NCBI RefSeq assembly: GCF_947623445.1 | Contig: NC_135248.1 | Coordinates: 12,781,820 to 12,845,819 of the forward strand | Origin: Clavelina lepadiformis | Taxonomy: Eukaryota > Chordata > Ascidiacea > Aplousobranchia > Clavelinidae | Reading direction: 5' to 3' | Length of the DNA stretch: 64,000 bases | Shown here: positions 1-64,000 of the stretch, piece after piece | How positions within the stretch are numbered: the first letter of the stretch is position 1 | How the letters are laid out: each line of letters begins with the position of its first letter | Notes under the pieces: generated by a model | Database searches by the model: none | What the model was told of the DNA's origin: nothing | The model's input: the letters and a program-made list of their open reading frames with translations, nothing else | Position numbers and translations under genes: made by a program

Positions 1-3000
1 GCTTGAATTAACTTCAAAGTATTGATGAAATCAAGGTAAAATTTACCAACATAAAAACTAAAAAAATCATGATTTTCTTCGGCGCTATGCAGTGAAAGTT
101 AAAATAATTAGTGCTAACAAATAAAAACCAACGTGTTCCATTCCCTCTAAAAAGTCTGAAACAGCTACAGGTTGAAGCTACGTGATGTAATATGATACAA
201 TATTATATGCTAATCCCGGATGTGTTGCGATCGCGACATTCACCTCGACATTCTTTTCATTTGTACCGTTAAGAAGCTTTGATATTTTGCTTCTTAGATA
301 AGTTGATGTTAAACAGAGACTTTCTGGAAACAGCTGTCAACCACGAAAACTTGGGAATTTCTCGTAAATATGTTTCTGTTCGTGGAACAAAACATCACAG
401 CCTTAGGCCTTAGCTTATTATTTATAGTTGTACAAAACTTTCAATCCATCTTTGCGTCTTAAGCTACAATATGCATTTTTCATGGACCGAAAACCCACCT
501 ATTTACAACAGATATTTTGGTTTATACTGTATACTTGAGCATATACTTACACTATGTATACAAAACACTTTTACATAAACTTAGTAATCGATGTTCATTA
601 CGTCATACGTCTCATTGAGTTTAAACAAAGAAGCATTTTTTAGATTTTATCACGTGTATGCAGTTGTCTGCTCTTTATCGATTTGCCAAACTTCAACTCA
701 GCGGCAACAGCTCTGTATAGAAGAGTTTTTGAGTCGATTGTGTGAAGAAATTTGTTAGGCCAGTGCACATTAATGTATTGCTTATTTGCAAAGTTTTACT
801 GATTAACACGATCAAATGATTAACATTTACTGATTAACTCTACACACACTTTCCAAGGTAAAACCTTATATTAAAGACTCGCCTACAGCACTTTTTAAGT
901 CTGTCAAATGTGGCGCATGTACGAAAGAGGTCGTGTGAAGTAGATTGTCGACAAAATTCAGAAATAAACGCGACTTAATCGAAGTTCGGGCCGCGATATC
1001 ATAAGAAGCGAGAGCAAAAGTGCACATACAGTAAAGGGTGTCGCGATTTACCGTGAAGACGAGTCATGACGTATCTATATACGCATGATGACCGGTACCA
1101 CTTGTTATGTTTGTGCTTTCAGCTGTATGCGTAAAGTTTAGCTTTATGTTCTTCGGAATAAGGCAAAAAAAAACTTAATTTTATTGTGGTCGATCCAGTT
1201 CCACAAAATTTAAGTAAAATGCTTTATAACAAAAAAAATGAAGAAAAATTTGAAACTAGTATTTTAACCAGCAGTCGAGTGAGTTTTCTAAAAAAACTTA
1301 TTCAATGAACTAATTTTTATATAAATTTTAGCTCACAAGAGTCGAAGTTTGAGATATTTCTTATCGATTTTTCGACAATGTTCAACCACCTCGCCACAGG
1401 TCGTCGTACTGTGGTGAACCAAAGTTGTTCAGCCATCCAGGCAACAGCTGTCGCAGGACCGAAGTCGAGCCACCACTGCAACGTCATCTAAAACACGCAG
1501 GTCATGTATTCTGTGGACACGTGATAATTAAACAGTCAGATATAACACGGTCTCTGCGGTTTGCACCTCCCCGCCACAAAACAGCGGCAAAATTTGCCAC
1601 TCCATATATTTCTTGCATTCTCAAAAGCCTCAAGTGAAGCTGATTGAGTTACTCCGTTGCTCGAACAGCAAAAAAGAGTGAATTTATTGCAGTCAATAGT
1701 TAAGGTGCCCGCAAGACCTGGGAGATTATTTACCCTGTAGGACGCAGACAATCACAGTACGCAAGATGGTGTTCACGACACTTGCGATTTGGTAGGGGTG
1801 CTGCGACGCCAGACATGTACGCCACAGACAAAGACGCCAAACATTACCTTTGATCAACAGTAACGATGAAACCATAAAAGTGACTTTAGCCCTGTACACA
1901 CCATGCACGTTTCTCTATCGCTGACACGAGAACATACTATAGAAAATGTGCTGACTATATCATTCATGCCAGTTTGAAATACATATCCTGTTGTGTTTAG
2001 CTTTGCTAATCCCTTTCCTACTGCTGTAGAACGTTTAACGAAAATCCAAGTTTGCAAATGTGTGAAAGAAATGTTGTTACAACTTATTACTTTATACTTT
2101 TGGCGGCGTATATGGTCTGACGAACTTCAATCAGTGATATTACTACAATGCCCCAGGAAACTTTCTTTTGATAATTTACCAAAGCGACCAATGTAGGTTC
2201 AATTTAAAGATAATGAAAAATTCAAATTCTACGAGAACCCAGGACGAACTTTGTCACCAAAAGCTTCTTACATTGTGACAAGTTTTTCTATCAATAAACC
2301 AATTTCGGCTTAATTTTAACCTGAACTCTGTCTCGATTCTAAACCTGATGTACTCCTTTGCTGTATAAATAATACGCGTTTTCGTGTACGGACCAGTAGT
2401 TATTTGGTTTCTCGCGTGAACTTTCAGTGGCCATTGAAATATCTGACCTAAGTAGTGGCTTAAAGCGAGAATTGTTTTAGCTCTTTTTAGCGGTTATTTT
2501 TGGGAAGCAAAGTTGTGTATTCCAGGATTTTTGCAAAATTTACAAATCTCTAAACATTGACCAGAAAATTTTTTAACATCAATACACATATTTTCTTTGA
2601 TTTTGTATTTGCTAAATATTTGAAAACGTTTGTGGATTTCAACTCATGCTAACATAAATACGTTGATGTGCCGTGTGAATGTTTTAGTTCTTTGGAGAGT
2701 TTTGACTTAGAACAGCTTGTATACGATCATTACGTCATTTACGAGTGATCTTCTTCATTTAGCCATGCAGATGCGTGGGCGGAAAAGCGATTTCTTTGTT
2801 TCCCGCAAATGGAAAATTACCGAGACGAAATTCCGCAGAATTTACTAAAACTTGATTAACAGCTTTAAGCGTTTTGGTCTACTAAAAGCTAATATCCACT
2901 GTACAATATAGCACATGATGATGCCATAACATTGAGTGACGTCTGCGACAAGGTTGATAGAACTTATGAAACCGTAACTGCATAGCCATATGGCACATAG

Positions 3001-3473
3001 GCTACAAAGTGAACGCATGGTAAGATGTTTATATAGTTACAGGCGTCGCCAGTATGCTGCAAGACTGGGACTATGAAACAACAAATCTCAATCGGTGATT
3101 TATGTTTAATTCAAATCCTGAAATTTCATTTCAATATCAAAAGTCCGTTTCAAAAGAAAATTTTTCAGTTTGATTTTCTTATGTGCTGTTGATTAGTTGG
3201 CAGTACATACACCGCATGCATTGTACATTGTATGACTGTATGATTGTATGAACTGTATGAATTGTACTGTAGATTGGTTGTAGTCTACAGTGTCATACCA
3301 GAACATTCTATGAACCATCTCACTCGTCAATCGTAATAGTTCTCAAATATTTCTTTAGTTTAGTAGCTTGGCAGTAAAAGAAGTAAAAAGTAAAGCAAGA
3401 AGTATAAAAGCTGTTGGATCATAAATAGTTTTGCAGTAAAAATAAAAATAGAAAAAAAGCGCAAAAAAACTTA
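1..3473. other. Intergenic, no gene recognised
   Basis: No reading frame here resembles a known protein and I see no exon chain. A GC-richer patch at 1378-1491 holds a 37-codon ATG-started frame (beginning MFNHLATGRRTVV) that could be a first exon or chance. A short imperfect repeat of about 10 bp built on TGTATGA lies at 3232-3275. Otherwise AT-rich unique-looking sequence. Confidence 0.5.
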
Positions 3474-5402
3474 TTAAACCATGATCTCATTGGCTGGTGA
3501 TTCTTCGGTTTGTTGCTGTGGCAACGATGACGTAGATTGCAAGTCACTGCAAAGTGCAAAAACACGACGTTTAAATTTGGAAGCATTTACAGGAAATTAC
3601 CTGAAACTTGCGCTGTAGAGTTCATGATGGTATAGTTAGCAATTTTGTTTAGTCGTAACAAATTGTCTTAAAACCCACTTTTCAAACGCATCGTTGTCTT
3701 CATATGCCGGTGGTGGTGATTGCTCGTCAATGTCTTCTTCCGTTTCTTGCGGCCATTTTGATAAAACTCCGTAAAAATTCTGATGAGTTGTATAAAATTA
3801 ACAACGGTAAATTACAAGGAAACGAATGGCTGCGTGTTGTAATGCATAAAGATCGATTGATTGGCTTTAACTAAAGTGAATGGAACTGAAGCACGTTTCA
3901 TAAGTTGCACTTTATATACCGCAAACTTAAACGTTAAGCCTAAAGAATACTAAAGCGTTTAAGTAAGCTATACATGGCATAAAAATACATGGAAAAACAT
4001 TATAATAAAAAATACAGTTTGGTTTTAACAACATAACAGCATCTCTACTAACCGCACTGACTAGGCCTATATAACAAAGAGCAAACTGTAATTTGACAAC
4101 AAATTTGAATTTGAGTTTGAACCACCTTCATGCCAGGTACACTGTAGTACATCGGCGTGCTGGTGGCAAGGTCAAGTTGCTTGTATTTGTGGATGTCGTC
4201 ATAGGATGGAGGCTTGGTCAAACACTGCGGTATCGTTATCTGCAACGAACCTGCGAAGATTTACATTCACCTGTTTAATTGGGGATTGTTATATAAACGT
4301 TTATCAGCCTTTGTCCTGAAGCTGTTTTGATACTTAGGCTAAATATTTTTGTTCTTCTGCTTCGTTTCTATACTGGTAATATTGACATTGATTTTGAATT
4401 ACTTGCCTTAATGATTAACTTAGCCAATGCACTACGGGAATGAAAACCCTGCACGGAAATATTTACAAATTTCACTATTGAAATGATAAGCAAATTCAGT
4501 TGTCCAATTTTTTAAAAACTTCAATTTTTTTAAATAATTCTCCAAATCATGAGTTTTTTCAGCAATGATGGTCTCCCAAGAAGCAATACATTGGAACTAA
4601 AGCTTTGAAACAACTAAGTCACTTACCGTCAGTGAGATGTGTGACTTGTGCTGATTCTCGATTTTCGTTGTTCACCGATGACTTGTTTTTGCACAAGAAC
4701 TTTTTAATGGCCCATTGTAACAGAAGAATGACCACAAATGACGCAATAATAGAGCCAATTATGACGGCTAGTGACGTCCAAGACCTACGCAAACAATCTC
4801 TCATAAATGCTTAAAGTGAGGGGCAAGTCCAAAAACAAGTTGATCTTATACGAAAGAATATTATTAACTTAACATTCTGGTAAAATATTTTGGAAAGTTT
4901 TAGTGGTTAGGTAGTAATCGGCAAAAAGAAAATCGCAAAAAGTGTCAGTTTTTGGCCTTCTTTCTGCCGTAGATGAAGGCTCTTGTTATGTCATAGATTA
5001 ATCAAGTTGTTTGACAACATGTTGTTGCTGTAAATTTTCTTGTGTGGTCTATAAAATAAAACTTACGAATTTACAGATCCCGTCTCCATCTCGGTTGGGG
5101 CTTCAGTGGCATTTCCATTTTTTTCCGGCAGAAACGTCGCGAAACTCCCTGACATGAAATTATGAGGACATTTTTAGAATGCTGTTACTTTTAGGAACAA
5201 CGTCGTCAATAAAAACTTATAAATTGTAAGTTATAATTGATCAACTTATATTTAGTATATTCAGAACTACTTTAAATAAAACAGATTTGTCTATGAGTCA
5301 TCGCTTAGATTTGTTCTTAAACACACTCCAATTATAGACAAGCTGATTACCTTGGTATGGAATAGCGAAGATAGCCACCAGGTAAAGATATGAATTGGTC
5401 AT
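3474..5402 (-). CDS. Small type I membrane protein with two PPxY motifs, six exons
   Basis: Not recognised as a named family. Six exons assemble on the minus strand, all with GT-AG borders and closing phases: 5402-5351, 5148-5067, 4784-4627, 4250-4126, 3779-3679 and 3546-3474, giving 196 residues. Residues 1-17 (MTNSYLYLVAIFAIPYQ) look like a signal peptide. A short ectodomain follows with sequons NAT and NSS and no cysteine. A transmembrane helix (SLAVIIGSIIASFVVILLLQ) sits at about residues 47-66, then a basic stop-transfer KKFLCKNK. The cytoplasmic tail of about 130 residues is acidic and carries PPSY (in TKPPSYDD) and PPAY (in SPPPAYED). PPxY motifs bind WW domains, for example of NEDD4-family ubiquitin ligases, so an adaptor role is a fair inference. 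The tail ends NEIMV, a possible class II PDZ ligand. The layout recalls WBP1/VOPP1-type proteins, but the ectodomain lacks their cysteines. Confidence 0.75.
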
Positions 5403-7821
5403 GTTAAAAGAATTGCAATAATTACTTTTAGTCCTGATTTTTGAAACTAATTATGGTTTTTAAATCTGAACATTTATGATATCCTGCAATAAAACCGGCA
5501 GCATTTGATCATAAAATCACTCATGTCCTCTTAAGCTGTCGTTTAAGATAACTTTTCAATAATTTTATTTTAAAAATTCATAAAAATTTTCTTAATTAAA
5601 CTCGCTTTTTATTTACATAGATACAACCGGTAAACGTAGATCTAGTATCTATGTATAGACGCAGCCTATATTCACTGCACAACGCGGCAATTGTTCTTTG
5701 CATCTCAGTTTTTCTTCTACGTAGTGTTTAAGCTTAAACTTTTACACATATATACAGAAGTAAGTAATTTACATACTATAAGTCGCCGTAGGGTAAACTG
5801 CACTAAGAAAAGAACCACAAAAATGTATATACTGCATATATATATATATATATATATATAGTAGTACATATATATATATACTGTATATGTATACTATATC
5901 AGTATATATATACTGTAGTATTTAAGGTTAGACATTTAATTTTAAACCGAAAGATAATACAGAGTCGCTAGAAAATCAAAGATTTGCTGTGATTACGAGT
6001 AAGAAAAACCGGGACACCTGGTAACTATTTTTGTGGTTTTCATTTTTATCTTTATCGTTTAGTTTCTACTGGTGGACATGGTAAAAATGTCTGATGCTTG
6101 CCTGCGATTGTGACGTCAACGTTTATTGTATAATGTAAACTTTTGTACAAATTGTTGTAGGGGAATACTTTTTAACTGATTGATGTCCGCAAATTTTATT
6201 CACTTGGATCTTGGTATAAACCTGAAAGAATAAGTTTCTTTGGTTCATGAAATTAACCTTTGAGACCTCGTGTAATCGGCGATGATAAGCTGTAATATTT
6301 CGTTTCGCCATAATTTCATTTTCAAGTTCATTTTTATCGATGGCATACTGGTTAGATGTCGCTAAATCTGTAACGAAACAAGGCCTTGCTTTGACCTCAC
6401 CTTTTCGTTATGGTTTCTGTATCTACAAATTTCTGTCTTATATAAATATGTGGCATTAAAGCTTTTGGGGAATTTGGGGGACAATCTATCCTAAAATTTT
6501 CGATGTTTGTATATTTTGTTTGTATAATTACAATGAACCTTGTCGGTGTCACAGGTGAATGAAACTGAAAGAATGCGATGGTGACACATTTCTTGTTGCT
6601 TAAAAACAACCCACAAACAAATTACGAATTATTATTTCTGGTTATGTAATGTTTAACCTATCACCACAAAGCAGTCGTGTCTAATGCGCTGTTAGCATAA
6701 CTTTGGCTAGAACTCAATCACCCTTATTGTACGTATTAAGCTGCATGTCTGTATTCTTTTTTGGGCTCTTTACAGTAACAATCCAAAATCCTGACCACGG
6801 TATGATTAACGCAACGTAGTTACAAAGCTATCTAATTAAAAGCATCTTTGTCCATAATTTATTTATTAATTCCATCTAATATCTAATACAAGGATAGATG
6901 TCCAATCCAAGAACCCTAGCTTGCGATATAAGATTCTTACATGAAGTTTTGAAGCTCGCTTGACGCGTGTTTTCGAACAACTAAAGTGGAGCATAAAAAG
7001 GTACTTTGACAGCGTTCTATTACTTAACTTCAACTTTAACTTTTCTATTCAAAATCAATGCTGGCAGCCTTGAAGCCTTTCCAAAACTATCACTTTTCGG
7101 TTTCCTTACGCCGGCAAGAGGGCAACTTTCTTCGCTGAATCATTTGCCGGTAAATGATACACTCCGTTCGTCATCGCACTCATTCGGTTGATGTCGTTGA
7201 GAAAGTTGAGTGTAGATTGTATACAAGCGCTCTAAGGACGCCTCAGTGTCCGCTGTAGCGGTTTTAATTGACCTCTAATTAAAAGCGAGACGGGTGTGGT
7301 CAAGCTCGCTTTACAAGACCTGCAGCCGGTTTAGTATCCGGAAAGTTCTTTCATATAAACTGAATGTAATATAATTAAAGAGTGGCAGCTAGTACAGAGT
7401 ATCTTTTACCGTTTTAAATCTTTTTCAGTGTCTTTCCTATACGGCGCTTTGGAAGATTAAGTGGGATTTTACAGTTAAAAAAATAAGCTCATGGTTATAT
7501 ATTGGCGCACACTAGTATAAAATTATACACTGGCCGACATGATTTTTATTTTCTGGCAAAAATGGTGACTTCTAAGATAATTTGCTCACGCTGATTACGA
7601 ATATGAAGTCGCTTTTTTTCTATCACGTCAAGATTTTTTATAATTTGTGATTTAAAATTTTGCACTTCACTACTAATAACAGCCTGTTCTATGAAGTATT
7701 CCTCGTTGTTGGGTCATAGTTACTATTGTCATAGCCATTATACATTATTATGACGTCATAATAATTTAATTGTGAGTAAACCAATTTACATACAAGCACA
7801 TGTACAGTACCATATGCCAGC
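5403..7821. other. Intergenic, AT microsatellite only
   Basis: Upstream flank of the PPxY membrane-protein gene. Apart from the TA microsatellite at about 5832-5920 I see no coding exon or recognisable repeat. The short frames here have no family resemblance and no splice partners that I could match. Confidence 0.45.
5832..5920. repeat. TA-dinucleotide microsatellite
   Basis: Two runs of alternating T and A are separated by GTAGTACA and followed by interrupted copies containing TACTGTA. The tract is a simple repeat with palindromic character. It is likely to be length-polymorphic. Confidence 0.9.
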
Positions 7822-8748
7822 TTGTGCGTATCAAAGTCAAGCCTAAAAGCTGTATTGTTGCACAATACAGATCAATTTGCTTCTATCCCTGTAGCTCATT
7901 CAACTAGCATGAAGGAGTCTTACGAAAATATGAAACTTTTTCTTTCGAAGTTGCAATATAGCACTCATACATGGAAAGTTTGCGTTGATTTTATAAGTCC
8001 TAAATATGCTACTGGGTCAACAATCTGCATTTACCAAGTACCCTTGTTTTATGTGTGAATGGGACAGCCGAGACAGGAGAAATCATTGGATTAAACGTGA
8101 GTGGCCGTTGAGGGAGTATCTTACACCAGGCTATAAAAATGTTTTACAGCCTGCTCTTATCGACAGATCTTATGTTATACTTCCACCATTACATATTAAA
8201 CTGGGTTTTATGAAACAGTTTGTAAAAGCTCTCAACAAAGAAGGTGTATGTTTTAAATAGATTCGGGAAAAGGTTCCTCACTTAAGTGCCGACAAAGTTA
8301 AAGAGGGTGTATTTGTTGGACCTCAAATCAGAACACTTACCAAAGACCCCCAATTTCTTATTACCATGACAGATGTGGAAAAAAAGCATGGCTCTCTTTC
8401 ACCGAAGTTGTATCTAAATTTCTTGGAAATACTAAAGATCCGGATTACCAAAATACTGTAGAAAACATGTTGGTTTCTTATCAAGCACTTGGTTGTCTAA
8501 TGAGCTTAAAGGTTCATTTTCTACGCGCACATTTGGACAATTTTTCTAAAAACTTGGGTGACATGAGTGAGGAGCATGGTGAACGTTTTCACCAGGACAT
8601 CAAAGCTATGGATACGCGGTATCAAGGGCGATGGGATGTAATGATGATGGCGGACTACTGTTCGTGCCTGAAACGCGACTGCGAGAATAGTGAGGCTGCA
8701 AGAAAAGTTAAAAGAAGAAAATTCATGCCAAACACCTATAAGAAATAA
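7822..8748 (+). pseudogene. Broken copy of a multicopy, probably mobile-element-derived protein
   Basis: The region encodes fragments of a protein I recognise from memory as a repetitive uncharacterised family in invertebrate genomes. Hallmarks visible here are a YPCFMCEWDSR segment, LPPLHIKLGFMKQFVKAL, GERFHQDIKAMDTRYQGRW and MMADYCSCLKRDC. The family occurs in many copies and is probably carried by a mobile element, but I cannot assign it to a class. The copy is broken by a small number of breaks and has no complete N-terminus, so it is treated as a fossil. I found no convincing terminal repeats or target-site duplication around it. Similarity to the family remains easy to see, which suggests moderate rather than great age. 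Confidence 0.6.
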
Positions 8749-10975
8749 GAAAGAAAAGTTGTTTGAATCAAAAGTTTATTGAGCAAATGAACATAATTAT
8801 GTGCTACTGGGGTCTAGGGTTTAGGTTTAGAGGGTTAAGGTTTAAGCTAACAAAATCTCAAATCCAATTGAGTAAGTTAAGCGCTTTGTAGGCTGTGTTT
8901 CGTTTCACGTACGGAGCTCTTGACCTGTAATAGGGCACAAGCGCCCTTAATAGAACCGTTTTTGAGTAAAATTTTCATTCAATTTTTGCAAAAAAGTGTG
9001 ACGTGATGGGTGAATTCTGACTGCAAATTCGGAATCAGCATAGTCAAATTAGGTAAACTCAATTAATTGTTTGAAAAAAATAAAAAAAAAGTTCAAAAAT
9101 GTCGCCCAGTGTATCTACTACAAACGCGGTGCGTTAAATTGTAACCGCAGCCGTAGTGAATGAGTCATTGTTATCTGAGTTGCATCATAATAATGCTCCC
9201 ATCATTCAATTATGACGTTTACTCGCAACTTATGTATAACATGGTATAACGTATATTTTTAAGTTGATGTTGTCTGAACCATATTTTTAAGTCATTACAG
9301 AGTTATTCCAAGAAAGAGAAAGTGTACAAATGAACTGATAAAAAGTATAGTAGCAAACATCGTTTTTGGTCCCGTTTCAAAATATGAAGTGAATATTTCA
9401 CTGGGAGATTCGAGATTTCGAGAACGGGTGTGCAAACAATTCAAATTAGCTATTTAGGGTTCACTTCAAGATGAATTTCGGTTAGAAGGAAGATTTAGGT
9501 GAGGTTTAGGTTAGTGTGTTATAACATTTAAGTCAGGTTAACAAGGAATTACGAAAAAAATTGCTTCAAAAGTACATTTTTTCAATGAAATAGTGGCAGC
9601 CTTTAAGCTAATTTACCGCAATTCATCTCTGAACAAATTTATTTTGGTTTCAAGCAAAATATCATAAAACTGGATGCACCGGAGCAAGATTTTTAAAATT
9701 AAAAATTACTTGCAGTTGGGCAAGTAGAAAGATATTTGTTTGTGTTTTGACTAGCGTTATAACATTATCTTACAAGACGCAAATAACTTTCCATGCCCTT
9801 TGGCATTAAGGTAAGAGAGAGAGAAGCAAATTTCATCCTTTACTCGAACAGGGTTTGGCAAAAATTTTCCGAAATTTTTTTTGTTAGGATTTTGACGAAC
9901 CTGCGAGCGCCAGACCTGCCGATTATATAAGATTATATAAGATAATTATCAGCCATCGATTATATAATACCTGCATAGCTAGCTTAACCACAGGCATTCT
10001 GCACACCTCTTAAATCTGCTTTACGCGCACATATTATGTTTGATACCATCAGCTCAACGCATATCCGTTGTTTTTAATCCAAACAAGATTCGACTTTCAG
10101 CAAAGATTTGAGCAAAAAACACTCTGGTGGTTTTTCCTACCAGACTTTGTTCTCTTCTTTCCATTAAAGCGATCGGCTCTTTGCAATTTGTGGCAAGAAT
10201 ATTCAACGACATCTTATTTTAATCCTTTATATAAAATTTTGAAAGAAGTAATTGAGCGACTTTAAGTCCATTTCTGGATTGTTCGATGTAATGTGGATGT
10301 TAAGTTCGGTCAATGACGATGATTGTTGGAAGAACTGTTTATTACGTCATCTATAAACGTATTACAACACTATTAAGCGTCATATATGCACCCTTACAAG
10401 GTTAACGGCCAAACGACTGTCGCAAAAGTTTCATACGTTATAGCCAAGGTTATTGCACGAAGGCGACTTCAAAACTTTGCTGAGATGTTTGTTGACAACA
10501 TGTGTTTGGTTGATTCCGTATGCACACAGCCTTGAGTTAAATAAATATTAACAAAAAACAACTAATATTTACTTACCGCTAAAGTTATTTTTGTAGTCAT
10601 TTTTTGAATATTGATGAAATCAACAGGTTTACTGCGTCATAAATCATGACGTCAGTTTCTACTACGCACAATTTGCAGTTGGCTCGTTACGGCGCCTCAG
10701 CTTAAAATCACGCTCCGGGCAATTGCAATCAGCCCGTTTGTATGATTTAGTTTGTCCATTGTACAGAATTCTCGTCATTACAAACAAGCTCTTTATTTTA
10801 TAACACAAACATCCAAAGACATGGAAATTTATAAATACGTAAAAGGTAAATTTTAATATGTATTCTATCAAAAGATTTCAGTTATGGAAGATTGGCATTG
10901 ATCATGTATGGGCATCAAACACGATGCAAGTAAAACAACAAACACGTTAACTGCATACACAAACAAAAGTAGTGG
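8749..10975. other. Intergenic, no gene recognised
   Basis: This stretch lies between the broken multicopy protein and the carbonyl reductase array. It is AT-rich with a short direct repeat of GATTATATAA near 9923-9965. I see no exon, RNA gene or element ends that I could support. Confidence 0.45.
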
Positions 10976-11293
10976 CTACCTACTTTGGTTACCATGCACA
11001 AACGTTTTCTCCGATACAAATTGACCGTTCGGAAGCAGAGCCAAGTAAACTGGAGTTTCAGCGCCCTCATCTGGCGATTTTGGTGCTTTAGAACCAGCCA
11101 TGTCAGTACGAACCCATCCAGAACAACAAGCATTGAGCAAGATGTCGTGTTTACCTTGCTCTCTAAGCCATCTAGCGTGGATTCGACTCATGACGATGCC
11201 TATCTCCGCCGTGCAACCATTTCTTGCTCAAACCGCGTACAAAGCATTGCCCTTGTTGATTCAGGTTACAACAGCTGCCTTATTCCTAGCCAT
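10976..11293 (-). pseudogene. Carbonyl reductase pseudogene with large internal deletion
   Basis: A relic of the neighbouring carbonyl reductase genes. It begins with ATG at 11293 and a decayed N-terminus (MARNKAAVVT, matching the KVAVVTGG start of intact copies). It then jumps to the C-terminal part beginning MSRIHARWLREQGK and running through WVRTDMAGSKAPKSPDEGAE to LLPNGQFVSEK. Roughly 180 codons between these parts are missing, including the NNAG motif, the catalytic serine and the YxxxK pair. The GATEPH residues before GQF are also lost, and the intact C-terminus is replaced by unrelated sequence. In-frame stops occur in the N-terminal remnant. The conserved half is almost identical to the open copy ending at 16368, so the copy is recent or was homogenised recently. 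It cannot encode an active reductase. Confidence 0.85.
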
Positions 11294-12223
11294 GAAACCG
11301 AATTTTCTACTTATTTCATCGAAATTTTGCATCAGCTCAGCTAAACACGTCACAAATATTTCTTTCCGAAGTATAGTAAGTGCTTCAGCTTGCGAGTTGT
11401 TTTTTACATGAACGAAGCCTACAATAAGCTTTTTACGTTGACGAAAACTAAAATTTTTAAGCTAATAATGACAACAACATGCACGATTTCAGCCTTCCAA
11501 AACTAATCTAGCCTGCTGCTGGCGGAACAACGAGCAAAGGATTGCTGCTGACGTAACAGCCTCAACCATATACGTGGCCGGATTTGCAATAATCAATCAA
11601 GTCAACATGTTCTTATAGCTAATGTAATAACTCGAAAAAAGTAACTTTTTGGCAAAAAACTTTGTTTAAAATACACAAAAATTTCCAAGTTATCTTTTTA
11701 AAATTCCGATATATTGCGCAATAAGTCCAGAAAGATCAAACTACGGAGCCAGTTTGATGCCTATCTGTACAAAATTTAATGAAAGCTTTTACTGTAACCT
11801 CACAAGTATATTAAGCATTTCATCCATACCGAAAATGCTACAAAAAAGCAAAATAACCAAGATGAAATCTTAATTTCCTCGGCAAAGTTTATTAAATTGG
11901 GATCAAAAACATTCATGAAACTAAATTGCAGACAGCATGTTGAATTGGTGAAACAATGATGCTACAAACTGGGTGTTGCAGAATAAAACTTGGACATCTC
12001 AAAACAATTAAAAACAAAAAAATACGTATTACCAAAATAAACTCTTCAAAAACAAAACAGGTTGATTCCGGCCAAAAGTAATTTACTGGATATTTTTAAT
12101 GTCTTTTGAAGAACCAGGAATGAAGTTAGATAACTGAAATGCTTTCGCAGATGAAAAAATTTAAAGCAAGTAAGTAAAAGCTACTGAAAATGTTCAAAGT
12201 ACAGTAAGTCAAGAACTCAGCTT
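11294..12223. other. Spacer within the carbonyl reductase array
   Basis: About 0.9 kb of AT-rich sequence lies between the truncated pseudogene and the stop codon of the first open copy. I see no coding sequence or recognisable repeat. Part of it is presumably the 3' UTR of the first open copy. Confidence 0.5.
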
Positions 12224-13051
12224 TTACCATTCTTGAACTTTTTTCTCAGATAGAAACTGACCATGTGGCTCAGTTGCTCCTTCTGGAAGCAGAGCCAAGT
12301 AAACTGGAGTTTCAGCGCCCTCGTCTGGTGATTTTGGTGCTTTGGGACCAGCCATATCAGTACGAACCCATCCAGGACAACAAGCATTGAGCAAGATGTC
12401 GTTTTTACCTTGCTCTCTAAGCCATCTAGCGTGGATTCGACTCATGACCGTCACACCTACCTTGGACATGCCATATGATGAATTGGAGTATCCATGTTGC
12501 TGGTGTGTGCCTTCTATTGCATACTTTATAAACTCATTCATTCGGTCAGTAAGCTCTTCTTCAGTGATGGTGTTGGAACGAAACACAGCTTGCAGCTCGG
12601 GACTGCATTTCTTCAGTGAAAATACACTCATAAAACTGGACACATTCACTACTCTGCCCTTTGCTTTAATAATGGGAAGCAAAATACGAGAACCTTCTAA
12701 CGTGCTGAAATAATTAGTCGCCAACGTTACTTTTGCTTGCTCTCCAAACGGTGTTGGGTCAGCATTTTTAAAAGCAATGCCAGCATTATTGACCAGTACG
12801 TCAATACCGCCATAATTTTTCACCATATAATTTTTCAGTCGTTTTATGCTTTCTACGTCATCAATGTCCAGTTGATGATATTTGACTTTGAGACCTTCGC
12901 CTTCTATTAGTTTCACAGCTTCCTTGCCACGATCGTCGTTTCTCGCTGTCAAGTAAACGTCGCCATCGAATTTCTTGCACAAAGCACGTACAATGGCCAG
13001 TCCAATGCCCTTGTTACCGCCAGTTACAACAGCTACTTTTGCGCTACACAT
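12224..13051 (-). CDS. CBR1-like: Carbonyl reductase (NADPH), CBR1-type SDR, array copy 1
   Basis: Predicted cytosolic short-chain dehydrogenase/reductase that uses NADPH to reduce carbonyl groups of quinones, aldehydes and ketones. The intronless frame gives 275 residues, close to the 277 of human CBR1, if the ATG at 13051 (MCSAKVAVV) is used; an open codon upstream is not ATG. The Rossmann glycine motif GGNKGIG is at about residues 11-17. NNAGIAFK, the structural Asn in LATNYFSTL, VVNVSS with the catalytic serine, and YGMSK with catalytic Tyr and Lys follow. The extra segment before the active-site Tyr typical of CBR1 (KKCSPELQAVFRS onward) is present. The CCPGWVRTDM loop keeps the cysteine pair that in human CBR1 includes the glutathione-site Cys. 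All catalytic residues are intact. It is one of five open tandem copies on this strand. Confidence 0.95.
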   Translation of the reverse strand: MCSAKVAVVTGGNKGIGLAIVRALCKKFDGDVYLTARNDDRGKEAVKLIEGEGLKVKYHQLDIDDVESIKRLKNYMVKNYGGIDVLVNNAGIAFKNADPTPFGEQAKVTLATNYFSTLEGSRILLPIIKAKGRVVNVSSFMSVFSLKKCSPELQAVFRSNTITEEELTDRMNEFIKYAIEGTHQQHGYSNSSYGMSKVGVTVMSRIHARWLREQGKNDILLNACCPGWVRTDMAGPKAPKSPDEGAETPVYLALLPEGATEPHGQFLSEKKVQEW

Positions 13052-13907
13052 TCTCAAATATAAACAAGCAATAAAAACCTAATTGTACTATGAGAGCCTC
13101 TGGGGTGTAAAGTTGACTATAGTTTAAGAACTTACTCTTTATGGCTTTGTTGTGCAATACTATAGTGATCATCGGCAAACTGTCATAGTGTCGAGATCTA
13201 AGCAACACAGGAAACATACGTTGGCCCAAAGCTTAGATTGGGAGAAAATATTTGACTTGTGATAAGCCTAAAGTTTTTCTGCTAATATTAATCTATCGGT
13301 CTCCTTTTCTAACACTTGTGATTGGTACGATTCTAATTCAGCTTCCGATTTGAAGAACCAAACTACCTTTGTTTGAGCCTGACTTATTTTAGCTCATAAA
13401 AGTTAGCCTAAAACATTTTGGTATCACTGGCACAGCAACCATTAGACCAGAACTAGCTTCCTGAGCGTACAACGGCAACCTTACGTCATTTAACGTTGCT
13501 CGATTTAGCAATGTCATACTGTGCTAAGACTTGGGTCATACCTTTCACCCACCACTCAAAAGCCGAGAGGAGAGTTCGCCTTCCAGATAGTGGGTAAAAG
13601 GATAGAATTGCATCCACGCGAAATAGCTTAATTGCATCCATGTGAAACTCACATAACTAATCACCTCATAAAATTTTAATTAGCTTTACAAGGTAATATT
13701 TATAAGTAAATCAGTTAAAAAGAGCTATCACTGTGCTCATGAATGCAAACGCGCAATACCTCGGTTACCAGGTAAAAGAATCTACAGTACAGCGTAGGCC
13801 TATTACCTGCTAAAGTTCGAAATCACTCGAGCAAGGCAAGACGTGACGAAGCACTTTTTTCGTCCTCTTTTGATTGGTGGATAAAAAGAATTTATTAATA
13901 AGTTGCC

Positions 13908-14526
13908 GACACCTCTCCTGTTTTTGTTTCTTTATTATCCTCCGCTCTTCGCGTTACTCATGGAAAATTACAACATGTCCCAAAGTTTGTTGATAAGTTG
14001 ATTTTTCCGAGTTGTTCTTGCTTGCTCTTCTAATTAATTTCCACATATTTTATAATTTACATTTCTTTGGAATCGAAAAGCCTTTTAATTCCAATATTTT
14101 ACAGCTATATTTAGAAGATTTATTGCTGCGTTTTGTAATTTTTGCTTTAAAATTGTTTGTTTTCTTGTTTACCTAACTACTATCCTAACACTCATCTTTC
14201 ACCGTTGTAGCACCACTGTAATTTACATTTTGCATGTTGTAAGCCTTTAGGGCTTTGCCATTTCTTTCACGTTGGTTGATTGTCTGTGAGCGTATTTCTT
14301 GTTTGACCAACCTACAACAAAGTTAACACCACAATTTTCGCTCCCTTCAGTCGATTGCAAAAAAATAAACAACACGTTATTGAAAGAAAACAAGAAGCCG
14401 CTCAAACTCCGCAAAAGCAATTTGTGTTATCATTATCAATAAACTTTAAGCGCGGTTGTACTGCCACTGATACCTAGCAGATGGAGCAAATTATAATAAA
14501 GAAACAAAGTCAGGAGAAGGGTCACG
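13908..14526. mobile_element. Inverted-repeat (foldback/MITE-like) element
   Basis: A 16-bp perfect inverted match joins 13923-13938 (TTTGTTTCTTTATTAT) and 14493-14508. Flanking bases also pair imperfectly (CTCTCCTG with CAGGAGAAG), and a second paired block joins AAAGTTTGTTGATAAG near 13982 with its complement near 14430-14455. The arms are therefore about 100 bp, diverged, around a core near 14200. There is no coding capacity. Part of the core and right half (about 14200-14370) is similar to sequence at about 41640-41860, so the family is repeated. The ends and target-site duplication are not resolved. Confidence 0.5.
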
Positions 14527-15617
14527 TTTTCTCGTCATAATAAACACTTCTGCCCAGTCATGATTGCAAGCTTTTTTCTGGACAACAGCTAAAATGGTTT
14601 TCATTCGTTTATGCTGAAATATGCGCGGTAACTACGCAAATATTATCTGCGACATACGTGCATCATGCGTATTTGAAGTAGGTTTACCATATGCACGTGC
14701 ATTTTATAGATGTAATCATTATTATTTTACAGAAAGTATTAGTTAGAAAGGAAAGTCGATTTTGTAGCCATAATTTCTTATTTGGAAAAGCAGGGCATGA
14801 TCTATTGGGCTGGCGTCGCAAATAAGGCTGTGAGAAAACTTTTCACACTTCACTTGTTCTCTTCTGACGAAAACATTTACCCATATGTTTGCTCTTCGCT
14901 CACAGTCGCGTAGTTTTTTATAGCAGTCTGTTTGCTGCCAACTTTTTGAATGAAGTAGTAAGTAAATAAAAGTGATTCATGGAATCTTCACAGTTCAGTT
15001 ATTTTTGTGAAAATATGACAGTTCACCTTCTGTAAAAACAGTTGTTGATTCTTTTTTGTGCTTGTGCATGCAGCCGAAACCATTTTGAAATGTACCTGTA
15101 AATGCTATAGCAGGGTAATGGATAGATCCTAATAAAGCTTATCTTCAAGAATGGAGTAAGCGTCGGTAATCCAATAACGCTTCCTCGAGTGCTTGTATTT
15201 ACTTTCTGCAGTAACGTGCAACAGGTCACATGACTGATGGCATAAATGAAGCGGGAAGTTACTGTAAACATCTTACCCATATGCTGTAGCAGTTATTGCT
15301 GTAGTAACTAGGTTATTCTTTGTTTAAACGCTTGAGGGCAAAGACAAAAAACAACATCCTGACAAAGTGAAATCAGCAATTAGACCGAATGCCATAGGTG
15401 TAACGACAAAGTTTTGGTTATTTGGAGTAAATCGGCCTGTAACTTATTATTTGTTGGCAGATAGTAAGCATTACACCAAAGATCTCCAACTATGTTCCGT
15501 GGTACCGCTTAGATCAGTGATCATGCCAGTGCAGCTCACTATACCGCCCAATTTGTCATCATCACTGATATGAACGGTTTGTAAGCTTTTTTGTGAGTTC
15601 ATGACTGAAACTTTTAC

Positions 15618-15660
15618 GTTTCGTATCCATATTTCGTATCCGTATTTCGTATTTCGTAAT
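15618..15660. repeat. Short tandem repeat, TTTCGTATCC type
   Basis: About four imperfect copies of an 8-13 bp unit containing ATTTCGTA lie in a row. This is a simple repeat with no apparent coding role. Confidence 0.7.
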
Positions 15661-16367
15661 TTTTTGCTGATCCAAGTGATTAGTAAACTTGGTGCTGGTT
15701 CAAGCAATTCACATATATTTTGGAGCAACCACTTATCTCAAAAGTTATGACATTTGTGAATTTTATTATTTATTTTATTGCCAGGCGCTACATTCAAGCA
15801 ATGCTTATAAAATAATTGCTGCTGTTTTGAAATATCATTCTTATCACTTTGTTTAATTAAATTAGAAACTTTAATTAAAATTACAACATGATTTATAAAA
15901 AACGAAAATCGTCAACACAATTACAGTAGGATAAAAGCAATTGCAACATATAATAAGAGGAGATTTTTCACATCAAACGCAAATAGATAAAAGTTTAATG
16001 TACAGTAGATGCTCAGTATTTACTGAAGGAACTGGTAAAACTGTTTATTAAAGAAAACATGTTTTAAATGAAACAATCATGCAAAAGTGGTTGTTTAACA
16101 AGCATTGTAAGTAGTTCGCTCAAGAAAATGATCGAACTGAAAAATGGTTTTAAAATGGTTATGTATAGAGTGTTACTGTTCACGAAAAAATCCTTTACAA
16201 AGTTCACCTTTAATTGAAACCTAACTCACAAAAAAATCACAGCAAAAATCAAAGGTAATTAAAACAAGAGCATGGGTAAGCATTAAAGAAATTTGTCATT
16301 ATAGTACTAAAACTAAAAGCAATTAAGCGAAAGACTTCTGCAAATGTTCAAGTCAAGAATTCAGTTT

Positions 16368-17195
16368 TTACCATTCTCGAACTTTTTTGTCAGACACAAA
16401 TTGACCATGTGGCTCAGTTGCTCCTTCTGGAAGCAGAGCCAAGTAAACTGGAGTTTCAGCGCCCTCGTCTGGCGATTTTGGTGCTTTAGAACCAGCCATG
16501 TCAGTACGAACCCATCCAGGACAACAAGCATTGAGCAAGATGTCGTTTTTACCTTGCTCTCTAAGCCATCTAGCGTGGATTCGACTCATGACCGTCACAC
16601 CTACCTTGGACATGCCATATGTTGTGTCAGGGTATCCGTGTTTTTGGTGTGTGCCTTCTTTTGCATACTTTATAAACTCATTCATTCGGTCAGTAAGCTC
16701 TTCTTCAGTGATGGTGTTGGAACGAAACACAGCTTGCAGCTCGGGACTGCATTTCTTCAGTGAAGATACACTAAGAAAACTGGACACATTCACAACTCTG
16801 CCCTTTGCTTTGATAATGGGAAGCAAAATACGAGAACCTTCTAACGTGCTAAAATAATTAGTCGCCAACGTTACTTTTGCTTGCTCTCCAAACGGTGTTG
16901 GGTCAGCATTTTTAAAAGCAATGCCAGCATTATTGACCAGTACGTCAATACCGCCGTATTTGTTCACCATATAATCCTTTAGTCGTTTTATGCTGTCCAC
17001 GCCATCAATGTCCAGTTGATGATATTTGACTTTGAGACCTTCACCTTCTATTAGTTTCACAGCTTCCTTGCCACGGTCGTCGTTTCTAGCTGTCAAGTAA
17101 ACGTCGCCATCGAATTTCTTGCACAAAGCGCGTACAATGGCCAGTCCAATGCCCTTGTTTCCGCCAGTTACAACAGCTACTTTAGTTCCAGACAT
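16368..17195 (-). CDS. CBR1-like: Carbonyl reductase (NADPH), CBR1-type SDR, array copy 2
   Basis: The closest paralogue of copy 1, differing at only a few positions, so likely the same NADPH-dependent carbonyl reduction. The ATG at 17195 (MSGTKVAVV) gives 275 residues; the in-frame triplet two codons upstream is GTG and was not used. GGNKGIG, NNAGIAFK, LATNYFSTL, VVNVSS and YGMSK are all present, as is CCPGWVRTDM. It ends GQFVSDKKVREW. A 309-bp hAT-type miniature element ends 84 bp before the ATG on this strand, so it lies in the promoter, 5' UTR or a 5' UTR intron of this copy. Its high identity to copy 1 suggests recent duplication or gene conversion. Confidence 0.95.
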   Translation of the reverse strand: MSGTKVAVVTGGNKGIGLAIVRALCKKFDGDVYLTARNDDRGKEAVKLIEGEGLKVKYHQLDIDGVDSIKRLKDYMVNKYGGIDVLVNNAGIAFKNADPTPFGEQAKVTLATNYFSTLEGSRILLPIIKAKGRVVNVSSFLSVSSLKKCSPELQAVFRSNTITEEELTDRMNEFIKYAKEGTHQKHGYPDTTYGMSKVGVTVMSRIHARWLREQGKNDILLNACCPGWVRTDMAGSKAPKSPDEGAETPVYLALLPEGATEPHGQFVSDKKVREW

Positions 17196-17279
17196 TCTCA
17201 CAGGTTACTAAAATTTTTCTGAAACAAATCCGAAAAAGTGATTTTGGTAGTAGGCCTAATATTAAAGATCGCTTTAATA

Positions 17280-17588
17280 CAGGGGCGGGTAACTTTTTCG
17301 GTCGGCGGGCCTGATATGAGAAAATGAAGTACTTGGCGGGCCGGATTCCTGAATCGATACATTAATCGTGTATTTATCCACCTATGCAAGGAATAAATCG
17401 TATTTAATGTAAACTTTAAGTTTTAAGCATAGAGACCAAAAACAGTATTTAATGAATATATTAACGAATAATGTACTTCAATAGTTGCTGAAGTCAAAAC
17501 TGAACTGAACTGCTGAACTGTCTGCGGGCCGCTCAAAATCCCGTCCCGGGCAGGGTCCGGCCCGCGGGCCGTATGTTGCCCACCCCTG
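17280..17588. mobile_element. hAT-type miniature DNA transposon (309 bp)
   Basis: The terminal inverted repeats start CAGGGGCGGGTAAC on the left and end GTTGCCCACCCCTG on the right. An exact 8-bp target-site duplication CTTTAATA flanks the element (17272-17279 and 17589-17596), as expected of the hAT superfamily. The subterminal parts are rich in GGCCCG/CGGGCC. There is no transposase sequence, so this is a nonautonomous derivative. The intact duplication suggests the insertion is not very old. Confidence 0.9.
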
Positions 17589-17596
17589 CTTTAATA

Positions 17597-18642
17597 GAAT
17601 AATTAGAATTAATTCATATGCGAACTCACAGTTTGTAACATCGCTTTGTTACCAGTCTGACCTGTCCTTGCCTGTTAAATAACTCAAACGATTGAATCTT
17701 ACTGGCTCGCTGGTAATATCTGAACTTCCATTCACGCGCAGCCAACAGTAAAAGCAAATATTTAATCAGTTTGTTTGCAAAACCTCACAATCGCAACCGA
17801 GTGGCGTTTGAAATTCAGTAATTGTTACGTCCCCGCTCACTTTTAGACGCTGGTCCACTTCAAAGTAAGCAGCACCTGTAGAAAACACATATCAATGGAA
17901 ATAATTTTCCCAAATACGGGCACTAAAAATGCGTCGTCATGAAAGAATTTCTTCCGTGCTGAGTCACGATCAAGTGACCTTTGAGTGTTTGATTTTGCTT
18001 GATCATGATGAACTGTTTATTTTCCTTTCTCATTACCTGCACTTTGTTCCTCTCCTCTTGAAGATAAGTTTGTCGGATCAAAATTTCGGCCATATTGCTT
18101 AAGTGCTTGTAACACTGTACTTTGAAGGTTTTACAAGAGCATTGAAGACCAAAGTTGCGTCAGACGAATGTAGTTTTTAGGAAAACTTCATGCACCTCAG
18201 CGTCATGAAAACCATTTTCGGTAATAATGAGCAATATTAATTCACAATTCCTGTTCAAAGGCGATTGCAAAATCTTTATTCAAAATTCCACCATAGGCAA
18301 TATTTTGTGTCAAAACCAAAACTGTTCTGCCCACTTTAGAGCGTTTCAACAAAGAAACATGAATGAATGAAAAGCCCATTACAAAACTCAGTGCAAAAGT
18401 GAATGATTATATTTACATAGGTAGCACTGGCAAGTGTGATATCCCTGCTTAAGGATAGCAATTGCGCTTAAGTTAAACATCTTCCGTTTGTCTCCAATAC
18501 AAAAACACATCATTCTATGGCTGTAACATAATTTAACAATGGTACAAGGTGGTCAATTATACAAGGATTTTGTTTTCAGCTTTCATTAGCATCATCTTTA
18601 GCACTTAAGGCTTTTTACAGGTGAAAAGTTAAAAATATAACT
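17597..18642. other. Spacer between array copies 2 and 3
   Basis: About 1 kb with no exon, reductase remnant or repeat that I can support. It should contain the 3' UTR of copy 3 at its right end and the 5' control region of copy 2 at its left end. Confidence 0.45.
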
Positions 18643-19473
18643 TCACCATTCTTGAACTTTTTTCTCAGATAAATATTGACCATGTGGCTCAGTTGCTCCT
18701 TCTGGAAGCAGAGCCAAGTAAACTGGAGTTTCAGCGCCCTCATCTGGCGATTTTGGTGCTTTAGGACCAGCCATGTCAGTACGAACCCATCCAGGACAAC
18801 AAACATTGAGCAAGATGTCGTTTTTACCTTGCTCTCTAAGCCATCTAGCGTGGATTCGACTCATGACCGTCACACCTACCTTGGACATGCCATATGCTGT
18901 GTTAGGGTATCCATGTTGCTGATGTGTGCCTTCTTTTGCGTATTGCACAAACTCATTCATCTTATCTATGAGCTTATTTTCCGTAATAGCGCCGGAACGA
19001 AACACAGCCTGCAGCTCAGGACTGCATTTCTTAAGCGCCATAGGGCTTACCATGCTAGATACATTCACTACTCTTCCTTTAGGTTTGATGATAGGTAGCA
19101 AAATCTTCGAAGCTTGAAGCGTTCCAAAGAAATTGGTTTTCATGGTGACTTTGGCTTGTTCGCTAAATGGAGCAGTGTCTTCCACTTTATAGGCAATACC
19201 AGCATTGTTAACCAAAACATCAATACCACCATATCCAGCTAGCATATCATCTTTTAGCTTTGTGATGCTGCCCACATCATCAATGTCCAGTTGATGATAT
19301 TTCACTTTGCCGAGTCCTTCACTTTGAATTTGCTTCAGGCCTTCTTGGCCGCGGCCAGAGTCTCTGGAAGTCAAGTAAACGTCGCCATCGAATTTCTTGC
19401 ACAAAGCGCGAACAATGGCAAGGCCAATGCCCTTGTTGCCGCCAGACACAACAGCTACCTTAGTACTAGACAT
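18643..19473 (-). CDS. CBR1-like: Carbonyl reductase (NADPH), CBR1-type SDR, array copy 3
   Basis: Intronless frame of 276 residues from the ATG at 19473. A splice acceptor-like TTGTAG lies seven bases upstream (TTGTAG|GTCACC-ATG), so a 5' UTR intron is possible. SDR motifs are complete: GGNKGIG, NNAGIAYK, MKTNFFGTL, VVNVSS, YGMSK, and CCPGWVRTDM. The first two thirds differ clearly from copies 1 and 2 (for example TSRDSGRGQEGLKQIQ against TARNDDRGKEAVKLIE), but the last 85 or so codons are nearly identical to them. All catalytic residues are retained, so it is expected to be an active NADPH-dependent carbonyl reductase, possibly with different substrate preference in the N-terminal half. Confidence 0.95.
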   Translation of the reverse strand: MSSTKVAVVSGGNKGIGLAIVRALCKKFDGDVYLTSRDSGRGQEGLKQIQSEGLGKVKYHQLDIDDVGSITKLKDDMLAGYGGIDVLVNNAGIAYKVEDTAPFSEQAKVTMKTNFFGTLQASKILLPIIKPKGRVVNVSSMVSPMALKKCSPELQAVFRSGAITENKLIDKMNEFVQYAKEGTHQQHGYPNTAYGMSKVGVTVMSRIHARWLREQGKNDILLNVCCPGWVRTDMAGPKAPKSPDEGAETPVYLALLPEGATEPHGQYLSEKKVQEW

Positions 19474-19859
19474 GGTGACCTACAATGAGGAATATATTCA
19501 AAAAAGTTGTTAAGAAAAGGCAATGAACTGAATACAAAAACAAAAGCTTTGTGTTTCAAAACTTTTACCATAGAATGAAAACAATTTAGTTCCTCATTTG
19601 CACAAAACCAAACAATGATAAAACAAGTACCATAAATTAACCGGCTATACAAGATCAGTCTGGGACCAAACATTGTCAGGAATAGACTAGCATGAAATTC
19701 TAAGCCCCGAATGTGTGCTATTTTGAGCATATTTTATACATTCTTCAAGCTCATCTTGAAGCCATCTCTCTGTAACAGCGTGAAATCAAAACACACAGTA
19801 CGTATCGAAACTACGTGACACCTCATCCGTTCCACACCCCAGCCTTTGAACTTGGTAGG

Positions 19860-20166
19860 CAGCAAATCTTCGAAGCTTTAAGTGCTCTGGATTGTTTCTG
19901 AGAAACAACCAACATCACCGTTTTCTGCCCAGATTTTATTATTTCTATCACTTTGTGCTTTCCACGTCATCAATATCCAGTTGATGGTATTTGACTTTGA
20001 GACCTTCACCTTCTATTAGTTTCACAGCTTCCTTGCCACGGTAGTCGTTTCTCACTGTCAAGTAAACGTCGTCATCGAATTTCTTGCACAAATCACAGGA
20101 AACGGCAAATCTAATGCAATTGTTGCCGCTAACAACCTGTACACTGGATGAGACAAAAATAGTCAT
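19860..20166 (-). pseudogene. Carbonyl reductase relic (N-terminal fragment)
   Basis: A decayed piece of an array member. From about 20150 on the minus strand it reads VQVVSGNNCIRFAV (against VAVVTGGNKGIGLAI), then CKKFDDDVYLTVRNDYRGK and EAVKLIEGEGLKVKYHQLD, ending near the DDVES position of intact copies. The glycine motif is damaged. A further short patch at about 19860-19895 resembles the SKILLPII coding segment of copy 3, so the middle of the gene has been deleted and the remainder lost. The fragment most resembles copies 1 and 2. Confidence 0.85.
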
Positions 20167-20569
20167 TATTAAACAGTTGTAAGAATATTAATTTGATTTG
20201 AAGAATTATCTCTTTATCCCAAATTATAATACAAAATTTTCGCTTACATAAGCAAAAAAATTGAGCAAAAAAATAAACACTTCCAACCCAAAGCTATTGT
20301 GAAAAGTTGATTCATTAAATATTCTAACATGTGCGTAAAATAAGACATAGATTTTAACAAGGATTTAGCGTTCAACCTGTCTGGGCATCTTTGCAAACTG
20401 CATAAAAAAGAAAAACTGGCCAGAACAAATAGAAGCATTAAGATGAAAACAAATTTAACAACACTAGCATACAAAATCACATGAAAGAAATGCGTTTAAT
20501 TTGTGTACCAACAAACATAAGAAAATTGCAAACACAAAATGTCAGTTGTACATAAGTTAACAATATAAG
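20167..20569. other. Spacer, nothing recognised
   Basis: About 400 bp between the relic and copy 4. It is AT-rich, with no coding exon or repeat seen. The right end is presumably the 3' UTR of copy 4. Confidence 0.45.
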
Positions 20570-21430
20570 TTACAAACTTTTAGATGTGTCCCACCAATGA
20601 TGTAAAGTTTCTTCAATTATAAACTCTCCATGCGGTGAGTTGGTTCCTTCTTCGAGTGAAGCCAACCGAATTGGGGTCTGTGCGCCCTCGTCAGGTGTTT
20701 TTGGGGCTCTGGGCCCACCCATGTCTGTTTGAACCCAACCCGGACAGCAGCAGTTCAGCAAGATGTCCTGTTTTCCGTGTTCTTTTAGCCAATTTGCATG
20801 AATTCGGCTCATAATCGTTACACCAATCTTAGACAACCCATAGGGAGCATCTGGTGATGTTGGGAACCCACGTTCATCAAGAGCATCTTCTTTTGCGTAT
20901 TTTTCAAAATCTCTCATTCGCTGTACAAGTTGTTCTTCAGAAATATTTTCCGAACGAAATTCAGCCTGCAGTTCGGGACTGCACTGCTTAAGGGCGTTAA
21001 CACTAAGAGAACTGGACATATTAACAACCCTTCCATTCTGCTTTATGATAGGAAGAAATGCCCTTGACATTTCTAACGTACTAAAAAAATTAGTCTGCAT
21101 AGTTGCCATAACTTGTTGTACGAATGGAGTGGTGTTGGCTTTTTTGAAAGAAATCGCTGCGTTATTGATTAAAACGTCCACGCCTCCATAATTAGCTAGC
21201 ATATCATTTTTCAAACGTCTTATGCTTGCGTTGTCGTCAATGTCAAGTTGATGATATTTCACATCAAGACACTCCTGGTTTAGAATTTGGTCTACAGCCT
21301 CCAATCCTTTAACATTGTTTCTTGCCGTCAAGTAAACAACACCATTGAAAACCTTGCTAAGACCACGAACTATTGCCAATCCAATTCCCTTGTTCCCACC
21401 AGTCACAATTGCTACCCTACTGCTCGCCAT
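20570..21430 (-). CDS. CBR1-like: Carbonyl reductase-like SDR, diverged array copy 4
   Basis: Intronless frame of 286 residues starting at the ATG at 21430 (MASSRVAIVTGGNKGIG). It has an acceptor-like TTTATCACAG shortly upstream, so a 5' UTR intron is possible. The catalytic residues remain: structural Asn in MQTNFFSTL, serine in VVNMSS, and Tyr/Lys in YGLSK. The NNAG motif is changed to NNAAI, with Ala for the conserved Gly. A short insertion precedes the active-site Tyr (DERGFPTSPDAPYGLSK), and the C-terminus is about ten residues longer than in other copies (ends HHWWDTSKSL). CCPGWVQTDMGG keeps the cysteine pair. Likely an active reductase with altered specificity; less close to CBR1 than copies 1-3. 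Confidence 0.93.
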   Translation of the reverse strand: MASSRVAIVTGGNKGIGLAIVRGLSKVFNGVVYLTARNNVKGLEAVDQILNQECLDVKYHQLDIDDNASIRRLKNDMLANYGGVDVLINNAAISFKKANTTPFVQQVMATMQTNFFSTLEMSRAFLPIIKQNGRVVNMSSSLSVNALKQCSPELQAEFRSENISEEQLVQRMRDFEKYAKEDALDERGFPTSPDAPYGLSKIGVTIMSRIHANWLKEHGKQDILLNCCCPGWVQTDMGGPRAPKTPDEGAQTPIRLASLEEGTNSPHGEFIIEETLHHWWDTSKSL

Positions 21431-21704
21431 AATTTTCTGTGATAAACAAAAAAAAACATTTCAACAAACGCTTAATTGCAATAAGGCTATGCAATATAAT
21501 GAAATATATCCATAACAACTCCATAACCAATATTTTTAAAAATAAGAAGAAAGTAATGCAGCTATAATGCATTTACTTTTAGTGTGACATACAAGCAAAA
21601 TTCAGCAAAAAGAGCAAGTACCAAGTATACAATACATTTTAGGCAATACACTGAATTTATATTGTTCTCACAGCAATACACAAACATATATATAAGTGCA
21701 TAAA

Positions 21705-22526
21705 CTACCATCGTCGAACTTTTTTATCTGACACATATTGACCATGTGGTTCAGATGTTCCTTTTGGAAGAAGTGCAAGATACACCGAAGTTTCAGCGCC
21801 CTCTTCTGGGCTTTTCAAAGCTTTTGGCCCACCCATATCTGTTCGTACCCAGCCTGGGCAACATGCATTCAGCAGGATGTTATTTTTACCTTGCTCTGAA
21901 AGCAACCGCGCTTGAATCCTGCTTAGAACAGAGACGCCAAGCTTAGAAAACTCATATGCACTGCCAGGTAGCCCATTTTCTTTCAGGGTGCCTTTTTCGG
22001 CAAAGTTAACATAATCATTCATGCGCATTATAAGCTGGTCTTCTGTGATAGAAGCAGAGCGGAATTCTTCTTGTAACTCAGTGCTGCATTGCTTCAATGC
22101 TCGAAGGCTTACAAAGCCCGCTATGTTAACGACACGCCCGTTTGACTTGATATGTGGTAGTAGTAGGTTTGAAACCTTCAAAGTGCTAAAAAAATTAGTA
22201 CCTAAGACATACTTTGCTTGTATCCCGATTGGAATTGTGTCTTTGCTTTTAACACCAGCGTTATTAATAAGAACATCAATCCCCCCATATGAATGAAGCA
22301 TGCTATCTCGAAAATTTTTAATACTGTTCTCGGAACCAATATCAAGTTGGTGATATTTAACGGGTAATCCTTCATCGCGGATTTTCTTCACAGCTTCTTG
22401 GCCACGATCTTCATTTCTTGAAGTCAGATAAACGTTCCCTTCAAATTTTGAACAAAGACTTCGAACAGTTGCTAATCCAATACCTCTGTTTGACCCAGTG
22501 ACAACTGCAACTCTACTAGCAGACAT
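21705..22526 (-). CDS. CBR1-like: Carbonyl reductase-like SDR lacking the catalytic serine, array copy 5
   Basis: Intronless frame of 273 residues from the ATG at 22526. It keeps the cofactor motif GSNRGIG, NNAGV, structural Asn (LGTNFFSTL) and the Tyr/Lys pair in YEFSK (Y191, K195). The VVNVSS motif of the other copies reads VVNIAG here, with the SS pair replaced by Ala136-Gly137, so the catalytic serine appears to be missing. The region after NNAG is two residues shorter than in the other copies. The frame is clean, which argues against simple decay. It may be a cofactor-binding protein with little reductase activity or a reductase using another residue, such as the serine three positions on. 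It is the most upstream member of the array. Confidence 0.92.
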   Translation of the reverse strand: MSASRVAVVTGSNRGIGLATVRSLCSKFEGNVYLTSRNEDRGQEAVKKIRDEGLPVKYHQLDIGSENSIKNFRDSMLHSYGGIDVLINNAGVKSKDTIPIGIQAKYVLGTNFFSTLKVSNLLLPHIKSNGRVVNIAGFVSLRALKQCSTELQEEFRSASITEDQLIMRMNDYVNFAEKGTLKENGLPGSAYEFSKLGVSVLSRIQARLLSEQGKNNILLNACCPGWVRTDMGGPKALKSPEEGAETSVYLALLPKGTSEPHGQYVSDKKVRRW

Positions 22527-25500
22527 TTTACAAAATACTTAAGTCTGTGTTTGCTTATGCTTCTAGGAAAGCAGGCAAATGATGACCAAATTTTCACAGC
22601 TCCCATTAAACAATTTAGTATTCTTAATAGTTATAGCGAGTTTAAAAATAGTTTATGAAAAGAAATGTCTCTCCTTCACCCTTTGCTTTGTATGGAATCA
22701 GAATCCTTACCCTTGGACAGAGGAAAGTCCTTGTGCAACTAAAACTTGGCCAGAAGATTGTAAATCCACAGCAATCATGCTTTGATCACTGAGTTTGTTG
22801 TTGTGTATTTTGCAATAAATATATTTATTTGTTTGTTGTTGCTTGCTTTGTCAATCAGTCAGTTTTAGATCTACCAGTAGCCTACTGTATTTAACGTTGG
22901 TGCCTCCCAGACTGTAGGGCATGGCTGTTTTCAGCAAGATCTTGCGTGCGTGCAAACAAAACAAACAAATATGACAATTGCAGGTGTGCAAGAATGTTTG
23001 GATGTTTGGATACATTTAGGTGTGCAATTACACAGTAATGTACACAGTATGGCTAATTCAATCTCTAACTCAATTAAAAATTGAGAGTGTAAAAGTTCTA
23101 TCCAAGCCATTAAGGGCAAAATTATGTACTTAAAGTGTGTCACTGTAGCTCATAAAAAACAGTACAGTACTACTGACTGCACCTATGCCAAACTCATCAG
23201 TCTGGGATGCCTGTGAACAGCATTTATTAATTATAATAGTATAAATAGTATAAACATAATTAAAAGACTTAATGCAACCACGCTACAGTATTAAGCAAAA
23301 ACACAGCCAATAATATTATAATAAGCTAATCCAAATTCAAAGATTATTTTAAAAACCCTCAAATAAACCATCATCTATCAGGACCATCAAAGGTTATACT
23401 TGGAAAGTTTACTTTTAATCAACCTGATAAATGAGTCAACGCCAACTTTATTCATGTAAACGATGCATTGCGGATTGATTAATTTTAACATTAACATTAA
23501 TTTTAGCGCATAAGCCAACTTTCCAGTCGTCCAGTAAAAGTCCAAAAACTCTCGGACGCATGTAAGATACTGCACACAGCATTGAAAATATAAAACACAA
23601 GCACAAATTAGACGAGAGAATACGACCTATTGGCTTAGATTAAGCCTAACTGTTTACCGGAATTTCATAACAGAAACACGACCGCCCCGCCAGGAAAGCG
23701 GGTTATAAAACAGTTTCTCATATGTTTGTATAAATGACCTTTCAACCTAAAAGCTTGTTATATAACAAAAATATGAATCGACGTTTATCTTAGGGAAATC
23801 ACCCAAGTTGAAATTTATTATAAATTCTACAAATTTACATTTGGAAATATTTATATCAGCAGAAAATCGAACCGCGGTGTAAAACAATTTAACACCGGTT
23901 TAGGTTTTACAAAATATTTTACCGGTTTTACTCCGGTCCAGGTTTACATCAGGTTCACACATTCATTCCCCTCCGGGTTTAGTTTCAGCAAGCTTGCTAA
24001 TATAAGGTTCGCTCGGGGTTCGAATGACATTATCCAGCGAAGTACTTTTCTAAATTTCTTCAAATGCACTGCCCAAGTAGCAATTCGTTATCATAAGGAA
24101 TTTCGTCATTAGTGGGTATTTCTTAATTTAGGTTTTCTTTGTTTTGAATTAGTCAAAAGAAACACGTTTTCTATAACTTTTGGATGGAATTATGATACTG
24201 AACAAATGGTTACAATTAAGGTTCGACTCCGGTCTGTTCTTTTTCTCTTAGTCTTCAGTGGTTCAGGTTCGGTTTAGTTGCAGACAATTTTAATACATTG
24301 GGTGCTGGTTCGGTTTGCTGATTTGGTGAAAATTCCAATCTCTACTGTGACTGTGTATCTGCAAAAATTTAGATATGACATATTTTGATAACAATACTAA
24401 CAAAATGATAGTAGGCTATAAAGATGCAGAGATGAACTTGGATTCAAATATCGCATAATAGTAATGATCGCATTTTATGGGCGTTAAAAAACAAAGTAGC
24501 CTAATGTTAAATAGTGGTGGTAATTTTCTTCCATCTGCCTATGGTTCAGTAGTATCACAGTGCACAATATAAACCTACCGTTAAAATGAGGTACTGTACA
24601 AGCCAGTAAACAAAAGAATTTGTTTTGCTTCACGCTACATGATTTGTCTGTCAGAGGTTGGAATTTAATTATCGAGGCATCTAAATTTCAAAAATTTGGA
24701 GATGCATCAGGTCGGTGTGTTGCTTTTTTCGAAAGAAAGATTTAAAAATTTATTCGTCCAACTTTTAACTCAGTCTTTTTTTCAAACAAGCATTCGAAAA
24801 ATCCAGTCAACAATGCGTAAAGAAAAGAAAAATGGAAAAGTTTAGCGCTTGGTACTCCGTCTATAAACAGAAGAACAACTGCTTGTGAAAGTATGTGAAG
24901 ACCGTTTTCACGTCAAAAGGTAAACCGACAATAGTTTGAATTTTGAAGTTTACGAAACATTTTTTCAGCGTTTAAATTAAACAGAATAATCATTAAAAGA
25001 ACCCGGACTAGTTTTCGTGTGACCAACGTCTACTTTGCTAGACGTTGTAAAACTTCTTTCAACTTGTAGCAATATGGTGTCACAATCTCAGCTTAGTGAC
25101 GTTTCTGTAAGTTGGTGAAATAGCCGAACAGTTCTGATTTTAATTGCTGTATTTTGTAATGGTGTACATAGGAAGTTGTTCTAAAAAATATTAAAGCATG
25201 CTGTAAATTTGAATTTATGATGAACCAATTTCATGGGCTATTGCTTATTTTTGCGCTCTGAAAGTTTTAAGAAATGTTGTGATATAGCACTTTCTCGGAG
25301 GTGACGAAAATTTGCTACTTCGGTCTACGTGCGACATTGGCCAAGATTTTGCGATCACTGACGTCTCGCTTTTTACCACAAATAGCAATTGATTACGTGA
25401 CCACGTCATATACGTTAAAGGGATGTCTATTTCAGAACATCAAATCGAATAAATTGAAAAAATATTTTTATTTTTTAATTATTTGAAATTGAAAGCTTGT

Positions 25501-26551
25501 ATTCAAAAGAAAATGTAATTGTAAAGCTAAAAAATGTTAAAAAACTCCATAAAATGAAAATTGATTGAGTTTAATAACTAGTAAGTTTGTAAGAACGATG
25601 TTCTTGAATTGAGTGTTTGAGCTAATCAGCTGCTATGGTTTTAAATTCTCTTTGTCGGGCTGTTTTTACTGCCTGTGCTATTATTTATCAATGCAGCTAT
25701 CGGCTTGTGGCAAATTTAACGATAAAAGCTCGCCTTCTTGGAATGGGATTCAAACCTATATCAGCTGGTTTTCCTGGGCAGTTGCCGGTGGGAGTCTAAT
25801 TCTTATCCTGAAATAAACTTTAATCTTGCAGCTTATATGCAAACAGCTCTATGCCAAGCTCTCTATACTTGCAAAGCTGTTTCATTGCCAGCGCGCAGTC
25901 CCTCATTTTAAAACTGTTTTAACTTGCTTTCAAGATTAAAAAGGAAAAGCCTTGGAGCAAACATGCTAGATTCGTTTAATTAACTTCTTGTTGCGCAATA
26001 GAAAACCATTGTTCTTTTTTTCTTTTAAGTTTCCTGTCTTTTTCAAGTGATCCAGGTTGACAAGGCAGCTGACCAATGCAAATTGTTGAGACTAGGCCAG
26101 AGCGCGTGGTATGTTACCACTTGTATGCTAGACCCAATCATACAACAACAATTTTACAAATGTGCAATTTTGTAAAGGTTGGAAGGCGTGTGGGGTTGAA
26201 TAAAGGATTTAGCTAGTATCAGTGCTGTAGTAAACGTTTGTTGGAAGGTCTCTGACGCTAGCTTAAACAAAGAATACAAGCACGTGCTTGCATGCAGCTT
26301 GTTTGCGCGTTGGCCCAGCAGGTTGCGACAGTTTAATTAGCTACTCACGCCACTTATAGTTTTCCAATCTTTTTATTTCAGTAGTTCGGTAGGTTTTAAA
26401 AACAGGTTTTCAGAAACAAATACTACACTTCGTGATACTGATAAGCAATAGGCCTATAAGTTACAAAACACACACTGAGCAGGCCTAGATTGTGCTTTCT
26501 ACAAAAGTAGTAGGCCTATGCACGAGCTATAGTCTTGGTAGAAGTGTAGTA
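22527..26551. other. Intergenic, no gene recognised
   Basis: About 4 kb between the divergently transcribed carbonyl reductase array and the plus-strand connexin gene. It holds a degenerate GGTTC/ACCGG-rich repeat at about 23870-24350 and three close AGGCCTA motifs near 26449-26518. Short frames at 25301 and 25613 have no family resemblance. The right end should contain the connexin promoter. Confidence 0.45.
23870..24350. repeat. Degenerate ACCGG/GGTTC-rich repeat
   Basis: The stretch has many near-copies of ACCGGTTT, GGTTCAGGTTCGG and GGTTTAG on both strands. It begins near ATCAGCAGAAAATCGAACC, and its far end, read in complement, gives AATCAGCAAACCGAACC. This suggests weak terminal inverted repeats of a decayed nonautonomous DNA transposon. 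No target-site duplication is resolved. Confidence 0.4.
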
Positions 26552-29500
26552 ATGTGGTCGCTATTGGAAAAACTCTCCGAACAGGTAAGTTACAAGTTAC
26601 GTGGTCATTATTTGCTACAATAACTCTGGAATTATTGAAAAATATGTTTTTATTTTCTAGTTTTAAATCACGGTTGTCACCTGGCTATAAAAAAGTCGGA
26701 AGGCATGGCATTTCGCCACAGTACTTTTTACCGAATGCCTATTACTGTATTATGAATTGGATAATTTGATACGTTATCGATTAATTGACAGCTTTCATAA
26801 CACTAATAGTAAATAAAGCCAATTGAAATTTTTACAGGCAACAAAGTATAGCACCATCTTGGGTCAATTCTGGTATCTTTTGGTGTTCCTTTTTCGTTTG
26901 ATCGTAGTGGTTACAGTTGGTGGTGCAGGTAAGAGTGTTAAACTTATGAATGAACAGAAAACAAGTGTCGATTTATCGCTATAATTATGGTTTTAGTAAG
27001 GATTATGTATCATCTATTGCTTTAACAGTGTACGGTGACGAACAGTCTGCATTTGTATGCAGTACGAAAGTTGTTGGATGTGAAAATATTTGCTATAATG
27101 AATTTGCTAAGATTTCTCACATAAGATTTTGGGCTTTTCAGGTATTTTGTGAAGGTTTTACTAAGCTACAAAGTCTATTGGTATTTGTGTGTTGTAATTC
27201 TTTAAAAAAATAGAACTGGATTAATTGTTGATTTTTGCAGCTTTTAGCAGTTACGGCGCCCACTGTGCTGTTTCATTTTGCCGCAAGTTATTTTTCTGGT
27301 GAAATACAGAAACTAAGAGCTTCAGAAAACCAACTTAAAATGCTGGAAGATGGCGAACTGCACAGTATAAGGGTACTAATGTATTTTTGTTTTTAATTTA
27401 AGCGATAGATATTAAAATATCGACTAAATTGACGATTCGCGAACGTGCTCAAGTTGATTTCAATAAAGCGAGGAGGCAAACTACGATTATAGGAACCAGT
27501 ACTACCACAAGCGTCGAATTGGAAATTAACATTAACCATTTTTGATGTGATTTTGAGATTTCTTGTAGAAGTGTTGTTATTGTTTTAATGATAATAAAAT
27601 TCTCACTCCCGTGAACGTTGCCAGTCTATAGGTGGAGCAAAGCTGACAGAGCTTCCTGCCCAACAGGATGTAATTACATGTTTTTTTAGCCAAGGCATTA
27701 CGCGTGCCTGGTGTTGCAAGGCGCTGCGGAAAGTTGCGCAACATGTGTAGGGATTTTAATTATTTTATTTACTTTTAAAACGATTTAAGATAAAAAAAAA
27801 TCTTATAACTACATTTTTATTTTGCAGGACAGTTCAATTAACGAGAAAGATATCATGAAAATGGCGAAAAGAAAGAAAAGTGTCGGTCAAGTAAAAGTGC
27901 GTCGCGTGTATTCAGGGAACGAATTGAAGGAGGTATAGCTACTGAACCGAATTCTATCCTCACGTTTAACCCGATTAATTTAATCTTAATTAAAGTTAAT
28001 GCGATTTTAGTGGATTGTAGTGAAATGAGAACGTATATTAATAATAATGGAAAATATCGTTCTTAAAAAATCCGTTGTAAATGGATTAGGTAAATCCTGA
28101 ATGCTTTCAAACTGTAGTAACTGACTCAGGAAGGAATTCATACATTGAACAACACCAGCTGCCATTGTGAGTTTCGTTATTAAACTTTCCTATGCTTTTA
28201 CATCCAGGTGCCGTATACGGACAAAATTCGTGTTTGCTACTTTGTCAGCGTGGTGGCACGTATCGCCCTTGAAGGACTTTTCATATATTTCGGATACATT
28301 CTCTTTAAGAACGAGGTAATGTTTCAGCCATTCCACCTGTTTTTGCTTGGAATTTTAATCTATTTCTAGATTTTACATATATTCCACGAGATTAATCATC
28401 ACTTTGACCCACACACGTGTTAACTGCAAAGATCGTTTAATTACAGATCGTCTTCTAGGACGGAAAGTATTTAAGTAGCCTAACAAACAAACAAAGCGTG
28501 TGTTGAATCTGTTGATCGAAACACAAAAATGCCATTCACTTCTGGCAAGCGATATGTTATATGCAGCTGATAGCTTTATTGACAGGAGCTTGCACAGTTC
28601 GACGTCACGCTTGACTCGCGTAGATTGAATTTTTCTTTCACCACCCAAACGACATAGAGCAGCATTTTTTACACGTTTAGTACGCCTTGGTCTTAAAAAT
28701 TGGTATTTCGGTATTGCCATGTATGACCACATTTACGGAACAACCAATGAAAATCAAGTTATGCATTTTCCAGGATCCATCTTCGAATGTATTCAGCTTT
28801 ATATGGCTGGAAGTGCAGGCCAATTATCATTGCACGGGTAATAAGGGATCGGAGGTGTACCTAGCTTGCTATTATCACTTCATGCCTGATAAGTCGGGAT
28901 ATGTTCCCTGTTTTGTATCAAGACCTTTTGTGAGTTGATCTTTTATATTCTAATAAGCTATGCAGCTCGTAGTCGGATAGAAACGCAAAGCATACTCGGT
29001 ATAGGTACAGTAGATAGTGATGCAATGTTTTCATGGTCGTTTAGGAGAAGACCGTCCTCATTCGTTACATGAGCGTTCTGGCCGCAAGTTGTTTTGTAAT
29101 CTCCGTTATGGAGTTGATTTACTTGATTCTGAAATCTCTTTGGAGGAGCGCACCCAAGAAGCCCAGGAAATTGTGAGCAATTATCAAGTTTGCTCTTTAT
29201 TAGAAATTGTTTGTGCAGCGTGTTCTATAATCAAGTCTTGACGACTACTAAGTACTTTAGAGTTGTAATTTTACATTGATGAAAGTTTTCATTGTTGCTG
29301 TGGTAACAGCCCAAAAAATGACAACTTAGTTTAACATCCTTTCCAACTCACTTGCTTTAAAGTATTTTACAAGTCAAACTCTGACTCTCTTCAATCAGAC
29401 TCTTTTTTCGATAGCAATCGCTTTCTTCCTCGCCCGGACTCGGTATTTTACGGCCCCAACCCATCAGCGAGCGCTCCACTTAAATCTTACGAAGACCACT

Positions 29501-30053
29501 TCTACCCCAGTTTGGCGGTTCCTGTTCGAATCTCTGCAAGCAGTGAGTATGTAATCAGTTGAAAATTTTCAGTTCAATTTTCGTTCTATGCCCGGCACCG
29601 CATGCTCTTGGTTTCATTCTAAACAGTCCACTTCTTGGAAGTCTGTTTGCGGCGCACTTGCTCCATCTTATCAATAACATTAAATTCTGCTGTACGTCGG
29701 TGGTCGCCTCACTGTGTTGTAAAGGTGGAGGAAAACATGCGGCTTATCAATTGCCTAGTTGGCATGCGACGCTTTCATGCAAAATGCTTGCTTTGTTTAA
29801 GAAAGCAGCGAAGCACAGCACTTACAAAGCTTAGGCCATTCGCCCTGTATTGCCTTTGCGATTGTGCTATACATGTTATACATGAATGCGGTCAATGGTT
29901 TGTTTAATCGCCTGTTACAGCCTTTTCTCACGGCAATGTTTTATTTATTTTGTAGAAGAAACCTTGATCAAACTAAACAAAAAGTCCCGGAGTAAGATCG
30001 ATGAAGATAAAGACGTTGCATCCGGTAACGCTTCTGTGAAAAGTTATGTTTGA
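26552..30053 (+). CDS. Connexin (gap-junction channel subunit), plus-strand gene, ten exons
   Basis: Ten exons with closing phases: 26552-26584, 26838-26928, 27029-27141, 27241-27372, 27828-27932, 28208-28315, 28774-28929, 29045-29172, 29415-29542, 29956-30053; 363 residues. Six connexins form a hemichannel in the plasma membrane and two hemichannels dock to join cells. N-terminus [11 protein letters not shown], then TM1 ([15 protein letters not shown]). First extracellular loop [23 protein letters not shown] has the canonical C-x6-C-x3-C. TM2 begins [13 protein letters not shown]. The basic cytoplasmic loop carries [21 protein letters not shown], then TM3. The second loop keeps three cysteines but with C-x11-C-x13-C spacing, followed by FVSRPFEKTV and TM4. 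The tail holds RPDSVFYGP and SLAVPVRI and ends KSYV, a class I PDZ ligand pattern. Convergent with a matching gene on the other strand. Confidence 0.93.
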
Positions 30054-30376
30054 TTTTGATCTTAGTTACCATGACTACAACACAACCCGATGATAAGTTG
30101 TTGTGAACGAATTCGCATTTGAAGGTTAAATTGATAAAATAATTGGTGACAAACAAGCTGACTCTTGTCTAGTTGGTTTGCGTTTGTTGTTGTTGTTGCC
30201 TTGAAACTTTTTGTTCACTTGATGCTTCTGTTTTTAGTTATTCAATTCATTCATTCATTCCCGGGGCTGTTTTAGTGCTGATTAAGCGATATTACATAAG
30301 ACAGCGTATGATAGCCAGCATAGATTCTCGGTGCCTTTATTCATTCTGTAAATATTTTCACCATGATCCTTAGTAT
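30054..30376. other. 3' flank of the plus-strand connexin
   Basis: About 320 bp from the connexin stop to the inserted element. It contains a short ATTC tandem repeat near 30245-30260 and no coding exon. No strong AATAAA polyadenylation signal was noticed close to the stop. Confidence 0.45.
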
Positions 30377-31047
30377 GGGATCACGTGAAGTGACCGTGAA
30401 CAAATTCACCGGCGACAACTGGTAGTGGACAACTGACCGGCAACAAATTGGCCGGCGATCAAATTAACCGTGACGTAAATTGGCCGGCAATGAAATTAAC
30501 CGGCGACAAATTGGCCGTCAAAAGGTCAAAATTCTAATTCACTATCTAGTCGCTATCTAGTCACTATCCAATTTAGTATGTGTATTGCAGTCAAGGTTGC
30601 CACTCGTAGAGTTTTTTGGCCCCTTGTAGGGTGTAGGGTGACCCTACGGATTTTTCACCTTTATTCATAGATTTCCTATTGTTACATGCATTTTCCCGGT
30701 CTAGACGAGTTGTTTGATAGCCTATCTCATGTAGTAACAATGGACTCATTGCAATAACAATGGACACTTTAGTTAAGTAAATTGTCAGATTGAAGCTGTA
30801 CGTCAGGACTCCCCTAGTTTTAAGTCTTGGTTATGGTTATACTAATAATTGTAAATTGCAAAAAGAGTTGGAGATCAACTTAAACACAATAATTCAGCAC
30901 TTGCACGGTCAATTTACCTCCCGGTCAATTTTCATTCCCGTAAGTCTGTTCCCGGTTAGTTTGTTCGCGGTCAATTTACGTCACGTTCAGTTGTCCCCGG
31001 TGAGTTTGTTCGCGGTCATTTTCCCGCGGTCATATGTCATGGAACCC
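30377..31047. mobile_element. Nonautonomous terminal-inverted-repeat element with arrayed ends (671 bp)
   Basis: The ends form an imperfect inverted repeat of about 150 bp each, starting GGGATCACG on the left and closing GGAACCC on the right. Each arm is itself an array of short units of about 15 bp of the type AAATTGACCGGCGAC. The element is flanked by a 7-bp direct repeat TTAGTAT (30370-30376 and 31048-31054). No transposase is encoded. It lies between the 3' ends of the two convergent connexin genes. The superfamily is uncertain; a 7-8 bp duplication would fit several cut-and-paste families. Confidence 0.8.
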
Positions 31048-31054
31048 TTAGTAT

Positions 31055-31945
31055 ATGTTGTTGCTTTTTAATAAACTCTTTGGCTAAGGAGAAAGGATTT
31101 GTCACAAATCGTTTATTTACAGAAACCGAGTTCGCGTTGCTTATTCCCAGCTGCAAAATACGATAAAAATAATTCGCCAGAAATCAAAAGCACATGCCAG
31201 AAATATAAAAAATCTCCATATTTTAATCACTTACATAATTACCGCATGCTGCTACTTCCAGTAAAACATCACAAAATCAACTTAGTTCAAAAGTACGCAG
31301 TTGTGATATAAACGGCTATTTACATAATGGTTTTGCCGAAACCATGTCACGTTAACACTTATGCAATGCATTTCGCTTGGGCAAAAAGATTTAGGCACGA
31401 GTAATCGCTCTATGAGCATTCACAGTTAAACCATCCGTCAGATGGCGACAGTGAGACTAATAAAAAGGGCAAAATAGTACATCTAATTTCGTGGTTAGGT
31501 AAAACTTTTCAGCTTTTGACTTATTTGTACATCGAAACAACAGAAGTAAGGCAAACCAGGTATAAATAAACTGTGCATTGTAACTTTAAATCCAAATTGT
31601 TTCAGCCTAAATTAAACATAACTGCACATAACATAATTCCTACAATCAAACAAAAATAAGTTACATTGTTAAAGTAGCAGCAACCTAGATGGGCAGTTAT
31701 TGCAGGGCTAAATACGTTAAAAACTTGCCGCTATGCACAGGATTAAGCAATTTCGTCAGCAGCAAAACAAAAGATTTTCCTAAATTGTTCGTAAATCAGC
31801 AGCAAAAGCAACTTAATACCAATTGTTCGGTCAAATTCTAGGAATGCAGCAAACGAGACGTGTTAATAAAAAATTGCACCAGCGGTAAATGTACAGGCAA
31901 AAATGCTCCGTTCAAACACTTCAGAAGTTAGGTTTCCAGTCAAAT
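31055..31945. other. 3' flank of the minus-strand connexin
   Basis: About 0.9 kb between the inserted element and the connexin stop codon on the minus strand. It should include that gene's 3' UTR. I see no exon or repeat. Confidence 0.45.
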
Positions 31946-34900
31946 TTAGTTATAACTTTTCATGGAGGCAGTGGGCGACGGGTTCTCCTTCTCCATATGA
32001 TCATCACCTCTGTCTTCATCATTGATCACCACGTGCTTGTCCACCTGGCTTGCGTTGGGCGGGTATCCCCCTGGGGAAAGAATTTTTTGTTTCCATTAGT
32101 AAAGTTCTAAGTTTTACAACTAACAATCCTACGTTTCTTTCTTTCATGAAGTGGCGTTTTCATGAGCAGGGTTAGCTTTACACTAAAGAGTTTAATTGAA
32201 AATTCTGCCAAAGTTAGATTAATTTCATGCAAAAAACTAACAGATTTCTCGCGCATAAAGCTAACGAGATGACTACGTGCGCAGATATTTCTGCCATATT
32301 TGACGAAATGGAAGGAACGTTCACATATGCGACACACATCACACAAGGACATACTTACTATGTGCGATGCGGATAGGAACGGCCAAGCTTCCACCGTAGT
32401 AAGCTTCAGTTTCGTTAAAGCCGTATTTGCCTGGTCCGTTTGGGGCCGTCGGCGCAGGTCCGTAAAACACCGACTCGGGACGACTGGAACGATGGTTGTT
32501 TCCGAATAGATGCCTGATGTTTATGAAATCACGTAAGTGTCTATTACGTCACAAAAACTTTTTTTAATTATTTGGTGCTAAGCGAGCATTTAAATCAAAA
32601 TCGGGACAGAAGATTTCAAAATTTATACTGTTTTTAAAGAAACTGATTGAAGTGTTTAGATTTAGAAGAACCTTTCTACAAGTAGGCTGTTTAACTGCAT
32701 TACAATAGCCAACGAGAGCTGCCTATTGTTAAGTTAAGCATCGGGAGGGCCTTAAAAAACAGAAGTATGCTCACTTATGCTTTGGTTTTCTGTTCTTGAA
32801 GAACCGTCTGACTGTGACAACGACTAATTCCAGTGCAGAAATAAGAAAGCAAAGCCCACTCAACACACCCATGTAACATAGGAAAACGGTTTTTTCCTGA
32901 AATTTAAACCAACTCGTTGACAAGTTGCAAGAGCCGTTGTAACACATTCGTCGCCACTTGAAAATAAGCTAATTGACGTTTTGAGCAAAGTAGTCGTAGC
33001 ACTCACGTAAGGTCGAGAGACAAAGCAAGGTACAAAGCCGTCGTTCATGACGTGCATGGTACATGCGGTGTACACTTCGGAGCCTTCAACTCCCCGGCAT
33101 CGGTACATAGCGGGCACTTTCATCCAGAGGAAATAGAACGGATTATGCTGGCTTTCGCACCATGGTCCGTTTGCGTCGAGTTCGCAAGTGACGTCCTGAA
33201 CATGAGAAGATCTTTAACAAGCATCAACAACTCTTTGAACAAGTTTCAGTGACATCAAACTGGAGAAAATACGGTCGAGGTGCAAAACACTCAGTTTTGT
33301 GCCGTCAGGGTTGAAATACGCGCAACGTTTATCGAAAAGTTACTACGGTTGAAACCAACAAAATCCTAACCATAGTATGATAAAAAAACAACATTCCGAA
33401 ATAGCTTTTTACTGTTCATATTTGCTAAGCCAATGGCCATTGAGACAAAATTAACAGCGTTACCGTAAACAGCTCGGTTGTCAATGCGATTTCCTTTGAT
33501 AAAATAGTTTAACTGATCCAAAACTTTTCCACATTGTAAACTAGCCATTTCGACAAAGTGCTGAACACAGCAGGGAAAGCCACTAAGCTAACAATATCCA
33601 AAGCAGGGTAATTCGATAAGCCCCGCGGGAACCTTAGAATTAGATCGCTTGATCAGCAAACACAGCAGGCTGCCAACAAAATAAAGACGACGGATAAAAC
33701 ATGTCGCACCAAGCCAGGCAGGATGCAAATATTTATCAAACTTTGCAAGATGAGGTCGTGGAAAAACCATTTGTACGACGTTGGCAACTCAATAAAGCGA
33801 TCTGTGGTAACCTAAATCTAAAGAAATCCCGTCAAGTTTTACAATAGCATGCAAATATATGCACGACCAATGACCATTGACAAAACTAGGCCATAAAAGA
33901 CCAACACATTTAACCCAGAAAGCTTTCAAAATCTAATCTTGCTTTTAGCAACCTGCTGCGAGTATGTAACGGTCTTGAGCGTGAAAATTGACTTTCTAAA
34001 ATTTCGGCAGTTCCAAAGCAACCAACTTGACTGGATGTTTTCAATATGTCATTTCATAGACATAACGCGTTTTGCATTTCATACAGGATCTACACTGGTC
34101 TGTTATTTTTTCCAAAATGAATTAAATAAATAACGTACCATGTTCTTAAAAAGGAGATAGCCGAAGTACATGAAGATTGCTTCCATTACTAAACGGAAGA
34201 CGATGCTGACGTAATAAGCGTAGTGGATTTTATTGGTGTATGGGATCTGGAAAATGAGGAATAAATATTTTAAAATGGAAAACCAATTTTTTCCTTGAGC
34301 AAGCAAAAAATGTTTTACCTCTTTCAATTCGTTGCCAGAATAAATCCGACGCACTTTCACGTGACCAACACTCTTTCGTCTTTTAGACATTTTCTTGAAA
34401 TCTCTTTCCCTATCAGGGTTGGTCTGTAAGAAAACACGGTATTTACATAAGCCACTAAAGCGCTATACGAAGCTGACAATTGTTACATTCAAACTTAAGT
34501 GGCAATCGTGAAAATCAGTCATAAATTGTTTAATGAATTATTATCAAGAAAAACAACTTTCCGCATTTCTCAAGAACTTCATTTATTTTTTTTACTTTTT
34601 TTTCGGCTAGTAATGACAGGCTGTCTCCGTCATAATCGACATAACACACTCTGGCGATCTTGAGTTATGAGTCACTACGCTTAACAGAAGTGTCTACGCA
34701 AAGGAGAGCACGTCGACGTCGTAACACTCACGGGGAGCATGTGGTCCGCTTCTCCATCTTCCATCAACCTCAATTTTTCCTCCGATGTCTTAAGCTTTTG
34801 AATCTCTCCGGACATATACATGGAGTAGAAGTGGAAGAAAACAGTCGGCGTGGCGACTGCTAAAAGCTGATAAGACAAAATAAAATCGCGATTAAGTTTT

Positions 34901-37157
34901 GACTCCCTAATCCAAACCGCTCTCACGTGCAACTTGGCACAGTCATGCGGAGCGGATATTATGTGGCCGACACAACCAACAGTCAACCAATTGGTTTTCA
35001 TTTGTCTTTATTTAATTTAGTATTTTAAGCGAGAGTTTGGTTATTTTTGAACTAAACAAAAAAAGCAAATGGTTGTTAAACTTTTATTAAACCAAAAAGT
35101 TGCTTTGAAAAAGCTCAGAAAGGTTGCTATGGAAACTATTATCGCATTTCGTATGAAAATCATGATGATACTTTGAAAAGATTTTCAGTGCTAAGTGAGT
35201 TGGCCGACAGACTAAGATACAACCTTCAGATTATAATCTTCAATCGCTTTGTTCATCTTCAGCACAGATAAATGAACTGGTAATGTGTAAGTGTATACAC
35301 CGCGGCTTATATGGCAAAAAGCACGCCGCGAGATAGTATTTGATTGACGTTGTTTAGACTGGCGGTATTTACCTGGAAAGCCCAGAATCTTATGTGAGAT
35401 ATCTTTGCAAACTCGTTGTAGCAGATATTCGCACAACCGACCACGTCTGTGCTGCATTTGAACGCCGACTGTTCATCACCATAAACTGTAAACAAAAGAG
35501 TTAGTACCGTTAGGTAATTACCGTATAGAATAGACCAACTGCCACCAGAGTGGTAATTATACAGCGCGAAAGACGGATCTTTCTATACAAGTAAACGTAT
35601 AATTATCTAGGCCAGAGGGTGAACCCCGCGAGGCAGACGATCTAATTCTTTGTTTCGTCACCACGGGCGATTATGACGTCAAAATATAGGACAACTTGCG
35701 AAAGACACCATTGTGAGGCAATAATCGAAAACCGATCACAATGGATATTTTTGGTTTTGTCACTGAACTGTAGATTATAAAAATGTAATGGAGGAAAAGC
35801 ACATAACGCACGTTAAGCAGCGTAATAAACAAGTTTACAGGTGATTTTACGTGTTGATATGGTCGTGCTATGATTAACAGGGTTGTGAAGTCAGTCGCTC
35901 CAGGATACTGAATAACACTTTAACGCATCAGAGAAGAATTTTTGTAACAAATAAACGTGCTTCATTGACCGTGTTTAAAAAAATAGCTGTGTCATGCGTC
36001 ACAAACCACCCCTTGAACTTTGTTACGTCATTAATGATGACGAAGTGATGATGAAATAGGTATATTAATTATGCTGGTAAAACGAAGCCTTCAAATCGTG
36101 TAACATCATAAAAGCCTTCTCCCTGGTAAGAGTGGCGTAACCCGAAAATTAGACTTTTTTTACTAAACACTGGAAAACAAGATCTCACAGATCTCTTAAG
36201 TTGACGAATTGTTCTCATTCATTGAAAAACACCCGGAAACCGACAACGGTGTTGTTTGTATTTCATTTTAACAGTTTATTCAAACCCGTTACACAATCGT
36301 GACGTCATTCGCGCTAAGTGGACAAAAAGTGGACAAAGTCCCCGACAACCCGAATCACTGTCCATTTCGGCCGACTTAAAATTCTGAACACATTGCGTAA
36401 GCCAGGAACAGGGTCTCGGTAAAATAAACGTGCCCTGTTCTCGATGGAAATTTCCCGACCATTCATTAAATTGCGGCTTCGTGTCCGCAATTAAACGGTT
36501 TTATCATACAATCAAAATTAGGTCTATTACGAGATAAAAGATATAAGAGCGTCAAAGCTCGCCACTTAAAATTCTAGACAATTATTTTTAAAGCCACGTG
36601 ACGCCATGGCGTGTAAACCAGTCATTAAAACTAACAAAGAAATTAATAAAATTTACACTATGTCATTATGACTTACCTGAACCGCCAATTGTAACAACCA
36701 CGATGAGACGAAAGACGAAAACGAGTATGTACCACAACTGGCCAAGGAAAGTACTGTACTTGGTAACCTGCAATCAATGCGGTAGTTAACTTATATTCAT
36801 CAGTTACGGTGACCGCTTTACACGTACTTCTGCCATTAACGAGTAAATATGATTTGTAATTAACATTGTTAAGAAGCCAAATCCTAAATTTGTGGCTGCA
36901 AGCCATAATGGATTAACCTGCTTCACTACTTCGCCAAAAAAATCATCTAAATACATGTCGTTAACAAAGCAGAAAATTATCCAGGCGAAATCTTGAAATC
37001 TACATGATCTTAACCAGTTAGCTGAACAAATTACTACTACCAATCGTAAGTTTAGGGATCAAATTAACTACTGTAATACAACGTGTGCTACGCCATTGCA
37101 TTTAGTTAATTGGGTTTATGTTACCTGTTCAGAGATTTTCTCCAGTAAATGCCACAT
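31946..37157 (-). CDS. Connexin (gap-junction channel subunit), minus-strand gene, ten exons
   Basis: Ten exons matching the plus-strand gene one for one: 37157-37125, 36767-36677, 35485-35373, 34866-34732, 34423-34319, 34246-34139, 33195-33007, 32896-32775, 32513-32359, 32070-31946; 391 residues. N-terminus MWHLLEKISEQ, TM1 (LWYILVFVFRLIVVV), and first loop [23 protein letters not shown] with C-x6-C-x3-C. TM2 begins LLAVATPTVFFHF; the cytoplasmic loop has [21 protein letters not shown]; then TM3. The second loop has an extra segment with two more cysteines (TCELDANGPWCES), then C-x11-C-x11-C and FVSRPYEKTV before TM4. The tail holds RPESVFYGP and SLAVPIRI and ends KSYN, so it lacks the valine PDZ end of its partner. 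A 5' UTR may extend into the GC-richer DNA upstream of 37157. Confidence 0.93.
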
Positions 37158-40100
37158 GGTGACTTTTGGTAAATCAGATTACCAAAGCTCAAAGACCTGT
37201 CGCGACTTCCTATCGCTAATAGACTCCTTACAATGTTTTACGTTACGCAGCTCGGTAATTCTTCTACGATCTTTTTGTATAGCGTCTTCAGAAACACAAG
37301 CGTTGTTTTTATGTCTGGCAAAATAAATAAAGTGCATATGTTGGATTCCTGTCTTTCAAGCCACAATACAAGAACGGTGAAACGTGACAAAACCATTTGT
37401 AAACATATCTGCCATTCCCTTACACTTTCACAAAATCCTAAAACACGGCCTATTGGGAATTTCAAATACTTTTCTTAAATCTCAGGCAACACTTTGTCCT
37501 TGCAAGTTTGTTTCGAAGCTCTAATATATTGACGTGTAACGTTGATCGACACTGAGAAGAAATCGCTTCATAAAAACAAATTGTTTCTGCTCAAACGTGC
37601 ACACACACAACAACCGCTTCTTCAAGCGAGCGAGTGATGAATGAAACGTTGCCCGCTTTCTGCGCGTCCTCGAGCGGGAAAATGCGTAATCTCCGCGATC
37701 TACTTTTTCGACTCCGCCGCTGATTAGTGTATTTTTTTTGCCCCGGCTTTGTTGCGTTTTTTTCTAAATAATTGAGTCGAACGTTTTCGCCGAAGGACGC
37801 ATTTCCACCTTCAACCATTTTCCTATCACCCGTGTTTCCTGAATGAGATCGTTCGTTTATTTTCTTTCAAAGATTTTCCCCATGAGTTCTGACGCTGTAC
37901 AAACATTAACAGGCGATACTGACACGTACAATATTGCTAATGTATTAGACATTTTCAATCCGGTTTCTAACTACAGTTGAGGTACAAACAAACCCTCTAA
38001 CACAGTGTTCAAATAGATTCTTTAAACCGCCGCATAACACGGCCGCTATCTCAATATCTTAAAACCTCTCCCTTAATTTTAAGCACCGAGTGTTTGACAT
38101 TGAACTTGAACTGACGTAAAACGGTCCACATCGTCTGCAGATAACCAACTTTATTTGTTTATCTTTGACCGAACATTGATTGTAATCTTCGTCCTGATGG
38201 ACCGTTTAAAATCTGGCGATAACAAATTTATTGTTCACCGTCTGAAAAATGAGATCTTTCTTTCTCGTTTTTTGTACAAAATTTGAAAGCAAGAATGAAG
38301 CCTACGCTGATTTTGACGAAGTGCTTTAAAACTTGAGTGCTACGTTTGGTGTCAGAGGCACTCAAACACCACATATAAGGTAACTAACACGCGTCTCATC
38401 TGCCACCTTGAGTGCCTGAAGAAGTGGTTTTTACTAAAAACTGAACTTTTTTCGCGTTTCAAACAAAGAGATACATGATCGTGTTATAAAACCTATAATC
38501 CGTAATCTCCCTCTTAACAAGCAAATCACTTCTAAACCAGTCAGCATGATGCCTTCTTTGTATTATTGCCTTGGGGCTAAAACTTAAAATTAGAAAAAAA
38601 ATACGTTACAGAATGCAATAACAAGTTTTAATTGAAAGGTAGACGTACGTCACCTTCATAAAGAACGCCGATTGGCTGAAAAACTAACACACCTTAGATC
38701 ATTACCAATCGCTGAAAACTAAAAAACAAAAACGTACGTGCCCAATTTTTGGTTTACCCTCAAAAGTACAAACACGTGTGTTTTTCGCTTTGTTCGAACT
38801 TTTTGTCAAACCAGAACAAATCGCAGTGTGTTTGACGTGACTTGAAGAGGCAAGCTGGTCATCTCATCACTCCAGGAAACCATCAAAGGTTCGAGAAACT
38901 CGGTGCCTTGATGAAGATTTATTCTACTCGGTTTCAAACAATTGAAAACGCACGGCAGGTTTTTATTCCTTTTGAGTTCAGAAGAGTTCGATGGAAACGA
39001 AGTTAAGGCACCGCAGGATTTTTCAACAAAGCGTTCAAGCGAGCGGTTCCATCGTCTTGGATAGTCATAAAGAAAGAAACAGGAAACAGGACCCGCTGTA
39101 ATTAACTAACACCATGACGCATTAACCTCATGGAAAGCTTTCCGTGGGGAATCAACCCGAGAGATGGTTTTCATGAAAAAAGGCGAAAATTCGAACAACG
39201 AACAAATAACCAACAGGGTAACACTCGGAAATCTGACACCTCACGCACGGATAGAAACGAGAACTCAGTGCGTAATTAGCTGCGGATTTAGAGCTTTAAG
39301 CCAACGCACATGTGCTATGTTATGTCGCGTTAATTCTGTACGGCTTGAGACCCGCTTTTTGGAAGGCAATCACACGCATAAGTTACAACTTACGTTCTCG
39401 GAGGTAAATGCGGTCGATTTTGTGCGATGCTTAACGCCGAGAAGAAACGTTTGAATTCAAAAATATAGAAAGTATCATGGCACCAACGTTCTTGCAGTTT
39501 AATCGATCCAATGCCTGTCTATGAAATCAATCGTTTAACTGTCGCAGTGTCTTTCACTTTCTTTCCTTGAAAGGTCTTACGCGGAAAAGTTTGCGAAAAC
39601 TTGTTATCAGCACAATCCTACTGTATTGCACACTCCAAATTAACACAGTCCTCCTATTTCGTTATCTTATCGCTGTTTAATATCCGACGTATTAAGAAAG
39701 CAAGAGATAAAATTTGCTATCTAATCTAACCAACAACACCAACTCAGTCAAAATTTCATGCCGCTTTGCAGCAGAAAAGCATTTGCTTTTAAACTCGACG
39801 TAGAACACGGGAAGATATGAACTACATTACTGCACCACACTTCTGTTTGGATGTTAGCCATTAATACAGCTCGCTCACAATCCGTTGGTTTTATAGAACC
39901 TTGTGCATTTATTTTCTCCTTAATTTTCAGCTTATTAAATATGTTTATGCTGATTGCGTTATCACGAGTTCGCGTGAACGGAATCGAAAAAACCGTCACA
40001 CACAGCCTTTTACGCCAAACAAAAACACATTTCCACCCATCGTTTCCACGTGTTAAAAGCTGTAATCCCGCGTGCAGACGACTTGATTACCAAGCAAGCT

Positions 40101-43100
40101 TTCTGTACATATGTACGTAAACAATAAACATACAAGATCGTACGTATAGAACAACACAGCGGCAAGCATAAACAAACCAGTACGTAAACTGCTATCTAAT
40201 GTGTATTTAAGACTTAACCCGATAACAACTGGTTTAGGTAACAAAAAGTTACTAATTAGTAACAGGGAGAGCTATTTTGGGTCCAGCTGCTCGTCCCAAA
40301 ATGGTTCCAGACCGGATATTACGCCCCACCTCCGTCTGTGTTAAAGTTCGCAACTTTTCTAAATTCGCTATTGACACAAACGCCTTTGACCTAGCTTTAA
40401 GGGCAAATAAGTGAGTGATAATATAAATATTTTGAAGCTAGCAGAAGTAGAATGACAGCTTAAGCTAAGATTGCTGGGGACAGTTTGCTTGTTTTCAAAA
40501 AACAACCTGAAAATGTTTTTACGGCTGGGATGTTTCCCGTCCAAAACAAAACTTTAGTACTTGCTGCTAACTTGTACATCTCCGAAATCTCAAGTGGCAG
40601 AACAGGAAACGCAAAATTGCTTGGACCTTAATCTGAAAATACAACATTTTTGCATATGCGATAGGCTTCAAAAAACTTTTAGGCTAAAAATAACTACCGA
40701 GAAGCGAACTCAAGTAATTGCCTGTCCTAACCGGTTGTCAAAATGTTTAAAATACGCGATTGCTATTTTCTAAGCACTGTAACCTTGCTTCAGGTACCAA
40801 GACTGTCGAAATTGGGCGTTAAAAATTTCAAAATTTATCACCAGATGTTTGTAGTGGCCTGCATTCAGATTATGCCAAACTGCAAACGGTGTTAATATAT
40901 ATCAAGCAAATTTCCAGGGTTTTAAACCTATCTACTATCAAACCTTTAATGCAGTTGTCAAGAGCAAACGCCTACTGCCAATGGCAGTAGATGAATCCAC
41001 ATTGTTCAAAATGAAAATTCTTAGTACGCCCGAGGCCAAGTAAGTCGCTAGAGCTAGTTAGAGTCAAAACAAAAGGGTGTATTATGTGACTGCAAATGTC
41101 ATAAAACTAATCCAAGATGTCAAACACTACGTACAATTTATCTAGAGGCTAGCTCAATGAACATAATTGTAGTGACATAATTCCAACGAGCTTTGTTAAA
41201 TCGGTCTTGGGATTTCGGCCAGTTTTAACGGATAAGCAAATTGAAACGCGCCGCGGCGGCTTTAGATTAAAGTAGAGCAGACCAGCAACTAAATTGTTTA
41301 ATTTGTGATCAAATTGGCACTCTATTGTTAACTGCATCCCGCTGTTTCGCCCGTTTGCCAGAACTAGGTCAAATATCATTTGGCGGCTGTTTTGAAGCCT
41401 GGACCGTACAACGAGCGATTGGAAATCTTTAAGTTTAAAACTTTAAAGGAGATTTGCAATTACCGGTACTAAACTTTTGTTGATTTGCTGCAAAAGCGAA
41501 AGCAGTCTACAAGCGAATTACTTAATTTTTCTTTGTAGGAACCACTTTATAAGACACTATAAAGACCGTCTTCCCTAATAAAGCTTATAAGAAACTTTTG
41601 CACGTATAAATTACGAAATCTTTTTCATTTGTGACTTGTAAGTTTTTTTTCTGTTGCACCACTTTTAAATGGTTATGGCAACACTGTAGTTAATAAGTTG
41701 AAACCTTGCGTATTCTGAACCCTCGGGGCTTGACTGCTTTTTTCCCGTTCATCGATAGCTTGTGAGCATATTTCTTGTTTTGATTTGCTACAAACACGAA
41801 GTTAGCTGTATACTTTTCGCTCGCCACAGTCAATGGCGAAAAATAAACAATACGATACGAATTGCGTCATGCTTGCGTTTTGTCAAAAACCTTGCTGCAG
41901 GCCTTTTTTAATGGCTGTCCTTTTAACCTACAACATTGACTCTGAAAAACGGCGCAGTTTAACTCTTTCTCAAAAAGACTTTAATTTGAAACAAGTCTAT
42001 GACTTAATGAGTTAAGAAAATCCGTAAGGAACATTCGTTATGATCCCGACCGGAAATTACGGCAGTTATGCAGTTTTTGACGAGAAATCGTGTGGACATA
42101 GAGGCAAATTTTGGTGTAGTGGGGTGCACTGAAACCTAAATTGTTTGTTTATTTATTATAAATCGGCGTAAAGATAAAAAAGTTCGGCTTGCACGTTGAT
42201 GAATCTCGTGCGTGCAGTAGTCACCCTTACCACTATGGATAATGACCATTGTTCCCGAACTTAAGAAACAAACAACCAAAGTTACTAAGCCTAGGCTAGA
42301 ATAGTCAATTAACCCCAAGTTTCTTCCCGAAACTAGTGTCAACAAACCCACAGGGCACATTTACATACAAAAGCAAACCTTGCTTGGCCTAATAGTTACA
42401 ACGTTAATGCCTTTCCTGTTTTCTGCTAGCATTTAAAACCAGTCACCAGCAGCATACCGTCTAATGTCTATCTGTCTTCATTGTCAGTCCCATGCTACGG
42501 CGCCAAGCACAAACCTGACATTTTCAAGGCATTGTGCTTGCTTAGTGATGTCACAATTCATTCATGGATATATTCTATTTCGCAATAGAAGTATAAAACC
42601 ACCCGGACTTTTGTTTCGGAATGAGTTACTGTACTGTACACTTCTACAGCATTGTTACAACAAGTGAAAGAATGTTTTGGTCTTTCCTTATTATTTAAGA
42701 TGTTTCCCATCAATAAAGTCACGTTATTGCGGTGATAGAGATCACACTTCATCGGCGATCGGTTTTAGACTTTAGAGGCATGTTTTCATCTATTTCTAAT
42801 GGTTGACTACTTGCGTACATTATCACCACTAGAGAGCGCAAGATCCAACTTCCGCCACAGGTGTAACAGGAGGCCCATTTCACTGATTTGACTTCGTGAC
42901 TCAAATGTCGTTATTGCTGAATATCGGCATATTGGTGAAGTACATTACATTACTAGTTTTGTAAAAGGCCACATGTATCTTTGCCTGTTGATCGCGGTTT
43001 TTACCTTAGTTTGTATCTTTGATGTTTTCTTATTTGCTTCAGACACCAGTTGCGTCACACACACTTTTAATCTTAACTAATCGCAGTTGTTATATCAAAA

Positions 43101-44090
43101 TCCAGTAGGTTGCTCCCTCTCCTGCGTAGTGAATATTGTTTTTTTTTAACATAACAACAGGAAGTGACACCAAAACAAGAGTATAGTCACCAGAATACTC
43201 CGGTAGAATTCATAAAAATCGAGAAAAATAGGTCGTCAAGTACACTTGCTCTCAGATGTTACCAAGGACCAATTTGCTTAACTTTTTTTAATAGCCTGCA
43301 GACATCACTTTAATCAAACTACTGTGTGCCAGGAAGTGCACAAGGTATCGTACATACACTTCACTACAGCAACCGATGTTTTAAACAGTTTCGTTGCTTG
43401 TCACCAGGACCACCTTAAAGGGAGTTCGGTCACTCTGATGGAGTTATGGTTTTGGTGGGTTTTTCCGATTCTTTTGCGAAATTTACATCCTACTTAAAAC
43501 AAGGGTTTAATTTCGATAATAAATCAAAATCAGCTAACTTTACTAAGCTAGCTAACAAGAGTGACCACACAACAAATTATGCCCATAGATGCAATACTGT
43601 TATTATTTATTACCTTGTCTTCCACCATCCAAACAAACAGGTCGTTTTTATCTTGTGTGTGGTGCTCTACAAACGCAAGCGCACTGCCAATCATCAAGCT
43701 TGACTTTGATTTAATGTTTGATTGTGTATTTATTTATTTATTATTTATTTATCTTTCCTCAATTTATGCAGCATTACCGTAACGCGCGTTTTTGCTCTGA
43801 GGCCTCGTCACATTTTTCTGCCTAAGTTGTAGTGTATTATCGTTGCTGCTATTACGCTTGCGACCATCTGCGTCAGCGCAATGTTTCCTCATCCACAATT
43901 ATGGCAAAAAATTAAAATATAAATGACGTAAAACTTAACAAATAGACACACAACAGGAACGCATGACCACAATTCTAAAAGAGCTTCTGACAGTGTACAT
44001 CAGTCATTTGCAGCGTTTACAAACTTTACTGGTGAAACGGAAATTTAAAAAATGTTTGTTTTGATGACAACCAAAGCATCTTACAAGATG
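37158..44090. other. Intergenic, about 6.9 kb without a recognised gene
   Basis: No exon chain or protein similarity was found on either strand. The left end is the upstream region of the minus-strand connexin. A diverged copy of the foldback-family sequence lies at about 41640-41860, and a TTTA-rich simple repeat lies near 43724-43752. Frames at 37591-37818 and 39164-39454 are open but resemble nothing I know. Confidence 0.45.
41640..41860. repeat. Diverged copy of dispersed repeat (also at about 14200-14370)
   Basis: Shared blocks in the same order include GTTG(TA)GCACCACT, GTGAGC(G/A)TATTTCTTGTTT and TTTTCGCTC, followed by AAAAATAAACAA(C/T)ACG. The matching sequence near 14.2-14.4 kb lies in the core and right half of the foldback element. 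Element ends around this copy were not found. Confidence 0.5.
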
Positions 44091-44956
44091 CTATAGAAGT
44101 TTAAACTTCTTCAACTTTCTGTAAAGTACGAATAAAAGATAAGCGCAGGAAATGAACAAGAGCCAATCAGTACTTTCTTCATATTTTACAGGCAAAGGGC
44201 CAACGTAATCTTGCTCAGTGATTCCATAAACATTTCTAGTTATGCAATTCTTTTCATTTTCACATATGTCAGCATTTCCTGCGTTGAGCTCCATAAACAA
44301 TCCTAAAAATTTTACGAGACTATCCATGTCCACAACCGAATCATTGTATCTTCCGATTGCCCTTACACCATTGAAGATGATGAGATTAGGAACGGCGATT
44401 GTGCCATACCTACAATTAATTCAAAATACCATGAAGTTAAATAGTGTTTTGGAGAATGTGAGCAGCTTAAAATTTACAATGACCTGTTACTCACTCAAAC
44501 CATAATGGCAAGCATTTACAAAATGAGTACATATTTTTAAACGTATAAGAACTGTATTATTTTTATAACTCATGGAACTTACTTTAATTGGCTTGAAGCG
44601 AAGATGTTGAATTGTGATTTAACCTCAATAGCTATAAATGGTACCCCAGTAAAAGTACGGCTCAACGCATTGAAATAAGGTGCCATTTGCATTGAAAGCG
44701 GGCACCAAAAGGCATAAAATAAAACAACAGCACACATGCCGGATGAATGCGTGTCTAAATGAGCAAGTAGCTGCGTGGAATTGAACAATAGTACTTCTGA
44801 AAACGTGCTTCGGTCATATGTCATGTTATGACAGAGCAACTTGTCGTCTGTTGAATTTATTGGAGCATTGCTATGGATGTTATTGGCCAAATCAGCAGAA
44901 CACAATTTATTTCCGTAATATTCTAACTCAACTGGGCAAATGTTAGAGGAATTCAT
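44091..44956 (-). CDS. TXNDC15: TXNDC15-type thioredoxin-like membrane protein (5' end unresolved)
   Basis: Two exons, 44956-44583 and 44409-44091, join in phase to give 230 residues. They match the C-terminal part of human TXNDC15, a single-pass endoplasmic-reticulum or ciliary membrane protein needed for transition-zone function. The thioredoxin-like fold shows VVLFYAFWCPLSMQMAPYF, FNALSRTF, then YGTIAVPNLIIFNG with the cis-proline. As in human TXNDC15, the active site has a single cysteine (WCPLS) instead of CxxC, so redox activity is doubtful. The segment VGPLPVKYEESTDWLL leads into the C-terminal transmembrane helix (LLFISCAYLLFVLY) and a short basic tail RKLKKFKLL. The ATG at 44956 directly follows an acceptor-like TTTATCCAG and no signal peptide is seen, so at least one 5' exon is probably missing from this model. 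Confidence 0.87.
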
Positions 44957-45353
44957 CTGGATAAAGATACGAAACAATATAAGTTTTTATTCAAATGTTG
45001 ATAAAATTATAGTACGTCAATTTAATAAATGTAACGTTTCCGATAAATTAAATTTCTTTTCCATTTATTTTTAAATAATCTTTAAATAAGCTCAAGTTTG
45101 GGATATACTTCATTAAGGTGAGGTTTGGGGTAATGGAGACCTATTCGAGCAATTACTGGGAAGCTAAGTTTATAAAAAGTCTTCACCATGGTAGAAAAGA
45201 ATCTATTGCACAATCGTACAAAAATTATAATTATGTGACAAATAGGTGGCAGGGTACTTGCATGCAAATGGCCTTCATGGTTGTGCTTCTATCATATAGA
45301 CACAACACAAACCTATGAATGCGTTACACTAATCATTTATTGTGAACAGCAGG

Positions 45354-45821
45354 CATAGATGGGCAGTACAGTATTTTTTCAGTATCGATACCGGTAACGT
45401 CGGTACTTTTTTTCAAAAGTACCTTGAATTATCTTTTTCAAGAAATTTTAATCGGTTCCGGTACTCGGTACTTTTCACGTGATAATTTCAAACTTTTAAC
45501 AAGTATGTTTTCAAAAATACATGTTAATTAATCCTTAATACTAATTTTACCATCTGTTGATCTTTTTTAATTTAGGAATGTCAAGTAAAATTGCAAGCAA
45601 TAAACATCACATATGTTTTGACCTGGAGTAACCTTTACCGGGAGCATAATTGCAACAAACATTGCATTTGCAGCAGCATCTTTTGCACAAAAAGTACCAG
45701 TAACGTCAAAATACCGAACTACTTTTTTTAAATAGTACCGAATACCGGAATTGTTGGTACATTTTTTACCAAGTATCGGTACCGTTACCGATGGTACTTT
45801 AGTACGGACTGCCCACCTCTG
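45354..45821. mobile_element. Miniature inverted-repeat element, hAT-like (468 bp)
   Basis: The left end CATAGATGGGCAGTAC and the complement of the right end CAGAGGTGGGCAGTCCGTAC form imperfect terminal inverted repeats. Inside are many GGTACCG/CGGTACC-like words on both strands. The candidate 8-bp duplications ACAGCAGG (45346-45353) and ATAGCATG (45822-45829) agree at six of eight bases. There is no coding capacity. The diverged ends and duplication suggest it is older than the 17.3-kb element. Confidence 0.7.
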
Positions 45822-46889
45822 ATAGCATGCACAGGTTCCATGCAAGCCATCCATTCTTTCATCAACTCTTAAAGCTATTTGCTTAAAATTGGAATATTCA
45901 ATTATCAGTATTACCACAAATCACAGTATTCGATTTTGTTTCAAACTTGCATTCTCAAACAAATGTACTGTTCGTTAAAAATATTTTACAAAAAATGTCT
46001 ACAGTGGCCCAATTAAGCAAACGTTTCAGTGTGGACGGAACATATTAAAGACTCTTGTTGTATCAGGTCCATATTTCACAAATGTACGTGAAACTGGCCA
46101 AGGTGCATGCTGAAATTTATCATACTTGTACCAATTGACAATATACAAACAAGGCAAATTTATCTGCTTCAACACCAATTTCCGTTAAAATATTAGTGAA
46201 AACACAGGAAAAAAGATAGCACACCAAGATTTGAGCCTATGCACAATTTACACACTTAGATTTATAAGTAACTTTTAAGTTTGGGGTAATTCAAAATCCT
46301 TGTTATTTGATTAAATTTACAACCAAACCAGTTAAAAAAGAGTTACTGGTAACCGCCCAGCAAATTATTTTTAAGGGTGCCATTACGCGTAACCACAATA
46401 CTGTGGTTATCACCTTCCAGTCTGGCAAAAGCTGCAGCATAAGGCATCCTAAACATGCTTCAAACTCATAATATTATTCAGTTACAGGCTCAACTGGAAA
46501 GTATGCTAGTTTTCAACAGGCACTCAGGCGTGCAAAGACGTAAATTTAGACATGAATCATGATGGCATGCACTAAAGCCATAATTCGGCTGCCTTTTACC
46601 ACAGCCGCAACAGGTATGTAGGCCTAGCTATTTATTATTTCGACTGCAGAGTGCAGAGTGCAGACTGATGCATCAACTCCTCCTCTCTTTCACAAGATCA
46701 GCAGGTGCACGACTTAGGAAAGTTGCAACTTTGGTTGGTTGCCAAACGTTGTTAACGTTCTGACGTACAAAATGGGGACAAAAGTCATTGTCATACAAAT
46801 CAGGGGATTACCAGAAAAGAAAACTAGAGTACGCATAGACAACGGATTAATGTAAAGTTTTGGTTGCTGTCTAAATATTTTGTGCATGT

Positions 46890-47040
46890 TTGTTCAACTT
46901 TTGTCGGCTCGTCGTCTGTGTTCGATACCCAGAGGAGCAAAACCTTTGTAATGCTCTTGGGTAAGGCATTAACGATACTTGCTCCGTTTCATTGGATCCT
47001 GGTAGACAGAACTAAATTCCAGCAATACTAAATAAAACAA
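46890..47040 (+). repeat. SINE-like fragment
   Basis: GTGTTCGATACCC near 46919 resembles a tRNA-type internal promoter B box (GTTCGAxxCC). About 30 bp later comes TGCTCTTGGGTAAGGCATTAAC and TTGCTCC, a body motif I know from several animal SINEs. No clear A box or poly-A tail is seen, so the copy is probably truncated or decayed. Confidence 0.4.
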
Positions 47041-50000
47041 AAAAATAATCTGAACTTGGACAAAGGTTATCTCGTTAACTGGGGCTCAAGCGTTAAGGGA
47101 TCATCGCCGGGTTTGAGTCGTGCAAAGACTTTCCTCAGTCTGAGGACAAATATACCATACCAATTAGTGATAAAATCTTAAATTTGTTTGCTTTTTTAAC
47201 TTTTTAATCAAAATTTATTAACGTTTCGACTTTAACCAAAAACACTTGTACAAATTTTTGTTTAGAAATTTAGAAAGATACATGAACTATAGCTTATCTA
47301 TCTCTGACTAAATAGTAAGACTTAATTATTTATCAATAGACTTATGACTGATAATAATTTTTTTTCTTGTTTTCACTAATTGAAGTTTAATTCCAAAATA
47401 TTTCCTACAACGTGTCACCAAAACTTGGAAACGCTGTCCAATTCAACGCAAACCTAAACATTACTGTACCAAGGCAAAAACTTGAAAATTGTCAAACTAT
47501 GTTTTTAAACCCTTTACCCTAGGCAATTTACATTTAGTAAATAGTACATCAATTACCAGGAAATTGCTAGCGTCCTCATTTGCCCCTTCCCCCTTGCGGA
47601 TGCCGATCAATGATTGACATATAAAATTTGCATCACTAGGGTATGATTCACGCAGAAGTTACTAAAAGTAATTTTGTATTGATAATCTAGATCGTTTTAT
47701 TTTTTATATCTCAACAAATTTTCCAAAGACAACAATCGGCCAACAGCTCAGTCTTTATATTAGGCCTATCGGTATTTCATTGGGACAAACTTGGTGTCAT
47801 CTTGGCGTCATCTGGGTAGAAATGATGCTCATTATTGCGTCATAACACGTGAGCAGGTGGCAGCGGATAGAACTACGGTCCAAGTGTCATGATATCTGAC
47901 AGTTTGATTGATTGACACGGCTGTTAAAAACTTAGACTTCGATGTGTGTTAAATCTTTAATGCTTCGATTACATAAGCATTTCGATCGTAAAATTTGAAG
48001 AGCGAATACTCGTGTGTTGCAGATTACGAAGTTGATTTATTGTCAAGAGTTTGAAAACATTAGCAGCTAAAGTTGTAATATCAAAATCCACGATTATACC
48101 TTCGATAAAAATAACAAAACTTTTCAATCATAACAACCGAGGCACTGACCTATCTTGAAACAGCCAAAACGTGGAATAAATGCTCCAGCCCAAAACTCCT
48201 AATCACAACATTGCAATGAAACATCGCGGCCGGCGATACATACAAGTCGCATATGTATTGATAAAATACATCGCGCACATTGAAACAAATCAAAGCTTAC
48301 CTCGTTCGTAATATGAAGACATCCAAAAACATGTTATTGTGCAGTGGGGAGTAAATTCGTATGTGGGAATGATCATTACAAAAAGACTTACGAACTTTAA
48401 AGCGAACTAATTGTAAAAATACTGATGTGTGCTAACGTGAAAATCTGTGACACTTATACTTCTTTATTTGCTGATGAATTTACCAGATCTACGAGGGTTG
48501 TATGAAAAGTATTGGGCTTAACAAAAAAAATGTAAGGCTATATATATAGGTCACCCGCTTATGAAAAGCAAACCATTTGCTAATTTTCAACGTTCTAATG
48601 TGTACTAAAGCTGAGTCATAGTGACCAGGCTACACTGTATATGGCTGCTGTATACGAGAATGCGTTAAAATAATGCTGCATTTTCAAGCATGCGTTATAT
48701 ACATGTTCAGGGATAATGATTTATAAGCTGGTTATGGCTGATACCTGGAATCAATTTTTAAGTTACGTTTTGTTTCTTATTGTTTTAATAACGTCCAAGC
48801 AGCGCTTATTATTATCAACCATTTACACATTTATTATTCAAGATTAAATTTCACTCATGTCAAGTTCAGTAATTAAAATCTTTGCGTTTATTTTGGTCTA
48901 AACGTCTAGCGCTGTGTAGTGAAATAGCGGAACAGCTTATAATACAACAAAACTAATACTACAGGTGAACTGTTGAGAGTCAAAATTAGACCTGAAAGGG
49001 TAACAAAAGTTTATGTTTTATCATGAAAATCGTGCGCATCATTGCATAAGGCGGGAAATTGACTCAGCAGGGCATTATTCTCGTCACGATTAGGAAGCTT
49101 GGGTCTTGTGATTAATTATAACATAAACACAATTTTTCAGGTTACATATTTTCAACTATAAAGTGCTTATTCTGTTGCAGGTGTGCATGTTTCTACGCTT
49201 TCTCACGTCAAAAGACTCATAAAAAGAATTTATTTTAAAATAAATCAGTAAATATAGTTTTGACCTTGAAATTTGACTTTTGACCTTCAGAGCATATTTT
49301 AAAAAAATTGAAAAATTGTAACAGTGACGAAAAACTTAGCAGCAAAATAATATAAAAAAGTATAACAGTTTGAGACAGGATGTAGGTCAGAGATTCGATT
49401 TTCATCTGAAATTGCGCTGAGATGTAAAAAGCAACAAAACGAAACAATGATAAATGGTCAAAATACAACATGCGATAAGCAGGAAGTGCATTGCCAAAAA
49501 CGATAACATCAACTGCGCATTTTAGAAGGAAGAAGTCGTTTTCAAATGTTTATTTGTTAAGTAGTAGCTTTATTCATGGATTTTGCTTTTGCGGTCGGGA
49601 TTTTATGATACTAACATTTTTTGTTAGATTTTTGTTGCTGCAGATTTTCCTTGCAGTTTAAAATGTCGCTTTCAGTGGCAGATTACCTGTATCCGTTGTC
49701 CCGCATTGCGTGTATTTCACTACTATTGTGTAACAGTTTCTTTAAGCAGATTAATTCTACAGTATTTTCTGAATTTGGCCTGAAAAAGACAAAGGTGAAG
49801 TTTGAAACTATACTCAAAATTTTATGTTGAAATAAAAGTTTTAATGAGTTTATCGGCGTTGACCCCATTCCAACTGCATGGTATTTTACAGGTGTTAAGC
49901 GGGTTACTGGTTCCTAGGCTAATTATTTTGTTACTTATTCGAAAGCTGTAAATATCGTTATTTACGAATACATAAATGTATAAATAACCACTTATCACAT

Positions 50001-50394
50001 GCAACTATAACTTCATCTGCAAACAAGTGATTGAATACGAAATCGCATGACAGGCTGTTAACCAACTTGAATAATAATGTTTTGAAAAAGTAACCAGGGA
50101 ACTGGTTACGCGAGCATGAGCAGCTACATGCAGGCGACGTCACATGCGAGCATTTGCTGCAAGAAACGCATAGAAACGTAACTATATTTCCAGATATACG
50201 ATTCAAGGTTAAAAGTAATTTTCTACTCTGGCACATAAACGTTTTTCTTATGCCTACTTATGTTGTTGTAACAGATACACCGTTAAGTTAAGACGTCGAG
50301 ATCTGTCGTTTTAACAACTCCAGCACAAAGCCCTTTTCCAACAGCATTATTGGCATGTGTCTAATAATGTAGGCAACGCAATAGCTGGTGGAAA

Positions 50395-52532
50395 ATGAGA
50401 TCAGATTTTTTGATGAATTGTTTTTTGCTTTTTACTGCGACAAGTTGCTTCGAAATCGCTGAAAAACCAGGAAACTGTGTCCTTCCGATCGATGGAAATG
50501 ACAACAAAAGCATGTTTCTAGTGAGCGATTTCTGTGGGAAGAATGCGTCACAAGTTAATGATGAAAACAAGAGAGCGTCCACTCTGGATTATTTGTCCTG
50601 GCTCAAAAACATCGGTGACAACAAGTCATGTCATTCCAACTTCAGGATAAATAATTTACTCAAGAAAGAATGTCGAGAAATGAAATTTGATTTGTCCGTT
50701 TACCACAAAGTCATTTCTTCTCAGATCTGTGGAAAATACGATGCCGACATCTTACCAAGAAATTGCCCGTCTAAGCCAAACCATAACCAGTTGTTTGGTG
50801 AAAATTACGAACAAAATATTTCGTACCCATGTAGGTTGTATCTGTTCGTTCAAAACTTTATACAATGCACGCGACAACTAAATGTAACAGGTTCAATTCA
50901 ACGAAACCATAGTGACGTTCGGTATATTTTCTACAAGGAAAAAATTTACGAAGACATTCCATTTTGTTTTCCTTTCGTTTGTCCATATTACGAGTCTTCG
51001 GATCTCGAAGAAAAACTCAGCTCCACACTTATTGGGAAAACGCTTTTTGATTGCATGCCAAGTTCCTGTCAGCTTGCCCATTACGTAATCGCTGTGGTCG
51101 ATGCGTTTATGGCTTTCTTGACGGTTGTTGTGAACAGTCTTATTCTCGTTGTTGCTGTGAGGACCAAGCACTTCAGTTGTTCGCACGGGTAGGGTATGTA
51201 GGGTTTGTTCTGTTCATGTTGAAAGTAAAAGGGTATAGTTATTTACAGCTTCGTGGAAACAAATTGTCATAAACATTAAAACTTGTAATTATATTTATAT
51301 CGTGTTTAAATTAATATTTCTGATCATACATTGAAATGAAAACTAATTTGCTACAAAGTACACCGTATTTTAGAGGTATTCGTTTTTAAAAAAAACCTGA
51401 TTTTAAAACAACAGCCAATATATGCCTGTCTTTTTACCTTACTTTTGTAAGCAAAGAAATACAATTAATTCCAATGGACGAGTTTCGCGTCACACTGACA
51501 CTAAATTTTTTCTCAAATTGTTAGATACTTCATTGTGTCCTTGGCAGTAGCTGACCTCATAGTGGGACTGATTACAGAACCGCTCATGGTGTACAGTCAC
51601 TTAAGACAGAGCAAGTTACTTTTTGCTGAAGCAGATCTGCACAACGATTGGTACTGCATAGTTGCCGGATTCTTTACAAACGTTCCTCTTTGCGCATCTT
51701 TACTTGCGTTAATAGGCTCTTCGGGGTTCAGGTTTGTGTGCGCATGATCTTTAACCACAATTTGAGCATATGGTGTTAGATTGTTGTCAAGATACATACA
51801 TACTATACATGCTTTTATGGTGGTTTTGCAGAACGTAAGACTACATAAGCCAGGTGAGTAGTTTCCCTAAAAGCTGATCGTTACACTTTCGACAGGTACG
51901 TTGTAATTAGTAAACCCGTCTCCTATTGGAACCACCGTGGTGGAATGAAGAAGCACGCCTTGCACATCACTATAGCGATTTGGATTTTCTCCGCAATTTT
52001 TGGCCTGATACCAGTACTAGCCCCCTCTGACCGCTACAGGATACATTTCGTCGGCATGACACTGTCAGTTAAAATGGATGAGTTTTACATATACCACATG
52101 ACACTAACGACTGGCTTAGTATCGCTGTGGATTCTGACTATTTTGCTCAGGCTAAAATTGAAACGCTATGGCAAGCAACGTTTACGGCAGATGACCCGGA
52201 AATATAGCCTTCGAACCACAAAAGAGAATAGCTTTCAAACCACAAGAGAGACGGCAGTTTGTGATTTTCTGAGAGTTATTGTAACAGTATTTACAATTTG
52301 CTATCTGCCCTTAGTAATTACGCAGTCATTTGCCCGCCTCCAAAGTATTGATTTGAAGAAACTCCCGGAATCGTTTGATGTTATGAGTAACTATGCCTGG
52401 AATGTTTGCATGTTTCTTTCATCTCGCTTTGTTCTTGGAAACTCGTTTGCAAACTTCTTTATTTACCTAATTAAAGACAAAGGCTTCAAAAAAGCCTTGT
52501 TTACAGCTACAAGCTTGGGCAAGCTTCGATGA
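50395..52532 (+). CDS. Class A (rhodopsin-like) GPCR with a cysteine-rich ectodomain, three exons
   Basis: Exons 50395-51188, 51525-51731 and 51896-52532 join in phase to give 545 residues. Residues 1-20 look like a signal peptide. Residues 21-226 form an ectodomain with 12 cysteines (28, 47, 79, 93, 112, 124, 146, 158, 191, 196, 220, 225) and six N-glycosylation sequons. I do not recognise this domain; a stretch around YPCRLYLFVQNFIQC only faintly recalls a Frizzled-type domain. Seven membrane segments follow with class A marks: N in TM1 (VVNSLIL), SLAVADLIVGL in TM2, Cys before TM3 (DWYC), FRYVVISKP for DRY, Trp in TM4, CYLP for CWxP in TM6 and NSFANFFIY for NPxxY in TM7. The second extracellular loop has no cysteine to pair with the TM3 one. 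The tail is short and basic. Ligand unknown. Confidence 0.87.
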
Positions 52533-52538
52533 ATTTGC

Positions 52539-52544
52539 AATAAA
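52539..52544 (+). terminator. Polyadenylation signal AATAAA of the GPCR gene
   Basis: AATAAA lies six bases after the TGA stop of the receptor gene. A cleavage site would be expected 10-30 bases further on. The very short 3' UTR implied is plausible but unproven. Confidence 0.5.
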
Positions 52545-53740
52545 TAACTTGTTAAATTCACTGATATCGAAAAAGTGCTGACGTACTCTGCAAACTATGT
52601 AAAAATGGTTATAAGATATCGTTGATTGCAAAGTATAATATTGAAGATAAACGTGAAAAAGAAATATTGAATTTCATGAAACTGACATTTCGAAAAATCT
52701 TGTTTTTACCATAACATTTATTGATCGTTTGGTACCTTGCTAGATTCTAGCCGTTAGGAGTTCATCAGAAAATAAAACGTGTTACTTTTTAGATGTGATT
52801 TTTTAAAGGAATAGATTTTATGCAGCAAATTTGATAAATTTGACGTTAATTAAAAGTTTATTCATCTCGAGTCGGCCTTGGTATCGTAATCTGAACCAAA
52901 CCCATGACATACTTAACAAATTTATATTTTAAAAGGCAAGCATTTATGGATAGCCTGGTAGGCCATGTAAAAACTTTCCTGGCATAAGATCAACTGAGAT
53001 GTCTATAGTTATAACGCTGGAGGTGCTCAACCAGCTGATCTTATCAAAGCGTGACTACATCTCATTGGAGCATAACAGATAAACAAGAAAGAGAAGATAA
53101 ACAAGATTGGTTCGTCTTTGTTTAGTGCACGTCTTCACTGCAGTTTGGTTGAAAAACAAAAACTTGTTTGGACTTGGATTTTACGTAGTTGTTATAGCTG
53201 TGGTGATTATTGATATTTGCAAATTCACTGATAATCATTTAGTCGCAAATTTGTTCCTGGTCCACATAAAATGTCATAAATTTGCAATTTACCGTGTGAA
53301 AAGTATTTTTTAGTATGACCATGACATTGATTTATATTTTATAGGCTATATTTGTAATCATATGATAATAATTCGGAAGCGCGTTAACGTTTAAATATTA
53401 TGAGGTTGCGGCAGACGTAGTGAGTGCAAAAAACTAACGTTTTTATAAGCTCGTATGCTTTTCTGAGGGAGTTTACTGTATGTCTTGCTATAGATAGTTT
53501 GACTTCACAAAACGCGATTGCATTTTTATTTGTTGATTATCTTGTATTGTACCGGTCCCTTGAACTCAATCAGCCCTCAGCCGGTGAAAGCATAAGTTTT
53601 ATGAATTCATGTTCCATGAATTTTTTTTGCGCAAACAAATGCCAAGTTCAAATTTATACTTGCATGTTTATTATTTCAATCTAAAAAACTGCATAAAATT
53701 CTGCAAAAGTAAGAAACAGGGTAGGTTAAGGGCTCTAAAA

Positions 53741-53916
53741 CAGGGATGTCCAACCTTTTATTATAGTGGGCCGCATTGTCACTTGAAATAATTGAATGGG
53801 TCGCAAAACCTATTAAATTTCAAGAAAAATTGGTACATGAAGTACATACTTTTGGAGTGAAAATGACTAGCGGACCGCACAAAAATCTCAGGCGGGCCGC
53901 AGGTTGGACATCCCTG
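53741..53916. mobile_element. hAT-type miniature DNA transposon (176 bp)
   Basis: The terminal inverted repeats CAGGGATGTCCAACC and GGTTGGACATCCCTG match perfectly over 15 bp. The subterminal GGGCCGCA and its complement follow. The flanking 8-bp duplications CTCTAAAA (53733-53740) and CTCTAAAG (53917-53924) differ at one base, which fits the hAT superfamily. There is no coding sequence. It is a different family from the 17.3-kb element. Confidence 0.88.
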
Positions 53917-56900
53917 CTCTAAAGGATCAGTGTATCTTACGATTAAGAATCACTGATCTAAAATATTAAGGCTGGATAACAGTTACGTCTGTTATTCTAA
54001 GTATGCAATTGCTTTATACGTTTTATATTTGAACAACTTGTATTAGGCTAGACTAAAATATCAGCCAGAGACGAACAAAAAAAATTGTTCACAAAATTGT
54101 AAGTTTCCTTTTTATAAACAGTTTGCATGGTACTTATACTGACCTTATGCTACTGACTGTGACCCTATTCGAGAAATTACATTTAAATTTCTTGTAATGT
54201 TATGGTAGTAGTAGTACACTAAAATGCCAACAGCAGCTGAAATATTGACCATAATTGAAAATCTTTTGCTTGTCTGACTATCAACTCGGAGTCAGGTTAA
54301 GTATGTTCTGAGCTTTCCTGCATACAAAAGTTTGCTTAAAAACTCCTAAAATGCAAGATGTTTGGTCCACTACAAAAATGTGGTACAATACATATTAATT
54401 TACGGCTACATTTTCTGGTAGAGAGACACGTAGAATACTTGAGTTTTGCTCTTTGAATGTAAGTAAAAATTCTGATTCATTGATTTGTGTTTTTCATCTA
54501 ATTTTCGATGCTTAAATCATCTGCAGCAAGAAAATCTAAGGCTAACACCCAATAAACCATCAGCTAATTTCATGCTTTCACAAACATATTGCCTAATGTT
54601 GTTCTAATTAAAAGGTTTGCTTCAACAAAGAATTTTCTTACATTGCAATAGTAGCCTTAGAAGGCTATAGTGGTCTTTAGTGCATGCTCACATTATTTTC
54701 AATTTACCGAACAATTTGCAAAATATTTAATCGGTTTTGTATTTTTGCCTAGAGCAAATGTTAAGTGAAGTTCACAAATTTTTATCATTGTAAAGGTGAA
54801 GGTGTGTCCAAAGCTTTAGTTCATGAAGCTATATGTAAATTACTGCGCAGTCTGATTAAAAGTTTCTGCGCGGTAGAGATTGGTTTAGTTGCATAAAAAG
54901 TTGATTCTTGTTTAAATCTTGACTGATTTAGAAAATTTCAGCTTTAAAATGTCTGCAAAATTTAGTCTTGTTTTGGTCAAGTAAGTGGTATACACAATAC
55001 ATACAGTAATCCCACTCATTTTAAGAAAACATTGTACAAATCTTAGTAATTGTTATATTTATAGAATAAATAGTGTTTGATAATCATTTAAATTTATGCA
55101 TTTAAATTATTATAGGTTTTGTATAATGTCCAAGTTCACAGGAATTTTTAATCAGTTGTTGTTGATGTGGAAATAATATTTATATATATTAATTACATAT
55201 AACTTTCAATTTGCATCATTTTGCTTGTCCTAATAAGATTTAGAATATTGCCAAAGGGTTTGGGATTAAGAGTAAATTAGAAGTGCTGATGATGTTACCT
55301 TCTAAAAGCAATTTTAACGTCACAACAGCAGTAAACAATATGATGAATGTGTTTGCAACTTAATCATTTGTATACATAGTAACTACCTCTACATCAGTCA
55401 GATGTCAGACCCATGTAGTTTACAAGTCAATCACATTCATATCTGATAATAAAAATGAATTGTGGGTTAAAATCTGAAGAACTAACATAGAGTTAGCAAG
55501 AGTTAGAATAAAGAATGAATATAATTAAGAATTAACTATTTTTATATATTAGACAAGTTTTGGTAGAATCTTTCACTTGCAAGGATAATACAACTTGATA
55601 CTATTTTAACCTTTTAAACACATTTTTAAACATTCAATGCTTTTTACATACCTTGTTAAATAAAGTTTAAAAGGTGACCTACTTCTTAGCATGTTGTTAC
55701 ACTAAGGCTGGAGTTCAATTAAGTCTAAAGTGACTTCTTCACTGTATGTAGGTCACGCAGCCTGTTGTTAAAGACAGACTGTTAGGTTAGGAGAAGGGGT
55801 ATCCAAAAATTATATTTAAGGTTTTATTGGAGTTAGATTTAGATTACTATATTATAAAATTTTAATTAGGTTAAGAATAAACTATGAAAAATAACTTGGA
55901 ACGCACAATATTTTTTGGTAAAATAGTGGCAGCCAATTAAATATCTATATACATCTGGGGCAATTTCATTGCTTGCTCAAACAAAATTGGACTTTGACCT
56001 CTGAAAAAGGCTTTGTTGACTTTTTTCCTCTCCCTGTTTTTCTCTACTCTCTAGTCGTTATACAGTCAGTGTTGGCGTCAATGTAGTTTTAATAAATTCC
56101 TGTTGATGAAGCTGAATTACATTCTGAGTCTAATTTTATATTGATAACATATAAAAGATTTCAGATAACATTTAAATGAGTACAAACTAAGAGCAAAACC
56201 GCCACTTTTTCTGACCAAGATTAAAGAACTGTACAACATATATGAAATTTTTTTGTCTTTTCAAGTTTTGGGTGTTAGCATTGTCTGTACCATAACGGTA
56301 CATTTATAATATTATTTTCAGAATTTAAAGGCATTTCTTGCAGTTTCTTCAGAATCCCTTAACCAAGCAGTGTTCTTGACTTCTTCATGGTTTGTGTAAA
56401 TATTTACTCTGCCACTTTTGAACTTAGATTATATAAAGTTGTTTGCATAATATTTCATCGCTTGTCGTAACAGTTCTTGTGTCGCAACCTAGTTTTTTGT
56501 TTGTTTGAATTTGATTGTGTGGGGCTCCTAAATTCTAAACTAGGGCTTCCACAATGTTGTTAGATACACTTGAGTTAAATAAAATAGAATTAAGTTTGAG
56601 AGCACTTTGTTGGGTAAATGTAATTATATAATATTGGAGCATGTGTAGTTCATCTTACAGTTACTGTGTTTGTCACCAATACTTTTTAGGTTAAAGTTTA
56701 TGCTGATAGTAAATATCTAATTATTGTGCAATCAACCAACAACCCTTTGCGAAACTTTACCAGTGTGTTGTGTTGTAACATATTTACTACAATTCAGCTT
56801 TTCACTAATGTGCAGCAATGTGGACTTTGAACTGTTTAAAGTTTACCCAAGCATTTTTTCAGCCACATCATACTTGGCCACGCTGGCTTAATTCACTGTA

Positions 56901-57194
56901 TGATGATGTCAGCTACAATCTCAGCATTTCTGAAGTTGACTTGTTTTTGTTTCCAGTTTTATTAACCAGTTTTGATATTTTAAAGACTAGAACAGAAAAA
57001 TTGCAAGACTAGAACAGATATATTAACTGTGAATTAAGTTTAGTTCTGCTTAAGCTGCATGTTTTTAGGCGGTTACATTTTCTTTGTGCATGTTTGGAGT
57101 GCATTTATATGTTGTATTTGTACATTGTAGGCCGGCATAACAGTGTAGTAATTTGTTTATTTTTGTTGTGATTTTTGAATAAATCAAAGAAGTG

Positions 57195-60100
57195 ATGGGT
57201 CTGACACAGATCATTTGCTGGTTGTGTGTTTGTCTTTGTTGCGGTTTCGCTTCAGGTTGGTGTTGGTTATTATCTTATTGTTAAAGTTAATTATGTCGGT
57301 ATTGGTTCTTGTGATAATGTATCTGTTGCACATAATGCATTTATACGTAATAGCCATAGTATTTACAATATTTATATATATTAGCAATTTTTATAACCTG
57401 CTCTATTGTTCGCTGCAGTAAATTGAGGTAGGATTAAAACTGCCATAAATTCTATCCTCGAATGCCCATATTATGCAAATATTCTAATCATTCCTTGTAT
57501 GTTTTTAGTAAAATTATAGTTTTTCAATCTTTCAGTTGCTTCTGCTGGCCCGTATTATGAAAAAGACAAGCTCTATCGCTATAGTTACGAGACCGAGGTT
57601 ATCCTAAATGAAGCTGATCTAGCCACTGAAGACAAAGTCCATCGCATGCACGCAGACGTTGGTGAGTTATTACCACATGTACAATATCGTATTTCAATGC
57701 GAAATGTACGAGAATTTAAACAGCGGACGATTATACTCAAGGACATGGTTTGGTTTCGTCCTGGATTGTATCCAACTGGGTTGAATTGAACGGGATTGGA
57801 AGTGGCACTTAACCTAAAAATATAATTTGTAATAATTAAGCACTCTTGTTATATCCTGTGTTTCTACTTTGGGTTATTTCATCTCCAGGGCTGAAGTTAA
57901 TCGCTATCTTTGAGCTCACGGCCAGATGGACTGATCCAGAAAACCAGAACGATCAAATTATTGAAATGAAGGTACGATGAAGAATAAAATTTATATAGTA
58001 ATACTGAGCATAGAGATCACATTGCACAAGTGAATCGCTTGATGTGAGTTTCAGTTTGGGGTTTTTGGAGCTGGAAACTAAACCTTTGCAACACAAAAAC
58101 TATATATTTTATAGCAAGTAAGCAAAAATAGACAAGAATTCTTTCTCTGGCTTTGCACAACCAAGGAGCGAATCGAAAACCAGGGTTGCCAATAACAAAA
58201 AATATAAATAATGTGCAAAGGTCGTGAATAGACAACCTTTGTGCATTAACAATAGAAGTAGTTCATCGATCTGCCAATGGATTTATTTTACATGGATCTT
58301 AGATATATATTATATACAATAACTCACAAGGTAACCTTTATGTGAAATCTTTAGTTTCAAGAAGCCGAGATTTTCAATGTAAGTGATCGATTGAAACAAG
58401 ATAATTCTTTCCATTCAATTCGAAGGAGCAAATCACTAAGAAGTATTGCTAAGCCCCTTATATTTAGATCAACACATGGAAAGGTAGGATTTTCAGAACT
58501 TATTCTTGTTATTTATCATGCAATAATATAAACAAGTATTTATTATAAAGCATCATGTAAAATTTTCTGTTTCTGTCAACAAAAATAACCAATGGTAATT
58601 GTTTGTTCTAAATGGTAGTGGTAACTTGTAGTACCAATGATAATTGTGGCTATTAAAAAAAAAGTTTTGTTACTGTAATCTTTATTTTGGTGCAATGCAC
58701 AGTTATTCTAAAATTTGTTCATTATTTCAGGTGGTTTCCCTTTATGTAAGCAGCAGCGAAACTATTTCATCGTTAAACGTAAAGAGAGGAATGCTTGGTC
58801 TAATGCAAGTACAGTCGAACACTGGTCAAAGAACAGAGGTAACTTATGCGTCACCATCCTCTCAGCAACCTGAAATTTTTCAAAAGCTTTAAGTTGAAAG
58901 TCATCAAATAGCTTGAAGTGTTTACATAAATTTTTTGCATAAATTTTTTGTATGCTACTACATGGTGTTAGTTTTTCACTGATGACTTGTCTACATTTTA
59001 CTCAAAATCCAGGAGGATCCATCCGGGACCTGCAGTGTGTCGTACGAAGTCACTGCTGCCGAAGTCAAGAAAGTGAAGGACATGGATAGTTGTGAAAATA
59101 ATGAAGAAGGTTTTGATTCTTTAAACCAGGTAGATTGTCTCTCGGGGTATTAACAACTAAAAACAAAACAGGACAGCCGGTGCATTGTTGCAACTTGCAG
59201 TTTTACCTTTTTTTGAATGGAAGTTATTTGAATGTGAAAATGCGCAGCCGTGCAGATTACAAGCGTATTATTAAAATATTTTGTTGATGTTATCGTTGCA
59301 TCTTAAAGTGCAGTAATCACAGTTACAAAGCAGAAGTGTGCCTAAATATCAACTTGTTACTGAACACCTTATCGCTTTCATTTCACTGTGCAATTCCTTA
59401 TACACTGTCATTTTTCTTGAAGGCTCTTGGAGTCACAACGGCGTCAACTAGCCGAGCGCTTTATACACTCTCTGATGATTTGTCTCACATCTTATTTGCT
59501 GTTGCCATGGAATCAAAGTCTATCCGAGTTAATGTAAAACAGGATATTTCTCTCTTTATTCGTGGCAGGTTGGTAGATGGTGGTTTAGTCTTTCCACGAT
59601 TCAACGATTCAATTGTCAGTTCTTCTCTTGAAGTAAAACTTTTACCAACTAGTTCTCCAACCAAAATATGAATTTGTTTGTCGCCATCATTCTCTGCAAT
59701 CTGTCAGGTGTTGCTTTATAAATGTTCTGTATCAAATCACAGACAAAAACTTGGGCTGCTTGAGATTGAAGACCAGAAATCACGGACATCGTCAACCGCA
59801 GATGCCGCTCTTAAGGCTTTTGCAGCCGGTAAATTTACGCTTAAAACTCCATAAGAAATTTTTTCACAATCGGTGTGTACATTATTAAAATGTCCAAAAA
59901 TATTTTCCAGAGAGAAGAAATGAAGGAGATTCTTATATAAAACAGGCGCTGACTTCAACAAGAGATTCAAAAGATTGTGCTGAAGGATGTTTAAATGTAA
60001 GATTCTCACTCATTTTATGTTGCATGTGATGCCCTCGAAAAGTTTAACAAGGTTTAACAAAAGTCGAAAAGTTTAACAAACAAACTAACGTTAGTATCTC

Positions 60101-63100
60101 TTAGGCCAGTGTTTCCAAAAGATTGGTAATGACCGAAATATGAGTTATCATCATTGTACTGATGGGCCAAAATTATGTTTTCCACATAGACAACCATTGA
60201 TATTGTAGTGGCTAAAAATGATATACTGTATACAGTTATGTTTAGGTTTTCAAGCAATGTGTAAAACTGTCTTACAATGTCAAACTACTGCAGTGCACCT
60301 CTACTCTTTTTGCTTTAGCTAACTATTTAATTAAGAGTTACCTTTGCTCACAAAATCATTTTAGCAAGTGCGCACATCAGACTAATCAGACAAATTAAGA
60401 ACGAATGCAGTGTGGTTTTGCTTTTAAAACGACATTTTTGTCCTTAACTTGGTGCAATTGTCTGTTATGATCATCTCTCTACACTCACATCTCTATTTAT
60501 GTCAAAAATGTTGGCGATAATGGCATGATAAGGATTCAGAGTTTTGCATTCCCCTCTTTTTCACAGATTCAAGACATCTTGGAACTTCATCATGAAGATT
60601 TAACTAAGGTCAACATGGCTAACAGTAGTTCAGTTCAAGCTTATCTCACTGCTGTTCGTGCAGCCAGGCAGGCGGACAAGAAAACGCTGTCAAAAATGAT
60701 GAAGGATAAAGCCAATGAAGATATCAGGTCGGTCTTAATCCTCAATTTACTTTAAAACCTTTAGGTCACCTAAATATAGCTCTTCTTGCCTGTAATGTGA
60801 CATGGATGTATTTAAGACATTTTCACAGATCATTACAGTAAGCTTGAAGCCCTGGTTTGATCTGATGTAGACATAACCTCCATCAGTAAAATCACATCAG
60901 AAGTATCTCACAATCTCTATCTCATCTTGCTTTTCTGTTCAGACTGACCCTAATCGACGTGCTTGCCGCTACTCAAACCCCTGCATCTCAAGCTGTTCTC
61001 ATGAAGAATTTGGATTTTACTAAAACGGAGAATACGGGAGACATCGAACGTGCTCTCTCAGGGATTGCTTTCTCGTCGCATCCATCGGAACTTGCTCTGA
61101 AAGATCTTGCTGTGAGTATCCTCCATTTCAATTATCACACAGGTCCTTGAGTGTCAGACTTGCGAGTGCTGGTTAGGGTTTGAATGTTTGTTATATTTGA
61201 TGTTTTTGGTTACTAGTTTTATAACCTGTGGTAGCGCTAAATGAAACCCATAACATAGGGGTGCCCCACATGTGTATGACACACCTGTGTTGTAATAACC
61301 CAACCGAACCAGAGATAATGCTAAAGTTAATAAAATTATTTTGATATTCTCGATGTTTTAGGATAAATTTCTTTTCAAAATTTATAAATTTAAGAAATGA
61401 CCATGGATGTAGGACTTGATTTTTATCACTTGTTTGGAGTTCAAAGGTTTTGAGTTTTGGGTCATGTTTGGGATTAAAGTACGACTACAAATATCATATT
61501 TCTCACATTTTACAGAAAGTATTTAAAGGAAAAATTGGGAACCCAAAGATTAAGGAGACAGTAGCCCTTGCCATTGGTGCTGTTCTTAATAAGTTTTGCA
61601 GAATAAAAGAGGGAAATTGCAAGCGTAAGGTTTGTCTTAATAGTGAAAACATTGCTCTTAAAGTAGCTTAACTTTGTATAGGACAGACTTCATAGTACTT
61701 TTATTTGAATAACGTTTCTTGACTGCATAGTGTTTGTGAGATCGAGAAATTGATTTGCTTTTCTAGGTAAAAGTGGCGATGGTTAAACTATTTCCATTTT
61801 CATGGCTATATAAGTTCTGTGTTAGCTTTGTTCTGATATTCTTAGATTTAATTTGTCTTAAACAATGTCTCTTGTTGTTTATTGTTATTAACTCGCTCCA
61901 TATATCTGTACCAAAACCAAAAGTAATGTGATGTCAATGTAGGTTGTAAAGGAAGTCCGAGACATGATGCTTCAGGGTTTAAAAGAAGCGGAGAGTGAAG
62001 ACGACCAAACCCTTTACATCCACTTTGTGAGAAACTCAGCCCAGCCTGGCTTCATACCACAGCTCCTTCATTATGCTGAGAATAGCGCGTACCCCCTTGT
62101 GCACCACCTAGCGATCACATCACTCGGAGTGTACGACAATTCCCAGTTAAATAAGGACGTCATTCCGGTTATGAGTCGAATTTTCCACCAGAATTGGAAG
62201 AAATATGAAAGCACAGTCCGCTCGGCTGCAGCTAATCAGATCCTCATGGCCGATCCATCTGAGCGCGACGTTCAGAACCTGGTCCTGTCGCTTCCGGAAC
62301 TCAAGTCCAGGGAACTGGCCAATTTCATCTACGCACGCATAATGGATCTTATTAAGACCGGTCATTCATCCAGGTATGTCGGGTGCAACGTTGATTATGA
62401 CGCAATAAGGACGTTTGAATGGCTGGACGTAGATGCAGATGCTTTGAATTAACTCTTTGCGGACAAAGATTTGTTCGTGAATACTGTCATTGTTTGCTAT
62501 GAGCCTATAACGATGGAAAGAAACCTTGCCTATCGATTTGATAGCGTGTAATTGACAGACGGTAATTATGTTATCTGCTGAAAATTTTATAACGCAACTT
62601 CTGTTTTCTAGACCTACCTTGCTGAAGGTATTGCAAGACAGATCATACGGAAATTACTGGACTTTAGCGCAAGCTGGTATGGCGTCCGCGTTCACCGGTT
62701 ATATTTTTAAGTGAGTATTAACAACGCCTACAAATAAGTAGGCGCCTTTATATTCTGCCTTTCATTTATGCAGCGTTTTTCCGGAGCACATGGACGTTCC
62801 CACATTATACCGCGTGAAAGTGAACGTAAAAATTGCACTAAAATACTTCTGTTGGAAAATGCGCTCATACGTGTTCAGTGACTGCGGCTCAAATGGTGAA
62901 AAATCATCAGGAAATTACAACCTTGCATGAACTTTTCTCAAAAAAAAAAGTCAAAAATGTACATCCTTAAACCATGCTCGATCAAACGTACGCTCATCGA
63001 CTATAGGACCACGTGGCACTAAACAGATACAACTAACAAACTTCGTCGCATCATATAATTACGAATTAATGTTTAGTGGCACGGAATCTCACGGAACCTA

Positions 63101-63698
63101 CGGTCTCTTCATGGAATATAGCAACGCTGGGATGATGAGAAGAACAGCAGTCGACTTCAGCCTGCATGGCAAAGGTGACAACATTGCTCTTACTCAGGTA
63201 AGTCTTTGACTAACCTGCACTGGTCGGTCGGTTCCGGATTTAATCGATCTCGGACCCCAACTTGATGCTTTTTAAACCCGTTATTATCGAGCCTTGATAT
63301 AATAGGCAATGGCATCCTACTCTTGCTTCATCAGCAAAGCAAAGTGCTCTCTTGCGTTTGCTCGCCCCGTGCAATAGCAACGATGGGAATTAACTAATGA
63401 AACTCGCGGATGCGTTATATCTACCCCGTTTCAAGTTTCAACAACCGTTTAAACGAATAATTTTTTTCAGCTGGGTATCGTCGCCCAGGGCTTAGAGGGG
63501 TTGACCGGAAGTGCAGCGGACGAGGGCGAAGAAGAACTTGACTCGATGGTGGGTATGGCGTCGTCCATGATGGGGGTCAAACTGCGACCTTTGACCTTTT
63601 TCCGAGGTTACAGCAACATGATGTCACTGATATGGTCGGGCAGCTCTGGTGACCCCGCAGGAGTGGAAGCCTTTTTGCTTCTCACAGACCATTTACAG
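57195..63698 (+). CDS. MTTP: Microsomal triglyceride transfer protein large subunit (3' end outside window)
   Basis: Acts in the endoplasmic-reticulum lumen, loading lipid onto apolipoprotein B-like proteins, normally as a heterodimer with protein disulfide isomerase. Sixteen exons join in phase to 755 residues: 57195-57255, 57536-57661, 57889-57971, 58355-58483, 58731-58838, 59013-59129, 59423-59568, 59743-59828, 59911-59996, 60567-60727, 60943-61111, 61516-61629, 61943-62373, 62612-62710, 63077-63197, 63471-63698. Exon 1 is a signal peptide (MGLTQIICWLCVCLCCGFAS). The N-terminal lipoprotein domain begins YYEKDKLYRYSYETEV. The helical domain shows FSSHPSELALKDL, KVFKGKIGNPKIKETV, YAENSAYPLVHHLAITSLG and RIFHQNWKKYESTVRSAAA. 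The C-terminal lipid-binding part has ADEGEEELDSM and VKLRPLTFFRGYSNMMS. Human MTP has 894 residues, so roughly 110-140 residues remain beyond the window. Confidence 0.95.
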
Positions 63699-64000
63699 GT
63701 GCTTAGTTACGTCACCATCCTAGCTTTATGACGCCAGTCGTCCTTGTCCTTAGCGATTTATTTTGAAAGCTGTTTTGTGGTTTTTGTGTTTTTGAACGTG
63801 GGTGTTGTGTGTATTAGATTTAGGCGTGTCCTGTTACCTCACTGCCTTAGTGCAGAATTGAAGCTCGCACAACTGATAAAAAAATACTGCGATTTTCGTG
63901 CCATAGTGTTATGTGGGCTCGGGATTTTAAATAAAAGTCTTTCTTGCCTGTTTTGCTCGAGAATTCGATAAAGTAGCGTAACTCAAAATCTTTGGTCCAA

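What the first reader, a model, noticed from the sequence alone, without database searches (positions are those of the whole stretch)
50395..52532. Class A GPCR with an unassigned 12-cysteine ectodomain
The seven-helix part carries rhodopsin-family marks, but it is preceded by about 205 residues with 12 cysteines and six sequons, encoded with TM1 in a single exon. The TM3-side cysteine is kept while the second extracellular loop has none, so the usual loop disulfide cannot form; the TM3 cysteine may pair with the ectodomain. I do not know a described class A subfamily with this layout. It could be a tunicate-specific receptor type.
Basis: partly seen in the sequence, partly recalled or inferred. 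Interest (0 to 1): 0.72.

Follow-up and report, generated by a model that had tools for sequence, protein, structure and literature searches.

The report
New ectodomain-bearing sea-squirt receptor family
The gene is a cell-surface receptor of the rhodopsin class with a cysteine-rich outer domain that matched no known domain in the libraries searched, and it belongs to a family of at least 21 such receptor genes in the same sea-squirt genome.

Summary
Window 50395-52532 encodes a 545-residue three-exon receptor: 7tm_1 over the helices, a preceding ectodomain with 12 cysteines and six sequons, C309 at position 3.25, no cysteine in ECL2. It is not a one-off. Separate trees of ectodomain and helices largely agree, so the parts evolved together. 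The ectodomain matches nothing in Pfam or, convincingly, in the PDB by sequence. The family lacks the TM3-ECL2 disulfide (ECL2 cysteine 0 of 21; C3.25 2 of 21) and Pro7.50 (0 of 21). Best reading: a lineage-expanded class A subfamily whose disulfide-bonded ectodomain recognises the ligand. The link of this gene's ectodomain to the 16-gene main clade is through intermediates. Ligand, fold, transcripts and presence in other tunicates are untested. New variant of a known kind.

The parts
50395..51188 (+). exon 1: putative signal peptide, ectodomain and TM1
   Evidence: open frame with in-frame stop upstream; donor GG|GTAGGG, same codon and phase in two paralogues
50395..50454 (+). putative signal peptide (residues 1-20, approximate)
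   Evidence: hydrophobic N-terminus seen in the sequence; cleavage site not predicted by a tool
50455..51078 (+). ectodomain, residues 21-228, 12 cysteines, six sequons
   Evidence: related to ectodomains of paralogues
51189..51524 (+). intron 1 (phase 2, in the first intracellular loop)
   Evidence: GT-AG, same codon and phase in C5:8.66 Mb and C1:27.41 Mb
51525..51731 (+). exon 2: TM2-TM3, ends within the codon of R334 of the FRY motif
51655..51657 (+). codon of C309 (position 3.25)
   Evidence: 25 residues before R334; Cys present here in 2 of 21 family members
51732..51895 (+). intron 2 (phase 2)
   Evidence: GT-AG, same codon and phase in two paralogues
51896..52532 (+). exon 3: TM4-TM7, short tail, stop
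52539..52544 (+). AATAAA, possible polyadenylation signal just after the stop
   Evidence: read directly; function inferred

Best explanation
The gene encodes a class A (rhodopsin-type) G protein-coupled receptor of a lineage-expanded subfamily defined by an N-terminal, cysteine-rich ectodomain of about 190-240 residues. Shown by computation: the ectodomain is constrained coding sequence, related ectodomains occur in at least 21 genes, and in each of these it stands just upstream of the same type of helix bundle. Inferred: a signal peptide puts the ectodomain outside; it folds on internal disulfides, its last four cysteines (C191, C196, C220, C225) forming a knot on top of TM1; it binds an extracellular ligand, most likely a peptide or protein, and passes the signal to the bundle, which keeps N1.50, D2.50, R3.50, P6.50 and Y7.53 and so probably couples to a G protein. 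Because no member has an ECL2 cysteine, the ectodomain and, in most members, a long ECL1 probably take over the role of the extracellular lid.
For: 7tm_1 E=9.7e-22. Paralogues with the same layout: C5:8.66 Mb 52% (E=5.8e-59) and C1:27.41 Mb 29% identical (E=0.0034) in the ectodomain; in reverse the C1:27.41 Mb ectodomain finds C5:8.66 Mb at 4.3e-5 and the window at 9.4e-5. 15 of 15 genome matches of the TM4-7 exon at E<=0.01 lie at loci that carry the ectodomain. 21 loci with ectodomain exon followed by co-oriented helix exon(s). Cys columns: C93 and C112 21 of 21, C124, C191 and C225 20 of 21, C47 and C158 19 of 21, C196 17 of 21, C220 16 of 21. Window ectodomain against a C1:27.41 Mb profile 23.1 bits, 0 of 2000 shuffles reach it, also with Cys held fixed. 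Trees of ectodomain and helices share the main groups. Helix motifs: N1.50 21 of 21, D2.50 21 of 21, R3.50 20 of 21, P6.50 19 of 21, Y7.53 21 of 21. Coding constraint on exon 1.
Against: The window ectodomain is only weakly linked to the 16-member main clade directly: 5.2 bits, 12 of 2000 shuffles reach it; its sister C5:8.66 Mb -1.0 bits, 528 of 2000; a profile of these two finds C6:6.56 Mb at only 2.7 bits, 104 of 2000; hhalign of the two-row profile against the main clade gave probability 0.9%. The link runs through C1:27.41 Mb, C9:15.41 Mb and C6:6.56 Mb, two of them long branches. A relative by its helices (C1:20.26 Mb, L073) shows no full ectodomain in the 1.2 kb upstream, so the ectodomain may not go with every relative of the bundle; the other helix matches outside the 21 were not examined. 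The window gene has FRY for DRY, no Pro7.50 and Tyr for Trp6.48, so G-protein coupling is not assured. No transcript, ligand, fold or binding data; the AlphaFold run without an alignment was useless (mean pLDDT 38.6).
Confidence: 0.62

Rival explanations
1. The ectodomain is a structural or trafficking cap (folding, surface delivery, or tethering of the bundle) and the ligand is a small molecule bound inside the helices, as in amine receptors, whose sequences are the nearest in the PDB.
For: Nearest PDB chains of the helix region by sequence: dopamine D2 receptor with the window protein (E=3.4e-9), 5-HT1A receptor with a 7-row family profile (E=2.2e-27). The ectodomain evolves faster than the helices between the window gene and its sister: 51% against 65% identity.
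Against: Nearness to amine receptors is weak for the single sequence and common for generic class A profiles (recalled). In two tandem arrays the ectodomain after C93 is kept nearly identical (95-99%) while the helices differ (65-86%), which may point to a shared task of that part, though gene conversion alone could do it.
Confidence: 0.23
2. The ectodomain is a far-diverged copy of a known extracellular domain (Frizzled-type cysteine-rich domain, NRF-type domain, class B1 hormone-binding domain) that sequence profiles no longer recognise. This concerns origin and fold and does not exclude the best explanation.
For: Ten or so cysteines and a P-F-C-x4-C motif recall such domains (recalled, from no call).
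Against: No family above chance in Pfam for the 9 and 17 members scanned; profile searches of the PDB give as best only mitochondrial ribosomal protein S15, E=0.018 and 0.0022, taken as chance.
Confidence: 0.3
3. Chance open frame: exon 1 is not part of the receptor and the real receptor starts in TM1 or elsewhere.
For: No transcript was seen.
Against: Ectodomain and TM1 share one open exon in five family members, the splice positions and phases agree in the three genes examined, Cys columns are conserved, dN is below dS, and 21 loci repeat the order.
Confidence: 0.02
4. C309 in TM3 forms the missing extracellular disulfide with an ectodomain cysteine such as C146.
For: C146 and C309 occur in the same 2 of 21 genes.
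Against: Those two are sister genes (100/99 support), so this is one event, and C321 and C456 have the same distribution. Ectodomain Cys are even (12) in both, leaving C309 odd unless a Cys at the signal-peptide border is kept.
Confidence: 0.15

Closest known systems
Ciona LDLRR-GPCRs, 'Unclassified LGR-like' and 'Other Rhodopsins' (Kamesh et al. 2008, PMC2396169; passages seen)
   Same: Ascidian class A receptors, some lineage-expanded, some with a Cys-rich ectodomain on a rhodopsin-type bundle; 14 'Unclassified LGR-like' had no recognisable N-terminal domain, 23 'Other Rhodopsins' fitted no subfamily
   Different: LDLRR-GPCRs carry LDL-A repeats, which Pfam does not find here. Whether the two unnamed Ciona groups include this family was not testable
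Relaxin / LGR / glycoprotein hormone receptors
   Same: Class A bundle with a large ectodomain and a Cys-containing hinge before TM1 (recalled)
   Different: No leucine-rich repeat or LDL-A match
Class A receptors without the TM3-ECL2 disulfide, such as S1P receptors (recalled)
   Same: No C3.25-ECL2 pair
   Different: Those have no such ectodomain (recalled); here the absence holds for all 21 members
Class B1 and adhesion receptors
   Same: An ectodomain does the ligand recognition or tethering (recalled)
   Different: Helix bundle here is 7tm_1; no GPS/GAIN or hormone-receptor domain match

Membership tests
Class A (rhodopsin) GPCR | match to 7tm_1 over the helices | tested here: met
   E=9.7e-22, 78.1 bits against cut-off 30.5; the three relatives scanned also match 7tm_1 best, one of them passing the cut-offs of the nematode chemoreceptor models Srx and Srsx as well
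Class A (rhodopsin) GPCR | N1.50, D2.50, R3.50, W4.50, P6.50, Y7.53 | tested here: met
   all present in the window protein
Class A (rhodopsin) GPCR | DRY acidic residue 3.49 and Pro7.50 of NPxxY | tested here: not met
   F at 3.49 in the window gene, C5:8.66 Mb and C1:27.41 Mb; NFFIY in place of NPxxY; Pro7.50 absent in 21 of 21. Both positions vary within class A (recalled), so this lowers typicality rather than membership
Class A (rhodopsin) GPCR | C3.25-ECL2 disulfide | tested here: not met
   ECL2 Cys 0 of 21, C3.25 2 of 21; some class A receptors lack it (recalled)
LGR / RXFP / ascidian LDLRR-GPCR | leucine-rich repeats or LDL-A modules in the ectodomain | tested here: not met
   no Pfam match in the window ectodomain nor above chance in 17 of 21 members scanned
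Adhesion GPCR | GAIN/GPS and secretin-type bundle | tested here: not met
   only 7tm_1 matched over the whole protein
Frizzled-type cysteine-rich domain | Fz profile match | tested here: not met
   not among the Pfam matches of 17 of 21 members; structural relation not tested
NRF (nose resistant to fluoxetine) N-terminal domain | NRF profile match | tested here: not met
   not among the Pfam matches of 17 of 21 members
Tunicate-specific receptor type | present in other tunicates, absent outside | not testable with these tools
   only the window's own genome was searched as a genome; PDB sequences were the only other animal sequences compared

The most novel reading that the evidence does not exclude
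A previously unnamed extracellular domain with a new fold defines an ascidian class A receptor subfamily in which the ectodomain, not ECL2, caps and controls the bundle. Tandem arrays and gene conversion of the distal ectodomain keep a common recognition surface while the N-terminal half and the helices diverge, as expected of an expanding sensory or self/peptide-recognition repertoire.
Probability: 0.3. Interest if true: 0.75.

Novelty: new variant of a known kind. Interest (0 to 1): 0.55.

Why it matters
Large folded ectodomains are rare in class A receptors, and those known are mostly leucine-rich-repeat or LDL-A types (recalled). A whole subfamily with an unassigned ectodomain and without the usual TM3-ECL2 disulfide, in the sister group of vertebrates, would be another route by which class A receptors acquired a recognition domain, and supplies concrete candidates for unidentified chemosensory or peptide receptors of ascidians.

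Tried and rejected
Fold of residues 19-264 (exon 1) without an alignment: mean pLDDT 38.6, so no fold search was made.

Pfam on the ectodomain: none for the window; scattered single-member matches elsewhere, best E 0.012, rejected as chance. NCBIfam: scattered single-member matches, best E 0.0047, rejected. PDB profiles: ribosomal protein S15, E=0.018 and 0.0022, rejected: an intracellular protein, and the aligned stretch does not keep the family's cysteines except one. For some searches I gave 17 of the 21 ectodomains (four near-duplicates, C5a1, C5a3, C2b and C2d, left out); for, 7 of 21 helix regions; for, 4 of 21.

Direct proof of homology between the window ectodomain and the 16-member main clade failed and is claimed only through intermediates.

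In the 21-row alignment (printed output partly cut) the row of C5:8.66 Mb holds a few residues from its intron ends, in the first and second intracellular loops; one search gives the corrected protein. Joins of the other members were set by eye at open frames, not by a gene finder. Ectodomain pieces of C1:9.85 Mb and C8:3.08 Mb were joined over presumed introns, and C4, C6:1.36 Mb and C7 show no clear first exon; C4 and C8 are two of the five genes with an odd cysteine sum. A first alignment had cut C4 and C7 short, ended with a printing error, and was replaced. Three further places (C6:0.126 Mb, C5:8.994 Mb, C1:22.713 Mb) are fragments or carry stops and were left out of the 21.

Literature: the listings (20 of 34 shown; 12 of 21 shown) showed no title or abstract opening about this ectodomain; the full texts were not read, and only open-licence PMC is held, so this is weak evidence of novelty.

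Full report
What is there. Window 50395-52532 on the + strand encodes a 545-residue protein from three exons, 50395-51188, 51525-51731 and 51896-52532. Pfam 7tm_1 covers residues 247-509 with E=9.7e-22. Residues 21-228 hold 12 cysteines and six sequons. C309 is 25 residues before R334, so it is the class A position 3.25 (numbering recalled), and there is no cysteine in ECL2.

Where it comes from. The nine largest contigs seen, C1 to C9, have 28.78, 26.53, 25.73, 25.07, 24.62, 20.77, 20.45, 19.51 and 15.73 Mb, against 28.79, 26.54, 25.74, 25.07, 24.62, 20.77, 20.45, 19.51 and 15.73 Mb for the Clavelina lepadiformis assembly kaClaLepa1.1 (PMC10884593, passages seen). The copy held is 209.1 Mb in 95 contigs against 210.1 Mb in 102 scaffolds in the paper. 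The window is C9:12781820-12845819.

Is it more than a stray open frame. A genome search with the ectodomain found two further genes: C5:8.66 Mb, 52% identical, E=5.8e-59, and C1:27.41 Mb, 29% identical, E=0.0034. Both have the same three-exon layout, with both introns in phase 2, GT-AG and at the same codons. Between the window gene and its C5 sister dN is below dS in the ectodomain (NG86 0.35/2.30, YN00 0.40/1.23) and in the helices (0.23/2.22, 0.25/1.61).

A family. The TM4-7 exon as query gave 15 matches at E<=0.01 out of 26 candidates scored, and the 15 all lie at loci where an ectodomain exon stands upstream. Searches with two of those ectodomains gave 25 and 23 matching stretches at E<=1. 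From the loci held I counted 21 places with an ectodomain followed, on the same strand, by class A helix exon(s), on C1 to C9, plus three fragments or stop-bearing copies left out. This is a lower bound, since the search scores only the best candidates. Some lie in tandem arrays: three on C1 at 22.70-22.72 Mb, three on C5 at 2.53-2.56 Mb, four on C2 at 5.58-5.61 Mb.

Shared ectodomain. In the 21-row alignment C93 and C112 are present in 21 of 21, C124, C191 and C225 in 20, C47 and C158 in 19, C196 in 17 and C220 in 16. C196 and C220 are lost together, as Gln and Thr, in four genes of one clade, which suggests that they pair; this is one event, and C8:3.08 Mb has lost C220 alone, which speaks against it. 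Tests against 2000 shuffles: a profile of C1:27.41 Mb finds the window ectodomain at 23.1 bits (0 of 2000, also with cysteines held in place); the 16-member main clade finds C1:27.41 Mb at 24.3, C9:15.41 Mb at 17.2 and C6:6.56 Mb at 37.4 bits (0 of 2000 each). The same main-clade profile finds the window ectodomain only at 5.2 bits (12 of 2000) and its sister at -1.0 (528 of 2000), and a profile of the window gene and its sister finds C6:6.56 Mb at only 2.7 bits (104 of 2000). In the genome search the C1:27.41 Mb ectodomain finds the window at E=9.4e-5, and the C9:15.41 Mb ectodomain finds C6:6.56 Mb at 0.011. So homology of the window ectodomain to the main clade is established through intermediates, not directly.

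Co-evolution. Trees of ectodomain and helices, built apart, agree on the main groups: window + C5:8.66 Mb (100/99 in both), then C1:27.41 Mb (83/71 ectodomain, 100/100 helices), C9:15.41 Mb (85/70; 96/91), C6:6.56 Mb as the next branch (85/70; 96/91), and 16 others together (98/99; 100/100). The ectodomain tree has long branches on C9:15.41 Mb and C6:6.56 Mb, its program warns that such joins may be false, and it is the weaker of the two.

Gene structure. In five of the 21 (window, C5:8.66, C1:27.41, C9:15.41, C6:6.56 Mb) ectodomain and TM1 share an open exon; in 16 the ectodomain lies in its own exon(s), ending just before TM1.

Helix bundle. N1.50 and D2.50 21 of 21, R3.50 20 of 21, W4.50 19 of 21, P6.50 19 of 21, Y7.53 21 of 21. 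Pro7.50 is absent in 21 of 21 (for most NxxIY in place of NPxxY). Position 3.49 is Phe in the window gene and two relatives. ECL2 has no Cys in 21 of 21; C3.25 is present only in the window gene and its sister. The stretch aligned to window residues 288-309 (ECL1) is 22 residues in those two and 48-55 in 15 of 21. By sequence the nearest PDB chains are amine receptors.

The TM3 cysteine. Ectodomain cysteines are even in number in 19 of 21 genes, and 12 in both genes with C309; with the loops added the sum is even in 16 of 21. C146 is likewise confined to those two genes, so a C146-C309 bond is possible, but the two are sisters and C321 and C456 share the same distribution.

A relative without the full ectodomain. 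A search with ectodomain plus helices of C6:6.56 Mb gave 55 matches. The best helix match outside the 21 (C1:20259711, E=1.5e-12) was fetched: its frame has the family's NSxWNxxIY motif and four cysteines before TM1 that resemble C191-C196-C220-C225, but no ectodomain match in the 1.2 kb upstream. Other helix matches outside the 21 were not examined.

What the ectodomain is. No Pfam family for the window, or above chance for the 9 and 17 members scanned. PDB profile searches: only a ribosomal protein at E=0.018 and 0.0022, taken as chance. A fold from the window sequence alone failed (mean pLDDT 38.6). So it is unassigned; whether the fold is new is open.

How it probably works. Inference from anatomy: a signal peptide delivers the ectodomain outside; internal disulfides fold it; the four distal cysteines sit immediately before TM1 and tie it to the bundle; a ligand, more likely peptide or protein, binds it and shifts the bundle, which retains most core switch residues. 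The lid that ECL2 usually forms is probably replaced by ectodomain plus ECL1. Shown: layout, homology, constraint. Inferred: all of the mechanism.

Relation to known work. Kamesh et al. 2008 (PMC2396169, passages seen) report in Ciona 14 LDLRR-GPCRs lacking leucine-rich repeats, 14 'Unclassified LGR-like' without recognisable N-terminal domains and 23 'Other Rhodopsins'. The present family could be among the last two; no Ciona sequence was at hand to test it.

Verdict. A real, well-supported class A subfamily with its own ectodomain, for which I saw no description in the listings searched; an ordinary receptor class with an unassigned module. Interest 0.55.

Noticed in passing
G000 C5:2534560-2558401 and C2:5590106-5605688 (among loci L015, L017, L019, L021, L027-L029, L032, L033, L037): In three genes of each of these two arrays the 3' part of the ectodomain exon is nearly identical (dS 0.03-0.10) while its 5' part (dS 0.38-1.31) and the helix exon (dS 0.27-1.71) have diverged: the mark of gene conversion of the distal ectodomain. 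The pair tested from the C1:22.7 Mb array does not show it (3' dS 0.55, 5' 0.20, helices 0.19).
   Followed up: partly
L073 (G000 C1:20258300-20261000), frame from 1226: A related class A gene with the family's NSxWNxxIY TM7 motif has only a short N-terminus in this frame, with four cysteines resembling C191-C196-C220-C225 before TM1; no ectodomain match lies in the 1.2 kb upstream.
   Followed up: partly
G000 C1:22712903-22713500 (L038, L043): A copy with many stops inside the ectodomain, between two tandem members with open frames.
   Followed up: no
window 12224-22538, - strand: Five open frames in tandem that look like short-chain dehydrogenases; one was scanned, adh_short E=1.4e-32.
   Followed up: no
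window 61943-62452, + strand: Open frame matching Vitellogenin_N (E=3.3e-8), a piece of a lipid-transfer-type protein.
   Followed up: no
window 44579-44986, - strand: Open frame with a weak thioredoxin match (E=1.6e-4, below Pfam's cut-off).
   Followed up: no
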